From the NCBI GenBank assembly GCA_029204225.1, contig CM055095.1, positions 42,866,223 to 42,930,222 on the forward strand: DNA of 64,000 nucleotides, read 5' to 3'. This document shows positions 1-64,000 of this stretch, one piece after another. This DNA comes from Diphasiastrum complanatum (lineage: Eukaryota; Streptophyta; Lycopodiopsida; Lycopodiales; Lycopodiaceae). Both the position numbers and the translations under genes were made by a program. The notes under the pieces are model-generated. The model was not told where the DNA came from and did not search any database. It was given only the letters and a program-made list of their open reading frames with translations. Every line of letters begins with the position of its first letter. Position 1 is the stretch's first letter.

Positions 1-540
1 AGCAACCCTCCTACTGAATTTTGCGATTCAATTTTTGCTTGCTTTCTGATTGAGCCGACAATTCCCTGTCTCTGAATCCTTTTTACAGTTTTGAGCTATT
101 TCACGAATCTCCATAGAATCGGTTTTGTGCTTCCCAACCAGCAAACCGTCATGAATTCGTAGCTCTCTGTTCCTGTCCGATGATTGTAGCCACCAAGGGC
201 TTTAATACCAAGTTGAGAATATAGCTTAAAACCCGACCGAATCAATCACCACAGCACAACATCAAGTGCAATCAGACAAGACAATAGAATTGCTCTCCCA
301 CAAACTTTATATTCACACTAATAAGCAAGTACAAAGATAAAGTTGCTTAAGAGCACTCAAAGGGCTCGTAAAAGAAAGATAACCCGATAATTCTAGAACT
401 GAGTACACGTGGTACCGTCGAAATTAGAAAGCATTGTCTAAGTCGATCCTTGCTATTTTAACTGCAACACTGTCATTTGCACCAATTATATGTTTCTATA
501 TAGATCCACCCACGTTTTTTATATATATGCATAAGATCCA
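1..540. other. Non-coding, nothing recognised
   Basis: I see no convincing coding segment, RNA gene or repeat border in this AT-rich stretch. It lies beyond the C-terminal end of the TNP2 relic and may be 3' sequence of that transposon, but no CACTA terminal repeat could be found by eye. Confidence 0.4.
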
Positions 541-549
541 AGAGGTGAT

Positions 550-2200
550 TAATTAAGAGATTATTCCAATAGGGTAATCATTGGAATATTGACAATCTGT
601 TCATGCTTGGAGTTGACTTATCCCAAGAATCATTCACATCATGTTGTTTGATCCACTCATTGTACCAATCTTTTACACTCATTCGGATGGGTGCGGGTGT
701 GATTAGAGGGCCATCTTTCGGTCTTCCCCAAGCTCGTTTGTCAGAAAAGGATGATCGATTGGTAGGTATTTTCGAAGATTTTCGCACAACTTTCCTCAAC
801 AGATTTGTACTATGACAACTTTCCAAATTTGGCCCACATATGTAGCATCTTTTATATCCAGATGTTGTAAAACCTGCATTTATGATTGCATTAGAAAGTC
901 GAATATATTTAAGAGATGTAATATATCACGAGAACAAATGATTATTATTAACAATCCAAACGAAGATTAATCATACCTGAGCATTCACTCAAACTAGGAT
1001 AATCATGCATTGTCCACATTAGAAATTTCTTTCTTGCAAAGGCCTTGAGATGTCATACGCATTGACAGCATTCCAAAGCTTGGACAATTCTTCAATCAAT
1101 GGTTCGAGGTAAACATCCATGTTCTTAACCTTGTATTTTCCTGGAACCAATAGAGCCAGAAACAATTGTCCCATCTTTATACTTAGCCATGGAGGAATAT
1201 TATAATTAACAAGAACAACTAGGACCATGTTGAGGCTTGAACACCGAAAGGATTAATGCCATCCATTGCTAAACCAAATCGTAAATGATGAGGTTCATTT
1301 TTGAACTCAGAGCATTGCTCATCAATATGTTTCCATGCAGGTGAGTCACTTGGTACCTGCATAACATCATCCGTAGATCGATTCTTAGCATGCCAATCTA
1401 CTAGTTGTGCCAAAGACCTACATCAAAACAAACGATGTAGACATGGAATGACAGGAAAATGACGTGGAACACTCGATCCTTGAACGTCTGTTCTATATCG
1501 TGATGTGCCACATGTTGGACATTGATCATTCTTTGAATGCACACCCCTAAATAAAATGTGGTCATTTGGACATGAATCTTTTCGTAATCCATTCCAATCT
1601 TGCTCAACATGTTTTGAGCTTCTTTTCACGTTCTTGGCATCACATTGGCTTTTGGAAGTATTTTTTGTAATAAACTGCAAAATAATATTGTGTTTGTAAA
1701 AATGAATGTATAACCCTAAATTCTAACAAACAGTAATGCATTTATAGTTTATACATACCTGAACAATGACGTAACACTGTTAGAACTCCATTTGTACGTA
1801 ACTTGTAAATTTAGAAAGAAAAGTATTGTTGCTAGTCGAGAAAAAGATGCTCCTAGATACAAGGGAGTGTCAGCTTCTTTGCATAGTAATATCTTGTTTT
1901 TATCATCATGCAACTCTTCACTTTCATCCATGTTCTCTCCACCCATTGAGTGTGCGCGTTCATTGTTGGTTGTAAAATATGATTCAAACAAGTCATGCAT
2001 TGCTTCATCGTGTAGTACCTCAGTATCATTATCTTCAGCTGCAACGTCTCCCTTATCAGATGTTTGCAGCAACCCACTAGTGCCTTCTTCTATTTGTTTC
2101 ATTCTTTGTTCCCTCATTTGTATGAAAACTTTTCTTCGCTTGGAATTTAATATGGACGGATCAAGACCATGTAATGGCATTCGATGCTGTGTCTAAACAA
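550..2200 (-). pseudogene. CACTA (En/Spm) transposase TNP2 relic
   Basis: This is a decayed TNP2-type transposase, the protein that binds and cuts CACTA transposon ends. Read on the minus strand the pieces follow the family order. First comes a segment with EAMHDLF and EADTPLYLG (about 2180-1750). Next is a zinc-binding part with CPNDHILFRG and QCPTCGTSRY and a following RHFPVIPCLHRLF (about 1680-1430). Then come the signature GLAMDGINPFG (about 1290-1250) and NYNIPPWLSIKMG (about 1200-1150), the stretch KNMDVYLEPLIEELSKLW, and a C-terminal part with a basic WGRPKDGPLITPAP segment (about 826-578). Frames change at least three times between pieces, and intron-like gaps remain near 1690-1750 and 830-1010, so it cannot encode a working enzyme as it stands. 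The family call is firm; exact exon borders are not. The plus-strand gene at 2.9-4.0 kb is probably the second gene of the same element. Confidence 0.88.
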
Positions 2201-2925
2201 ATCGATAGAGAATGTGTCATTTAAACAAGTCAATGGTTACCTAGATATCCTAATATTTAAAATATATAATAAATGCAGCAAGTGTGTTAGCTTTTAAAGC
2301 AAACCTCAATCTCTTCTGGATTTGATGTTTGACCATCCGCTCTACTTCCATATTTCCACAAGTGATCATTGACAGTGCATCTTTGAGGATAAAGTCATTT
2401 ATAATTCTGTTTTGGATTGGTCATGACATTGTAGATATGAATATTGTTGTTGCTTGGTGGTAGGGAAAAATTTTAATTCCATAGTGTGCATGCTTGATGC
2501 AAGAAATGATTGTCGTACAGGAGTAGATTAACAACAAAGATTTCTTTTGCGAATAGCTAGTTGTCTTGAGGAATTTGGTCAAGTGGTGATGGTGGTGTGA
2601 TTGATTGTTGATAGTATGCTTTGGACAATTTATGACATATTTGCAAAGGAGAATGTAATTGCTTCTTATTTCATGGAGAGAATGTTGTTAGTGGAAGTTA
2701 TTCAAGACCATTACATTATTCAAGTTTTTTGTCCCATTGTTTCAAGCTTGGAGTGTTTGGAAGTTTTAAGTTAGTCCTTATATTGTTGGGTTCACAATCT
2801 TTTCATGATGTGAATTTGTCAATTTTCAGATCTTCGACTAAATAATCATTGTCCAACATATGATAGAATTCATTTCATGATTTATTTGTCTGTTCAGCAT
2901 CTATAGGTAGTTTTTGTAGACAACC

Positions 2926-3994
2926 ATGAGTCGACGTGGAAGTGGAAGTGGCGGTAGCAGCGGACGATGTCGATCCAGGTCTCTATATGAAGATTACTCC
3001 GCTAGATTGATTGGTACCATGTCACCCGAACAAAGGGTGGCTATTAGGCAAATGCTTTTAATACAAAAAGGCACCACAGAAGGCCCTTCATCTCCACCCG
3101 CTGCCACAGATGAATCATCCTCCAACCCTCACTACAATTTAACTGTCGGTGGGGATGTAGTGAGGGATGAGAAAGGGACCACTTTTATTAATAAGTTGCA
3201 TTTGTTATGTTCTCATTATTTTGGAACAAGACTTTTTAAAAAATGGTGTGATCAACCTTGAGAATCAAAATTCAGAATTATGTAGGAGTTGCGGGAAGAA
3301 TTCTCGCAAGAAAATGAGTTCAATCTTGAAGCCATATCAAAAGATACGAGAAAATGGATTCGACACAAGAGGAATGTCGTGTGGGAAATACTTTGGGCAG
3401 GCAAGTCAAAAGCTACTTGGTTTTCCAAGCTAGATTGGAAGGCCTACAAGAATGAGGCCAAAGATCCAAAAAAATATCGCTTGTAGAAGGTGACTATGAT
3501 GAGTAGGATTACCCTTGGCAAGGGGAATCCTAAGTTAGGATCTAGTGGAAAGGTGGGCCTACAGGCCCAGATGATATGTAATTCATTTATATTCTACAAT
3601 GAATTCTTTACTGTCATTGCATATGAATTAATTCGTGGTAAAAATTATAACTTGTCATTCATTTTTGTTGTTTTTTTACAACATCACAACTTTGGACGCT
3701 ATCCATCGAAGGCTGAGTGTGAAATTGCATTTTGCGATTCATACGTTGGTTTGGTGGCAGAGCTAGCTCGTCAGGGCATCCACCCCATAGTGAGTTATAT
3801 TCATCATTGTGTTCATCAAATTTATTTATATGCATATATCATCAGTAGATTGATCTTTGGTCGAAAACTTACCATTGTCATATTTGTTGTTTGTGTTTAT
3901 GCAGGCACATGCAGCGCCAGCTCCAGATGCAGAGCATGTCGCATCTACGGATCAAGGTGATGACAACACTAGTGCCTTTGCCAAGGAGTATTAG
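2926..3994 (+). pseudogene. Second gene of CACTA-type element (TNPA/Ptta-like), decayed
   Basis: A spliced plus-strand gene lies divergent to the TNP2 relic. The first exon starts at ATG 2926 with a Ser/Gly/Arg-rich N-terminus, then SARLIGTMSPEQRV and a Pro/Ser-rich linker. A likely intron ends at TAG 3283. The next exon has ELREEFSQENEFNLE and the basic, Trp-rich KWIRHKRNVVWEILW and WFSKLDWKAYKNEAKDP, typical of plant Ptta/En/Spm-type transposon proteins, and meets a stop at 3484. A later exon near 3690-3790 reads NFGRYPSKAECEIAFC. The last exon begins after an AG near 3904 with AHAAPAPDAEHVAST and ends at TAG 3994. The placement as an accessory DNA-binding gene of the CACTA element is inferred from context and composition; I do not see a decisive domain. 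Confidence 0.55.
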
Positions 3995-3999
3995 TGTAT

Positions 4000-4630
4000 A
4001 ATATAGTGTAGTTTTATTTTTTTGTTTTCGGATATGTATATCATCGTGATGTATTGTACATGAGATGGAAAGTCTCACAACATTATGATGTAATATAACG
4101 TTCGAATTTTGAGATAACGTTCAAATTTCAATGATTTTGATTTGTCAATATTGAATGGATTGTAATTTCCATACGTTAGTTATGAAGTTGTGAATTGTTA
4201 TTCACTTAGTTACTTAGCAAGTGAAGTTGTGAATGAACCCTAAAATGCAAAAAAAGTATCAAACTTGTTTATAGAAAACGTTTCAAGGTTGTTATACTTT
4301 TTAAAACTTCATTCGTTAATGAATTTATCATTCATAGTATGCATAACACTTAATGTAATTAATGACAAGTTAGATCTTTAACCCTAAACCGCATTACATT
4401 ATGAACACCTATCACATGCATCCTTGGAAAAAATGGGAGAGAGAGAGATAAAAAAGAAGGATCATTTATGCTAGATGAAAGAAACATGACTCATGATCAC
4501 TAACCTCATTTTAAAACACCAATTGTATCACAGAATTGATAATTTAACTCAATGCAGCATCTCGCCAGCTCCGATCCTATTCACAAAAAAACACGTGCAT
4601 AAACTATGTGCAAAAAACAATAGATTTTTT
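4000..4630. other. Non-coding AT-rich stretch
   Basis: No coding segment or structured repeat could be supported here. It follows the second CACTA gene and may hold its 3' region. Confidence 0.35.
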
Positions 4631-5200
4631 TTTAATGCTTTCTGGAATGTCGGATTCCGACATCCATTTCAACCCTAAAATGGATGTCGGGACAAATGTT
4701 GGACATTTTTGACAGCTTTGAAAATGTCCTTTGTGCATCGGAAATTCACAGAGGATATCGGAATCTGTCATTTGTAAAATGTGTTGGATTCCAACAACAA
4801 ACTTTTGCCCTAAAATTATGGAAATTTTTGACGGATTTAGAAATGTTCTTTGTCTGTCAAAAATTTGTAGAGATATTAGAATCTGACACTAGGAATATCT
4901 ATCAGTTTTCGACATCGACGTGGACTGTCATTTTCCATGTTGCGTCCCCAAACAACTGCCGCATGGCGACAGTTGTTTGTCGGTCTCTAACATCTATGAA
5001 TGTGATGGATTCCGACATCGAATTTGAATTACACTTCGACGGTCATCCGGTAGCCAGAAATGAAGATCTGTTGGACTTCGACGTGTCAAATTCCGACAGA
5101 TCTGTTGCGATAGATTTTTCGACATGGCTTGCGACAAATCCTTTGACATCTCGAAATTTGGCAAAAACAAATTTCACGATTTTATGTTGGAAACCACTGC
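4630..5200 (+). repeat. Region rich in TTCCGACA-type motifs
   Basis: This stretch is unlike its surroundings. Variants of TCGGATTCCGACATC and GTCAAATTCCGACAGATC recur many times and CG dinucleotides are far more common than nearby. A short inverted repeat, GACATCCATTT and AAATGGATGTC, stands at about 4659-4687. An open frame of about 180 codons runs through 4684-5226, but its low complexity and the recurring DNA words suggest a repeat field such as a transposon end or LTR rather than a gene. I do not recognise the family. Confidence 0.45.
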
Positions 5201-5689
5201 TTTTTCTTGTTGTGCATCTTAGGCTATAGCGGCTACTTCATCTCTATCAACATCATGAGTAGTTGTCTGCTCACTTCTAGAAGGACATCAGAGTAGGTGG
5301 ATAGCAAGACAATCAATAGGCTAACCACATGCACACCTAGCGAGACCCCAGGTGGAATGATGAGGTAACCTCAAGCGAAGATGAAGACCATTGGTGAAGA
5401 TGTCTAAGACAACCAAAATTATGAAATAATAGGACAACTTGACAACCAACCCCCTGTACCTAGAACCGCACAAGAAATAAACCAGGCTTGATGCAGCGTT
5501 GAAGATTCTAAAAAGGGTGAGTTTCTGCACGAGCTATTGAGTCTCCTACAAGTGATCTGAGCTAAAAGTGAGAAGTTGCTCAAAATAAAGAAGACATGCT
5601 CTAGCAGAGAGGGGGAGAAGCTCCCACGCAGTGATGAGAAGGTGCTAAAAAGATAGAGAGATGCAATCTACCAAAAGAGGGCAATGGTT

Positions 5690-6205
5690 ATAAAGGAACT
5701 GAGAAGATAAAGCATGGGCGACTCCCAAGAAAAGTTGAAAATAATGAAGAAACCATCGATATAAGACCCACTCCTCTACAAGAAATGGGTAGTAGAGTTT
5801 GATTATGAGCTAAAATGGACTCCACACCATCTAGAGAACCAGGGCCCAAAAGGTGGCAAAAAACATCCATAATAGAGCTATGAAAGAAAAAATTAAGTCA
5901 CAAAAAGTTTTGAGTAGGGGGGAAAGTCTGCAGCATGCAAGAAGGATGCTAGATGAAACAAGACATCAATAAACCATTCAGAACCTGAGTGTTGCCCAAC
6001 TGAGGAAGCAAATATGAATGAACAACATCCTCCTGGAGAGCCAAACAAAGAAAAGTAGAGTTGGAAAAAGCAGAATCAAAAGAAACACCCAAAATGTGAA
6101 TGGCGATTCAAAGGAGGAACAAAGTCAGGGGGAAGACCTATTAGAGACCACATTGAACACTTCCACAATTTAATAGACAAACCAATGATTCCATCTTATC
6201 AGATG
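5690..6205 (-). pseudogene. LINE-like reverse transcriptase, C-terminal part
   Basis: Read on the minus strand, the relic shows HILGVSFDSAFSNSTFLC, then EDVVHSYLLPQLGNTQV, then LLGPGSLDGVESILAHNQTL followed by LPISCRGVGLISM. This LGVPxGS...FL...ALxEDV...LPxLGxxQVxxGLL arrangement is, as I recall it, the distal reverse-transcriptase and thumb region of a plant LINE-type element. Stops interrupt it near 5950 and 6130. A second partial copy of its upstream end lies at 43.53-43.72 kb with a 14-base length difference. The element is 5' and 3' truncated. It joins a Copia gag relic on the opposite strand near 6210. The RT assignment is moderately sure. Confidence 0.55.
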
Positions 6206-6209
6206 TTTA

Positions 6210-6800
6210 GTATAAACATGTTCGATAGTGACAACATGGTGACTCATCTACACAAGCTCAAAGGAATCAAAAAATAGTTGTAGGCTGAAGGTGCATCTGC
6301 TGAAAAGTATCAATTTCTATACACCATACTAACCAGCATCTCCAAGAGTTATGATCCATTAGTGATGTCAGTAGAAAGCATGGAGGAAATTCATACCTTC
6401 ATTTTGTCGTGAGAAGCTACTCCAAGTGGAGATCACAAGAAAGATGGAAACACCCCATAATGAAGTAGTCTTGTTTAGTAGGTTCAATATCTTGAAGCTC
6501 TAGGTGGGCAATATAGAATAGTCATCACATGAATACTTTTCAAGTGAATGTATGAAGAAGAAACCTTGGAAATAAGGTGAAAAAAAGACCTCAAGTGCTA
6601 TTCTTGTGATTACGTACATACATATGGAAATATATCTTCAAGAAAATAGAATACTTAAAAAATAATGGAAGAAGAGGAGAATGAAATCGGTAGAAGAATT
6701 CAAGAGATGCACAAATGTCTGGTCTAAAGGATAAGCGTAACATGAAGAGCATTCATGATCATGAGAAAGAAAAACATGATCAAGGATGGCCGAATATGCC
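6210..6800 (+). pseudogene. Copia gag (UBN2-type) relic
   Basis: This is the capsid-like gag part of a Ty1/Copia element in broken frames. It contains DNMVTHLHKLKGIKK (about 6232-6276), AEGASAEKYQFLYTILTS and SYDPLVMSVESMEEIHTF, which follow the UBN2 gag pattern. Further on comes a decayed zinc-knuckle region, LKCYSCDYVHTYGNISS (about 6591-6640), then a basic segment. The same gag occurs on the minus strand at 42.5-43.1 kb and in part at 20.9-21.2 kb. Frameshifts after the UBN2 core and several stops make it non-functional. Confidence 0.75.
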
Positions 6801-6901
6801 ATGAAATCATCAAGCTTGCTTCCCTCTTTCTTCATCCTCAAGCATTGAGCTTTAGTTCTCTCATTAACTCTTTATTATATTTATTATTATCATATATCTC
6901 T

Positions 6902-7230
6902 TGTGATGGTTGAACGTATGAAAAAATTAAGCAAATATCGACTCAAGGCCGACTTGGAGGCCTACAAAATAGTTTGACAATAAGTCAAAATTGACAACGT
7001 AATCACATGGATCCAGGCAGCAATTATAGATAAATTGATCACCACAAAACTAAGAGAGATTGGCATAAACACTATACGTGCTCATCATACTAAGTCGACA
7101 AGTGTCTATTACAATGTCACACATTCAATGGGTCCAAATATAGCAAATATACAATGACACATGTGCTAAAATAACTTAAGCTTATCCTAACCACGAAAAT
7201 GAGAAGTTAACCAAATTTTTAACTCTAACA
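6902..7230 (-). repeat. Copia LTR, about 329 bp
   Basis: On the minus strand this interval starts TGTTAGAG and ends ATCACA, giving the expected TG...CA ends. It is preceded on that strand by a purine tract with AAGGGATGA, a plausible polypurine tract. A matching copy of the same size lies at 55668-55994. It sits downstream of the Copia RNase H end and therefore is the 3' LTR of the relic at 7.2-8.8 kb. No good primer-binding site follows it. Confidence 0.65.
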
Positions 7231-8830
7231 TCATCCCTTAAAGACTAGCTAACTTTAACTCTGGAGAGTTTTTCCCTAACCTCCTCAAACTTATCTTTAC
7301 ATAAGGGTTTGTTGTGAATATGTGATCTGCTAGATGTTCTTCACACCTACAATGTCAAACATTAATATCTTTACTTAGAAGTCTCTCATAAATGAAGTGA
7401 TAACACACTTCGGTGTGTTTCGTACAACCATGGTAAACATAAATTCTTGTTAGTAGGATTCCAGTTTGACTATCCAAATGATATTTTGTCAAATACACAA
7501 CATGGTTCCAATTGGTGTCTTATCATGTAGGGGATCCACCAATATTTCGAAAATATTTAATTATCCTTTGCTTCCACAAAACATGATGCTTGATTGCTTT
7601 GTATGAATCTAGACATCAATGCATACATTGTTTTAAATGTATCAAGAGCTTTCTTCTCCCTTTTATATCTTCATATACCTTTGTCCTTCTTTGATATAGT
7701 TAAAACTATCTCCATGTCATCTGCAAGCTTCTTGTATCACTTAGGGCCCTTGTGACTAGGAAATATACCTCTAGAAGAGTTTGTATGCGATGGAATATCC
7801 TTTTTGTTTCCTTTTCACAAATCACTACTTTTTTTTATTATAGTAGACCTATATGTTGGTCTTGTCACATTCTACATCCCTTCATAGTGGAGTGGTATCT
7901 TCATTATCAATTCAACTTGACTCGTTAGGATCCTCCATTAAGGGCAATTGACTCACCTTGTTATTCTATGTGGATTGATTTTCACCACTTTCAACATCAT
8001 CATACTCATGCATCTCATGATAAATCATGTCCCGAGCATTATAGTGCACCCTTGCCTTTGTATCATAGCATTTGTATACTTTGACCTTGTCATCACACCT
8101 AAAAATATGCATTTTATTGATTGTGTATCCAATTTATTTCTAATCTGGTCAAATATGTGTATTTATGCCCTACAACCAAACACTCTAATTTTGTATGGTT
8201 TTTATTGGTCCACACGAATATGTAAGCACAAGTTCATAAATTTTCTTTACACATCCTACACCCTTTTTGAACTTCTCTTGACGTTTTTTGCCATAGATTC
8301 AAAATTTAAGTAGCCTATTCATCAATGCCCCATATGATTTTATAGCATCAAAGACCATGTCAACCTACATTGCCCAACTACAAATGCATAAAAACTATAA
8401 ACTTCATAGCTTGTTTCTTAAAATCCATCAAAAACAACCCTAAATTGATGATCCATGTCCTTAACAAGACATTTATCTTTGTGAAATTACACCTTCATGG
8501 TTTGATTTGTAATCACACAAAGTGACAGTAATTTTTCCTTTAAGCCTGATACATAATTTGCATTGTCAATATGGCTTATTTTGCCAATAAATAACTGGAC
8601 TAATACTATACCTATTCCACAAATCTAACATTCCCCTACATTAGGTTGTGCAAACTTGTTGCCATTTTCAAGAGGGCTAAATTGGCTAAACCACTATTTA
8701 CTTCTAGTCATATGTCTCATGGCACCCGAATCAATGTACCATCTACAATTATCATTGTTGTATGATATTAGTGTTAATATGAACATGTGTGGTTGATCAT
8801 TGTAGTGGGTATTTTCTCATTAGAGAAAAT
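7231..8830 (-). mobile_element. Copia pol relic with internal deletion
   Basis: Read on the minus strand the order is protease, integrase end, RNase H end, LTR. The protease active site is seen as CRWYIDSGAMRHMTRSK (about 8750-8700), with the DSG triad intact. The integrase tail and its linker give DQIRNKLDTQSIKCIFLGV (about 8155-8095). Just before the LTR lies HLADHIFTTNP, matching the RNase H C-terminal QLADIFTKP motif. Only about 0.7 kb separates the integrase tail from the RNase H end, so the reverse transcriptase is essentially deleted. Stops are frequent. The same deleted form occurs at 30.9-32.2 kb (opposite strand) and 56.0-57.6 kb, so the deletion predates the copies. Confidence 0.8.
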
Positions 8831-8834
8831 ATGG

Positions 8835-9225
8835 GCCCAAAGAGGGCCCTATTAGAAAATGTCACGTAGGAGAGAGAAAAGATACCAATAAAGTGATTAA
8901 AATATCATTTTCTAACTTCTTTATGCATCTGCCCACACTATTTTCCATGTAGATGAATGCTCCTTATTTTAGTCACATCAAACTTCACTGGTGCTTAACC
9001 ACAATTAAAGTATAATCTTGATAATGCTGAAATATTCCCTCCCAATAGTTGGGAACACTCAAAAATTTGAATTAGGAGTGACATTTTAGAAACATAGCCT
9101 ACGCCATCTCTATCTCCAGGGTAGCGCCATCTCTATCTCCAAGGTCAAACAAGTGTTTAGCGCCATCTCCAGCTTTGTTATTGTCATTGTTTTGTTTGTT
9201 ACTATACTATTGTACTGATGACAAA
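8835..9225. other. Junction segment between Copia relic and gene A
   Basis: There is no coding signal. The stretch has short palindromes at its start (TTTTCTCATTAGAGAAAAT and GGGCCCAAAGAGGGCCC) and a near-repeated phrase, GCGCCATCTCTATCTCC, around 9095-9165. The same sequence, inverted, occurs at about 30480-30870, but the third copy of the block (57.57 kb) diverges just after its start. Confidence 0.5.
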
Positions 9226-10750
9226 GCTTTATCATCTTCATGTGGAGCTGTCACCAGAATATGCTCCGCTCAGGACAATAAATTCAAAGCAACCCAAATT
9301 GTCAACTTCTGATATGATCCGATACAGGGAGGAAAAGTTAAAGCATGTAGATTTATGGTCATAAAAAACATTGTATCCTATTGAACCATATCACTCATTG
9401 CTACATCCGGATTTTCACTCGGTGTGTTAATTAATAATCTATATTATGGATTTCATTTGGGAAATCTTCTCTATGCTGATATTATGCGGCTAAATCATGT
9501 TTTCGTTTTATGTTATAGGTGATGAAAGAAGACCATGACATTCTCTCATGGATATTTAATAGAACGTCATATCCTGCAACCATAAAAAATCACATGGAGT
9601 GAGTTCCACTCAATATTCCTAGAATTGGCACTTTCAAGATATAATGGCATTTAGCAGGAGATCTAAAGACATTAGAATGTATGTTCAATGTATCCCATGG
9701 TGCTAACGCTAAACACCCTTGTTTGTATTGCATGAAGACAACAAAAGACACGACAAGGAGTGTAGAAATATCAAGAGATCGAGAAGATCCTAATTGGAAA
9801 CCCGTACTACCGATTCCTCTTCAAATATTCGTATTTGTACATTGCATGCAGAGGTGCGTATAATAGAAAAAATAATATATCTTCACATCTTGTTTGCATG
9901 GAATTCCGAGCCAAAGGCAGCTGTGAAGGAAGCTATTTCCAGATTAGAGGATATGTTGTCTAAAGTAGGCTTACATAAAGGCCACGTTAAAATAAAAAAA
10001 TACGAAATATTCCATGCAAGTTGAGCATTGGAGGATCCAAAGCTCGTAGATTTTTATCAAATTATTCTGGCAAACAATCTTAGATTCAATACTCAGTTTG
10101 GAAAGAGATAATAGCTGCAACTCAAGATTTCGAAGAAGAAGGTCCTACTCATGTACACAAAGTAAAAGTTTGGAGAAAATTAGACAATATGGTGGAATAC
10201 TTGAGAAAAGATAAATTTTCAAATATTGATGTACATATAATATAGAAAACACCTAGTGAATTTGTGGATGCAGTTTGAAGTGCATGGGGTTTAGATCATA
10301 TAACTCATTATATGGTAAGATTTTGATGCTGCACTAGTGTAGACAAACATGTGCAATTAATTTAGATACTTTTGGTAATAATTTGTATTTTGTTTTTATG
10401 ACATGCAACACATATTACGACATCATTCGACATTCTTTGCAAGAAATTGTGAAAGTCTTAGCATATAGTCATCGCAAGGAGTGAAAAAATCTCATTGGCA
10501 AGCAAGAGCGACATTTCATAAAAGTACAGAACATGGTGGGACTAGCATAAAGAATAGTTATTATTGCAACTTTTCCAATGGTTCCATAGAAGAATCCAAA
10601 TTCGTCATAATACAAAATCGACGGATTATAAAAAAATTCAAAAAGCATGCAAATTTATACAAGCCAATAGGCAATAGACACACAGGGAGATTTTGTATAT
10701 TAAATGAAAATTTTACAAAGTTCGGTTATCCAATATCTACTATGCTTTGA
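9225..10750 (+). pseudogene. Gene A, copy 1: unclassified transposase-like gene
   Basis: I do not know a named family for this gene. It is spliced and broken. An upstream part reads LYHLHVELSPEYAPLRT and KLSTSDMIRYREEKLKHVDL (about 9225-9360). The next exon, after an AG near 9520, has MKEDHDILSWIFN, then AGDLKTLECMFNVSHGANAK and HPCLYCMK (about 9650-9745). A third part ends DAV.SAWGLDHITHYM with a GTAAGATT donor near 10315. The next part holds KSHWQARATFHKSTEHGGTS (about 10490-10550). The blocks GDLKxL...CLxCMK and E-K-SHW...HGG recall DDE-type transposases of the KDZ/CMC kind, with GD as a possible second Asp and the E before KSHW as a possible Glu, but this is inference. Stops occur near 9600 and 10280. 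Partner gene B converges on it. Confidence 0.55.
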
Positions 10751-12150
10751 CACTTTCTCTAATAAAAGTTGCAATTTAGAATCATACAACAATTTCCTTC
10801 TCTCGTAGGAATCCAAAAGCTCTTAGTGTTCATGCTTACTCAGATCAACAGAGACTGCATACATGGCAAAATGAGATTATCTGAGCATGGAATTCACTGG
10901 ACCATATCCTAAAATCTTAAGTGCAACATCTTTCTTAATAAAGATTATTTTATGCGCCCTATTAAAATTATGTCCTCCAAGAAAATGAGAAAGTGCCTTG
11001 ATTGCCATAATCATTGTATCACCATCTTGATGAAACTTTGAATGAACACTTATCTCATTATTCTTGAAGAACTAAGGATAATCCCTAGTCCATGATCTCT
11101 TGAAAATTCTCCAACAAAGGATTTTTGCCCCACCATCAAGCAAAATCATCAAGAAAAATTGTTTCCTGAAATGAAAAAATGCAAAGTAAACTCCAGTATA
11201 AAATCTAACATTACGGATCTACTAGTACAAGATAAGATACAAAACTTACGCATTCAGCTTTGTCTTCCTCGATTACTGCCTCTCCATCAATATTATGTCC
11301 ACCTTTCGATGTCAATAAGGTTGGCGAATAAATAGTTGGTTTTTAAAAACCAAGCTGACTTTGAAACCTGAAGAACTCCTCATCAGAAGGAAGATCATTT
11401 TCTTTTTGGCACATTTCCTCCACATCCATTTTCAAACAATTTTTTCCTGAATAAAACTCATCCTTATTTACATCGTCAACACTAGGGAGAAGGTCATCAG
11501 CATCATAATCAATTATATCTGAAAATTCATGAAGCTCATTGCCCAAAATGCAAAGAGTCTTGGCCTCTGTGACATAAAAAAGATCGGATATATCCGATAG
11601 TGTCAAAAAAAAATTATTATCTATATTATAAGTAGGCAATGTGATAAGAAATTGATTAGAAGAAAAAAGAGTATTAGTAATTCTAGGGCCTATAAACGAT
11701 GCCATATTTTGTGCACGATCAAAACCTGTACAATCATCTAAACTAACGCTCATATCAATAAATAAAAAACTTAATATCTATAGTCTTCGACTTTTCAGAT
11801 TTTGTACCGCTGGAAGAAACAGCTTCAGAAGTAAAAAGGCTAGCCTCCGAATCATCAAAAATAATTAACAAAAGAAAAAAAAAAATGTAGACTGAAACTC
11901 TACAAATCTACATTTTTTATTGTGAATTTGACAATCATCTACAGACTTGAAATCATTATGTAACTTGGTGAACATTCTATCAAACTTACCTTTATAGCTA
12001 TGCTTGTCGAGTGTCACCAGGTCCTGATAATGAATCATGTTCTTATTACGAGATCTGAACAAGGGAGTACTGAGCAGAGACTTAAATCTGAGATAAATCT
12101 CTGAAAAAGCTTCCACACCAGGACACTCAGTAATAGAAGGAAGAACAAAA
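10748..12150 (-). pseudogene. Gene B, copy 1: unidentified multi-exon gene
   Basis: This minus-strand gene is convergent with gene A. A first visible exon (about 12135-11990) reads CPGVEAFSEIYLRFKSLL and ends at a GTAAG donor. The second (about 11850-11250) contains SSSGTKSEKSKTID, FLITLPTYNIDN, LTLSDISDLFYVTEAKTLC and an acidic YDADDLLPSVDDVNKDEF; it ends EDKAEC with a GTAAG donor. The third starts after CAG near 11166 with ETIFLDDFA, and its end reads DSKLQL near 10775. Joining exons two and three keeps the frame in this copy. I recognise no domain. Stops and frameshifts occur, for example after FQSQLGF at 11343. The same gene recurs at 48.1-49.15 kb and, truncated, at 59.07-59.17 kb. Confidence 0.5.
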
Positions 12151-12364
12151 AGAAAAGGAGAAAAAAGAGATTTGAAATACACTAATACCAAATTCATGAA
12201 AAAAAGATAGCAAACTAGAATCGAAATTAGACATTTTAACAAAAAAAATATGGAAAGAAAGATTTTAAATACTGGACTCAGGCGCAAAATGCAAGTTCAA
12301 ACAAAACTACAACGCCCTATGCGCTTGAAAGAGATATCAAAAAACCGAGTATCAGATCTGAGTG

Positions 12365-12485
12365 CGCTCGAGGTCGGCGTGAGGTGAGGTGAGGTGAGTC
12401 ATGGCAACACGGTCCCAACACAAGCTTGAGGTCGGCAAGAAGTGAGTTGAGTCTCATGCTCCAAATCGGCGTGAGGTGAGGGTAT
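12365..12485 (+). repeat. Short degenerate repeat with GAGGTCGGCGTGAGGTGAG
   Basis: The phrase GAGGTCGGCGTGAGGTGAG and variants recur about three times, with GTGAG slippage. This is a simple degenerate minisatellite between gene B and the palindrome array. Confidence 0.5.
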
Positions 12486-12749
12486 GGGAAAAAAAAATAT
12501 TTAAGGACCGTAGTCCAAGCATAACTCACATCATCTACGAATTCATAAGCATACATGTTGCCAGAGCTATCACTATGACAAAGTCGCAGATTTCTATAGT
12601 ATATTGCATATATTCTCGCTCACACATTTTTTGACGGTAAGATTACTGTCATTTTCTAACTTTGTTCTATGCTTAGCATTGGTACTAAATTGTTGCATTA
12701 CTAAACATTCAGGTTTTAGCTAGTGTTCATCTTCTTAAAACTTGGGTGA

Positions 12750-13162
12750 CATATGCTCAGCATAGGTGGCTACACGAGTCCTCTCCTCTAACCTATGTTG
12801 AGCATAGGTTGTGTTCGGGTCCTAAGTAACAACCTATGCTCAACATAGGAAGCCGACGGGATATTTCTATTCTTACCACGTTTCGACCTATGCTGAGCAT
12901 AGGTTGTATCTCTAGTCCTCTTCTAACCTATGCTCAGCATAGGTCGTCACTCGCATGCTCGAGTCCCACCTATGCTCAACATAGGATGTCTTCGCATGCT
13001 GCTTGCTAACCTATGCTTAGCATAGGTTAGAAGAGAACTAGAGATGCAACCTATGCTCAACATAGGTCGATAGGTGATAAGAATAGACACATCACGCTGA
13101 CATCTTATGCTGAGCATAGGTTGTTACTCAGGACCTCAACACAACCCATGCTCAACATAGGT
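12750..13162. repeat. Palindrome array 1: ten 19-bp units, palindromic overall
   Basis: Ten copies of the dyad ACCTATGCTNAGCATAGGT lie at about 12750, 12791, 12832, 12886, 12926, 12968, 13009, 13049, 13103 and 13144. The spacing is mostly 40-42 bp with two steps of 54 bp. From the second unit on, the array is itself a large imperfect inverted repeat centred near 12977, on the sixth unit. For example ATCTCTAGTCCTCTTCTAACC on the left pairs with its complement at about 13022-13045. It lies between gene B and the methyltransferase-like gene. A GTAAGA donor-like site at 12636 and an AG at 13362 suggest that it may sit in a first intron or the 5' leader of that gene. Its function is unknown. It could form hairpins or bind a dimeric protein. 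Confidence 0.9.
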
Positions 13163-13362
13163 CGTTACTCATATTTTTCTCGTTTTACAAGGCTTAGTCT
13201 AAGAAAAGTGAAATTTTTGAGATGTTTTATTAAGAAAATGTGTTGAATTTTTAGTTATGATTTTTAGAGATTTTCCACAAAAACTGCTTGTCTATTTAAA
13301 GTTTTTGGTATTTTCATTAAAGTAATGTTTGAAATTTTCCTAAAAAATATTTTTCTCTATAG

Positions 13363-15832
13363 ATTCTCAATTGTCTTTGATAATCTTCGAAATGTTGAGG
13401 ATTTTTTTAAAAATTTCGTGTAAACCTCAAGCTATTCCACTGAAAGATAAGAAAAAATTCATGTACTACTTCACCAGAGGGGTCAACAACACAAAGCTGT
13501 TTGAGCTTTTATTCATTTAGCTGAGAAGCTTGGCATGGGAGACTCACAGTTCAAAATTCAAGGAAGATTGCTTGCTGATCAACCAGATGAGGATGAGGAA
13601 GATTTGATGTTGCCAGGATGAGGCCATCAAAGCCTATTTTGATAAAGCTCTAGTTACTTTGGTGTGTAATTATAAAACATATTTTTATTCATGTATGTTT
13701 ACATTTGTTCCATACTTAGCAATGGTTACTAAATATAAAATTCTATCAACTTTTAAGTAAAAAGCTTTTTTTTGTAAATTGAGCTATCATGTGTTGTGAG
13801 CATAGTCAGTACAAATGCCTTTACTCATTATATTTTAAACTCATTTTTTGTTTCTGTCCAGAGCATGAAGCAATGCTTAAAAATGGCTCTAGTTGCTATT
13901 GTTGAGAGGAAAGATCCGGTCTACTCATTACGGAGTTCGAAAGGTGTATCTACTGAAACTCACAAGCCAACCTCTGAAGACGTTGGGGACAAATGAGAAG
14001 CTTTTCAAATAAAAGGCCAACCTGATCAAGGTGCCTCAAAGTCAAAGAAAAAAGTTGTCAGTACTCAAACTTTGAAGCCAATCCCTACAAAAATGGAAAT
14101 ATCAAAGTGGAAGAACATGCAAGGGATTAGCTCTATAGAGCTAATAATAAGTGTTCTTTCTAGAGCTACTGATGGTCAACTTTCTTTGGTAGAAATGGGG
14201 AAAGAATTTGAAAGGTAATAGTCATAATCTAAATATTTATTTTCATGTTACTTTTTGTGATAAAGTGATTTTCATGATTTTGTTGGATTTTTAACAATTA
14301 TACTTTTTAAATGCAGGCATAAATTATTTATGAAAGCTCAAGAAGCCCTTGTGACAGGGTTAAATTGTCAAGATTTCGAAGAGTGCCAAAGGCTTTATCC
14401 TCTAAGTAGCCGAAATGAATATGAGTCCATTTCTGATTTTGTTTAGAGACATGGTATTTATTTCACCCACCCTTAGCATAGGTGCTTATTAATTGTTTCT
14501 TTTTTATATTTTATGTCTCCTATGTTGAGCATAGTTTTTTCTTTATTTAATTATATATTCTTGATACTGTAAGTCTCCTATTCTCTTTTTTATTTTATGT
14601 CTCCCATGCTAAGCATAGCTTTTCTTTTTTCAGTCTCCCAAAGATAAGCAAAACAAAGTCCTTCTAGAGCAATTCAAGAGACATATTCTGAAGGCAAGAG
14701 CAAAAAAAATGGACAGAGAGAGATGAGCATGGGGTGAGACCATTGCGGAGGAGGATCCTTTAGAGACCTACCTTCCCAAAAGTGTTGATGATCAACCATG
14801 CTTTTACTCAGTTGAGGAGGCCGATTGCAGAGAAATTTCATTTTTTTTTAAAAAAGGCCTTATACACTCTGCATTGCCGATATACCATATGGATTTCGGA
14901 TGAAGAAATCATTAAATGATGATTTCCCCTTCAAAATTATTGAAATCTATAGTTTCATGCAGGGTTTTCTCGAAGTCGCAACTTCTCCAATTTGGAGAGG
15001 TGTTATTTTTCATTCTTCTTGGCAGACAGCTTTAGTATAAAAAGCTCTACTAACTTTTTGTAATGTAGAAATAGGAAATATTGTGTGGTAAGTTTTTAAG
15101 TTCCTGAATTATTGATTTGTATTTTAATTCATAATTATATTTTAATTTTTTTTATTTTAAAGTTAAAATTATTTATTTATTTAACTTGTAATGTTCCATG
15201 TCAGGACTTGGGAGGAGCACACTTTGCAGTGAAATAGAATACATAACCATCGGTTATTATTCTTTGGATGTCAAGCGTTCAATGCTTCATTACAATACTT
15301 TCGAATTGACAAGTTTAGAAAACTTGTTCTAGTATCCAACCGTGACCAAGAAACTAAAGAATCCAATGATGGGTTCCATGGCTTGTCCCTACCAAAAGTC
15401 ACAACAATAATTAATCATTTAATTGATATTTTTTCTTACCCGGCTGATTCAATTTTGGTTTTATTTAGTGGTAGTGGTACTACAAGCGCATGTGCTGTTC
15501 AGAAAGACAGACATGTTGTTGTAGTAGATTTAGATTCTGATTTAGTGTTTTTGTAAAAATGAGAATGAAATCTCTTTCAATTTTGCCAAATGAACAATGA
15601 GGTGGGAAAGAGTTTAGATAGCAAAGATTCAGTAATTCCCTTGTCCAAGGAACCTCAGCCTCCTGCTAGCAGAAAAGTAAGTGACATAGGAGAATTTGCT
15701 GATGTCTTGGTTCAAGATTATAATGTGGTTATGGTAGTCGAGGAAACTGTAGAAGAGGTGCCACTTGAAACTACAGTGGCTACTCAAGAAAAAAAAAAAG
15801 ATGTAAATGACCTCGATGATTTTTGGAAATAA
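13363..15832 (+). pseudogene. N4/N6 DNA methyltransferase-like gene, copy 1
   Basis: A spliced gene with beta-class DNA methyltransferase motifs. Exons by splice sites and frame: 13363-13661 (ATG 13392, YYFTRGVNNTKLFEL), 13862-14214, 14317-14453, 14634-15087, and 15205 onward. The fourth exon has motif IV as ADIPYGF (14876-14896, DPPY-like), then WRGVIFHSSWQTALV and VEIGNIVW. The fifth has NHRLLFFG (15245-15268), HGLSLPKVTTIINHLIDIFS, motif I as FSGSGTT (15464-15484) and DRHVVVVDLDSD. The 15087/15205 splice restores the frame exactly. This class methylates the exocyclic amino group of adenine or cytosine in DNA. An acidic tail follows in the same frame to 15832 (VNDLDDFWK), past three stops (15554-15570). 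Other stops lie at 13519, 13994 and 15229, with frameshifts in exons one and three. DIPY in place of DPPY is a further deviation. It is not active as it stands, but the family call is good. Confidence 0.8.
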
Positions 15833-15834
15833 AA

Positions 15835-16940
15835 AATTTTCTTTTGTTTCAAAAAATAATAGCATTTATATTTTTTGATGTATTGTGTTTTGAAATCTTT
15901 TTGATTGATTTAATGTTCTTAAATTTGTTCTTTAATGATTTAAAATTAAGAATTTAAAATAATTTAAAAATTTTAATATTGATAATCATTACCAAAACTA
16001 AAATTGTAACGATTTGTCAAGTTTATCATATTTTAATTTTGATAGTGTTTTTATATTATTTATTGTAAAAAAAATTTTGTTAGAAATTTAAACAAATGAA
16101 AAGATTTTTTTTTAGGGTGATTTAAATAATTTTTTCAGGGTGATTTAAAGTAATTTGATTTGCGTTTATTCAATGTTTAAATATTCAATGAACTTACATA
16201 GGTATGAGTAAAGATTCTAAAAAATTTCAAACTTTAAAAAATACTGATTAATATTTTTATTATAGTTTAAAAAATATTTTTTTCGATACAAAAATTGTAA
16301 TTTAAAAAACTTTTAAAATTCCACAAAAAAAACACTATATCTTTTGTTTTAAATAAGCAAAAAATATTTTGTAGTTATTTTAGTGGTTGTGTCTCTAATG
16401 ATTTTATTTTGAATAGTATTATTATTTCACATAAGCTAATTTTAAGCTATTTATGAAAATCTATTGACCAAATTTTGGAGCTTGAATTATTTTTTTGCAA
16501 AATACAACATTTTTTTAACATTACAATATATTTATTTGAAGCATTTTAAATTTGGATACTTTTTAAAAAAAATTAAAAAATTTGAAAAAAAATGGGTTTC
16601 CATGTTATTTCTCTTTTTTTTGGTCATCATGTTCAATGTACATACATTAATGGTACATTGATTTTCTCATTTCAACCATCAAACATATTCATTTTCAATA
16701 TTTTTGGGTCTCTTCGAGCCGTGATGAGCTGGAAGAGCAGGCCTCAACAACCAATAGCATTTTCACATGCTATTCGACGAAACAGTAATATATTTAAAAA
16801 GTTTTTATTTTATCTATATTTGGGGAATTCTACGTTACATAGAACCTTGATATCAAAGTTTCAATTGGTCCAAATGGCTACGAAAATAAAATAAAAAATA
16901 AAAAAACATCTGTTTCAAGGGCCCTCGTCGGCCTCTAAGT
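15835..16940. other. Very AT-rich non-coding stretch
   Basis: This is the 3' side of the methyltransferase-like gene, made of A/T runs. One short phrase, near 16715-16790, reads MSWKSRPQQPIAFSHAIRR and could be a stray exon, but nothing supports it further. No other feature was recognised. Confidence 0.4.
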
Positions 16941-16954
16941 TTCTCTAATGATCC

Positions 16955-17150
16955 ACCTTCAACCCTAGACCCTAGCACATGTAAAGCCTCAATAGATGAA
17001 AAGGATTCTAACATGTCGCACATAGATTCGTTCCTCCATTCTCATATTCCCTTTTCTGTAGGGATGGGCTTCAAAGTTCGAGTGACGGCAGCTTTCTTTT
17101 TTGCCTTCGAGGCACCCTGAGCAGGTTGGCCTTTTATTTAAAATTTTGCT
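16955..17150 (-). pseudogene. Methyltransferase-like gene fragment (minus), abutting gene D C-terminal fragment (plus)
   Basis: The minus-strand part (17150-17035) corresponds to the second-exon region of the methyltransferase-like gene. Its phrase for GQPAQGASKAKK and the following TLKPIS is recognisable in broken frame. The part at 16955-17035 matches, on the plus strand, the C-terminus of gene D (LDPSTCKASIDE and SNMS). The two genes meet at about 17035, whereas in the right arm they are about 0.9 kb apart. This marks a deletion junction or an alternative arrangement. Confidence 0.6.
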
Positions 17151-17383
17151 GACTTTTATTTTATCGACAAGGGCCCATACCTAAAATCAAAAAGAGTTTT
17201 AATTATTAAATAAGCAATTTAAGAAATATTAAAATAAAGTTCAAAATTTTAGTCTAATAACAAAAATTTATGAAGAGAATAACATAAATTTTGATCAAAG
17301 CATTCCATGACAAACATAGCAAGAAGAATTACCTGGCCACTATGGAAAGCAAGTTGAAAAAAATTATCATATTTTGTAAGGCT

Positions 17384-17575
17384 CTACTTAGGATTTTTTG
17401 AATCAAACGGCAGGCCTGCCTCTTGAGCACAAAGTGCTTGTAGCTCCAATTGATTTACATCTCCAGCTTTGGAGACTCTCATATATTTTTTATGAAAAAA
17501 TCGGATCCTTTGTATTACAGTCATGTTCATGCGATAATCTTGATCAATATTATGATCCCATGCGAGTAAATGCAA
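17384..17575 (-). pseudogene. Exon-like fragment, unidentified
   Basis: A minus-strand open stretch reads NMTVIQRIRFFHKKYMRVSK and GDVNQLELQALCAQEAGLPF, then ends at a TAG. It looks like the C-terminal exon of a real protein, with ordinary amino-acid composition in very AT-rich surroundings. It lies inside the roughly 270-bp segment present in the left arm of the inverted repeat and missing from the right arm. The family is not recognised. Confidence 0.4.
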
Positions 17576-18068
17576 TGAACACGAAAACTTTTGAAAAGGA
17601 AAATGTCTCAGGACTCATTTTTTTTAAGCCCTTACAATTTTTTAGTAATTCATGTAAATTTTGAATCTTAAATTTAAAAATCAATGAATTATTTGTAAGA
17701 TGCTGCATTTTGCAAATATTTTAAATTTCGACTAAGTGACGCAAAATATTTTAAAAATTCTATATTTAAATCGCCAAAAAAATACAATTATTAATTGTGT
17801 CCAATTTGTTATTATGACTAATAATTGTTAAATTAGGTGAATCTAAAATTTTAAAAAGCTTATTTTTAAATTTTATTTTCAAAGTGCAATTTGAAAGGTT
17901 TTGATATAAATTTAAAAGCTTATATGCAATTTAATGTTAATATTTTAACATTTAAAAATATTCTAAAATTCTAAAATTCTAAAATATTAAAAAATATTAG
18001 AAAATTTAAAAAGTCAAAAATTTTAAAAATCGTAAAATAAAAATAATAAAATAGATAAGCATAGTCGA

Positions 18069-18402
18069 GGACCTATGCTCAGCATAGGTCGAGAGAGGAC
18101 CTATGCTCAACATAAGTCGAGAGTGGACCTATGCTGGTTGAGCATAGGTCCAGTGGGCACTTATGCTCAGCATAGGTCGATGGAGGACTTATGTTGAGGA
18201 TGGGTCGAGGGAGGATTTATGCTGAGCATAGGTCGAGTGAGCACTTATGCTCAACATAGGTCAAGAGAGGACCTATGTTAAGCATAGGTCGAGGAAGAAC
18301 TTATGATGAGCATAGGCTGGGAGAGAAGTTATGTTGAGCATAGGTCTAGTGACCACTTATGCTGAGCATAAGTCTAGTGAGCACTTACGTTGAGCAACGA
18401 AG
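18069..18402. repeat. Palindrome array 2: about twelve units, 29-bp period
   Basis: The same ACCTATGCTNAGCATAGGT dyad as array 1 is repeated about twelve times with a period near 28-33 bp and a fairly constant short spacer (CGAGAGAGG-type). Many units carry one change in an arm (ACTTATG for ACCTATG), and one unit near 18127 has a 4-base insertion in its centre. It is the mirror partner of array 3 in the large inverted repeat. Confidence 0.9.
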
Positions 18403-19089
18403 GCAATCGTCGACAATATAAATGAAGGCCCATTTTGGCCTAATCTATAGATTCTCCTTCCAAGAATGAAAGTTTTAAGGACAATAATTCTATTTACATT
18501 CTTTAATTGTGTCCCTGAGGGGCCTATTTAAGGGCAAGTCTTAAAACAACGATCTGAAGCCCTTTTGTTTTTTTTGGTTAGAAAGATTCTTTGCAAAGCA
18601 AGAAGATTCACCTATGCTAAGCACAGGTGAAAACCTTTTGCTTCTCTTTCTCTCTAGCAGGCGCGTGAGGGAAGCCTCATTCATAAGGAAAATTGAAGCG
18701 GCTTCTCTTCACTTTTGAAGCAATCAACAATAGAACAAAGCTTTCGAGTGCCTACGTTAAGCATCACGTTAAGGAATGCTTTGGTAAGAATTTCATCGCT
18801 GCACGGAAAGTTTAAGATTCCAAAATAGGGATTAATTTCTTGAGTGATGTTTCTTGTTTCCTTCTAGTAAAATCTGATTAGATTAGGTGTACATGCGTTC
18901 TTGCCTCCTTGAGTGAATTATCATCAGTTTCAAGGTAGAGCAGAATCAAGCTACTGCCACAAGGAACTGCTGATCAGTTCCTAGATAGGAAAAAAAAAGA
19001 GTTTTTCATGTAATTTCATAGAATGAAATACACATAACTAGGAACTGTGCACAATAGGAAAAATGAAACAGTTCCTAGATAGACAATCC

Positions 19090-19200
19090 AGGAAAACTTT
19101 TCCTATATAGGAAAATTTTGACAAAGAATTTCCTAGAATAACTATTTTCCTGTATAGAAAATTTTTGACAAAAAAGAATCAGTTTTCCTATATAGGTAAA
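19090..19200. repeat. TTTTCCTATATAGGAAAA-type short repeats
   Basis: The self-complementary phrase TTTTCCTATATAGGAAAATT and degenerate versions recur three times within 110 bp, interleaved with TTTGACAAA. A related phrase (CCTATCTAGGAAC) occurs at 38060. It looks like a small hairpin-forming repeat at the edge of the inverted-repeat arm. Confidence 0.5.
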
Positions 19201-19379
19201 TAGGTTCCTCCGATCAACTGCAGTATAGTAGCCAACTCTACTTGTCCCAAAGCATTACATACGTTAAATATGGTGTCAGCGGTTCAATTCATTTTTCTTT
19301 CTCCCTTTTCTTTCTCTTCATCATTGTCCAATGATATTGTTTTTGCTTGATCTACAGTTTATCATTTTCTAATGGTATC

Positions 19380-19545
19380 AACTCTGTGAGATTTAAAACT
19401 GGGAGGGATTGCCAACTTCCGACAATAACCAGTTTGCTGCTATCAGGCAGCTTAAAGATGGTGTATGCATTTAGGAGCTGGTTAATACAGCCTCACAGAG
19501 CAGCCATTCAGCATATACTGATACTTTCTCAATGCCCTCGATGAT
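19380..19545 (+). pseudogene. Possible exon of a host gene, unidentified
   Basis: In the third frame the stretch reads NQFAAIRQLKDGVCI, one stop, then ELVNTASQSSHSAYTDTF and SMPSMIEV. The composition is normal for a globular protein and unlike transposon debris around it. I cannot place it in a family. It may belong with the minus-strand exon at 20182-20311, but the strands differ. Confidence 0.3.
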
Positions 19546-20181
19546 TGAAGTGATCTGTGTTAAAAAACATCGTTGATATGATGGTTGAAAAATTCAAAGA
19601 ATTCGAACTTTAAATAATCAGCAATACAGTGTCTATGGCAAAGTCCTTGATTACGAGAACTTGCTATTATATGTGGCCTACGTCTCTGATGTATACAACT
19701 AGTTTGCTTGGCTGCGTTCAAGATCGATTTCATGATCATGCGGAACCATTTCCATAGGTGTAAACTACATAGAAGAAGAGGTATCCCTGCAATGGGAAAA
19801 TGGAATAGAAATCATTTTGCTTTAGAACTTAATTCAACAGTCGTTCTACTTTACAACGTATGTCTCTGTATACTGTGATATATACGATCCTCAAATGAGG
19901 ACAAGTAGAAAAGTAGCTCAAGTGAGAAATGGTTTACCTCAGGATAAACAGCAGGATCAGTCAAAGACCGAACATTTGTGTTCAATTTGTAATGCTCAAG
20001 TATTCCTAACTGAACCATTAATTGATAGGCACAAAAGGGATTTAGTCATGCTAATAGTATCAATAAAACATCATATTCTTGTCATTAGTCTATGGAATTT
20101 ATCAGCAAATATTTAAATCCCAGCTCCAACATCTTAGAGAAAGAGCACACATCAAACATAAGATAAATCAAAAAAACATAC

Positions 20182-20311
20182 TTCCAAAGATCCATCGACG
20201 CTATTTAATACGGTGGCTTCAATGAAGGAAATGGCAAAGTGGGGATAATCATATGAAACTCCTGGACCTCGTCCATGATGAGCAGATGCACCCCATGCAA
20301 TGATTGAGTAG
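20182..20311 (-). other. Exon-like segment with clean splice borders, unidentified
   Basis: On the minus strand an AG (20312-20313) precedes an open stretch reading YSIIAWGASAHHGRGPGVSY, DYPHFAISFIEATVLN and VDGSLE, which ends exactly at a GTATGT donor. The conserved-looking residues and borders suggest a genuine exon of a host gene. I could not identify the protein or any neighbouring exon within a few hundred bases, so it may be a captured or isolated piece. Confidence 0.4.
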
Positions 20312-20869
20312 CTGTCATATTTCAGCATAGAAAATGTCAGCAAGTACGGTACAAAGAAAAGTTTTGTAAATTACATACATACATTAATCAAGAGCAATCA
20401 TAAATCATTAATATACTTGACTGAGATCCAAGCCCCACACATGTCGTACGACCTTCTGTATGGCATGTGGACCGAGAAGAAAGTTTTGAAGACTTAAATT
20501 TCATTAGCATCACAAAAGAAACAAAGTACATAGTGATAGAAGTCGAGATTACCAATAAGCTCTCAAAACTTGAATTCTAAGACATTACTATGGAGAGATG
20601 ATTGTATGTACAAAAGCTCTTTCCCACCTTGAGTTAGGTGAAAATCCAGCATGTAATAATGAAGCTGATTGAGCATTTTTGCCCTCATTTCTGATTCTAG
20701 CCTAACCCTTGAGATTTTCCATGTTGGTGGCTAGATTGATCAACCAACTCCATGATTTTAGGGATTTGGTACTATGATGTAGAGAAGATCAACAAACAAA
20801 CTTGAACAACCCTATGAACATGATCTAGCCTATTGTAGAAATTTTACAATAATGCACGATCTTATCCAT

Positions 20870-21175
20870 CCTCAAATGATAGATCCTTTTGTGCAATAGC
20901 TTGTTTCTCTCATAATGATTGCACATAATTTAGGCCACGTCATTGTAGTCATCTTTTCATTGGAGCTGATACAAACCTCTAATTTTTGCACCTCATCCTT
21001 CAGCTTCTCATGATCATGAATGCTCTTCATGTTGGGCTCACCCTTTAGGCCCGACATTTGTGCATCTCTTGAATTCTTCCGTTGATTTCATTCTCCTCTT
21101 CTTCCATTATTTTTTAAGTATTCTATTTTCTTGAAGCAATATTTCCATATGTATGTACCTAATCACAAGAATATA
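20870..21175 (-). pseudogene. Copia gag fragment
   Basis: Read on the minus strand this shows a decayed zinc-knuckle region, VHTYGNIASRKIEYLKNN, then MSGLKGEPNMKSIHDHEKLK and a short helical stretch with EVQKLEVCISSNEK. It is the same gag as at 6.2-6.8 and 42.5-43.1 kb. It abuts a Gypsy relic on the opposite strand at about 21175. Confidence 0.65.
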
Positions 21176-21960
21176 TCATCAAAGCCTTATATATTTTCTT
21201 ACTCAACAACTTATTCAAAAGAAACATCTTAAATTGGCCAACTATTTCAGTACTTTTCATTTCCAATTAATTTATCATCTAGAAAAAGACAATCAGGTTG
21301 TCGATGCTTTGTCAAGAATACTAAAAATTAATCATATCTCCATAGCCTATCATGAAGATATTTTTAAGCTTTATGGTTAACCAAAGAGTATTGTATCTGA
21401 TAGGGATACAAGATTCACGAGTAACTTTTGGAGAGCTCTTTAGGCAAAGCACCCTTTGAAATCATGTATGGAAAGCCTATCTTACTTCCTATGTTGAAGA
21501 CTAAAGAAAACATTTTTGCTTCAGATGAAATTGTGGAGGATTATCAAGACACTTATTCAAAAGTTCAACAATCCATTGCTAAAGCACAACATAACCAACA
21601 AAAGAGTGCAAATTTGTGTTGGAGGGCAGTCAAGTATGAGGAAGGAGACTTAGTTCTCATAAAGTTTGAGAAGAGAAGACTCAAAAAAAAAAACGCAAAA
21701 TAAAGCTATGTCCCAAGCTAGCCCAAAAATACTATGGACCATTCAAAATCAAGAAAGTAATCATTGAAGTTACTTGTGTGCTTGAATTACCTCTTACCGT
21801 AGAATATCCATGATAAATTCCATGTAAGTTTCTTAAAGAAATTCAATGGTCCTATACCTGAAGAAATTTCAAATGAACCTCCTAAAGTTCAAGTAACTGA
21901 AGAATTCATTAGTCCTAAGCAGATTCTCATGCACAAACCAGAGCTGGAAGAAAGGGATTA
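21176..21960 (+). pseudogene. Ty3/Gypsy pol relic (RNase H end and integrase C-terminus)
   Basis: The RNase H end is seen as KLANYFSTFHFQLIYH and DNQVVDALSRI (about 21225-21320). Then comes PKSIVSDRDTRFTSNFWRAL (about 21383-21440), an integrase catalytic-core end. Next is GKAPFEIMYGKPILLPML and EEGDLVLIKFEKRRL (about 21437-21690). Finally FHVSFLKKFNGPIP (about 21818-21860) matches the integrase C-terminal VFHVSLLKPF motif. Most of the integrase core between RNase H and the PKSIVSD motif is deleted. The family is firm; the element is dead. Confidence 0.85.
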
Positions 21961-22940
21961 ACAATAATGTTATACCTCCTCAAATTTAGGAATTATCCAA
22001 CTATGGATGCAAGATCAATGGAAGAAAACTTCTTCCAAGCATATCTAGAAATTTTAGATTCTTATTTGAAAAATATTTGTTGAGGAAAACACTTTATGCG
22101 TCGGAGGGGTGTAAATAAGATTGGTTTATTACCAAAGAAATAAAGACTTTCCCATCTTTCATCTTTACTTAGACTTTGATGACATGAAACTACCAATGAC
22201 TATTATTTAGATATTGTATGAACTTATTTATCTAATGATTTAAGTGTGTAGATATTATTATCTGTAGAACTAAGAACTTTTTTAATGAGCCATGTCTGAT
22301 GGTATGAAAATTGACCTTTCATGGAGGTATATGCAGGTACTCTCAAAAGTGCTTGAAGAACAAGAAGCTTTCTAAGCTTAAGGCTAGTACCAAAGAAGGC
22401 TTTAGACAAGTCTATAAAGAAGACTTATTTCTAAGTCTATAATGAAGGCTCAGAGGAGTCTATAAAGAACAAGACTATCACCCTATTGACCTTTTCCACC
22501 ACGATTGAGGATGGGCGGTTAACCTCTAGAAAAAAAGTGCCAATGAATTGATGATTATTATGCAAGATAAGATGGGCATATACTTGGCTTTTTCCCTAGG
22601 AAGATTGCACTTGGGGATTGCACTTGGTGGTTCATCGTGTGTATTGCTTTTGTAACTGATAGAAATTGTTTGAGAATTCAATACTTTGTTGTTTGGCTAT
22701 GTAATCATTGTAGTACTGATGATTTCAAAGTTAGTTACTATAAGATGGAACATGATTTCTATCACTATTGTTTTGTTCAAAATAGATAGGCATAGTCATG
22801 CATGAGAAAGAGGAAGATAATCTATTCCGCTGTGCATGATAAGTTTTCTTTCCAAAAACTGCTTATTTTTTTTAAAGTTTTAGTATTTTTAATAAGGTAA
22901 TGTTTGAAATTTTACTAGTTAATTGTTATCTCTGCAGATT
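21960..22940. other. No gene recognised; possible LTR remnants
   Basis: Sequence downstream of the Gypsy relic. A near-duplicated phrase (GTCTATAAAGAAGACTTATT and TCTATAAAGAACAAGACTATC) occurs near 22410-22470. From about 22785 it begins to resemble the leader of the methyltransferase-like gene and shares ATAGATAGGCATAGTC with the edge of palindrome array 2. Confidence 0.35.
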
Positions 22941-23760
22941 GTCTCCTCTTTGTGCTAATCTTTAAAATGTCGAGGATTTCTTTCAAAATCTCGAGTAAAC
23001 CTCAAGATATCTCGTTGAAAGACAAGAAGAAATCCGTGTATTACTTCACTAGAGGAGTTAACAACACAAAGCTCTTTCAGCTTTTTATTCATTTAGCAGA
23101 GAAGCCTGTGAGGGGGAATTCACAGTTTCATATTCAAGAAAAATTGTTGTTGATCAAGCAAATGAGGATGAGGAAGAGAGTTTTGTGAACATTCTTGTAA
23201 AGGAGACGGATAAGTCTCATTCTATTTTCATTCTGAATGAGACTATGATTAAGATTCGACTCTGCCAAGATGATGTCATCAAAACTTACTTTGATTAAGC
23301 TCTTGTGACTTTGGTATGTAATCATAAAACATGTTTTCACACATACATATTAACAAGTGATCTATGCTTAGCATAGTGTTTAACTAAATATAAAATTCCT
23401 AGCATCTTGCAAGTAGAAGATCTCTAAGACTTCTCAAAATTTAGTAGTCCTATGCTGAGCATAACTAATATAAACTCCTTCGCTCATTATACTGTAAACT
23501 GTTTTTTGTTTTTGTCCAGAGCATGAAGCAATGCTTAAAACTGGTGCTAGTTACTATTGCAGAGGGGAATGATCCGGTGTATTCATTATGAAATTCTAAA
23601 TCTGTATCTCTGGGACCTTGCAAGCCCGCTTCTACCACTGCTCAGGTCACAAAACCAGTCACTGAAAATGTTTGGGCCACTGTAGTTGCCCCTCATCCAC
23701 AAAAAAAAAGATCACACAATATTTCTAAATTTTCACCCACCCAACCCAAAACCCATGGCT
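22940..23760 (+). pseudogene. Methyltransferase-like gene, copy 2 (5' exons only)
   Basis: This copy holds the first coding exon and part of the second. After an AG at about 22938, ATG 22967 opens MSRISFKISSKPQDISLKDK, then YYFTRGVNNTKLFQLFIHLA. A frameshift near 23150 is followed by ANEDEEESFVNILVKETDKS and CQDDVIKTYFD, a stretch largely lost in copy 1. The exon ends at a GTATGT donor (23313). The second exon, after CAG 23520, gives SMKQCLKLVLVTIAEGNDPV and runs out near 23760. No catalytic motif is present. The intron (23313-23520) holds two copies of the 19-bp palindrome. An NLS-like KKR and Pro-rich end are visible. Confidence 0.7.
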
Positions 23761-23819
23761 ACACATTGACATAAATTCATTCCTTCAGCTGAATATGGAT
23801 CCTCGTTGTCTTTACATAG

Positions 23820-24480
23820 TGCTTTCATCCACCCCCCACAAGACAATTTTGAGATTGCCAAATTAGGAAAAAATATTCATAAAACAAAAAAAAATTTGAG
23901 AAACAACTTTAATTTTGGACATAAATTAGTGTGATAGGCCACATGTTGACCCAATAACAGGAGATAGGCCAATGGAAGTAAGAGGATCTAACAAGACACA
24001 TGTTTATAATCTAAAAATAAAATTTAAAGATCATACACAGGCCATAGTAACTCCTTTTGTTGTTTTGAAGGATCCCTCAAAATGCAATGATGTTGCAAAT
24101 TTTGATTTTTCTGTTTTAGCTTCATATCATTTTTTTGTTCTTGTGGGCATACACAGTTTACTTGGTGCTTCCATCAGTCCCCTACAAGACAGCTCTAAAA
24201 TTGCTAGACTAAGAGACATAAAACAAAAAAAAATTAGAGAAACAACTTCAATTTTGGATATAGATTAGTGTGATAGGCCACATGTTGACCCAATAACAAT
24301 AGATAGGCCAATGGAAGTAAGAGAACCTAATGATAGACATGTACATAAATAAAAAAATGAAATTTAAAGATCATACATAGGCCATAGTAACTCCTTTTGT
24401 TGTTTTGGTTGATCCCTCAAAATGCAACGATGTTGCAAATTTTGATTTTTTTGTTTTAGTTCTTGGGAGCATAACACAAT
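23820..24480. repeat. Tandem duplication, 337-bp unit
   Basis: Two adjacent copies share GTGATAGGCCACATGTTGACC (23931 and 24268) and TTTGTTGTTTTG...GATCCCTCAAAATGCAA. Small differences have accumulated. The open stretch 23972-24268 crosses the duplication and is unlikely to be a gene. Confidence 0.8.
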
Positions 24481-25060
24481 TTACAGGCTCGAAAACAATT
24501 ATCCCAAGAGTATCCTCATATTCCTTCTTTCCGAACCGTTAGTGCCATTAATGCGAAATCTTTTGAAATGGGTCAAAATCCTAAAAAAAAAAGCAACCAT
24601 TTTTCAGTTTTGAAATTTTGCCCAAAAACATGTTTTTTCACGATAAATTCCCAGAAATCACAAAAACATCTATTTAAAAATATCCATTTTGACCAATGTC
24701 CAAAAAAATAAATAAAAACCTAAAAAATTGAAAATATTCTCTTGAACAAAATACACAAAATATTTATGGTTTTTTTATAGTCTAAATTGACTTTTATGAA
24801 AATAACTCACATAATACATTTGATGTTAGTTAAGCTAAATCCATAAATTCTGAAATATTGAAAATATTTTTTGTGTTGTTTTTTTTTACAATTCAAATTC
24901 CAAGGAATTCTCACTAATTTCTCTGACCTGAGTGCTTGAAAAAAACAAGATATTAAGGTTCTTGCTAATGGAAGGGAGTCCACATCATAATTGCTCACTT
25001 CAATCATAAAATCATTTGAAAGAGTGCTGCGACATTTCACTTTTATGTGTAATGTAAAGG
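24480..25060. other. Non-coding AT-rich stretch
   Basis: Nothing supportable was found. The stretch is rich in A and T runs. Confidence 0.4.
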
Positions 25061-25145
25061 CCCATTTACAGGTTCAGTCTCTATAGCCTAGTAGATGAAA
25101 AGCTCGGGATGCCAAGCTAGCCAATTGAGGCAACAACACCCGTTA
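25060..25145 (-). repeat. tRNA-derived SINE-like fragment
   Basis: On the minus strand a box-A-like TGCCTCAATTGGCTAGCTTGG (about 25132-25112) is followed by a degenerate box-B-like GAGACTGAACCTG (about 25083-25071). The arrangement matches the better copy at 26.44-26.49 kb. It is short and degenerate. Confidence 0.4.
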
Positions 25146-25599
25146 GACTGTTTTGCAATAGTGACGCGATAGCGCTTGAAATGCTTTATTATCAGGTTGA
25201 AAGATCTAAAAAACCTTCAGGGCTCACTACTGTTGGAAATGACAGTAAGTTGGGTATAGATCGATCAACAAGTAGTGTTTTCAGTGAGAGTGAAGCCAAA
25301 AAATATAAAAAAGTTTTTCTGGTATGAGTTATTAACTCAAGCACTGCCAATGCATCTTTTGTGCCATAAGTGATTATGCAGCATTAGGAGGATATGAAAT
25401 AGCAACAAGAAGATTTAGAGCAATTGTAAAACAATAAAAACATCATTGAGCAAATAAACACTCAACTAGCTACCTTTCTCCAAAGATTTACAAACAACTT
25501 CCTAGCTACTCATGTCTACAAAACCACGAAGGGTTGCTAGGGATTATCCCGTAAAGATCGTCGATAGAGGTAAAACCGTACAATCGTTCCAGCACCTCC

Positions 25600-25870
25600 T
25601 ATCTTGGGAAAAAGATGTGTTTCTGACGTCCAAGTCGTTATTTATCCAATTTAGATAAGGACCCAAAATTAGTAGGGTTAGCATGTTGGTGGGAAAGCCA
25701 AGTGGCCAAATAGGGTTTGGACCTACTATTCGGGCAGTCCTCTTTTGTCAATCTGGCTCCAGCTATCATTGGTGTGGCTTTTTCTTTGTAGTCCACCATT
25801 CGGTACTGCTTTAGCACCTTTTCGGCGTATTCTGATTGACTCAGATGCATTACTTGAAAGAGTCAAACAC
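25600..25870 (-). pseudogene. Copia RT/RNase H linker fragment
   Basis: The minus strand encodes MHLSQSEYAEKVLKQYRMVD, then KEKATPMIAGARLTKEDCPN. This is the conserved region after the Copia reverse transcriptase (LSQxxYxxxVLxxFxM...TPMxxGxxL). Only about 80 codons remain, between unrelated repeats. Confidence 0.85.
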
Positions 25871-26339
25871 TTTAGATTTTTTCTTTAAGTAATAGATTGT
25901 TGTCATCACTTGCATTCTATCTTTCCCACACTTTCAAAAAGTATTTATTCAAATAAAATTTAGACTAATGAACTTTGAAAAGTCAACCTCTAAGTCTAAA
26001 ACAAGTTATGGTCTCAATATGCCAAATATGGAAATATTGCAAAATGTGATGAAACTAGATGAATCTCTCACAATTCACCCACTCTCGAGTTGTGCAACTT
26101 GGAGACAACTCATCGCATTCAATCAAAGGTGAAGGAACAGTCAGAGTTGAATTCAAAAAGGGTGAAGTCAAGTTGTTGTCCAACGTTCTCCATAGTGACC
26201 ACTACGTATTTTCGCAGGGTTAAGCAACAAGAAGATTCAAAGCAATAGGAACATTTGATACAACAACATGAGTGTCAATGTGGTCTAGGTTTTTGTTTTC
26301 CATGGACTGTTGGCCATTCTTTTGTTGTTTGCAGTTCAA

Positions 26340-26570
26340 ATTATTGTGAGGAGTGACTGTTGTAGAGTATCAGAGGCTTTATTTTGCTTTGGACTGTTGT
26401 TTGTGATTCTTAGAATCTAGTACAGACTGCAAGGGGAAGCTCAAATTTGGGACCAAAGAAACTTTGGATGCCAAGCTAACCAGCTGAGCCAACCCCATTG
26501 GGTTTGGATATATAATGAAATGACTGCTATTGCAACCTCTGTAGCAATAGCTTGATTCTGCTCTACCTTG
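26340..26570 (-). mobile_element. tRNA-derived SINE-like repeat
   Basis: On the minus strand GGCTCAGCTGGTTAG (26490-26476) matches the tRNA box A consensus, and GGTCCCAAATTTGAGCT (26454-26438) lies at the box B distance. Flanking sequence on both sides is shared with the repeat at 38.09-38.37 kb, including GCAGTCATTTCATTATATATCC and GAATCACAAACAA, so these belong to one repeat family. It adjoins the outer end of the right inverted-repeat arm. Confidence 0.6.
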
Positions 26571-28190
26571 AAACTGATGATAATTCACTCAAGGAGGCAA
26601 GAACGCATGTACACCTAATTAGATCAGGTTTTACTAGAAGCAAACAAGAAACATCACTCAAGAAATTAATCCCTATTTTGGAATCTTAAACTTTCCATGC
26701 AACGATAGATGACCTGCTTACTAAAGCATTTCTTAATGTGATGCTTAACGTAGGTTTTATTGTTGATTGCTTCAAAAGTGAAGAGAAGCCACTTCAATTT
26801 TTCTTATGAATGAGGCTTTCCTCAACGCACGCGCCTGCTAGAGAGAAAGAGAAGCAAAAGGTTTTCACCTATGCTCAGCATAGGTGAATCTTTTTGCTTT
26901 GCAAAGAATCTTTTTGATACAAACTACCCAAATAAATGTGATTTCAGACCTTTGCTTTAAGACTTGCCCTTGAATAGGCCCCTTACGGACACAATTAAAG
27001 AATGTAGAGAGAATTATTGTCCTTTAGACCTTGGAGGTTTAATTCTTGGAGGGAGGATCTATAAATTAGAACTCAAAATGGGCCTTCATTTCTATTGTTG
27101 ACAACTGGCTGCCTTCGTTGCTCAACATAAGTCATCACTAGACTTATTAGCATAAGTGGTCACTAGACCTATGCTACTCAGCATAACTTCTGTCCCGGCC
27201 TATGCTAAGCATAAGTCCTCCCTCGACCTATGTTGAGCATAAGTGCTCACTAGACCTATGCTCAGCATAGGTCCTCTCTCGACCTATGCTCAACATAGGT
27301 CCTCTCTCGACCTATGCTCAACATAGGTCCTCTCTCGACCTATGTTGAGCATAAGTGCTCTCTCGACCTATGCTCATCATAAATCCTCCCTCGACCTATG
27401 CTCAACATGGGTCCTCCCTCAACCTATGCTCAGCATAGGTCTTGTCTCGACCTATGATGATCATAGGTCCTCATCGCATAGGTCCTCGACTATGCTTATC
27501 TTTTTTATTTTACGATTCTTAAATTTTAAGATTTTTTTAATTTTCTAATATTTTTAAAATTTTAGAGTTTTAGAATCTTTTAAATGTTAAAATATTAACA
27601 TTAAACTTTTAAATTTATATCAAAATCTTTCAAATTGCACTTTGAGAATAAAGTCCAAAAAATATGCTTTTTAAAATTTTAAATTCACCTAATTTAGCAA
27701 TTATTAGTCATAATAATAGATTGGACACAATTATTATTTGTATTATTTTGGCGATTTGAATGTAAAATTTTTAAAATATTTTGCGTCACTTAGTCCAAAT
27801 TTCAAATATTTGCAAAATGCAGCATCTTACAAATAATTCATTAATCTTTAAATTTAAGATTCAAAATTTACATGAATTACTAAAAAATTGTAACAACTTA
27901 AAAAAATGGGTCCTCCACCATTTCCTGTTTCAAAAGATTTTGTGTTCATTGCATTTATGTTATCCTCTTCATAAATTTTTGTTATTAGACTAAAATATTG
28001 AGCTTTATTTTAATATTTTTTAAATTGCTAATTTAATAATTAAAACTTTTTTTGATTTTAGGTATGGGCCCTTGTCGATAAATAAAAGTGGAAAAATTTT
28101 CAAATAAAAGGCCAACCTGCTCAGGGTGCCTCGAAGGCAAAAAAGAATGATGCCGTCACTCAAACTCTGAAGCCCATCTCTATAGAAATG
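26570..28190. repeat. Right arm of the large inverted repeat
   Basis: Reverse complement of about 17030-18990. It shares the reverse complement of the TAGGTGTACATGCGTTCTTG edge, the palindrome array, the AT-rich core and the methyltransferase exon that carries QGASKAKK. About 7.6 kb separates the two arms. The match resumes at 29090-29175 after about 0.9 kb not present in the left arm. Confidence 0.85.
27115..27492. repeat. Palindrome array 3: about thirteen units, 29-bp period
   Basis: The same dyad as arrays 1 and 2, read here as GACCTATGCTCAACATAGGTC with a CCTCTCTC-type spacer. At least three units in a row (about 27253-27330) are nearly identical, suggesting recent slippage or unequal exchange. 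It is the inverted partner of array 2. Confidence 0.9.
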
Positions 28191-28785
28191 GGAATATCAG
28201 AATGGAAGAACATACAAGGGATTAGCTCTTCAAAGCTAATAATAAGTGTTCTTTCTAGAGTTGCATATAGTCAACTCTCCTTAGAAGAAATGGGAAAAGA
28301 ATTTCAGAGGTAATATATATATTTTAAATATTTGTTTTCATGTCAGCTTTTTAATAAAATGATTTAAAAGATTTTGATGGATTTGTAACCAACTTTTTTA
28401 AGTGCAGATATAAATTGTTTATGAAAGTTCAAGAAGCCCTTGTGACAGGGTTAAGCTGCCAGGATTTCAAAGAGTGCCAGAGGCTTTATCCTTTGAGCAG
28501 CCGAAATGAATCCTTGACGTCATTTTTTATTTTGTTTAGAGACATGGTATTTACTTCACCCATGCTTAGCATAGGTATTATTTAGTTGTTTTTTTTTTAA
28601 ATTATGTTTTAAACTTTATATCTCCTATGCTAAGCATAGCTTCTTCTTTTTCAGTCCCCCGAATATAAGGAAAACAAAGTCCTTCCAGAGCAATTCAAAA
28701 GACATATTCAGAAGGCGAAATTAAAAAGAAAAAGGATAGAGAGAGACTAGCACGTGGTGAAACCATAGGAATGGAGGCCAAGGCC
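28070..28785 (+). pseudogene. Methyltransferase-like gene, copy 3 (middle exons)
   Basis: This copy holds the region of the second and third coding exons. It encodes KPISIEMGISEWKNIQGISS and VLSRVAYSQLSLEEMGKEFQ, with a GTAAT donor near 28310. After CAG near 28407 comes YKLFMKVQEALVTGLSCQDF, then ILFRDM with a GTATTT donor at about 28547. A fourth piece, after CAG 28656, matches the start of the methyltransferase exon (ENKVLPEQFKRHIQK) and ends near 28760, before any catalytic motif. The intron at 28547-28656 carries two palindromes. This copy shows that exon three should end ILFRDM, which exposes a frameshift in copy 1. Confidence 0.7.
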
Positions 28786-29086
28786 CTAAAATCCACTATA
28801 GATAGTGGTACTTTGTAGTTCATTTTTCATGTTCATTTCTAATCAAGACAGTGGAACTTCTATCAAATTGGATTTGGATGTCCTTGCTCTTCTTTCTTGC
28901 TCCATGTCTCATGTTTTCTTTGGAATTTTTATGTTAATTGGTTTTGCTAGTTGTTGGCATTGAATATTATTATATTTTTTATGAGAGAAAAGTAAGATTG
29001 AACTTGTGGTGGATTAGGGTTAATATGATCGTAGTGTTCGATGTTGAATCAAAGCATGTGCTTGAATCTGAACTATGATATCTCTC

Positions 29087-30230
29087 TCATGGGAATGAAT
29101 CTCTTTGTGACATGTTAGAATACTCTTCATCTATTGACGCTTTGCATGTGCTAGGGTCTAGGGTTTTGAGAACAACTATCAACTTGTTATTGACATTCTC
29201 ATTTGTAATACCATACAAATTTATGATGAATGTTAGTAGCTGATTAATATCAATAAATAGATTCTTGGAATTGTTATATGCTAGACATTCTCCTTTTGAG
29301 CAATAAACTTCATTGATATGAGACGGACTACCAACTATTGTCTGCATACCTCGGTCGTGGAATTAGAAACTTTTTAATACTTACTTGTGCAAATGTCTCC
29401 TGTATCATCTTAAACATTGTTGCATATGCTTCTCTACTGAAGCTAGAAAATCACATGCCCTCTCAACCAATGTAGTGTCTAATATTTTTCCAACTTCATT
29501 CATGATGTTATCAGTAACTGAAGCCTTAATCTTTTTTATTTTGTTATTGTTTAACATTGATTTCATACATTTAGAAGTCGAGATAGAACCTAGTGAGTTT
29601 CCAATGGAAATCTCATCGGCCAAATGGTCTTCAGCAACCAATGTTGATATGCATTACAAACATAATGTTCGTGAAAATATCAATAGAAATTAGGACACTC
29701 ATAGTATTCACAGCAACATAATAAACAAATCAGTAGAAAGTTGAAATTAATAAATAACACAACTAGTGATTATGTTTGAATCAAAAAGCTCAAGCAATAT
29801 CCAATTCCAAATAAGCTATAACTTACTTGAATGCACAGATTCATCTTTTTCTATAACCTCCTCTGGATGATAGATCACATATATCCTTGGTTACTAGTCT
29901 TTTCCTCTTATTGCTTCTGACCTTTTTGTTGAGCACATTCATATCTTTAACAAGAGACAAATATGAGGTACACATAGATTGAAATGCAATTTTTATCTCA
30001 TCATTACTAGTTGTGAAATGATGCAAAGAAGATTTCAACCTTTGGATCTCCTCCTTGAACATCTCATTTTCTTCTAAGCAAGTTTTCAACTTTGTAGATT
30101 TTTCTTCACACTCCTTTGATATTTTCCTTGATTCCTCTTCCAAATAATGTATTTTTTGCATTGAATGTGCATTCCCATAGAGCATCAAATTCTCACAGTA
30201 ACCCAAAAGGCCATTTTTGGCATGACACAT
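29087..30230 (-). pseudogene. Gene D: coiled-coil protein gene, unidentified
   Basis: Three minus-strand pieces look like exons of one gene. The first (30230-29830) is strongly heptad-like and charged: HYLEEESRKISKECEEKSTK, EENEMFKEEIQRLKSSLH, then basic NKKVRSNKRKRL, a likely nuclear signal; it ends near a GTAAGT. The second (about 29640-29385) has SVTDNIMNEVGKILDTTLVE and DFLASVEKHMQQCL, ending at GTAAGT. The third, after GCAG near 29341, reads TIVGSPSHINEVYCSKGECL and INQLLTFIINLYGITNENV, with a natural stop at 29087. No family was recognised. Its C-terminus recurs in the left inverted-repeat arm. Upstream (30.24-30.48 kb) lies the 5' part of gene A in the same direction, so D may be fused to or inserted in A. 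Confidence 0.5.
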
Positions 30231-30239
30231 ATAGATTAA

Positions 30240-30480
30240 TTATTTACTCACCGAATGAAAATCTGGATGTTGCAATGAATATGGATCAATAGGATACAAT
30301 GTTCATGATGACCATAAATCTACATGCTTTTAACTTTTTTCTCCCTGTATTGGATCATATCAGAAGTTGACAATTTGGGTTGCTTTGAATTTCTTGTCCT
30401 AAACAGAGCATATTCTGGTGACAGATCCACATGAAGATGATAAAGCTTTGTCATCAATACAGTAGTATAGTAACAAACAA
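30240..30480 (-). pseudogene. Gene A 5' segment, inverted copy
   Basis: This matches about 9225-9425 in reverse orientation. The minus strand reads LYHLHVDLSPEYALFRTRNS, then KLSTSDMIQYREKKVKSM. It breaks off after the HPDFHS-equivalent and runs into gene D. The remaining gene A exons are not present here. Confidence 0.65.
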
Positions 30481-30879
30481 CACAATGACAATAACAAAGC
30501 TGGAGATGGCGCTAAACACTTGTTCGACATTGGAAATAGAGATGGCACTACCCTGGAGATAGAGATGGCATAGGCTTTGTTTCTGAAATGTCACTCCTAA
30601 TTCAAAATTTTGAGTGTTCCCAACTATTGGGAGGGAATTTCAGCATTTTAAGAATTATACTTTAATTGTGGTTAAGCACTAGTGAAGTTTGATGTGACTA
30701 AAATAAGGTGCATTCATTTACATGTAAAGTAGTGCGGGCAGATGCGTAAAGAAGTTAGAAAAGATATTGTAATTACTTTATTGTTATTTTTCTCTCTCCT
30801 ACATGGCATTTCTATTAGAGCCCTCTTTGGGCCCATATTTTCTCTAATGAGAAAATACTCGCTACAATGATCAACCACA

Positions 30880-32160
30880 CATGTTCATATCAACAATAAT
30901 ATCACACAAATGATAATTGTAGATGGTACATTGATTCGGGTGCCATGAGACATATGACTAGAAGTAAATAGTGGTTTAGCCAATTTAGCCCTCTTGACAA
31001 TGGCAACAAGTTTGCACAACCTAATGGAGAGGAACGTTAGATTTGTGGAATAGGTATAGTTCTAGTTTAGTTATTTATTGGCAAAATAAGCCCTATTGAC
31101 AATGCAAATTATGTACCAAGCTTGAAAAATAAATTATTGTCACTTTGTGTGATTACAAATCAAAACATGAAGGTGTAATTTCACAAAGATAAATGTCTTG
31201 TTAAGGACATGGCTCATCAATTTAGGGTTGTTTTTAATGGATTTTAAGAAACAAGCTATGAAGTTTATAGTTTTTATGCATTTGTAGTTGGGCAATGTAG
31301 GTTGACGTGGTCTTTGATGCTATAAAATCATATGGGGCATTGATGAATAGGCTACTTAAATTTTGAATTTATGGCAAAAAACATCAAGAGAAGTTCAAAA
31401 AGGGTGTAGGACGTGTAAAGAAAATTTATGGACTTGTGCTTACATATTTGTGTGGACCAATAAGAACCATACAAAATTAGAGTGTTTGGTTGTAGGGCAT
31501 AAATACACATATTTGACCAAATTAGAATTAAATTGGATACACAATCAATAAAATGCATATTTTTAGGTGTGACGACAAGGTCAAAGTATACAAATGCTAT
31601 GATACAAAGGCAAGGGTGCACTACAATGGTCAGGGGATGTGATTTATCATGAGATGCATGAGTATGATGATGTTGAAAGTGGTGAAAATTAATCCACATA
31701 GAATAAGAAGGTGAGTCAATTGCCCTTAATGGAGGATCCTAACGAGTCAACTTGAATTGATAATGAAGATACTACTTCACTATGAAAGGATGTAGAATGA
31801 GGCAAGACCAACATATAAGTCTACTATAATAAAAAAAGTAGTGATTTGTGAAAAGGAAACAAAAAGGATATTAATTGCATACATACTCTTCTAGAGGTAT
31901 ATTTCATAGTCACAAGGGCTTAAGTGGTACAAGAAGCTTGCAGATGATATGGAGATAGATTTACCTATATCAGATTAGGACAAAGATATATGAAGATATA
32001 AAAGAGAGAAGAAAACTCTTGATACATTTAAAATGATGTATGCATTGATGTCTAGCTTCATACAAAGCAATCAAGAATCATGTTTTGTCAAAGCAAAGGA
32101 TAATTAGATATTTTTGAAATATTGGTGGATCCCCTACATGACAAGACACCAATTGGTTTA
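30880..32160 (+). mobile_element. Copia pol relic, inverted copy of the 7.2-8.8 kb relic
   Basis: The plus strand holds the protease motif CRWYIDSGAMRHMTRSK (about 30918-30970), the pre-integrase region, and the integrase-tail homologue (the KIRVFGC-type phrase near 31470 and its LGV end near 31565). It ends at about 32155, before the RNase H end and LTR of the sister copy. It includes the 8.83-9.2 kb junction segment (here 30480-30870), so the whole Copia + A block was copied. Confidence 0.75.
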
Positions 32161-32267
32161 GATCAATGGAGTTTGGAAGAAAGTCAACGGTAAAGGCTCA
32201 AATTTGGTGGTAGTCCGGACACTTAAGGTCTCGACATAGAAACTCTTCATGCATAGAAAATCTGCTT

Positions 32268-32950
32268 TAAGCTATATAAGCCATAAAAACATGATAACAA
32301 AACACTCACTTTGCATGTTAACAAAACATCCAGTTTGGCATGTCGGATAGAGACGTCTGAGCAATGAATTCATGCAACGGCTCATTTGTGCATGATTACG
32401 GGTAGAATTAGTGTAGATAGATATCAATACATTTTGAATAACATTGAAGATGTGATCCTTGGTCAATTTTATTTAGCTTTGTTGGAGTCTCATACATTTC
32501 CTTCACACAAGGTTCTGAAGTTCGCTTACAAATAGCCTTTGCTGGAGGAGTTGTAGCCCGATTGAGCTTCATTAAATCAAGCTTTAAAATTGTTAGGTAT
32601 TTTGGCAGCTTTGCCCTACAAAAGAAGTTGATATTCACATCTAAGGGACAATATGTATTTGGTTTGCCCCTTATGCAGCTGAGTGCTAGTCGATCTAAAT
32701 GCTGAAGGCAAGTGAGCACTAGCAAATGTGGTTTGAAGATAGAAGAGGATGAGACACGGATCAATGTTGGCATTAGCATGCGCAAGGAGGTAATTCTCTA
32801 AGCTTTTCTTGTTGCTGATTGAGGAAATTTTGTGATGCCATACTATCCTGAAGTAGTCCACATAAACTATCACTATTGTCTCAAAAGCAAACAACAAACT
32901 TATAGAAGTTAAATTGCACATGGAGGTGGTGAGGTAAGATGTAATTAGAC
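32268..32950. repeat. Unclassified repeat, inverted copy of 52271-52946
   Basis: About 680 bp match the reverse complement of 52271-52946 along most of their length, from a CTTATA(T)AG edge to a GTAAGATGTAATTAGA edge. Both strands contain open stretches of about 120 codons, for example YLLAHANANIDPCLILFYLQ on minus, but none matches a family I know. Confidence 0.7.
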
Positions 32951-33740
32951 TATAAACTAGGAATCTGACCTTCGCCAACTACTTTGTTGAAGTACAGTAT
33001 TTTGGACCTTGCTTGAGCAACTGATGAAAATCATAACGCAAGCACTAAGAACTAAGAGACATGACTGTCGTGCCAGGGAGACACCTGCAATAGAATTGAA
33101 ATTTGATAAATGAGCCAAGAAAAGATGAACTGATCCGAAAATAAGAATCCACTAAGTTTTAACTGTCATTTGTAAAAGCATGAGCAATGGAATATCGTCA
33201 AAGAGAAGCTAAAGTATATTGAAAGTATGAAATAATTATCAAGAGACTGCAAAAGAGATCCAGTCCAGTCGCACGTGGATGTGAAAGCTGAACTAGCAAA
33301 TTCTTTGATGTCAGTAGCGAATTATGGTAGGATCATGGTTATTGCTGCCCTTTAACATTCTTTGCACAAGATCTTTTAGGTTCTGGAATTATATGTTCAA
33401 ACTACTAGACATATATGCCACTAGTATTCTAAAGTTAGGCAGTGCAGCTAATAGATAAGTTTGCCAATTCTACATCCTCATGACTAAAACCCATATGACC
33501 ATATAGGCATCGGATGACGAGAGCTGTTGATGAGCTGAAACCCTATGAATCAAGTGATTCATATCCTGTAACATCGTCGAAAATGCAACTGTCACTGAAA
33601 GAGTAAGAATAGCAAAACCAACTTGATGTACAAATTGCTAGTTTCGTGAGACTCCGAAATATTTGTCCTTCTGAAAGAAAGTACAAGGATTGATTTAAAC
33701 TATTTGACTTAAGAAACTGCAGTCTCGGTCTAGATTCTAC
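32950..33740. other. Non-coding; 3' flank of PEBP relic
   Basis: I looked here for PEBP exon 4 (the VDIPG...GPRPP region) on the minus strand and did not find it. Nothing else was recognised. Confidence 0.4.
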
Positions 33741-34122
33741 CAATGCACCCATTCTCTCATTGTAGGTTCAATGGGACCTGGAAAAAAAAGCTAAATGTCA
33801 AGTAAAGCAAAGGCCAGCATATGTTCTAAATGGACATTTTCCTAAATCAGCGAAAACGATAAATATTTAGAGCCTCTAGCATTTGCACCTTTGAAAGATA
33901 TCAGACTTTGAACTTTATCTGCCTCACCAGTATATAGAAACTATTTTGATCACCGTTCAGCCGGACTTTTGGAGCCATCATTGTTGCAGATGGTTTTAGC
34001 TCGCATCCGTTACCGATCTGCCGAGGGCTGTACTAGACAGTCATCTCCACAGATGGCATGAACATGTCGATCACATTTCCAATCACTCTACCAACCACCA
34101 GAGTTTTTACTGACCTTTCCAT
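33741..34122 (-). pseudogene. PEBP (FT/TFL1/MFT) family pseudogene, exons 1 and 3
   Basis: PEBP proteins of this family control flowering, dormancy and germination. Exon 1 (34122-33928) starts MERSVKTLVVGRVIGNVIDM and continues FMPSVEMTV, an in-frame TAG, YSPRQIGNGCELKPSAT, then FYIL just before a GTGAGG donor. This matches the family start (LVVGRVIGDV.D.F.PSV.M.V.Y....V.NGCELKPS). Exon 3 (33777-33741) lies between CAG and GTAG and reads PIEPTMREWVHW, the SEPTxREWxHW motif; W after E favours the MFT branch. Exon 2 (the MTDPDAPSPS part) is not visible in the 150 bp between them, and exon 4 is not found below. Together with the stop replacing the usual Tyr/His, this makes it a dead fragment. 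Confidence 0.85.
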
Positions 34123-34129
34123 AGGTATT

Positions 34130-34540
34130 GGCTTGTTCAGCTTCTCTCCTTAGTTACAGTCAACAAATTATTCTGAAACAAGTTAATAACCATCTAATTC
34201 CTAGCCGGTCTCCGCAAAATTGATGAGCTGTCTTAAGGGATGAATCAAGAAACTCACCTGCAAGGCCCTATACTGTAGGCAGTCCCAGGAATTTTCAGTG
34301 ACAAGCTAATTCCATTTTTCTCATACAAGCTAAAGTAATGCCTCAAGTGTTCTGCTTGTGGGGACGACTTCATGCTGATAAGGAGAGCCAAAATTTTATT
34401 GTGATGCATATACAAAATTGAACGCATGTTTGAATGACCTAACCTTTGATGCCATAAATCTTGTAAGTCCTTGTGAAATTTGGAATGGACATGAAATGGT
34501 TTGATGACAATCTATGTCAAGGATTTTTCACCGAGTTTAA
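34130..34540. other. Upstream flank of PEBP relic, nothing recognised
   Basis: No clear promoter element, exon or repeat border was seen. Confidence 0.35.
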
Positions 34541-34549
34541 AAATTACAC

Positions 34550-34860
34550 ATGTGACTCACACACCTCTGTGACCCTTTTTCAAGCCATACAAAACTCAAC
34601 TCGTTGAGTAGGAGTGGAACAATGTGACTTCGATCTCAAAAAATCACTTCTAGAACTCTCCAACAATGCAATCACCCTAAGTTGCTAGATCTTGCCCTCT
34701 CCAAAGGAAGGAACCATTGGTACTTTTGGATCACACTCTGCACATGTGCTTCACACACCTCTATGACACATTTTCAGGTCATTAAACACTCAAGAACTAT
34801 GAGTAGGAGTGAAACAATATAACTATGATCTTAAAATCCTATCTAAAACTCTCTAAACCT
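34550..34860. repeat. Degenerate direct repeat, about 190-bp offset
   Basis: Two similar phrases follow each other: TTCACACACCTCTGTGACC with GTAGGAGTGGAACAATGTGA (from 34557), and its variant from about 34748. It is a degenerate duplication of unknown nature. Confidence 0.5.
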
Positions 34861-35470
34861 AGATTGACAATGTTATTTTAAAGTTTTTATCTACAATGGA
34901 AATGATTTGGTGCTCTTTGACAAAAGTCACCAGGTTACGTGCTCTACCTACCTCCAAACAAATGTCAATAACTCAATATAGGTTCAACCATTTTGATTGA
35001 AATCATTTGCACCTAAATCCTTACTCAAGTAGCTTCCAAAAAAGTGCTCACTTGTTTGATTTGGTTCTACCTTAAGATCACAACAAATACTTAAAGTGGA
35101 TGGATCTCACATGTGCCTAATAACAATAGTCCGTATTGTACCTGCAATGAACCAAAAAAATAAACTTTTGCCTGAGTTAGAACAAAAATGCCATTGGAAA
35201 CTAGTCGAGATCACAAAATCCTCTCAAAAGTTGATCTTTTGCTCTCACAAATTTGTATGAAGCACAAAATTGAAAAGCACTTAGATATGGTGCAAGTACA
35301 AGTACAACAACCTCTCACACATGTGGAAAGTACACTTGAAACTCACACACTCCTTTGTACTTCAAATATAGAGGTAATCATTTGGTTAGACTCGTCCTCT
35401 CTCAACATTGATTTTAGCACCAATGCCTTTAACGAAATGGAGAGATCTTGATCATCATCTATGCTCTTAG
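34860..35470. other. No gene recognised; possible Copia internal debris
   Basis: There is an open stretch at 35188-35448, but its protein resembles nothing I know. The next feature suggests that this is internal sequence of a minus-oriented LTR element. Confidence 0.3.
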
Positions 35471-35477
35471 ACTTTCC

Positions 35478-35498
35478 TTTGATACCATGTCAAAAAAT
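35478..35498 (-). other. LTR edge and primer-binding site (initiator tRNA-Met type)
   Basis: The minus strand reads TTGACA followed by TGGTATCAAAGG. This is the usual plant retrotransposon arrangement of an LTR ending in CA and a binding site for initiator tRNA-Met. On the plus strand the LTR would start TGTCAAAAAATC at 35489. Neither its far end nor a partner LTR could be fixed. Confidence 0.5.
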
Positions 35499-35499
35499 C

Positions 35500-36420
35500 A
35501 GAGAATAGGACTCAAATAGATCTACAAAAGATCAATAAGAGTGATTGGCAACTTGGTATGTTGATCTATTTCCAAACTAGCATCCAAAACTAGTCTCTAC
35601 TTGACAATTTCTACACATCCAAGCAAGAATAATCAAAGATAATGATCAAAATCCTTCACACATGTGAAGTACAGCCATATATGGCCTGCTAACAAAAAAT
35701 ATGGTTACTTATCAGATCCTAATCATTCATTCACAAAGAACATGCATAGAGAGTTGAAATCACCAAGGTTGCTCCCAAATCAATGTTTCTCATCATTTCA
35801 AAATGGATCCATCATGGATCAAGTACACAATCATCATAATCTCTCTCTAGGCTACTTGCAGCACACGTGGGACAGCTCATTGTACTCATCCATATCCACT
35901 TTAGATAAGGTCCCACTTATTTTGCCACATCATCATTGGTGGTTAGTGTTGACCTTCTAGATTCCTACAAATTAGGAGATAGGTCCTACAATCTAGGAGA
36001 TTTGACATTTGACTTGTATGAAATCTATAAACATTGGATCTAAACTTTTTACATGATATTTCACACATGTGGATCCACATCGATATCAAAGCATTTACAT
36101 TTACAAAGTAAAAATTGTAAAATCTACCAATATGGACCAATTCCATCAATAACGAGTTGAACTTGAACAATCCGTGTGTCTAAAAGTTAATATTGGTCAA
36201 GTTTGATTGCTTCATGAATTATGTTAAATGATAAAGACCAAATCGCATGTTAGGCATCATATTTGAGAAGATTTGAGTGATAGGCATGGAATTCGAGCTA
36301 TTTGAAGCCAAAGTATATCTTGGTTGATTGACATCAAATTCGATCTATCTTGAGTGATAGGAATAATTTCATCCACAAGAGATTGAATTCGAACAATCTA
36401 AATGTCCTAAAATTGAGATC
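35500..36420. other. Probable LTR-element debris
   Basis: This contains no convincing coding sequence. The segment between the two primer-binding-site-like sequences probably includes an LTR in minus orientation. Confidence 0.3.
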
Positions 36421-36680
36421 GTTTCATGTGCCAAATCCCAAGCTAATAGCAATAACAATGATAGTAAAGGTAAAAGCAAGAAGAGAACAAGACAATCAAG
36501 ATAGCATGTCCATAGAAAGCTACAGATGCAATAAACTTATCAAATCTAATGAAATTCACATAGAATCATAATGAATTTAGGATCTATGCTCTGATACCAA
36601 GAAATGTCGTGCCAAATCCCAAGCAAATAGCAATTTCAAAAGAAGTAAAGGTAGAAGCAAAAATAGTAACATATCCATAA
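36420..36680. repeat. Duplicated phrase beside a second primer-binding site
   Basis: TGCCAAATCCCAAGC followed by TAAAGGTA(A/G)AAGCAA occurs at about 36429 and again at about 36610. The two are separated by ATGCTCTGATACCA at about 36587-36600. The complement of that site, TGGTATCAGAGCAT, is the plant initiator tRNA-Met binding site, so an LTR edge lies near 36604 on the minus strand. The duplicated phrase on both sides suggests a nested or tandem LTR. Confidence 0.5.
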
Positions 36681-38080
36681 AAAGCTAGAAACACAAGGAT
36701 CTCCATAGAATCTCAATAGAAATGAAAGAAATAGTACATAACAATGCAAATGAGCATGGATTCATGTAGATAAGGCACATGAGATCTAGAAAAGGACATC
36801 TCCATAGCCCATATTCACAAGGAGGAAGCAAGAAGCTCTCACTTGCAAATGAGCCAAAAGATCCCAAAAGTGATGTCTCTTGCCTAGTTATAGACAATGC
36901 TCTCACTTAACTAAACATAACTATCTTGAGGGATGATTAGCCCTTGTTAAGTGTTATTTAGACTACATTGGGCCCTTATTGGCCTATTATCCTTATTAAT
37001 TACTTTGGAGGGCCTAAAGAGAACACCACCTTGTTATTAAGGCTAATAGCTCTTGTTGGGCCTACAAAGCTTACATTGGATATTATCTTGCATGTATAAG
37101 CATGGATGTACTAAAAGTACATGACAGATCCACGAGCTTGATTATTCTATGTTAAGTCACAGGGATCAAAATCAAGCTATCTTGTGTGTAGACATAAAAT
37201 CGAATCTACTTAAATATCATAAACACAAGCTTACTCTAAGTTGATCAGTCAATAGGCAATCTTTAGCCATATATGAAGTGGTCATAAGCTCGCTGTGTAT
37301 TGAACAAATTCTTCTTGTTAAAGAATTTACAAAACCATTATGTACCTTTTATTGAGGCCACATGGACATAAGACACCATGATTGTTATCCATTTTTTGAG
37401 TTGCTTTAGTATAACATTTCAATTTTGGTACAATGCCCAATAGTAAAACAAAAATTGTAATTTCTTGACGTTCTACTTTTTAACTGAGGGGTGAAATTGA
37501 TGCATATGAAAATGATTTTACCTTTCACCTTAATGTTCGATAAAAAAATAAAAGAACCGGAGATTTGTAACTTTTGGATCAAGGTTGGGGCTACAAATCT
37601 TTGGACACCTTGATTTGACTGTTTAGTTCTAGAAGTTGTGAACATGCAGTCAATGAACATATTATTAATTGCTATAGGGGGCTAATGAAATCAAAGTGTT
37701 GATGCCCATGTTATAAGGATGGTGAAAAAATACTAGCCTATCACCAATTAATGTTAATGAGATGGGAAATATGGGTGGGAGGTTATAATATGTAAGAAAA
37801 CTATTTTATAATTTAAAATGTATATTGGAAATAAAATGATTTCCTATGAAAAATTGAGACACATACAATTTGTAACTAGGGAAAAAAATTTATAATTTAG
37901 AAATGGTAGAAATGTATCTAGGAAAAGAAGGTTTTCCCTAAATGCAATTGATGCACATGCATTTTTTAACTACGAACAAAGCTTTCCTAATTAGAAGGGG
38001 TCCAAATCCACATTTTAGCTAGAAAAAATCATGTGAATCTAGGAAATTTGACATTTTTCCTATCTAGGAACTAATCAGAA
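36680..38080. other. No gene recognised
   Basis: Probably LTR and decayed retroelement sequence. The end, near 38040-38090, shares the CCTATCTAGGAACT phrase with the sequence at 18.98-19.08 kb. Confidence 0.3.
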
Positions 38081-38084
38081 GTTC

Positions 38085-38375
38085 CTTGTGTGCTACAGAG
38101 GTTTAAATAGCAGTCATTTCATTATATATCCATACATCCAAAGTTTCCTTGGTCTCGAGTTCGAGCCTTCCCTTGGAAACCAAGAAGCATTATATATCCA
38201 TTCCAGAGTTCCTTTGGTCCCAGGTTCGAGCCTCCCCTTGGAAACCAAGAAGCATTATATATCCAAAGCAGTCTGTACTAGCTTCTAAGAATCACAAACA
38301 AGAATCCAAAGCAAAATAAAGCCTCTGATGCTCTGCAACAGTCGCTCCTCACAACAATTTAAACTCCAAACAGCA
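38085..38375 (+). mobile_element. SINE-like repeat with tandemly duplicated box B
   Basis: Two box-B-like segments, GGTCTCGAGTTCGAGCC (38151) and GGTCCCAGGTTCGAGCC (38216), lie 65 bp apart within a duplicated unit that ends AACCAAGAAGCATTATATATCC. The flanks match the 26.34-26.57 kb repeat, which has both box A and box B; box A is missing here. The second box B is close to the tRNA consensus GGTTCGANNCC. Confidence 0.55.
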
Positions 38376-38379
38376 AAAG

Positions 38380-40640
38380 AAGGAAAATTTTGAGGTTCAA
38401 TCTAGATTCCAACGTGGTATATAATTATCTACAAAATCAGAGGTCCTCAAATCCATTTCTCACTTACTTAATTAATGCTTTACTTCTTAATAATTTCTCC
38501 AATGCAAGACATCATACGGGTTTATATGAGATGTCATATAAATTACTACTTGTGTGAATAGACTTGGAATTCGGATAAATTCTGAGGTTAAAGTGTTTCA
38601 ATTTCTTAAACCTAGAATATCTCTTTGTGCATAAATGGATCTCGATGGATTGGTAGTTTCTATCACTCGGGTTGGAAATATTTAAAGGAAAAGTTCTGTT
38701 TGTAATAGAGTGAATCTTTTAGTGAAAGCACTTATTACTGACTTTTCTTGGATTTAGATATTTTCATATATCATCTTTCCAATTAACTTTTATTGAAATT
38801 TATATTTTTTTTAAAAAAGAGGGGTGAAGTGGTTGGATAAAATTCTATTTGGGAATCTGTAGGTTGCATAGTCTTTGGAAGGGAACTAGTCGTGGTATAG
38901 AAATGAGATTTTGATCTGAAAGTAATTTTAGATAGATTTAGAGTAAGATATCTAATTGGTACTTTTTGAATAACATGAATTCACTAGGGATTGTGTGGAC
39001 AATCTGGAACTAGAAAAGATTTGAAATTTGAATCATTATCCATAAGTAGTGTAGTAAAAGGTCAAAGCTAATTCCATTTTGATTGGAATAGAAGTAAGTT
39101 TGATCAACATTTGAGTCTGAGAGTTCTATATTGGGTCAACCTAATCTTAGTTTAAGTACTAAGATTAGAGAGGGGTTGATCTAGTGGGAGAAATTATGTA
39201 ATTAGAAGTAAGTGGGATTGAAAAACTGTTGAGAGTGAATGTTATTTGTCTCAGAGATTTTTCGGATATGTTATTCACTCTTGAGAAATAGAAAATCTTT
39301 TGTAGCTGAGTTACAAGATCTCAATGAGATATGTGAGTAACATATGCGGGTTCTGGAGGAATCTACCAGATAAGAATGTGTTTATGTACTGGGTCATAGT
39401 GAGATTATTCACATATGTGCACAATTAATCTTGTATGAATCTACTGTGTATTCCTAGTTAATAGGGTTATTTGGTGCACTTAACCTAGTCGGCGAACATA
39501 AGCATATGATCAAGTATTGTTTTGACAAATACTTGCAGAGTTAACAAATCTTTGTGTGGAAGATTTATGAATTAACTTATAAATAATTTGGGTAAGGATC
39601 TAAATGTGGTGTCCTACTGGTATAATTGAATTCTTCACCTAGACATTTGAGATTTATGAATCATTGGCAATTAAGTTGAGTAGTTGATTACTCCTGAGTA
39701 AAGTTAATTGGTAAAATGATCAATGTGATGTGGATTCACAAGAAACTGATGGTTTTGATTAATATTGCTTGTAAGACGCATGATTAGTGAATCATTTGGA
39801 TTCATCAGTTAAAATTATGTGCATTGGATATACAGTATTCACGGGATAGAGTATTCCTTAGTTAAGGAATAGACTCGGCTCATTAGTGGTTGTATCCCTG
39901 AGAGCTCAATTAGATAACGAATAATAATGAATCCGAAAATAATAACTGAATTGATTTAGCAAGACTCTGGATATCTAGATTTGATGCTAGATTGTAATCT
40001 AAAGTTTTTTAATTGTATTGAAGAATATTGTCATTTTGATATGCGTTCAGTCTTTAATTACCAGTTGTTTATAGCACGTCAGTTAAAGAATCCTATTTAA
40101 AGAATATTCCTAAATCTAGTATTTTCTTAGTGAAAAGATTTTGGAATGATTCTTATTTTTCCTGAGTTATGTTGGACATATACTCTAGTATTCTTTAAAT
40201 GATTGAGTATAGTTTTGGATTCTAGAAAATTATGATTGTCGAATCATACGAATCTAAATATTTATGATTGACGGATTATAAATAGATACTTACTTATTGT
40301 CAGAGGGTTACAAGGAGTGGTGTTGATGATTATTTCTTTAACTTTGATCTCCTAAGCTAGGTAATATTTCACTCAGTTGGTTCATGTAAGTGTTTCACAT
40401 GAAGGTGATGTTACTATCTTGTGTTGAGAAAATATATCTCTTAGTGTACTTTTCAAACTAGAGTTTGTACTCCAGTGCAGAGATTAACGATTGGAAATAG
40501 GTTTATCTCTGAGTACTCGTTTGATATGAAAGTCAGACTAAGGATAATGATTTTCTTGGTTAATATGGAAAGTTAAAGGAACGGTTCTTATAGTTTTTTC
40601 CTGTTTTGAGGAGCTTCTAAGGATAGAAGCAGTTTAAGGA
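38380..40640. other. Long stretch without ORFs; possible retroelement 3' region
   Basis: No open frame of note on either strand. The plus-strand end has a purine-rich AGGAGGAAGAA (about 40637-40647) directly before TGTTATGGCC, which looks like a polypurine tract next to an LTR start. That suggests a decayed LTR-element body, but I see no protein motif. Confidence 0.35.
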
Positions 40641-40648
40641 GGAAGAAT

Positions 40649-41110
40649 GTTATGGCCATATTCAAGACCGGCCCTCCAATATTCGAGATTATTGGTCACG
40701 CCATTATTTAATTCCATGTCAAGGCCGATTTGTGACTAATTACCTTGATAGGACCCAGACACTCTAATTGAGACATATGGAGTATTGCATGTCTGTGTGA
40801 CAGATATAGGCAGGAGGACTGCATGAAGATATGAGACCTATTTATAGTTGACCTGCATGGGGGTTGCATGGTTTGATGCACATGACTACTCTCTATACAA
40901 TGAGGTAGAGATTCTCCCGTTGACATATTGGGGTTTAGGTTACCAGTTTCTCTCTTCTCCTCTTGTCTCACGTGGCATGGCTTGGGGGTTAGATCCAGGT
41001 TTGATCTAGGATTGGTTGGGCGGTTTGGCTCAATAGTCTCTCTTATGGTGTTCTCCTATCCTCATCTTAGGGGTTGTCACTTAGAGTCATTACACTTCTA
41101 CTTTCGATTA
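40649..41110 (+). repeat. Candidate LTR start
   Basis: It begins TGTTATGGCC after a purine tract. The right edge could not be placed. It ends at or before the Copia pol relic, which starts with a WHFRLGHLNF phrase at about 41119. Confidence 0.35.
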
Positions 41111-41111
41111 A

Positions 41112-41960
41112 TCTGATATGCTTTGGCATTTCAGATTAGGCCATTTGAATTTCAAAAGTATTCACCAAAGTGTCAACTCAGAAACTAGTACAAGATCTAC
41201 CTGTTGTTGACAAGCCAACTTCTCCATGTGAAAGTTGTTTAACCAACAAGTATGCAAGAAGCTCGTTCTTTTCTAACTTAGTTCATACTTCCAAGGGCCT
41301 ACTCGGTCTTATACATAGCGATATATGTGGCCTGATGCGGACTGCTTCTAACGGGGGAGCTCTATACCTCCTAAACTTCATCGATGACTTCTCTCAAAGG
41401 ACTGCAACCTACTTTTTGAAGAACAAATCAGAGGCATTCAAGTTCTTCACACAGGTCAAGGCGTTAAATCAAACTCAAAGGAAGACTAAAATTCTACGCA
41501 CAGATGGAGGGGGAGAATTTATCTCCACAAAATTTAAAGAGTTTTGTAAGGCCAACAAAATACATCAATAATTCACAACAAGATACTCACCTCAGTCCAA
41601 TGGTGTAGTTGAATGGAAGAATCAGACACTTATCGAAAGTGCCAAGAGCATGTTGGCCCATGCCTCTCTTCCGAAGAAATTTTGGGTAGAAGCTGTTACT
41701 ACAGCCGCCTACCTACAAAATCGATCCATCACCAAAGCCTTGAATGGCAAGACACCTTATGAGGTGTGGAAAAGACCAAAATCATCTCTCAAGAACATTA
41801 GAGTGTTTGGTTGCATCGCTTATGCATAAAGCTGGATGACAAAAGCATAAAGTCTATTTTTGTTGGCTACTCCCCATATCACAAGGCATACAAGCTCTAT
41901 AGTCTCGAAACAAAAAAATCCTTCACGAGTTGATGCTCAGCCTCAAATCCATTCAATAAT
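41112..41960 (+). pseudogene. Copia integrase relic
   Basis: The gag-pre-integrase zinc region appears as MLWHFRLGHLNFKSIHQ (about 41117-41165), then, in another frame, PCESCLTNKYARSSF. The integrase core follows with GLIHSDICGLM (first Asp), NFIDDFSQRTATYFLKNKSE (second Asp), and ILRTDGGGEFISTKFKEFC with a stop at 41569. Past it, in the same frame, come YSPQSNGVVEWKNQTL (catalytic Glu of the VxExxN motif), FWVEAVTTAAYLQNR, GKTPYEVWKRPKSS and RVFGCIAYA. All catalytic residues D, D and E can be seen. Only a few stops and frameshifts interrupt it, so it is among the youngest coding relics here. Reverse transcriptase is missing after about 41950. Confidence 0.92.
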
Positions 41961-42059
41961 GAGCATCCTGAAAAACCAGAACAGAAGGCTCAAGGGATCG
42001 AAAAATTCAAGATCAAAGTTTACAAAATTTTTCAATACTGGATCGCCTCAAAAAATTCT

Positions 42060-42480
42060 ATAGTTTTTGAGTCAGTGTATATTATTTCGATACTGTCAGC
42101 GGTCTAAATCCGAACCAACGACTTCACGTTGACAGTCGGCCACTTTGTACATGCATTAACTGTAATGAGGTGGTTGTAATAACTGCAACATAAGGTAGTT
42201 GTAGATATTTTGTAAGATATTATCCTAGAATCTTCATCAGAAAACTTCTCTTGATTTTAAGTTCTATTCAAAAAAATAACTAGCGTTATCACACACAACA
42301 ACTGTAAGCTGAAGTTATCACTTCAAGTGATTGTACTCATTGTTTTGATATTAATCAGAGTGCAATCTTTCAGTCCTACTAATGTATCGTTCTTTGTGCA
42401 TTTGTAAATCTTTTGATTTCAATGTTTTGTTGCTAACTGTGGTGCTTCCAATCCACACACCAAGCTCACTCCCAGCTTCT
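42060..42480. other. Possible Copia LTR remnant
   Basis: The stretch GTTAACTGTAATGAGGTGG and the following AT-rich leader-like sequence resemble a Copia LTR in composition. No partner was found, so the call is weak. Confidence 0.25.
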
Positions 42481-42509
42481 GCTCATTCCCACTAATTTTT
42501 GACACCTTG

Positions 42510-43080
42510 ATCATGTTTTTTTTTCTCATGATCATGAATGCTCTTAATGTTGTGCTTACCCTTTAGGCCCAAAATGTGTGCATCTCTTGAATTCTTGTGT
42601 TGATTTCATTCTCCTCGTCTTCCATTATTTTTTAAGTATTCTATTTTCTTGAAGCAATATTTCCGTATGTATGTACCTAATCACAAGAATAGCACTTGAG
42701 ATCTTTTTTTCACCTTCTTTCCAAGGTTTCTTCTTCATGCATTCACTTGAGGAGTATTCATGCGATGACTATTCTATATTGCCCACCTAGAACTTCAAGA
42801 TATTGAACCTACTAAACAAGACTACTTCATTTTGGGGTGTCTCCATCTTTCTTGTGATCTCCTCTTAGAGAAGTTTCTCATGACAAAATGAAGGCACAAA
42901 TTTCCTCCATGCTTTCTACTGACATCACTAATGGATCATAACTCTTGGGGATGTTGCTTAGTATGGTGTATAAATATTGATACTTTTCAACAGATGCACC
43001 TTTAGCCTACAACTATTTTTTGATTCCTTTGAGCTTGTGCAGATGAGTCACCATGTTGTCACCAATTTGAATCAACATAG
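42510..43080 (-). pseudogene. Copia gag (UBN2-type) relic
   Basis: Same gag as at 6.2-6.8 kb, on the opposite strand. The clearest piece is IGDNMVTHLHKLKGIKK (about 43063-43013). The zinc-knuckle end with IEYLKNNGRRGE is near 42650-42600. A preceding open stretch (43228-43080) reads QFDMPMSMLIQIGDN. Many frameshifts. Confidence 0.7.
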
Positions 43081-43520
43081 ACATTGGCATGTCAAATTGC
43101 CCATCATGCATAGGACCATAAGTAGTTGTACCTCTCACATAGCAAAGAATTGTCTTCACGACCTTCCAATGTGTGCAACACAAAGCCACTATGTTGCTGC
43201 ATGTAAACTTCCTCTTCAAGTGTACCATTTAGAAAAGCGGACTTGATGTCTATCTGATGAAGATTCTATCTAAACAAAGCCGCCAATGCTATCACCATAT
43301 TAAGTGTATTCCATTTCTCTACAAGAGCAAACATGTTCTCGTAGTCAATCCCCTTGCTTTGTGCATGGCCCTAAACTACAAGCCTCACTTTGTATTTCAC
43401 TAAGGTACCATCGGCATTGTACTTCATTTTATACACCCATGACAATTTTCTAGCACAAGTGATTGAAAAGCTCAACAAACAATGGGATGCTCATGATTTG
43501 GTATTGAAGCCTAGAACAAT
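43080..43520. other. Retroelement debris (Copia, minus strand)
   Basis: Upstream gag and possibly pol pieces. Near 43330-43440 the minus strand suggests the RT region phrase for YKMKYNADGTLVKYKV, matching the Copia reverse-transcriptase start (YKxKxxxDGxxxRYKARLV). Confidence 0.5.
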
Positions 43521-43529
43521 GAGAGGTGA

Positions 43530-43720
43530 AGCCTAGAGAGCCAAACAAAGAAAAGTAGAGTTGGAAAAAGCAGAATCAAAAGAAACACCCAAAATGTGAA
43601 TGGCGATTCAAAGGAGCAAGGAAGCCTTGAGGAGGAACAAAGTCAGGGGGAAGACCTATTAGAGACCACACTGAACACTTCCACAATCTAATAGACAAAC
43701 CAATGAAACCATCTTATCAG
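43530..43720 (-). pseudogene. LINE-like RT fragment
   Basis: Nearly identical to about 6030-6205. It includes the minus-strand phrase HILGVSFDSAFSNSTFLC. It retains 14 bases (CAAGGAAGCCTTGA) that are absent from the other copy. Confidence 0.6.
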
Positions 43721-44091
43721 ATGTTTGTGTTGATGACAAAAAATCCACCACAGTTTATATCTTTCACCTTGTTCATGGTGCGATTTTTGAAGAATTTCAG
43801 ATCATTCAGATGCAAAATTGGTTAGAAAGTCAACACAACATACAACATTGCCAATGTAGAAAAATCAGCATCTACTCAATGAAAGAAATGCCAACTCAAT
43901 AAGAACTTGATCAAACATCAAATATATGATAAAATGAAGTTGATGTCCATAAAATAATAGTGCCCTACTGTACTTCCCATGTGAATCCAAAAATAACAAA
44001 ATATGAGCATTCTACACACAAGATTGCAAGATAATATCAAGATAGTGCACCAATGGATAGATGAATCCAGAAGAACTCATGTACAAGGATG

Positions 44092-44095
<4 letters not shown>

Positions 44096-44176
<81 letters not shown>
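44096..44176. repeat. (GA)n microsatellite, about 81 bp
   Basis: An uninterrupted GA dinucleotide run. Long perfect tracts of this sort mutate quickly by slippage. Confidence 0.98.
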
Positions 44177-44177
<1 letters not shown>

Positions 44178-44519
44178 ATAATCTGTTCTCCCATGAATTT
44201 ACACTATATATAGTAGATCCATGTCTCCTTTGGACTTTGGTTTCCCTCCAAGAACTTTCTAGACCTAAAATCCTATCAACAACATGACTAGATTCAATGC
44301 ATCTAACATTCAAATTTGAATGTGTCCAGATTCGACCTAATAACTTTCCCAAACTTTCCAAACGTGTTTATTTAAATGCTTTTAGACTAATATAACTTTG
44401 AAAAGTCAAACTCTAAGTCTAATATGCATATTGGCCTAATATTGACAATATGACTAAACTTGACTAAACTAGTTGAAATCTTTCACATTTTATTGGCCAA
44501 GTAGCAAATAGGAGACAAT

Positions 44520-44885
44520 TGGCTTATCCACAAAAACAGCCAAATACAATGCGTTATGCTCAGCCACTTAGCAATATGGTTGAGGAAAATATTAGAAGAT
44601 ATTGGCATTCCACAAAGTAATCCCACCATGATCAGGTGTGACATCCAAAACGCTATCTAGCTAGCGAAGAATTTTGAATTTCATGCACGCAAGATGGACA
44701 TAAAAATTAAATATCATTTCATTAGATAAAAGTTGCTATCTAGTGAAATAGCCATGGTGCATTGCAGGATATAAGACCAGCTAGCAACATATTTACTAAA
44801 CCTTTTACTGTTGACAAGATGCTAAAAATGGCAGTACTGGTCAAGTGTGCAGATAAACTAGGACTTAAGAGAGAGTCTTGAAATA
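44520..44885 (+). pseudogene. Copia RNase H relic
   Basis: Broken frames show AKYNALCSAT (the EAEYxALxxA motif), then MIRCDIQNAI, a stop, LAKNFEFHARKMDIKIKYHF and IR.KLLSSEIAMVH, and finally NIFTKPFTVDKMLKM. These follow the Copia RNase H order: CDNxSAixLakNPxxHxRtKHIdixyHFirexv...ADifTKpl. It is dead. It ends in the perfect hairpin at 44815-44939. Confidence 0.85.
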
Positions 44886-44939
44886 GATATGTCCAGTTTA
44901 TCTGAACACTTGACCAGTACTGCCATTTTTAGCATCTTG
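44815..44939. repeat. Long hairpin: about 45-bp near-perfect inverted repeat
   Basis: The arm 44815-44859 (begins CAAGATGCTAAAAATGGCAG) is the reverse complement of 44895-44939 (ends CATTTTTAGCATCTTG), with one or two differences and a 35-base loop. It overlaps the end of a Copia RNase H, so the second arm is an inverted duplication of the first. Confidence 0.9.
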
Positions 44940-44944
44940 TTATA

Positions 44945-45600
44945 CGTCGTTTTCATTCGTTAGTCTGTGGGTAGTGAGTCGGGACACACGTCCCCCTTTT
45001 TTTCATAACAAGGACTAAACTTCCATGCAGCGGTACTCTCCAAAATATAGGCTATTTATATGTACTCTACTTTCTCTTCTATGAATAACACTTGCATGCG
45101 AGCTTCTTGGCTAGGTTGGTGTGTGCTCAGCTGACAAATTCTTGTTGGGTTAAGCTGTCGAAGAGGCCATAACATCAATATCAAATTTTTGTCAAAAATT
45201 TGTGAAACAAGCATTTTTCTTGTCCAGGTTTACTTTGTTAAGACATTCAGTTGTCAACAATATATGTCTTTCTCTCACAAATAAGTCATGCACCTGCTTC
45301 ATTCCAATTATTGCAAAATGTTGAAACTCTATTACATTGTGGGTTTTATAATTTTTTTTAGCATGATCTATTCATTGCTTATCAATGAATGCCACAATGT
45401 CTTCAACTCTATTCTCATAATTCCTTTCCTAGTCACAATACAACTTCAACAAAATTGCATAAGTCAAATGAATATGATTTGAAATACTAGTATACAAGGA
45501 ATTATAGTTCTCGATACCCAAGATTTAAATTCAGCTCGTTGTCTAATGGATTAAAAATGTACAATATTATGAATAGAACAATACTCCTCCATACCATACA
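44945..45600. other. No gene recognised; probable Copia 3' region
   Basis: Sequence after the Copia RNase H end. Phrases such as GCATGCGAGCTTCTTGGCTAGG and GTTGGGTTAAGCTGTCG look LTR-like. No gene was seen. Confidence 0.3.
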
Positions 45601-47330
45601 CATATTGCAACGTGAATAAAATTGTACTTTCTACAAGAATCTCAACGCCTTCAGAAAAATTTGGAAAGCAATGTGCCCTTGTAAAATGGCCCATGCTAAA
45701 ACTCCCTGAGATTTAACGTTCAAATCTTGCCAAAAATTATAAAAATTAGATAATAGCCATGGCTCCATCCACACCTGAACGGTAATCTCCCTGAATCTTG
45801 GTAAAATAATATAACCAATAGTCTAGGCATGTTCAACATTCCTCATAAACAACCAAGGTTTCAATGTCTTGTACAAATTCATTACCTCTCTCTCCAACGT
45901 CAACCTTTGTTGTTTATACCGCTTATTCTTTGGAACTGAAATAGAGTCATCAACTACCACCGAGTTTGTAGGGCTCATCTATATCCTATGTTGAATAGCT
46001 TTTGCGTACACTACATTGGTGACCTTAACTTGATCCTTTGATAATCTCACTACATCTACTTGTAAATATTCTACTTCATTCTACAACTTCTGAAATGCAG
46101 CCTCCTTATTCTACAAATCTTCCTATACAGCAGCCATTTCTTCTAGAGTAGTACGTAGGTCAACTATCAGATTGGCTTGTTCATGCACAGATTCTGAATG
46201 CCATAACCAACTCTCACATCTCATTGGAACTGGCAAATAGTTATATGTCTTCTCATCGGCATTGGCATCACAGTCGGATGATGGCGCTAGATGGTTCATT
46301 TGTTCGAGTGCCACTAGACAAATGACTAGGAAGCGTGATTGCTTTGAGAAGATCTCTCCAATCTATGATGGGAAAAAAGTCACGTAGGCCAACGGGGAAG
46401 AGTGTCAAATTGAGCAAAAGAAATCTTGACCTACTATTTTTACACCATGCAAAGCAGTATGGATCAATGCAAATGACTTAACAAACATGTTGTGCTCTGT
46501 TTGTCTTCCAAAAATTACATGATTGATCCATTTGCAGAGATACTCTAATGTAGAGAATTTACACATTCTTAACCGTAGCCTTGATCCTTAGCTTGAGCTT
46601 CAAGAGGAAAAAATTCAGACATTACAACCATAGGAACCTCTGGCTCTAGAAATCCAAAAAGGTAGTTCCAAAACCTTGTAGTACACCTCTTCAGTTATCA
46701 GCATGCGGCACCCTCGACTTGTTGTATACAAAGCTCCATCCTCACCAACACCAATATTAACAATAAACTCATTCGCTGGATCTTTCACCACCTTGTTAGG
46801 TTGAAAAACTGCCGAGTCTTGGAACCCCATTCCCACCAAAACTGAATCACCACAATATTACCTTTCGATCGTTGAATAATCAAAACTCTTCATCATCATT
46901 GTCATAGTAAAAACAATTTTCGATTCACCAGAGCTCAAGAAAATACAATGTTGACAATTGCGAGTACAGAAAGAAAAAAAACCATAACACGATTGAATAA
47001 TATTTTGTTCTATAAGTTTCTCAGTAGTATAAGCTAGTGTCGAAGATGTCACAGAAGATTGTTAGAACCCCATCAATTTAGGACATATCGAATCCACTAA
47101 ACATGGAGCAATCCATATTGGTTGTCCCACTGAAATTTATAATTACTAACAAAGTCAGCAATATTGTCTACAACAATATCAACCAATTCTCGAGAGAAAT
47201 TTGGTTCTTGATTCCTTTGACATTGCATCAATACCTCCTTGGTAACATTCACCATCTGACCCACATCACTATGAGATGTAGCACTTGTACTGGGACCAAT
47301 ATCATTGATCAACACATCCTTTATCATCTC
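45600..47330 (-). pseudogene. Gene E: unidentified minus-strand gene, several exon-like pieces
   Basis: From upstream to downstream on the minus strand: MIKDVLINDIGPSTSATSHS and NFSRELVDIVVDNIADFVSN (47327-47097); FQDSAVFQPNKVVKDPANEF, then NIGVGEDGALYTTSRGCRML and ITEEVYYKVLELPFW (46825-46650); and LWHSESVHEQANLIVDLRTT with LEEMAAV (46314-46123). Further down, in another frame, comes EVEYLQVDVVRLSKDQVKV with LTLEREVMNLYKTLKPWL (about 46090-45850). The parts are charged or helical and look like a structural or gag-like protein, but I recognise no domain. It ends next to gene A copy 2, so it may belong to the same element family or simply adjoin it. Confidence 0.35.
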
Positions 47331-47544
47331 TTAAATCTTATCCTTATTATTTTTGACGGTTTATTGTAATAAACTTTTAGTGTTCGAATGTAATGCATTT
47401 ATAGGGTTTTGGGTCTGATTGCACTTAATTGTGGATTTGATCCACAAATTTTGGTCAAAATTGATAAAAAAAGACATGGTTTTTTGATGGTTTTTGGACT
47501 AATTTTGAAGATTTTTATAAAATTCATGGCCAATATCTTTCATG

Positions 47545-48015
47545 CATGATCAATCCAAGATTCAATACTCAGTTTGGAAAGAGATTATAGCTGCAACTCA
47601 AGATTTCGAAGAAGAAGGTTCTACCCGTATAACAAAGTAGAAGTTTGGAAAAAATTAGAGAACATGGTGAAATGCTTGAGAAAAGATAAATTTTCAATTA
47701 CTGATGTACAAATGATACAGAAAACAACTAGTGAATTTGTGGATGCAGTTCAAAGTGCATGGGGTGTAGATCATATATCACATTATATGGTAAGATTTTG
47801 ATGTTACACTACTATTGACAACTTTGCAAGAAACAGTGGAAGTCTTAGCATATGGTCATCGCAAGGAATGGAAAAATCTCATTGGCAAGCAAGAGCGGCA
47901 TTTCATAAAAGTACACAACATGGAGGGACTAGCACAAAGAACGCTATATACTGCAACTTTTCCAATGGTTTTATAAAAGAATCCAAATTCGTCATACAAA
48001 ATGATGGATTATAAA
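47545..48015 (+). pseudogene. Gene A, copy 2 (3' part)
   Basis: Matches about 10080-10660. It holds WKEIIAATQDFEEEGST, KKLENMVKCLRKDKFSITD and TTSEFVDAVQSAWGVDHISH, with the GTAAGATT donor at 47790. The following intron is shortened by deletion. It then continues with ARNSGSLSIWSSQGMEKSHW and QARAAFHKSTQHGG. This copy keeps FVDAVQSAW where copies 1 and 3 have a stop, showing what the ancestral frame was. Confidence 0.65.
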
Positions 48016-48119
48016 AAATTTGAAAATGCATGCAAATTTATACAAGCCAATAGGCAATAGACACAAAATGAGATTTTGTATATTAAATGAAAATTTTTAC
48101 AAAAAGTACAATTGACCAA

Positions 48120-49150
48120 AATCTACTCTACTTCCGATACTTTCTCTAATGAAAGTTGCAACTTTGAATCATGCAACAATTTTCTTCTTTCGTATGGATC
48201 CAAGAGCTCGTAGTTTTCAGGCTTACTTTGATCAACGTAGGCAGCATACAATGCAAAATGAGATGATCCGAGCATGGAATCCACTGGTCCATATCCTAAA
48301 ATTTTAAGTGCAATAGTTTTCTTTACAAAAATTGTTCTATGCACCTTAGTAAAATTATGTCCTCCAGGAAAATGAGACAGTGCCTTGATTGCCACAATCA
48401 TTGTCTCACCGTGTTGTTGAAACTTTGAATGGGCAACACTTATCTCATTATTCTTTAAGAACTTCGGATTATGCCCCAGTGCATGATCTCTTGAAAATTC
48501 TCCAGCAGCAGATCTCTGCCCTCGACAAATTGCAAAGTCATCAAGGAAAATTGTTTCTTAAAATAAAAGAAATTTAAGGTAAGCTTCAGTGTATAATCTG
48601 ACATAACGAATATACTAGTACATAATAAGATACAAAACTTACGCATTTGGCTTTGTCTTCCTTGATTACTGTCTGTCCATCAATATTATGTCCACCTTTC
48701 GATGTCAATACAGTTGGTAAATAGACAACTGGTTTTGGAAAACCAAGCTGACTTTGAATTTTAAGAAACTCCTCTTCAAAAGCTAGATCATCTTCTTTAT
48801 TACGCATTTCCTCCACAACCATTTTCAAATAATCTTTTCCTGAATAAAACTCATCATTATTTACATCGTCAGCACCAGGGAGAAGATCATCAGCATCATA
48901 ACCGATTATATCTGAAAATTCATGAAGCTCTTTGCTCCAAATACAAAGAGTCACGACCTCTGTGAAATAAAAAAGATCCAATATATCTGATAGTGTCAAA
49001 AAAGTAATATTATCTACATTATAAGTAGGCAATGTGATAAGAGATTTATGAGAAAGAGAAATGATGTTGGTAGTTATAGGGCCAATCGTATCAATAAAAA
49101 AAGTTTCTATATTTACAGTCTTCAACTTTTCAGATTTTGTACCACTAGAA
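48120..49150 (-). pseudogene. Gene B, copy 2
   Basis: Second exon (49150-48642): SSSGTKSEKLKTVNIETFFI, SLITLPTYNVDN, LTLSDILDLFYFTEVVTLC, GYDADDLLPGADDVNNDEF and KGGHNIDGQTVIKEDKAKC with a GTAAG donor. Third exon (about 48557-48123): AICRGQRSAAGEFSRDHALG, MIVAIKALSHFPGGHNFTKV, KILGYGPVDSMLGSSHFALY and ENYELLDPYERRKLLHDSKL. The acceptor has lost one G relative to copy 1, which breaks the frame. Upstream of SSSGTKSEK the two copies diverge abruptly at about 49150, where the head-to-head H3-like gene starts, so the open frame reaching 49296 is antisense to that gene and not part of B. Confidence 0.6.
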
Positions 49151-49170
49151 GAATGATTATGAGAATGATG

Positions 49171-50252
49171 GCTAGGACGAGATCCACTACCCATGCCAGT
49201 ACCTCTGTACAGCCATCCCATGCCCATGTTCCCTCTGGTACTGGCCGTAGACGTGGAAGAAGGCAAATCTGGCTGAAAGAGAAAAGAAGACTCCAAAGAT
49301 CAATTGAATTGTTGATCCCTAGAGCTCCTTTCAACCGATTTGTTAGGATTGCCACCCTGTCACTTGGGCTTGATGTTCGTTTTGCCATGACAGCCATGCA
49401 TGCCTTACAGGGTGCTTCTTTATGTCCTAGTTTTTTGAGGATTCATGTCTTTTGGCCATGCATGGTAAGCATGTTACCATCATGCCTAAAGATTTTCTTA
49501 TTCTCAAACGACTTTGGGAACGTTATTCAAATCTTCATGTAGATAAAACCAGCACCTCTAGAGACTTGCCTCTGAATAGAACTAACTTGCCAACTACCTC
49601 AAGGAGGAAAAAGAAGCAGGCTGTCCCAAAGAAAGCTAGATCTCGAAGGCCAGCTGCTTCCCTTCTTCCTAGAGTTATCCCTGGCAAGAGACCCCACATT
49701 TTTCTGAGCTCTGAATCAGATGCTGGAGAATTTGATTCAGACCCAGAATCATCCTCTCCTCCTCTTGTTATTCGTGTAGTTCTTCATAAGGTTTCTTCAC
49801 CAAAAGTGATGATAACCCAAGAGGAGCTTAATAAAATAACTGAAAAATCTATAAATATTGTGTCTACATCACTTTCTCTCCCTGTACATAATCTTTTTGT
49901 TAGAATTCCATACGATCCTAATCAGGTTTATTTTGATTTTGACCATTATAACCAATACGAGGCCTACTTAGCTAATAAAGTTGATCAGCTCGGCAATTAT
50001 TTTGATTTCTTTCTTCTAGATTCAAATAGAAGCTATAGATTAGGTCCCAAATTTTGTGATGTTATTGTAGAAGCTAGCAGAAACTTTTTGCAACATAGTA
50101 TTAGTTCTGATTCTCAGGGTGTAGTTTTTGTTGTCAGCCCATTTTTTATGGGAGCGGTGAAGGCAAAAGACGTCAATTTTGAAAGGGCTGTATATTTCAT
50201 CGAATGTTCTCCAATGGCAAAATGTTATTTGATTCCATATGAGAATAAATAA
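49171..50252 (+). pseudogene. Histone H3-like protein with long C-terminal extension, one frameshift
   Basis: ATG 49171 opens MARTRSTTHAS, like the H3 tail start MARTKQT. A basic linker (RRRGRRQIWLKEKRR) leads to RSIELLIPRAPFNRFVR, matching the H3 stretch STELLIRKLPFQRLVR. Then come LDVRFAMTAMHALQGAS (H3: DLRFQSSAVMALQEAS) and, after a one-base frameshift near 49430, FFEDSCLLAMHGKHVTIMP with KDF (H3: [21 protein letters not shown]). The whole histone fold is present but very divergent. Instead of ending there, the frame continues about 230 codons: a basic stretch (RRKKKQAVPKKARSRR), an acidic patch, then a globular-looking part with YDPNQVYFDFDHYNQYEAYL and FDFFLLDSNRSYRLGPKF, ending at TAA 50252. 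H3 normally ends about 15 residues after MPKD. It could be a viral or transposon histone fusion, or a gene with a lost splice site. Confidence 0.8.
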
Positions 50253-50259
50253 GGATTAC

Positions 50260-51125
50260 TAGTTTGTTTTTGTTGCTTTAATTTGGATGATTACTCCTGT
50301 TCAAATGGATTCTAGTTTTTATTTTGATTATTGAAATCTGCATTGGAGCCTGAACATTCTTTGTGTAAAGATGAATAAGGAGGGAGTATCAAATTTTCTA
50401 CGTGTAAAAGTAAACTCAGCTAATAATACACATAGAGAATTTGATTCTCTACTTTTTGATGTCATTCGGGAAATATCGACAACGACGACCTCAATTGGAG
50501 AGATAACCATTAAATCTCTCAAGGTATATACAATTTATCTCTGATATGCATGTATTTTTTTTAGTTTTAAATCTATCATCATAGCATAAATAAATTTGCT
50601 GTCATAATCTTACTAATTTTTGTTTTATATATGTAGTGTGTACAACAAAGGAACGCTTTTAGTTGTGCATGGTTTGTCCTGTACAATAACAAGCTCTTTT
50701 TTGAGTGGTATCATCTACAAGTCGATGTAGATATTAAAAAGGTAATATTTTGTTCATTTGTAGTTCCTTTCATTCTGATTCTTATTTCTTTACTATCATT
50801 GTTTGTAGTTTGTTGATTCACGTGTTTTGTGATGACAGTTCACAATTGAGTCGTACAGTCCCGACGATGTATATAGGTTTCGGCAAGAAATGATCAGAAC
50901 TTATGTACAGAATGGTGCAAGCGTTACGCCTGAAATCGAGAGCACGAAAAGCAAGCTGCTCTTGCCTTAATAGCCTTTCAGGTTGCTCAAGATGTAGATA
51001 TTATTATATATGATCAAAAAGGCATAGAAGTCTTTCAAAGGAAGGCGAAATTATAGGAGAGAGGCATGTTGCCTTATCGGTTCCTAATATTGATATTGAA
51101 AATATAGAAAAACTTATTGAATAGG
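50260..51125 (+). pseudogene. Spliced gene with Ulp1/adenain-like cysteine motif
   Basis: Exons: about 50370-50523 (FLRVKVNSANNTHREFDSLL, then IGEITIKSLK before GTATAT), 50638-50741 (CVQQRNAFSCAWFVLYNNKL and FFEWYHLQVD, before GTAATA), and 50839 onward (FTIESYSPDDVYRFRQEMIR). After a frameshift comes KQAALALIAFQVAQDVDIII, and the gene ends near 51123 (IENIEKLIE, stop). The segment QQRNAFSCAWFVLY resembles the cysteine box of C48 (Ulp1) and C5 (adenain) proteases, QxNxxDCGxFV, with Asp-Cys-Gly altered to Ser-Cys-Ala. The catalytic His would have to lie in the H3-like gene's C-terminal part, so the two may be one gene. No His-Trp motif could be seen, so the protease call is tentative. Confidence 0.45.
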
Positions 51126-52262
51126 AATTCATTTGTAAATAGAGATACATAATAAAAAAAGATACAATCTTACATGTAAACAACCTGTTTATGGGATTTA
51201 TATTAATATCAATATATATTCTTATAATCAAGTTGTGTCCATAGTGTAATACTAGAATGCAATTTTCTAGATTGATAAAAAGACATGATGATTGACATGT
51301 ATTTGCTAATAGTAAATCTTCCATAAGTTGTTTCGCAAATATCTCCGCATTTGATCTCGAGCTCATGTCTTTTACATATCTGCATAAACCTAATACAAAG
51401 TGAGTTACAATTAGTATAGAGATTTTATGAGAAAGTTTTGATAGAAACTATTCATAAAGAATCGAGTATTTATAGTTACTTACGAGTTTACCATTGAAAA
51501 TGAATCTGAAGTCTAAAAGTATATCATCTTGTAGGAGCAATAGTTCCCGCCGGATGTAATTTAGACTCCAATCATCTTCGACTTCAACACATGTCAAAAC
51601 TGTATTATTGTATATGATTTCAAATTTTTTTCATTCTAAATGTCCATTGGCTTCCAAGTCTTGATCGAGTGGCACCCATTTACCTTTATTTTTTTTCCAT
51701 TTTTGATAATGGAAGCATATGCTCAACGTTTGTTTTTCAATTTGATAACGAAAGCACATGGAAGACATTTTAATTCTGTATTCTATTTCTCCATCTGATC
51801 TTTTGTCCCAGCGTTCATCCATAAGGTCAGATAATAAACTATTTGATAAATTTTTGCATACAAACATCGTTGGGGTTTTGTGTACATTGACACTGAAAAA
51901 GAAATCCACAAATATATTCAGAGAAATAAACCAACTCAATCTAACTGTTTTTGATCTCGTGCTTATCTTTAATGAATTTTTTACATCATTATATAGCTTG
52001 TAACGAAATGATTCTGAAACTGCAACATTTGGAGCAACCCATTCATCACTCCAAAACTAGGTAAGGGAATTGCAAATATTTGTCCAGAACCTCCTTTTGT
52101 ATCAGGAATGTACATTGATTCATAAAAAAAAAATCCCACTATCAACTAGATGTTTTGCAGTTCTACCTCTATATTGCAGCTGTCCAATATTAGTGTGAAT
52201 AACATCTAACACACATGCTAGAGATCCACTGGGCTCCCATTCATTTATGTTGATGGATATAA
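51004..52262 (-). pseudogene. Gene C: unidentified minus-strand gene
   Basis: Downstream-to-upstream pieces on the minus strand are as follows. The first is EWEPSGSLACVLDVIHTNIG and QLQYRGRTAKHLVDSG (about 52242-52135). The next is ESMYIPDTKGGSGQIFAIP (about 52120-52062). After a frameshift comes DEWVAPNVAVSESFRYKLYN, then KTPTMFVCKNLSNSLLSDLM, MCFRYQIEKQTLSICFHYQK and KWVPLDQDLEANGHLE (to 51631). In the same region a segment reads CVEVEDDWSLNYIRRELLLL with FRFIFNGKLVS (51600-51483), similar in feel to a ubiquitin-like fold start. A last piece, DMSSRSNAEIFAKQLMEDLL, lies at 51370-51300. It is convergent with the protease-like gene. No family was identified. Confidence 0.4.
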
Positions 52263-52270
52263 TTATTGTC

Positions 52271-52946
52271 TAATTACATCTTACCTCACCACCTCCATGT
52301 GCAATTCAAATTCTATTGGTTTGTTGTTTGCTTCTGAGACAATAGTGATAGTTTATGTGGACTACTTCAAAATAGTATGACATCACAAAATTTCCTCAAT
52401 TAGCAACAAGAAAAACTTAGACAGCTACCTCCTTGCTCATGCTAATGCCAACGTTGATGCATGTCTCATCCTCTGCTATCCTCAAAGCACATTTGCTAGT
52501 GCTCACTTGCCTTCAAAATTTAGATCGACTAGCACTCAACTGCATAAGGAGTAAAACGAATACATATTGTCCCTTAGATGTGAATATCAGCTCCTTTTGT
52601 AGGGCAAAGCTGCCAAAATACCTAACAATTTCAAAGCTTGATTTGATGAAGCTCAATCGGGCTACAACTCCTCCAGCAAAGGCTATTTGTAAGCGAAATT
52701 CAAAATCTCATGTGAAGGAAAAGTCAGAGACTCCAACAAAGCTAAATAAAATTGACCAAGGATCCCATTTTCTATGTTATTCAAAATGCTATTGATATCT
52801 ATCTGCACTAATTCTACCTATAATCATGCACAAATGAGCCAGTGCATGAATTCATTGCTCAGACGACTCCGTCCGACATGCCAAACTAGATGTTATGTTA
52901 ACATGCAAAGTGAGTGTTTTGTTATCATGTTTTTATGGCTTATATA
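52271..52946. repeat. Unclassified repeat, inverted copy of 32268-32950
   Basis: See the partner copy. It abuts gene C here and an inverted Copia copy there, so it is a mobile or duplicated unit of its own. The plus strand has an open stretch at 52433-52792 that is also kept (minus strand, 32785-32408) in the partner, but with frameshifts in neighbouring frames. Confidence 0.7.
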
Positions 52947-52949
52947 GAA

Positions 52950-53598
52950 TAAAGCAAGAGAAAAATGATCAGATTGGCAAGTTTACTAATAGATATTAAT
53001 GAATGACAAAAATCAAAATATCCTTTACTATATTCGACAAAAATCCTTGAATCGAATAAAGAATACTTCTATTTAATAACAATTACCCTTCCATCAGTTC
53101 TACAAAATTCAACTTTAACAAGAATTTTACTCAAAGCCTATAGTTGTCATTCTTTAATGATCGAAATCATTGAGAATGAACTGGCAACCTCATTGATTGA
53201 AAGTCAAAACATTCTGGATCCAAAATCCGTAAACACAATTTAACTCCTTTCATTGGGAGTATTCTTACTCCAAAGTTAAGATTGTTAACTCTCTCTCTCT
53301 TGTTTTCTCTCACCTTGTGATGCATCACAAGATTATATACCTCATCTCTCTCTCTAAAACTTATCTTTGTACAAGCCTCTAAAAGCACATTCTCTCTAAA
53401 ATCAAGGTGTGAGATTTTTTAGCCCACTACTTTTCAAGTACCCTTCAAATGCATTTTAGGGCTAACAAGAAGTTCCAAAACGCATTTTCTCTAGCATAGC
53501 AAAACATTCTTCTCTCTTTCACTCAGTCACTCTCTCTCACGCTCTATCTCCCACACACACGTGAGTTATGTTTTAGCGCTTGTCATCGTTTTCTATAT
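52950..53598. other. 5' flank of small two-exon ORF; CT-rich leader
   Basis: There is no repeat family recognised. The last 90 bp are CT-rich (CTCTCTCTCACGCTCTATCTC near 53530-53550), as in plant 5' leaders, and lie just before ATG 53599. Confidence 0.4.
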
Positions 53599-54041
53599 AT
53601 GGAAGCTACTGATGCTGACATGGGTGAACAGGCAGGGACTCTACCGCAAGAGCAACAATCAGGTTAAAATTTATCTTTTATTCTTTGTACATCTTTAGAG
53701 TAACATCATATGAACGGAAAGATAGAGCGGAGAAGAAGTATTTCGCTAATAGTTTAGCGATGCCCATCACTGAACGCCATTGATTACAAGGAAAGAGAGA
53801 TAAAAACCTTGAATGATTAAACTTTGTCGTAGCGTCATCAGAGGTGTCATATTTATGTTTGAAAAATTAAATGTTTGTGATGCGGATGTTGCTACAGCGT
53901 CAATAGATAGTGGTTGTAAATCTTGACAAAAGTGCAATCTATGTGTAAACAGGGGGTGGTACTGCAGGTATCTTGCAGTTCAAGAAGAAGTTCGTCGTAG
54001 TTCCTTTCGAAATTGTAAAGCCCATGACAACTTTGAACTGA
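53599..54041 (+). CDS. Small two-exon protein, 50 residues, unidentified
   Basis: Exon 1 (53599-53662) encodes MEATDADMGEQAGTLPQEQQ, followed by a GGTTAAAATT splice region. Exon 2 (53953-54041), after AAACAG, continues in frame as GGGTAGILQFKKKFVVVPFE, then IVKPMTTLN and TGA. The acidic, Gln-rich N-terminus, Gly linker and basic/hydrophobic end are free of stops, and the frame is kept exactly across the splice. The PFEIVKP end is reminiscent of the YPFxxVKPGG motif of plant XRI1-like proteins, but too short for a call. The donor GTTAAA is not ideal. If real, it may be the first part of a longer host gene reaching into 54.2-54.9 kb. Confidence 0.4.
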
Positions 54042-54049
54042 GGATACTT

Positions 54050-55560
54050 CCATCAACAAAATTAACGTACTACATTTAGGGCCGTGGGGCCCTGAATGTG
54101 GCGTTATTAGCCACTCTCCCTCCCTTCATTGCCCTTCAATATTTTTATCTGTTCTGCTCTGCCCGTCCTTTCCATTCTCTCATGATAAAAGGCTATCGTT
54201 CTCGTTCTCGTCCTAGACAGAGAAAGTGGAATGGTAACAGGATGCCGTAAGTGGAGAGTTATCATCTTACTCTTGCCTTTCTTTGTTATTACTACCGGAT
54301 ACTACTCGGTTTTTGTACTGGTTTTTGTACTCGGTTTTTGTACTGCTAGTCTAATTTTGTTTCCAGGAAGCCAGATCTTATTAAAGCTATGTTGTCTCAA
54401 TCTTGTGCTTGGATTACTCCATTTTGTATTCTTTTGTAGACCAGCATTTGATCCACCGTTGCTGGTTGTAAAATCACGAGTAGCAGGAGGTCGATGGGTA
54501 TCTCGCCAATTGCTCTGATTTATTAGAGTTTGATTGCTGCTATTGGAGCTGGCTGATAGCTATGATTTCTGAGAGTTTGATTGCTTGCATCTCTGGCTGC
54601 TTGATTGCTCTGATGATTCTCAGGCTTTCCTCAACACGCCTGTGAGTTTCAGTAGCGAAGGGCGCCCTTCAGCCTCACTACTAAGCATGATCCGAAGCGC
54701 ATAATGGCATATTAAGCGTCCTCTTTTTATGAAGGAAAATCACAAGTGGCTAATAACGATCACGTTGCGAGAAAGCCACCAATATCAACCCCAACCATAC
54801 TCCATCCAGACAACATTAAAACAACCGAATTTGATCGTGGGGTGGGATACTTTGGGCTGCCCATTGTTGATAGCATAATGATCAAAACCACAGGGGGAGG
54901 TTCTATCAAAGTGATTAGATCAGAAGGTGCCGTCAAAAGCGTAGATTAAGATCGATAAAATCTAAGAGGGAGCATTCTCAGAATTTGTAGAGTAAATCTA
55001 TGTGATTCAGCTACATACTTTCGTTTGGCATGTTTGTTACCAAAGCTTTTGTCTCCACGTTGGCTTGGTGTTTGGATTAACTTTTCTTTGCGCCCAACAA
55101 AATTTTTCTCCCTACTCTTTTACTGTTGCCATTCCAGAACGACTGGGATTAACAGTGCCAGAATGTCATATTTTCTGGAGAAAGCCCGTTACACATCAAT
55201 ATGTTTTGTTATGGTTTTGGACAAGCTGTTGGTTAGGGAAAAACATAGTTGCAATAACCTTGTGAAACATCAGTAGCGTTGGATCAGAACGTATGAGAAT
55301 GTGATCCAAATTCCATCAATGATGTGAATCTAAAGTAGATGTTTGATGTGTCTCGCATTCTGTTGAATGGGTTTGCATTTTTTATGTTCACTCAACCCAT
55401 TCTCCGTGGCTTTACACTCTATCACGTGTAATCCCAACTTATAAAGACATTGGAATTTACACCACAAATGATTGTGGTATGTCCAAATCACCCACAACTT
55501 TGACACATTCTCTAACGTGGGTAGTGCATGAACAAGTGTCCTTCCTTTCCATATCGGAAG
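54050..55560. other. Low-repeat region with exon-like pieces
   Basis: GC content is higher than elsewhere and no retroelement motif is seen. Open stretches occur: GYRSRSRPRQRKWNGNR (about 54190-54240), a hydrophobic stretch after ATG 54231 with LLLPFFVITTGYYSVFVLVF, and NNDHVARKPPISTPTILHPD with DRGVGYFGLPIVDS (54746-54949). They may be exons or leader of a host gene that starts at 53.6 kb, but splicing could not be resolved. Confidence 0.3.
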
Positions 55561-55667
55561 CATGCCATGAAATCATCAAGCTTGCTTCCCGCTTTCTTGA
55601 TCCTCAAGCATTGAGCTTTAGTTCTCTCATTAACTCTTTATGATATTTATTATTATCATATATCTCT

Positions 55668-55994
55668 TGTGATGGTTGAACCTATGAAGATTAAGCAAAT
55701 ATCGACTTAAGGCCGACTTGGAGGCCTACAAAATAGTTTGACAATAAGTCAAAATTGACAACGTAATCACATGGATTCAGGCCACAATTATAGATAAATT
55801 GATCACCACAAAACTAAGAGAGATTGGCATAAACACTATACGTGCTCATCATACTAAGTCGACAAGTGTCTATTACAATGTCACACATTCAATGGGTCCA
55901 AATATAGCAAATATACAATGACACATGTGCTAAGATAACTTAAGCTTATCCTAACCACGAAAATGAGAAGTTAGCCAATTTTTTAACTCTAACA
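55668..55994 (-). repeat. Copia LTR, about 327 bp (second copy)
   Basis: Almost the same as 6902-7230, with TGTTAG...ATCACA ends on the minus strand and the AAGGGATGA purine tract before it. Similarity between copies continues beyond both ends (from about 55561), so the two loci share a duplicated block rather than two independent insertions. Confidence 0.65.
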
Positions 55995-57575
55995 TCATCC
56001 CTTAAAGACTAGCTAACTTTAACTCTGGAGAGTGTTTCCCTAACCTCCTCAAACTTATCTTTACATAAGGGTTTGTTGTGAATATGTGATCTGATAGATG
56101 TTCTTCACACCTACAATGTCAAACATTAATATCTTTACTTAGAAGTCTCTCATAAATGAAGTGATACCACACTTCGGTGTGTTTCGTACAACCATGGTAA
56201 ACATAAAAACTTGTTAGTAGGATTCCAGTTTGACTATCCAAATGATATTTTGTCAAATACACAACATGGTTCCAATTGGTGTCTTATCATGTAGGGGATC
56301 CACCAATATTTCGAAAATATTTAACTTTCCTTTGCTTCCACAAAACATGATGCTTGATTGCTTTGTATGAAGCTAGACATCAATGCATATATCATTTTAA
56401 ATGTATCAAGAGCTTTCTTCTCTCTTATATATCTCCATATATCTCTCTCCTTATCTAATATAGGTAAATCTATCTCCATGTCATCTACAAACTTCTTGTA
56501 CCACTTAGGCCCCTTGTGACTAGGAAATATACCTCTAGAAGAGTATGTATGCTATGGAATATTTGTTTTGTTTCCTTATCACAAATCACTACTTGTTTTA
56601 TTATAATAGACCTATATGTCGGTCTTGCCTCATTCTACATCCCTTCATAGTGGAGTGGTATCTTCATTCTCAATTCAACTTGACTCGTTAGGATCCTCCA
56701 TTAAGGGCAGTTGACTCACCTTGTTATTCTATGTGGATTGATTTTGACCACTTTCAACATCATCATACCCATGCATCTCATGATAAATCGCGTCCCCCGA
56801 CCATTGTAGTGCACCCTTGCCTTTGTATCATAGCATTTGTATACTTTGACCTTGTTATCACACCTAAAAATATGCATTTTATTGATTGTGTATCCAATTT
56901 GATTCTAATTTGGTCAAGTATGTGTATTTATGCCCTACAACCGAACACTCTAATATGTATGGTTCTTATTGGTCGACACAAATATGTATGCACAAGTTCA
57001 AAGATTTTTTTAACACACCCTACACCTTTTTTTTGAACTTCTCTTGATGTTTTTTGCCATAGATTCAAAATTTAAGTAGCGTATTCATCAATGCCCCATA
57101 TGAGTTTATAGCATCAACGACCATGTCAACCTACATTACCCAGCTACAAATGCATAAAAATTATAAACTTCATAGCTTGTTTCTTAAAATCCATCAAAAA
57201 CAACCCTAAATTGATGATCCATGTCCTTAACAAGACATTTATCTTTGTGAAATTACACCTTCATGCTTTGATTTTTAATCACACAAAATGACAGTAATTT
57301 TTCCTTCAAGCTTGGTACATAATTCGCATTGTCAATCTGGCTTATTTTGCCAATAAATAATTGAACTAGTACTATACCTATCCCATGAATCTAACATTCC
57401 TCTCCATTAGGTTGTGCAAACTTTCAAGGGGGCTAACTGGCTAAACCACTATTTATTTCTGGACATATGTCTCATGGCACCCGAATCAATGTACCATCTA
57501 AAATTATCATTGCTGTGTGACATTAGTGTTGATATGAACATGTGTGGTTGATCATTGTAGCGGGTATTTTCTAAC
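55995..57575 (-). mobile_element. Copia pol relic, copy 3
   Basis: Same deleted Copia as at 7.2-8.8 kb: protease DSG region near 57480, integrase tail near 56860-56920, RNase H end beside the LTR. High similarity with copy 1 includes shared stops. It breaks off at the GGGTATTTTCT phrase (about 57575), after which gene A sequence follows that differs from copy 1. Confidence 0.75.
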
Positions 57576-57579
57576 TGAA

Positions 57580-59040
57580 ATTATAAGAGGACAAAAAATG
57601 GAGAGAGTCAGTCTTACGATCATGAATGGAATACTTCCAAATTCAGAAGACTCAGAAAGCCTCAACTTCAGTGTTTAATCATATAAGGATATCAGGTGGT
57701 TGGCAACATTTCAGGTATAGTAGTTATTTCACATAATTAATAGGGATAATCATTTTAATATGGATTTCATTCGAAAAATCTTCTCTATCTTAATATTATG
57801 CGGCTAAATCACTTTTTTGTTTTCTCTTTTAGGTGATGAAAGAAGACCATGACATTCTCTCATGGATATTTAATAGAATGTCATATCTTGCAACCATAAT
57901 AAATCACATGGAGGGAGTTCCACTCAATATTCCTAAAATTGGCACTTTCAATATAGAATGGCATTTAGCAGGAGACCTAAAGACATTAAAATGTATGTTC
58001 AATGTATCCCATGGTGCTAACTCTAAACACCCTTGTTTGTATTGCATGAAGACAACAAAAGACACGACAAGGAGTGTAGAAATATCAAGATATCGAGAAG
58101 ATCCTAATTGGAAACCCGTACTACCGATTCCTCTTCAAATATTCGTATTTGTACATTGCATGCAGAGGTGCGTATAATAGAAAAAATAATATATCTTCAC
58201 ATCTTGTTTGCATGGGATTCCGAGCCAGAGGTAGCTACGAAGGAAGCTATTTCCAAGTTAGAGGATATGTTGTCTAAAGTAGGCTTACATAAAGGCCACG
58301 TTAAAATAAAAAAAGACAACAAGCTATCAGGAAAAACAAAAAATATTCCATGCAAGTCGAGCATTGGAGGAACCCAAGCTCGTAAATTTTTATCGAATTA
58401 TTCTGGCAAACAATCTAAGATTTAATACTTGGTTTGGAAAGAGATAATAGCTGCAACTCAAGATTTTGAAGAAGAAGGTTCTACTCGTGTACACAAAGTA
58501 GAAGTTTGGAGAAAATTAGACAACATGGTGGAATACTTGAAGAAAGATAAATTTTCAAATATTGATGTACAAATGATATAGAAAACAACTAGTAAATTTG
58601 TAGATGTAGTTTGAGGTGCATGGGGTTTAGATCATATAACTCATTATATGATGGTAAGATTTTGATGCTGCACTAGTGTAGACAAATATGTGCAATTAAT
58701 TTAGGTACTTTTGATACTGATTTGTATTTTTTTTCTGTGACATGCAGCACATATTACAACATCATTCGACATTCTTTGCAAGAAATAGTGGAAGTCTTGG
58801 CATATGGTCATCGCAAGAAATGGAAAAATCCCATTGGCAAGCAAGAGCAGCATTTCATAAAAGTACACAACATGGTGGGACTAGCACAAAAAACAACTAT
58901 ATATTGCAACTTTTCCAATGATTTTATAGAAGAATTCAAATTCGTCATAATACAAAATTTATAAAAATTAAAAAAGCATGCAAATTTATACAGACCATTA
59001 GGCAATAGACACACAGAGAGATTTTGTGTATCAAATGAAA
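57580..59040 (+). pseudogene. Gene A, copy 3 (most complete)
   Basis: A first part (about 57590-57710) reads RTKNGESVLRS and EYFQIQKTQKASTSVFNHIR; it is not seen in copy 1. The next exon (after AG 57833) is open to 58177: MKEDHDILSWIFNRMSYLAT, GVPLNIPKIGTFNIEWHLAG, DLKTLKCMFNVSHGANSKHP and CLYCMKTTKDTTR. An overlapping frame reads VRIIEKIIYLHILFAWDSEP and SKLEDMLSKVGLHKGHVKIK. After an intron ending at CAG 58747 comes HILQHHSTFFARNSGSLGIW, SSQEMEKSHWQARAAFHKST and QHGGTSTKNNYILQLFQ. The pattern GDLKxL...CLxCMK...WSxQExEKSHW...HGG...QL is conserved in all copies and should define the family. Function is unknown; a DDE-type transposase is my best guess. Confidence 0.6.
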
Positions 59041-59065
59041 ATTTTACAAAGTTCGGTTATCCAAT

Positions 59066-59172
59066 ATCTACTCTGCTTTCGACACTTTCTCTAATGAAAG
59101 TTGCAATTTAGAATCATGCAACAATTTTCTTCTCTCGTAAGGATCCAAAAGCTCATAGTTTTCATGCTTACT
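59066..59172 (-). pseudogene. Gene B, copy 3 (C-terminal end only)
   Basis: Encodes HENYELLDPYERRKLLHDSK with LQLSLEKVSKAE, the end of gene B, convergent with gene A copy 3. It is cut off at about 59172 by unrelated sequence that leads into a Copia relic. Confidence 0.65.
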
Positions 59173-59174
59173 CA

Positions 59175-59945
59175 TGGGAATTGAGGGTAGGTTGTCCCCA
59201 TAAGGGGTTTCCACTTGTTTTTGGAAGGCCAAAAGGGAAGGAAAATGGTGTGGGTGGGGGTAAAGGCTCCACATTCATCATTTAGGAGTTTGTCTTGGCG
59301 TAATCTCCTTGAGTAGTGCTCTCAAGCCTCCTAACCCAACTCTTGTCATTTTTTCATTTGAGCGGGTCCCGCTATGCCCTTGGGTGAAGGACCATCTTCA
59401 TCAGCTCCTCTTGAATTAGCATCAAGAGAATCTGATAGGTCGACTACATGGGAACTGCCCTTTCCTTTGAGGCCTTGAAACTGATCTTCGATGAAGATGA
59501 CATCTTGGCTAGTGAATATCTTTGACTCGATGGGATCGAACAACTTGTAAGAATGATCTGAAGTAGTGTAGCTGATGAAAATACATTTGATACTCTGGAA
59601 GTCGAGCTTCTTCCTAAGATCATGAGGAATCTACGCATCAGCTATACATCCAAAAACTCGTAAGTTTGATAAAGAAGGTTTGGTACCTCTCCAAAATTCG
59701 AATGGTGTTTTGTCTGAGAGACCTTTAGTAGGACATCTATTCTAAATATAGATTACTATTGAAATAGCTTCAGCCTAGAAGGACTTCGGAAGTGTCGCAT
59801 GCGATAACATGCACTTTGCCAATTTGACTTTGGTTCTGTTCTTTCTCTCAGCAAGATCATTTGACTAAGGCGAATAGGAGGTAATGTATTGTTGCTCAAT
59901 GCCGTTGTTAAGGTAGTAGTAACACAAATTTAAGTAAATTGAGAC
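59175..59945 (-). pseudogene. Copia integrase and linker relic
   Basis: Minus-strand pieces: WGRTKPSLSNLRVFGC-type and NRCPTKGLSDKTPFEFW (about 59740-59640), then KKLDFQSIKCIFISYTTSDH, then LFDPIESKIFTSQDVIFIED (about 59550-59480), and an acidic linker with SRGADEDGPSPKG. This is the integrase tail and pre-RT linker of a Copia different from the 7-kb family. It is interrupted by frameshifts and lacks RT. Confidence 0.85.
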
Positions 59946-61480
59946 AATTTCAAGTCTCAAAATTTTAATACAATGTAAAGTTATCAAATTTCTTGTACAC
60001 ATTCAAGATATATCAAATTATTTGTGTAGGTTTTGAATCCATAGAAATTTTACTTTATAAATGTGAAAATTCAAATCTTAGTAAGTTTGGAGAATTAATA
60101 GAATTAATATTTAACAAGCATTTATAGCTCGTTGATACTCGATAGCATTATGGATCATTAGGCCTTGTGAGCTATGTAATGATCATCCTTTTTTTTTTTA
60201 TGTCGAAAGTGTTAATCATAGACTAAGAACTTTATACAAAAGCACAATGGAAAGATACTTATGTCTCAAATAATAGCCAACTTGGCAGCCTCTTCAAAAA
60301 GAAATAGAGAGAAATGCAATAATCAACATTCCCAAATTCTTTTATATTTCTATCAAGCCAATCTTCCATAAAGATATCACTCAAACATTGCCAAAAAATG
60401 TTAACATGAGATTTGGTGAGAACAATATCGTTTTATTATCAATGATTTATCAATTCCGTTTTGTGTATTGACGTATGAGATGTGCACAATTGGTCATTTT
60501 AATTAGTACTTTCATGAAATGTTTATTTATGAAAATCGATTTAAACAATTCTTGATAGATTATGAGCAGTATGTGTTTAAAATTCAAAAACTTTCTTCAA
60601 TTTTTTGGAACTCTTTAACTTTACTTGATAAAATTCTAGGAAGATTGATTTGGCAATATACTTTCAAATGATACACAAAGATTTAAAAAATTCCAAATGG
60701 TTAATCCTTTCGAGAGAAACAAAAAGAGCGCTCCAAAATAAAATTGTTTTCAATACCCAATACAAACATAAATAATTACTTTTCTTTGTTGGAAAAAAAT
60801 ATCCACTCAATTTATATAGAACGAAAAATAAATACATGACTTTCAAAAGAAATTTTTCAACAATGTTGTAATAACATCTCTCATCTGATCCTCAATCCAC
60901 TTCAAATTTGTGTGATCATCTATTGATGCCAAGCCCAAGTGAACAAATGATATAATGACTTCTCCCCTACTCCAGTAAGTCTTCTGATGAAGCTTGGTCA
61001 AAATTTTCCTTTGCTGAAAAGTCACAATATTATATATATATATATATAACTATTTTTGGTTTCCGAAAGTGACTTAGAAAAACTATACTTGAAAGAAAAG
61101 ATTGTGACATTTAAAGAGAACAAACTTGTCTACATACCAAGATTTTGTGTTTTGTCCAATCTAGGGCTTTGTAAAAGATTAATTGGATTCTTTCCCATAG
61201 CCTACATGAAACAACTCAAATATGAACTTGAAAGTAATGACGAGAAAAAATAATGCAAAGCTATTTAATGACAAAGTTGAATGACAACCCTATAGACCAA
61301 ATGGAACAAATGTAGTGTTTTGGATATTCAAATGAATTTCTAATGCCCCATGTACCATATTTTTCATATTCCAAGCATCTGGATTTGTCTTGCAACTGAA
61401 ACTCCTCAAAACCTTTTATATTTAATATTTTGTCTGTAGCTTCTTTGCCACTGATTCAAACTTTTACTAAGTGTTTGATT
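59945..61480. other. AT-rich stretch, no gene recognised
   Basis: An open stretch on minus (61025-60843) reads YWSRGEVIISFVHLGLASID and LKWIEDQMRDVITTLLKNFF and could be a decayed exon; I do not recognise it. A TA run sits near 61031-61048. Nothing else was seen. Confidence 0.3.
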
Positions 61481-61484
61481 AGAA

Positions 61485-62260
61485 CCACTAACTTGAGAAC
61501 ATCTCAAGTTGCACTTGTATTACCTAAAAATCTCTCAACTTCATAGTAGTATCACAAATTTTTTAGACCATTTTAGAAAATGGCAGTGAAACTTAAGAAT
61601 CTAGAGTTGAAGTTATTTCTAACTTCATTGCCACTTAATCAAAGCACTAACTCGAGAACTTCTCAAGTTACAATCGTATAAATACAAAGGCCTCTTGACT
61701 TGTTGTCAGATCACAAACATTTGCCAGTATTTTCAAGTTGCCAAAACTTCACACTTGAAAACTTATAGGGTGAAACAATATAAACACTAACTTGAGAACT
61801 TCTCGAGTTGCAATCATATAAATACAAAGCAATATATTAAACACATTAACTCGAGCACTTCTCGAGTTGCAATCTATAAAATACAAAGGCCTCTCGACTT
61901 GTTGTTAGCTCACAAACATTTGCAAGTATTGTCAAGTTCCCAGAACTTCACACTTGAAAACTTTTGGAGTAAAACACTATATACACTAACTCGAGAACTT
62001 TTCGAGTTGCAATTATATAAATACAAAGTAATTGATTAAAAACATTTACTCGAGAACTTCTCGAGTTGCAATCATATAAATACAAATGCCTCCCAACTTA
62101 AAGTCATATTACAACATTTGCCAGTATTTTCGAGTTACCAAAACTTCACACTTGAAAGCTTATAGTTGAAATTGTGTCCTTGCCTCATATTCAAAATTTC
62201 ACGGAGTAATTGATTACAACTAGTAACTCAAAAGCTTCTCGAGTTGGAATTGTATACCCT
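61485..62260. repeat. Tandem repeat of about 200 bp with AACTCGAGAACTTCTCGAGTT hairpins
   Basis: A dyad of the type CTCGAGAACTTCTCGAG followed by TTGCAAT occurs at about 61645, 61788, 61848, 61987, 62047 and 62227, with earlier and later degenerate versions. Two dyads about 60 bp apart make one unit of about 200 bp. Between them lie CAAAGGCCTCTCGACTTGTTG and TTTGCCAGTATTTTCAAGTT. The repeat decays towards 62550. Confidence 0.8.
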
Positions 62261-62559
62261 ATAGGTCTCTCTGTTAGAATTAATATTACAAACCTTTGCC
62301 ACTATTTTGAATTTGCAAGTGAAGATTCATACTCAATAACTGTTTGAGTCGAAATCATGTGGCTCATTTGCCAATGATTAAAACTTTCACAGAGTAATTG
62401 AATATAACAATGAGCTCCAGTCATTTTAGACTTCCAAGTTCATAGTAATTTGAGTTAGTTTAATGTTTGTCTTTTATTACAAATTTTGTGAGTATATGAA
62501 TTCATGCGAAACCACTAACTTAGGAACTTTGCAAGTTAAATATTGTCATGCTAGAAGAA

Positions 62560-63225
62560 TATAGTTGCATATGCAAAGTTTATTTGCATCATTTTTGTGC
62601 TACTAACAGAGCTTAGTTTTGTATCATAGCTTTTACTAAGCTTTTCATTGCAAATCAAATATCTGACTCAAGATCTTAAAAAGAAAGAAAGATAGCATGA
62701 CTCAGATGTATAGTGATGGCTTGCCATGTCAATATATTGTGATAATATCCAAAAAATTATGAAGTTAAAGAAAAAATGAGAATCACTAATGAAATTGTAA
62801 ACTACTTGATGTGTAGCTCATAGCTTGAATTGATCTAAGATCATTTTCAAATACATTAACAATCACATTTTTAAGCAGAATTAAATTGGAAACTATGATT
62901 TACTATAATCATTTGTTACTCAAATTACCAAGATGTCTCACGACGTAACAAACAGAATATGTATACGCTAAAAGCTAACTGTATGAAATAACTTAACAAC
63001 CTTTTTTTAGAAAAAAATTTGGCCAAATATTCAAATTTTGATATTCTGCAAGGACATCGATTCTAACCTAATGCAGTCCATTTGAAGTAAGAGAAAAATA
63101 GTTCTTATGCTTTTGTATATTTATTTTCTGCTGCTTTCTAATTACTTCTAATAGCTCTACGGAAGTAGTTACTTGCTTCAATTTATGGTGTGATTTGTCT
63201 ATTGATTTTTATTCTATTTGGATAT
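62560..63225. other. Non-coding
   Basis: Nothing recognised. Confidence 0.35.
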
Positions 63226-63229
63226 CATC

Positions 63230-63880
63230 CTACTCATATTAATACTCAATTTTACGGTGTTGGATTAACTCTAGCATATCTACTTGGATTAACACTCAAT
63301 CCTACGGTGCCAAAAAGTACTTATTATAGGAGAAGTTAGCCTTAATACTACCAAGAAAAACACTTCTTGGATTGCCAGGTCAACAATCCAGGAGGTCATC
63401 CAAGTATTGGATTAACACTAAAGCATACACGTTCCATAATGTAAGGTGTGGATTAACTTTAATATTACAGGAGACATGAGCCTTAATACTGCCTAGATAA
63501 GCACTTCTTGGATTGCCAAGTCAGCAATCCAGGAGGTCATCCAAGTATTGGATTAATAGTAAATCATACACGTTCCACATTGTAAGGTCTGGATTAACTT
63601 TAATATTATTGGAGACGTGAGCCTTAATACTATCCCGATCAGCAATCCAGGAGCTGATCCTAATGGGATCACAATAAAACCTACAACGTTCTAAATCCTA
63701 TGATGTTGGATTCACTCTAGAACTAGGAATGTATTCTAGTACAAGTCAGCCTTCATAATACTAGAAAAGGCCTCTCCTGGATTGCCTACGTCAACAATCC
63801 ATGAGTTCATCAAATGATTGGATTGACAATAAATCATATAGTGTTCTATCTCCACGTACTATTGGTTTAGGCGGGAGAAT
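63230..63880. repeat. Tandem repeat of about 135-145 bp, four to five units
   Basis: The phrase CTTCTTGGATTGCC...TCA(A/G)CAATCCAGGAGGTCATCC recurs at about 63363 and 63508, with decayed versions at about 63640 and 63774. It is separated by GGATTAAC...CTACGGTG and TTAATATTA...GGAGACATGAGCC phrases. Each unit contains a small inverted repeat, GGATTGCC / GGCAATCC-like. No coding sense was found. Confidence 0.75.
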
Positions 63881-64000
63881 GATTTGAAATCTAGTACATA
63901 CACAGTGAAGTACAATACTACTTATTTCTAGTCATGATTTGCTTCTCTTATCCTTATCAAATCTTGTGTATTTCTTTAGAGATTTTTAAGTAGGTTCTTG

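Follow-up and report, generated by a model that had tools for sequence, protein, structure and literature searches.

An abundant transposon-like element of Diphasiastrum complanatum appears to encode a divergent histone H3 with a predicted Ulp1/SENP-like extension

Core histones are host genes. Here, a stretch of 64,000 nucleotides of Diphasiastrum complanatum DNA (the window; positions 42,866,223 to 42,930,222 of contig CM055095.1, assembly GCA_029204225.1) was found to contain a divergent histone H3 reading that continues into a long extension, and it is nearly certain that this H3 fusion is encoded by an abundant DNA-transposon-like element. Profile comparisons indicate that the extension, together with exons downstream of it, very probably encodes a divergent Ulp1/SENP-like (C48) domain. 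The anatomy of the gene and of the element is well supported. The reading that we favor, with modest confidence, is that of a transposon-encoded, chromatin-tethered SUMO protease that would act against silencing. The results suggest that a mobile element may interfere with the very chromatin by which it would be silenced.

In the window, the H3-like reading starts at the ATG at 49168 (+) and spans the MART tail to the C-terminal helix. The H3 frame alone (49168-49437) matched Pfam Histone at 38.4 bits (1.7e-9 and 4e-9; cut-off, 26.4), and both frames joined by read-through matched at 59.9 bits (3.8e-16; same cut-off). The top PDB match of the read-through H3 was H3 (7e-17), and CENP-A/H3 was matched as well. 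The line-up with H3 from the MART tail to the C-terminal helix, proposed in a first-pass annotation of this DNA, was thus borne out, and, judged from these matches, the H3 similarity of the window copy is real. Open stretches of 273, 237, and 182 codons at the locus are above chance, the maximum in 40 simulated 64-kb sequences being 174. The same annotation had described an uninterrupted frame with an extension of about 230 codons. The long coding continuation, to 50252, stands, but the frame breaks at a T run at approximately 49432-49437, between 49168-49437 and 49431-50252 (MHGKHVTIMPKDF plus extension). Since some other copies hold both parts in one frame, the family does carry the fusion, and the break is damage to the window copy, in which alpha-2 is shortened and positions 4 and 116 are R and H. 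The gene extends past the end noted earlier, into exons 2 to 4 (Table 1). A second H3 copy was not found within the window. The window copy is a dead, decayed member of an abundant repeat family.

Table 1. Positions of the H3 fusion gene and of element copies and fragments in the window
Feature	Position	Strand	Basis
H3 tail, alpha-N, alpha-1, and start of alpha-2	49168..49437	+	Pfam Histone; PDB CENP-A/H3
H3 fold from the end of alpha-2 through alpha-C; frame differs from that of the preceding part	49431..49541	+	FEDSCLLAMHGKHVTIMPKDF aligned to H3 104-130
Linker: basic stretch SRRKKKQAVPKKARSRR, acidic/serine stretch, and conserved stretch without an assigned family	49542..50018	+	Translation
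Final part of exon 1, with the beginning of the predicted divergent Ulp1/SENP-like (C48) domain	50019..50249	+	Start of the alignment between the family profile and SENP2
Degenerate intron 1; donor GTAAGG altered in the window copy	50250..50334	+	Comparison of copies
Exon 2, His region (HWSLNIL)	50335..50523	+	Copy comparison, alignment
Exon 3, Gln/Cys region QQRNAFSCAWFVLYN	50637..50741	+	Copy comparison, alignment; downstream ORF alone, Pfam C48 E 0.011
Exon 4 FTIESYSPDDVYRFRQE, from 50839 onward; reading broken after ~50950	50839..50949	+	Copy comparison
Element copy W1; both termini, inverted, 25/32 bases; no H3 gene found in W1	8818..16950	+	
Element fragment W2, with left terminus	29166..30849	-	
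Element fragment W3, carrying the H3 gene; both ends missing	47551..52145 (end approximate)	+	
Element fragment W4, transposase-like gene region	57576..59174	+	
Element ORFs on the minus strand, without a known family	48126..49155	-	
Second element ORF on the minus strand, without a known family	51634..52056	-	

The repeat family was delineated by searching an assembly of 1.74 Gb in 5176 contigs. The extension gave at least 142 scored matches (142/142, with 7532 first-look candidates) and the H3 part at least 150 (150/150, with 4921 first-look candidates), so that the further genomic copies that the first-pass annotation proposed to look for are present. Among the matches listed, those of the extension were 67 to 85% identical to the window copy, that copy excluded, and those of the extension and the H3 part together reached all of C1-C24. 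The H3 part was unbroken in 6 of the 33 sequences searched (L004 and L005 are near-duplicates), and 4 of those 6, at C577, C4:40.43 Mb, C18:12.57 Mb, and C10:22.78 Mb, have stop-free single frames of 393 to 427 codons. With these copy numbers, inverted termini, and junctions to unrelated flanks, the earlier proposal of a histone carried by a mobile element is supported.

Comparison of 11 stretches, one from the window and ten from elsewhere and each at most 20 kb long, revealed a shared unit of approximately 8 kb with inverted termini. Of the 11, 3 show the left end, CATTAGAGAAAATATGGGCCC, and 6 show the right end, ...TTTCTCTAATG; in the C15 copy the two ends are separated by 8.1 kb. Further left-end reads had unrelated flanks in six of six cases, starting with CATTAG in five and TATTAG in one. 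W1 and W2 have a common flank because the surrounding repeat was itself duplicated. A target-site duplication was not seen in the three two-ended copies (W1, C15, and C4), and the right ends of two more elements, sought for such duplications, were missed at the predicted positions. Clusters of right-terminus matches were located at C1:48.6-50.2 Mb, C14:13.7-14.4 Mb, and C22:17.1-17.8 Mb. Besides the H3 gene, the genes seen in the element were one on the plus strand that has a CxxC motif and ORFs on the minus strand. In the window, the first of the minus-strand ORF regions adjoins the H3 gene because W3 is without 1.29 kb that precedes this gene in the C15 copy. A candidate transposase gene of the element, which carries the motif GDLKTLxCMFNVSHGANxKHPCLYC and matches no Pfam transposase, was seen at 57833-58422 and 9593-10021 (+); six pieces of the left gene from decayed copies had no match to Pfam transposases, including MULE. 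Between the W1 termini, at 15233-15553 (+), lies a DNA N6/N4 methylase-like fragment (Pfam N6_N4_Mtase, 1.4e-5; 25.6 bits, just below the cut-off of 26.7).

Next, the identity of the extension was examined. The first-pass annotation had called it an unknown domain, and taken alone it had no relative in Pfam or NCBIfam (49578-50249), the PDB, or the protein database; PDB matches of a query with the histone end plus the extension fell in the histone end. The separate profile searches that had been proposed for the two parts therefore succeeded for the histone part and gave nothing for the extension alone, and the proposed structure prediction of the extension, from one sequence, was unusable (pLDDT, 34.4). 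The description as an unknown domain gives way once the later exons are included. The GTAAGG donor, lost from the window copy, closes exon 1 in 15 of 23 copies, and the joined exons of the window copy reached 22.0 bits against Peptidase_C48 (cut-off, 20.7). Eight rows were aligned (7 of 20 spliced family 1 copies and one family 2 copy). Seven of these eight members matched Pfam C48 at E values of ≤1 (best, 3.8e-5), one member scoring 15.6 bits, which is below the cut-off. Searched against the PDB, a profile of the eight gave five matches at E values of ≤10, all five of them Ulp1/SENP, Ulp1 and SENP2 included (best, 0.0054). Against the C48 reading counts a single joined composite protein, which gave two chance matches in the PDB in this less sensitive search. 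Relatives were not found in the protein database; this absence means little, because the H3 query gave only five candidates there, which suggests that plant histones are hardly present in that database.

The putative domain resembles Ulp1/SENP (C48) proteases in its His region, its Gln-x5-Cys spacing, and its profile match, and differs from them in carrying an N-terminal histone. His, Gln, and Cys are invariant in the eight aligned rows, with 6 residues from Gln to Cys; His-Trp is changed in the single dead copies L002, L012, L013, and L019. The eighth member, from the second H3 group, is 31% identical to the first row and keeps all three residues. The DCG of Ulp1 is replaced by SCA, NCA, or NCG, and the third catalytic acid has no assignable position; for these two reasons the predicted protease may be inactive.

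To gain insight into selection on the gene, dN/dS was calculated for 12 group 1 copies (63 pairs for the tail and 65 for other regions; L041 and L042 are near-duplicates). Median values, which dead copies raise, were 0.37 for the H3 core, 0.57 for the tail, and 0.44 for the extension, and those in two shifted frames were 0.60 and 0.83. Pairwise K2P distances among the 12 H3 parts ranged from 0.005 to 0.219 (median, 0.138). Seven of the 11 in-frame stops in the aligned H3 parts occur where other copies mostly have CAG, which would fit decay by cytosine deamination.

A genome search with a CENH3 query gave 150 rows, of which 13 scored 87 bits and 137 scored 69 to 77 bits. The 2 of the 13 that were read are canonical host H3 genes, and the 18 of the 137 that were read encode divergent H3s that fall into four additional groups (8, 5, 4, and 1 copies), giving five H3 groups in one genome among the rows read. 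Over the fold, the element-borne H3s are 43 to 57% identical to host H3. In a 20-row, midpoint-rooted tree, branch supports were 98/97 for group 1, 86/92 for group 2, 100/99 for group 3, and 99/98 for groups 4 and 5 together. The element-borne H3s stand apart from H3 plus CENH3 (86/87), and a grouping of them with CENH3 was not seen in this tree, whose CENH3 rows include two long branches and do not themselves form one group. The level of identity and this position agree with the earlier view that the window gene is unlikely to be a host histone. The second group has the same gene layout and protease in the one copy followed, which carries a stop and frame changes, so that the C48-like domain is present in two of the five groups, the two read beyond the H3 part. 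Some rows of groups 3 to 5 have open frames of 300 to 417 codons. For group 3 (L055, L056, L058, L059, and L065), the part that was read shows no start resembling that of H3, and its end is RRLRRER.

Residue conservation was assessed in 23 rows (11 of group 1, including the window copy, and 12 of the 18 others). Of the 20 tails, 19 have K4 and all lack K9. At the H3-H3' contacts, all 23 rows have H113 and D123, and 22 have R116, the exception being the window copy. R63 is changed to P in 22 rows and to S in one, which counts against a nucleosomal explanation. These proteins thus share with core H3 and CENH3 the span from tail to C-terminal helix and the H3-H3' contacts, and are set apart by their low identity, the protease-like fusion, the tail without K9, and their location in a repeat.

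These features can be arranged into a candidate mechanism. The element gene encodes the tail and fold of a divergent H3, a linker with basic and acidic stretches, and a predicted Ulp1/SENP-like domain. The H3 part may pair with H4 and enter nucleosomes, and in that position it would bring a deSUMOylase to chromatin. SUMO supports silencing. Because of this, and because the tail is without K9 and has K4, the protein would counter silencing, namely, that of its own element family. Such an anti-silencing role is possible, though somewhat doubtful. Still more tentatively, we propose a class of transposons that might make its own nucleosomal H3 variants, with K4 and without a methylatable K9, and so bring a SUMO protease into chromatin, with several old lineages in one genome; such elements would be rewriting their own nucleosomes to escape silencing. 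If this were true, H3 lineages that live on transposons, are joined to a SUMO-protease-like domain, and lack the heterochromatin lysine would open the silencing arms race to tests on nucleosomes themselves, and would reveal one way in which eukaryotic genomes gain new H3 variants.

Other readings of the same observations were weighed. The H3 part might have no nucleosomal function and serve as a DNA-binding or dimerizing module, only the Ulp1-like domain being of consequence, as in KIU elements. Its identity with host H3 has fallen to the level given above, and the available text of one review describes Ulp1-carrying plant transposons without a histone (PMC13317346). However, the H3 core shows dN/dS as low as the extension does, and the H3-H3' contact residues are kept across groups, so we consider this reading unlikely. 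With a CENH3-like H3 part, the element or the proteins that it encodes could also be directed to centromeric chromatin, as a form of centromere parasitism. The letters LIPxAPF and AAED and, in groups 4 and 5, also RW and SMLC..RVTLM are what we take to be marks of CENH3. Right-terminus matches bunch, with 30 pairs within 1 Mb versus 0.9 expected (36 places); 22 of the 25 on contigs of known extent lie at 20 to 60% along them; and extension and other-H3 matches bunch approximately three-fold (26 versus 8.3 and 32 versus 9.6), above all 2000 random draws. Left-terminus matches, however, do not bunch (1 pair versus 0.8 expected), extension and other-H3 matches were found in all fifths of chromosomes, and segmental duplication can also give bunching. 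Neither the tree, which does not join these H3s to CENH3, nor loop 1 of group 1, which by eye has the length of that of H3, favors a centromeric role, and we regard it as quite improbable.

That the locus belongs to a host H3/CENH3 gene family, or is a pseudogene of one with a read-through extension, would suit the broken state of the window copy and the group 4 tail, which starts like H3. Copy number, termini, and dispersal contradict this, canonical host H3 genes exist separately, and the tree sets the element-borne H3s apart from host H3 and CENH3. A recent pseudogene with an unrelated read-through extension, which the first-pass annotation had named as the outcome that would speak against it, does not agree with an extension kept with H3 in other copies or with the same protease in a second group; a host origin of this kind is very hard to credit. 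Some large DNA viruses carry histones, and these are likewise histones in a selfish element, which would favor an endogenised virus or virus-like element. No sequence link to the H3s described here was found: no relative came out of three IMG/VR scans (extension, family 2 H3 core, and transposase-like piece), and a Pfam scan of 20 ORFs of the window turned up no viral hallmark. The virus-like element raised as an option in the earlier annotation is therefore dropped as extremely improbable. The chromatin-tethered SUMO protease remains the preferred reading.

Among the closest known systems are plant DNA transposons. In the available text of PMC13317346, Ulp1 genes are described in Arabidopsis KIU/Vandal elements, their function in KIU genes is called unknown, and KIU/Vandal are linked to escape from silencing. 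KIU (Kaonashi) elements, which are Ulp1-carrying non-TIR MULEs, and Vandal elements likewise have a Ulp1-like gene beside other element genes (PMC13317346). The present element, in contrast to KIU, has inverted termini and no MULE transposase match in the pieces scanned, and in contrast to the H3 fusion here, the word "histone" occurs 0 times in the available text of that review (PMC13317346). An anti-silencing activity is described for the VANC proteins of Arabidopsis elements, which strip DNA methylation from members of the family that encodes them (PMC5735166). A transposon-coded H3 or an H3-Ulp1 fusion was not found among the matches listed for titles and starts of abstracts in the open PMC literature.

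Other repeats occur in the window, among them copia and CACTA repeats, which together with the intron-bearing genes suggest that the element is of plant type. A CACTA-type transposase remnant (Transposase_21, 1.8e-17) lies at 1022-1252 (-), an integrase core remnant (5.6e-12) at 41149-41568 (+), and a GAG-pre-integrase remnant (2.3e-4) at 34257-34511 (-). At 27124-27500 and 18141-18396 lie a 28-base tandem repeat and, inverted, a stretch related to it.
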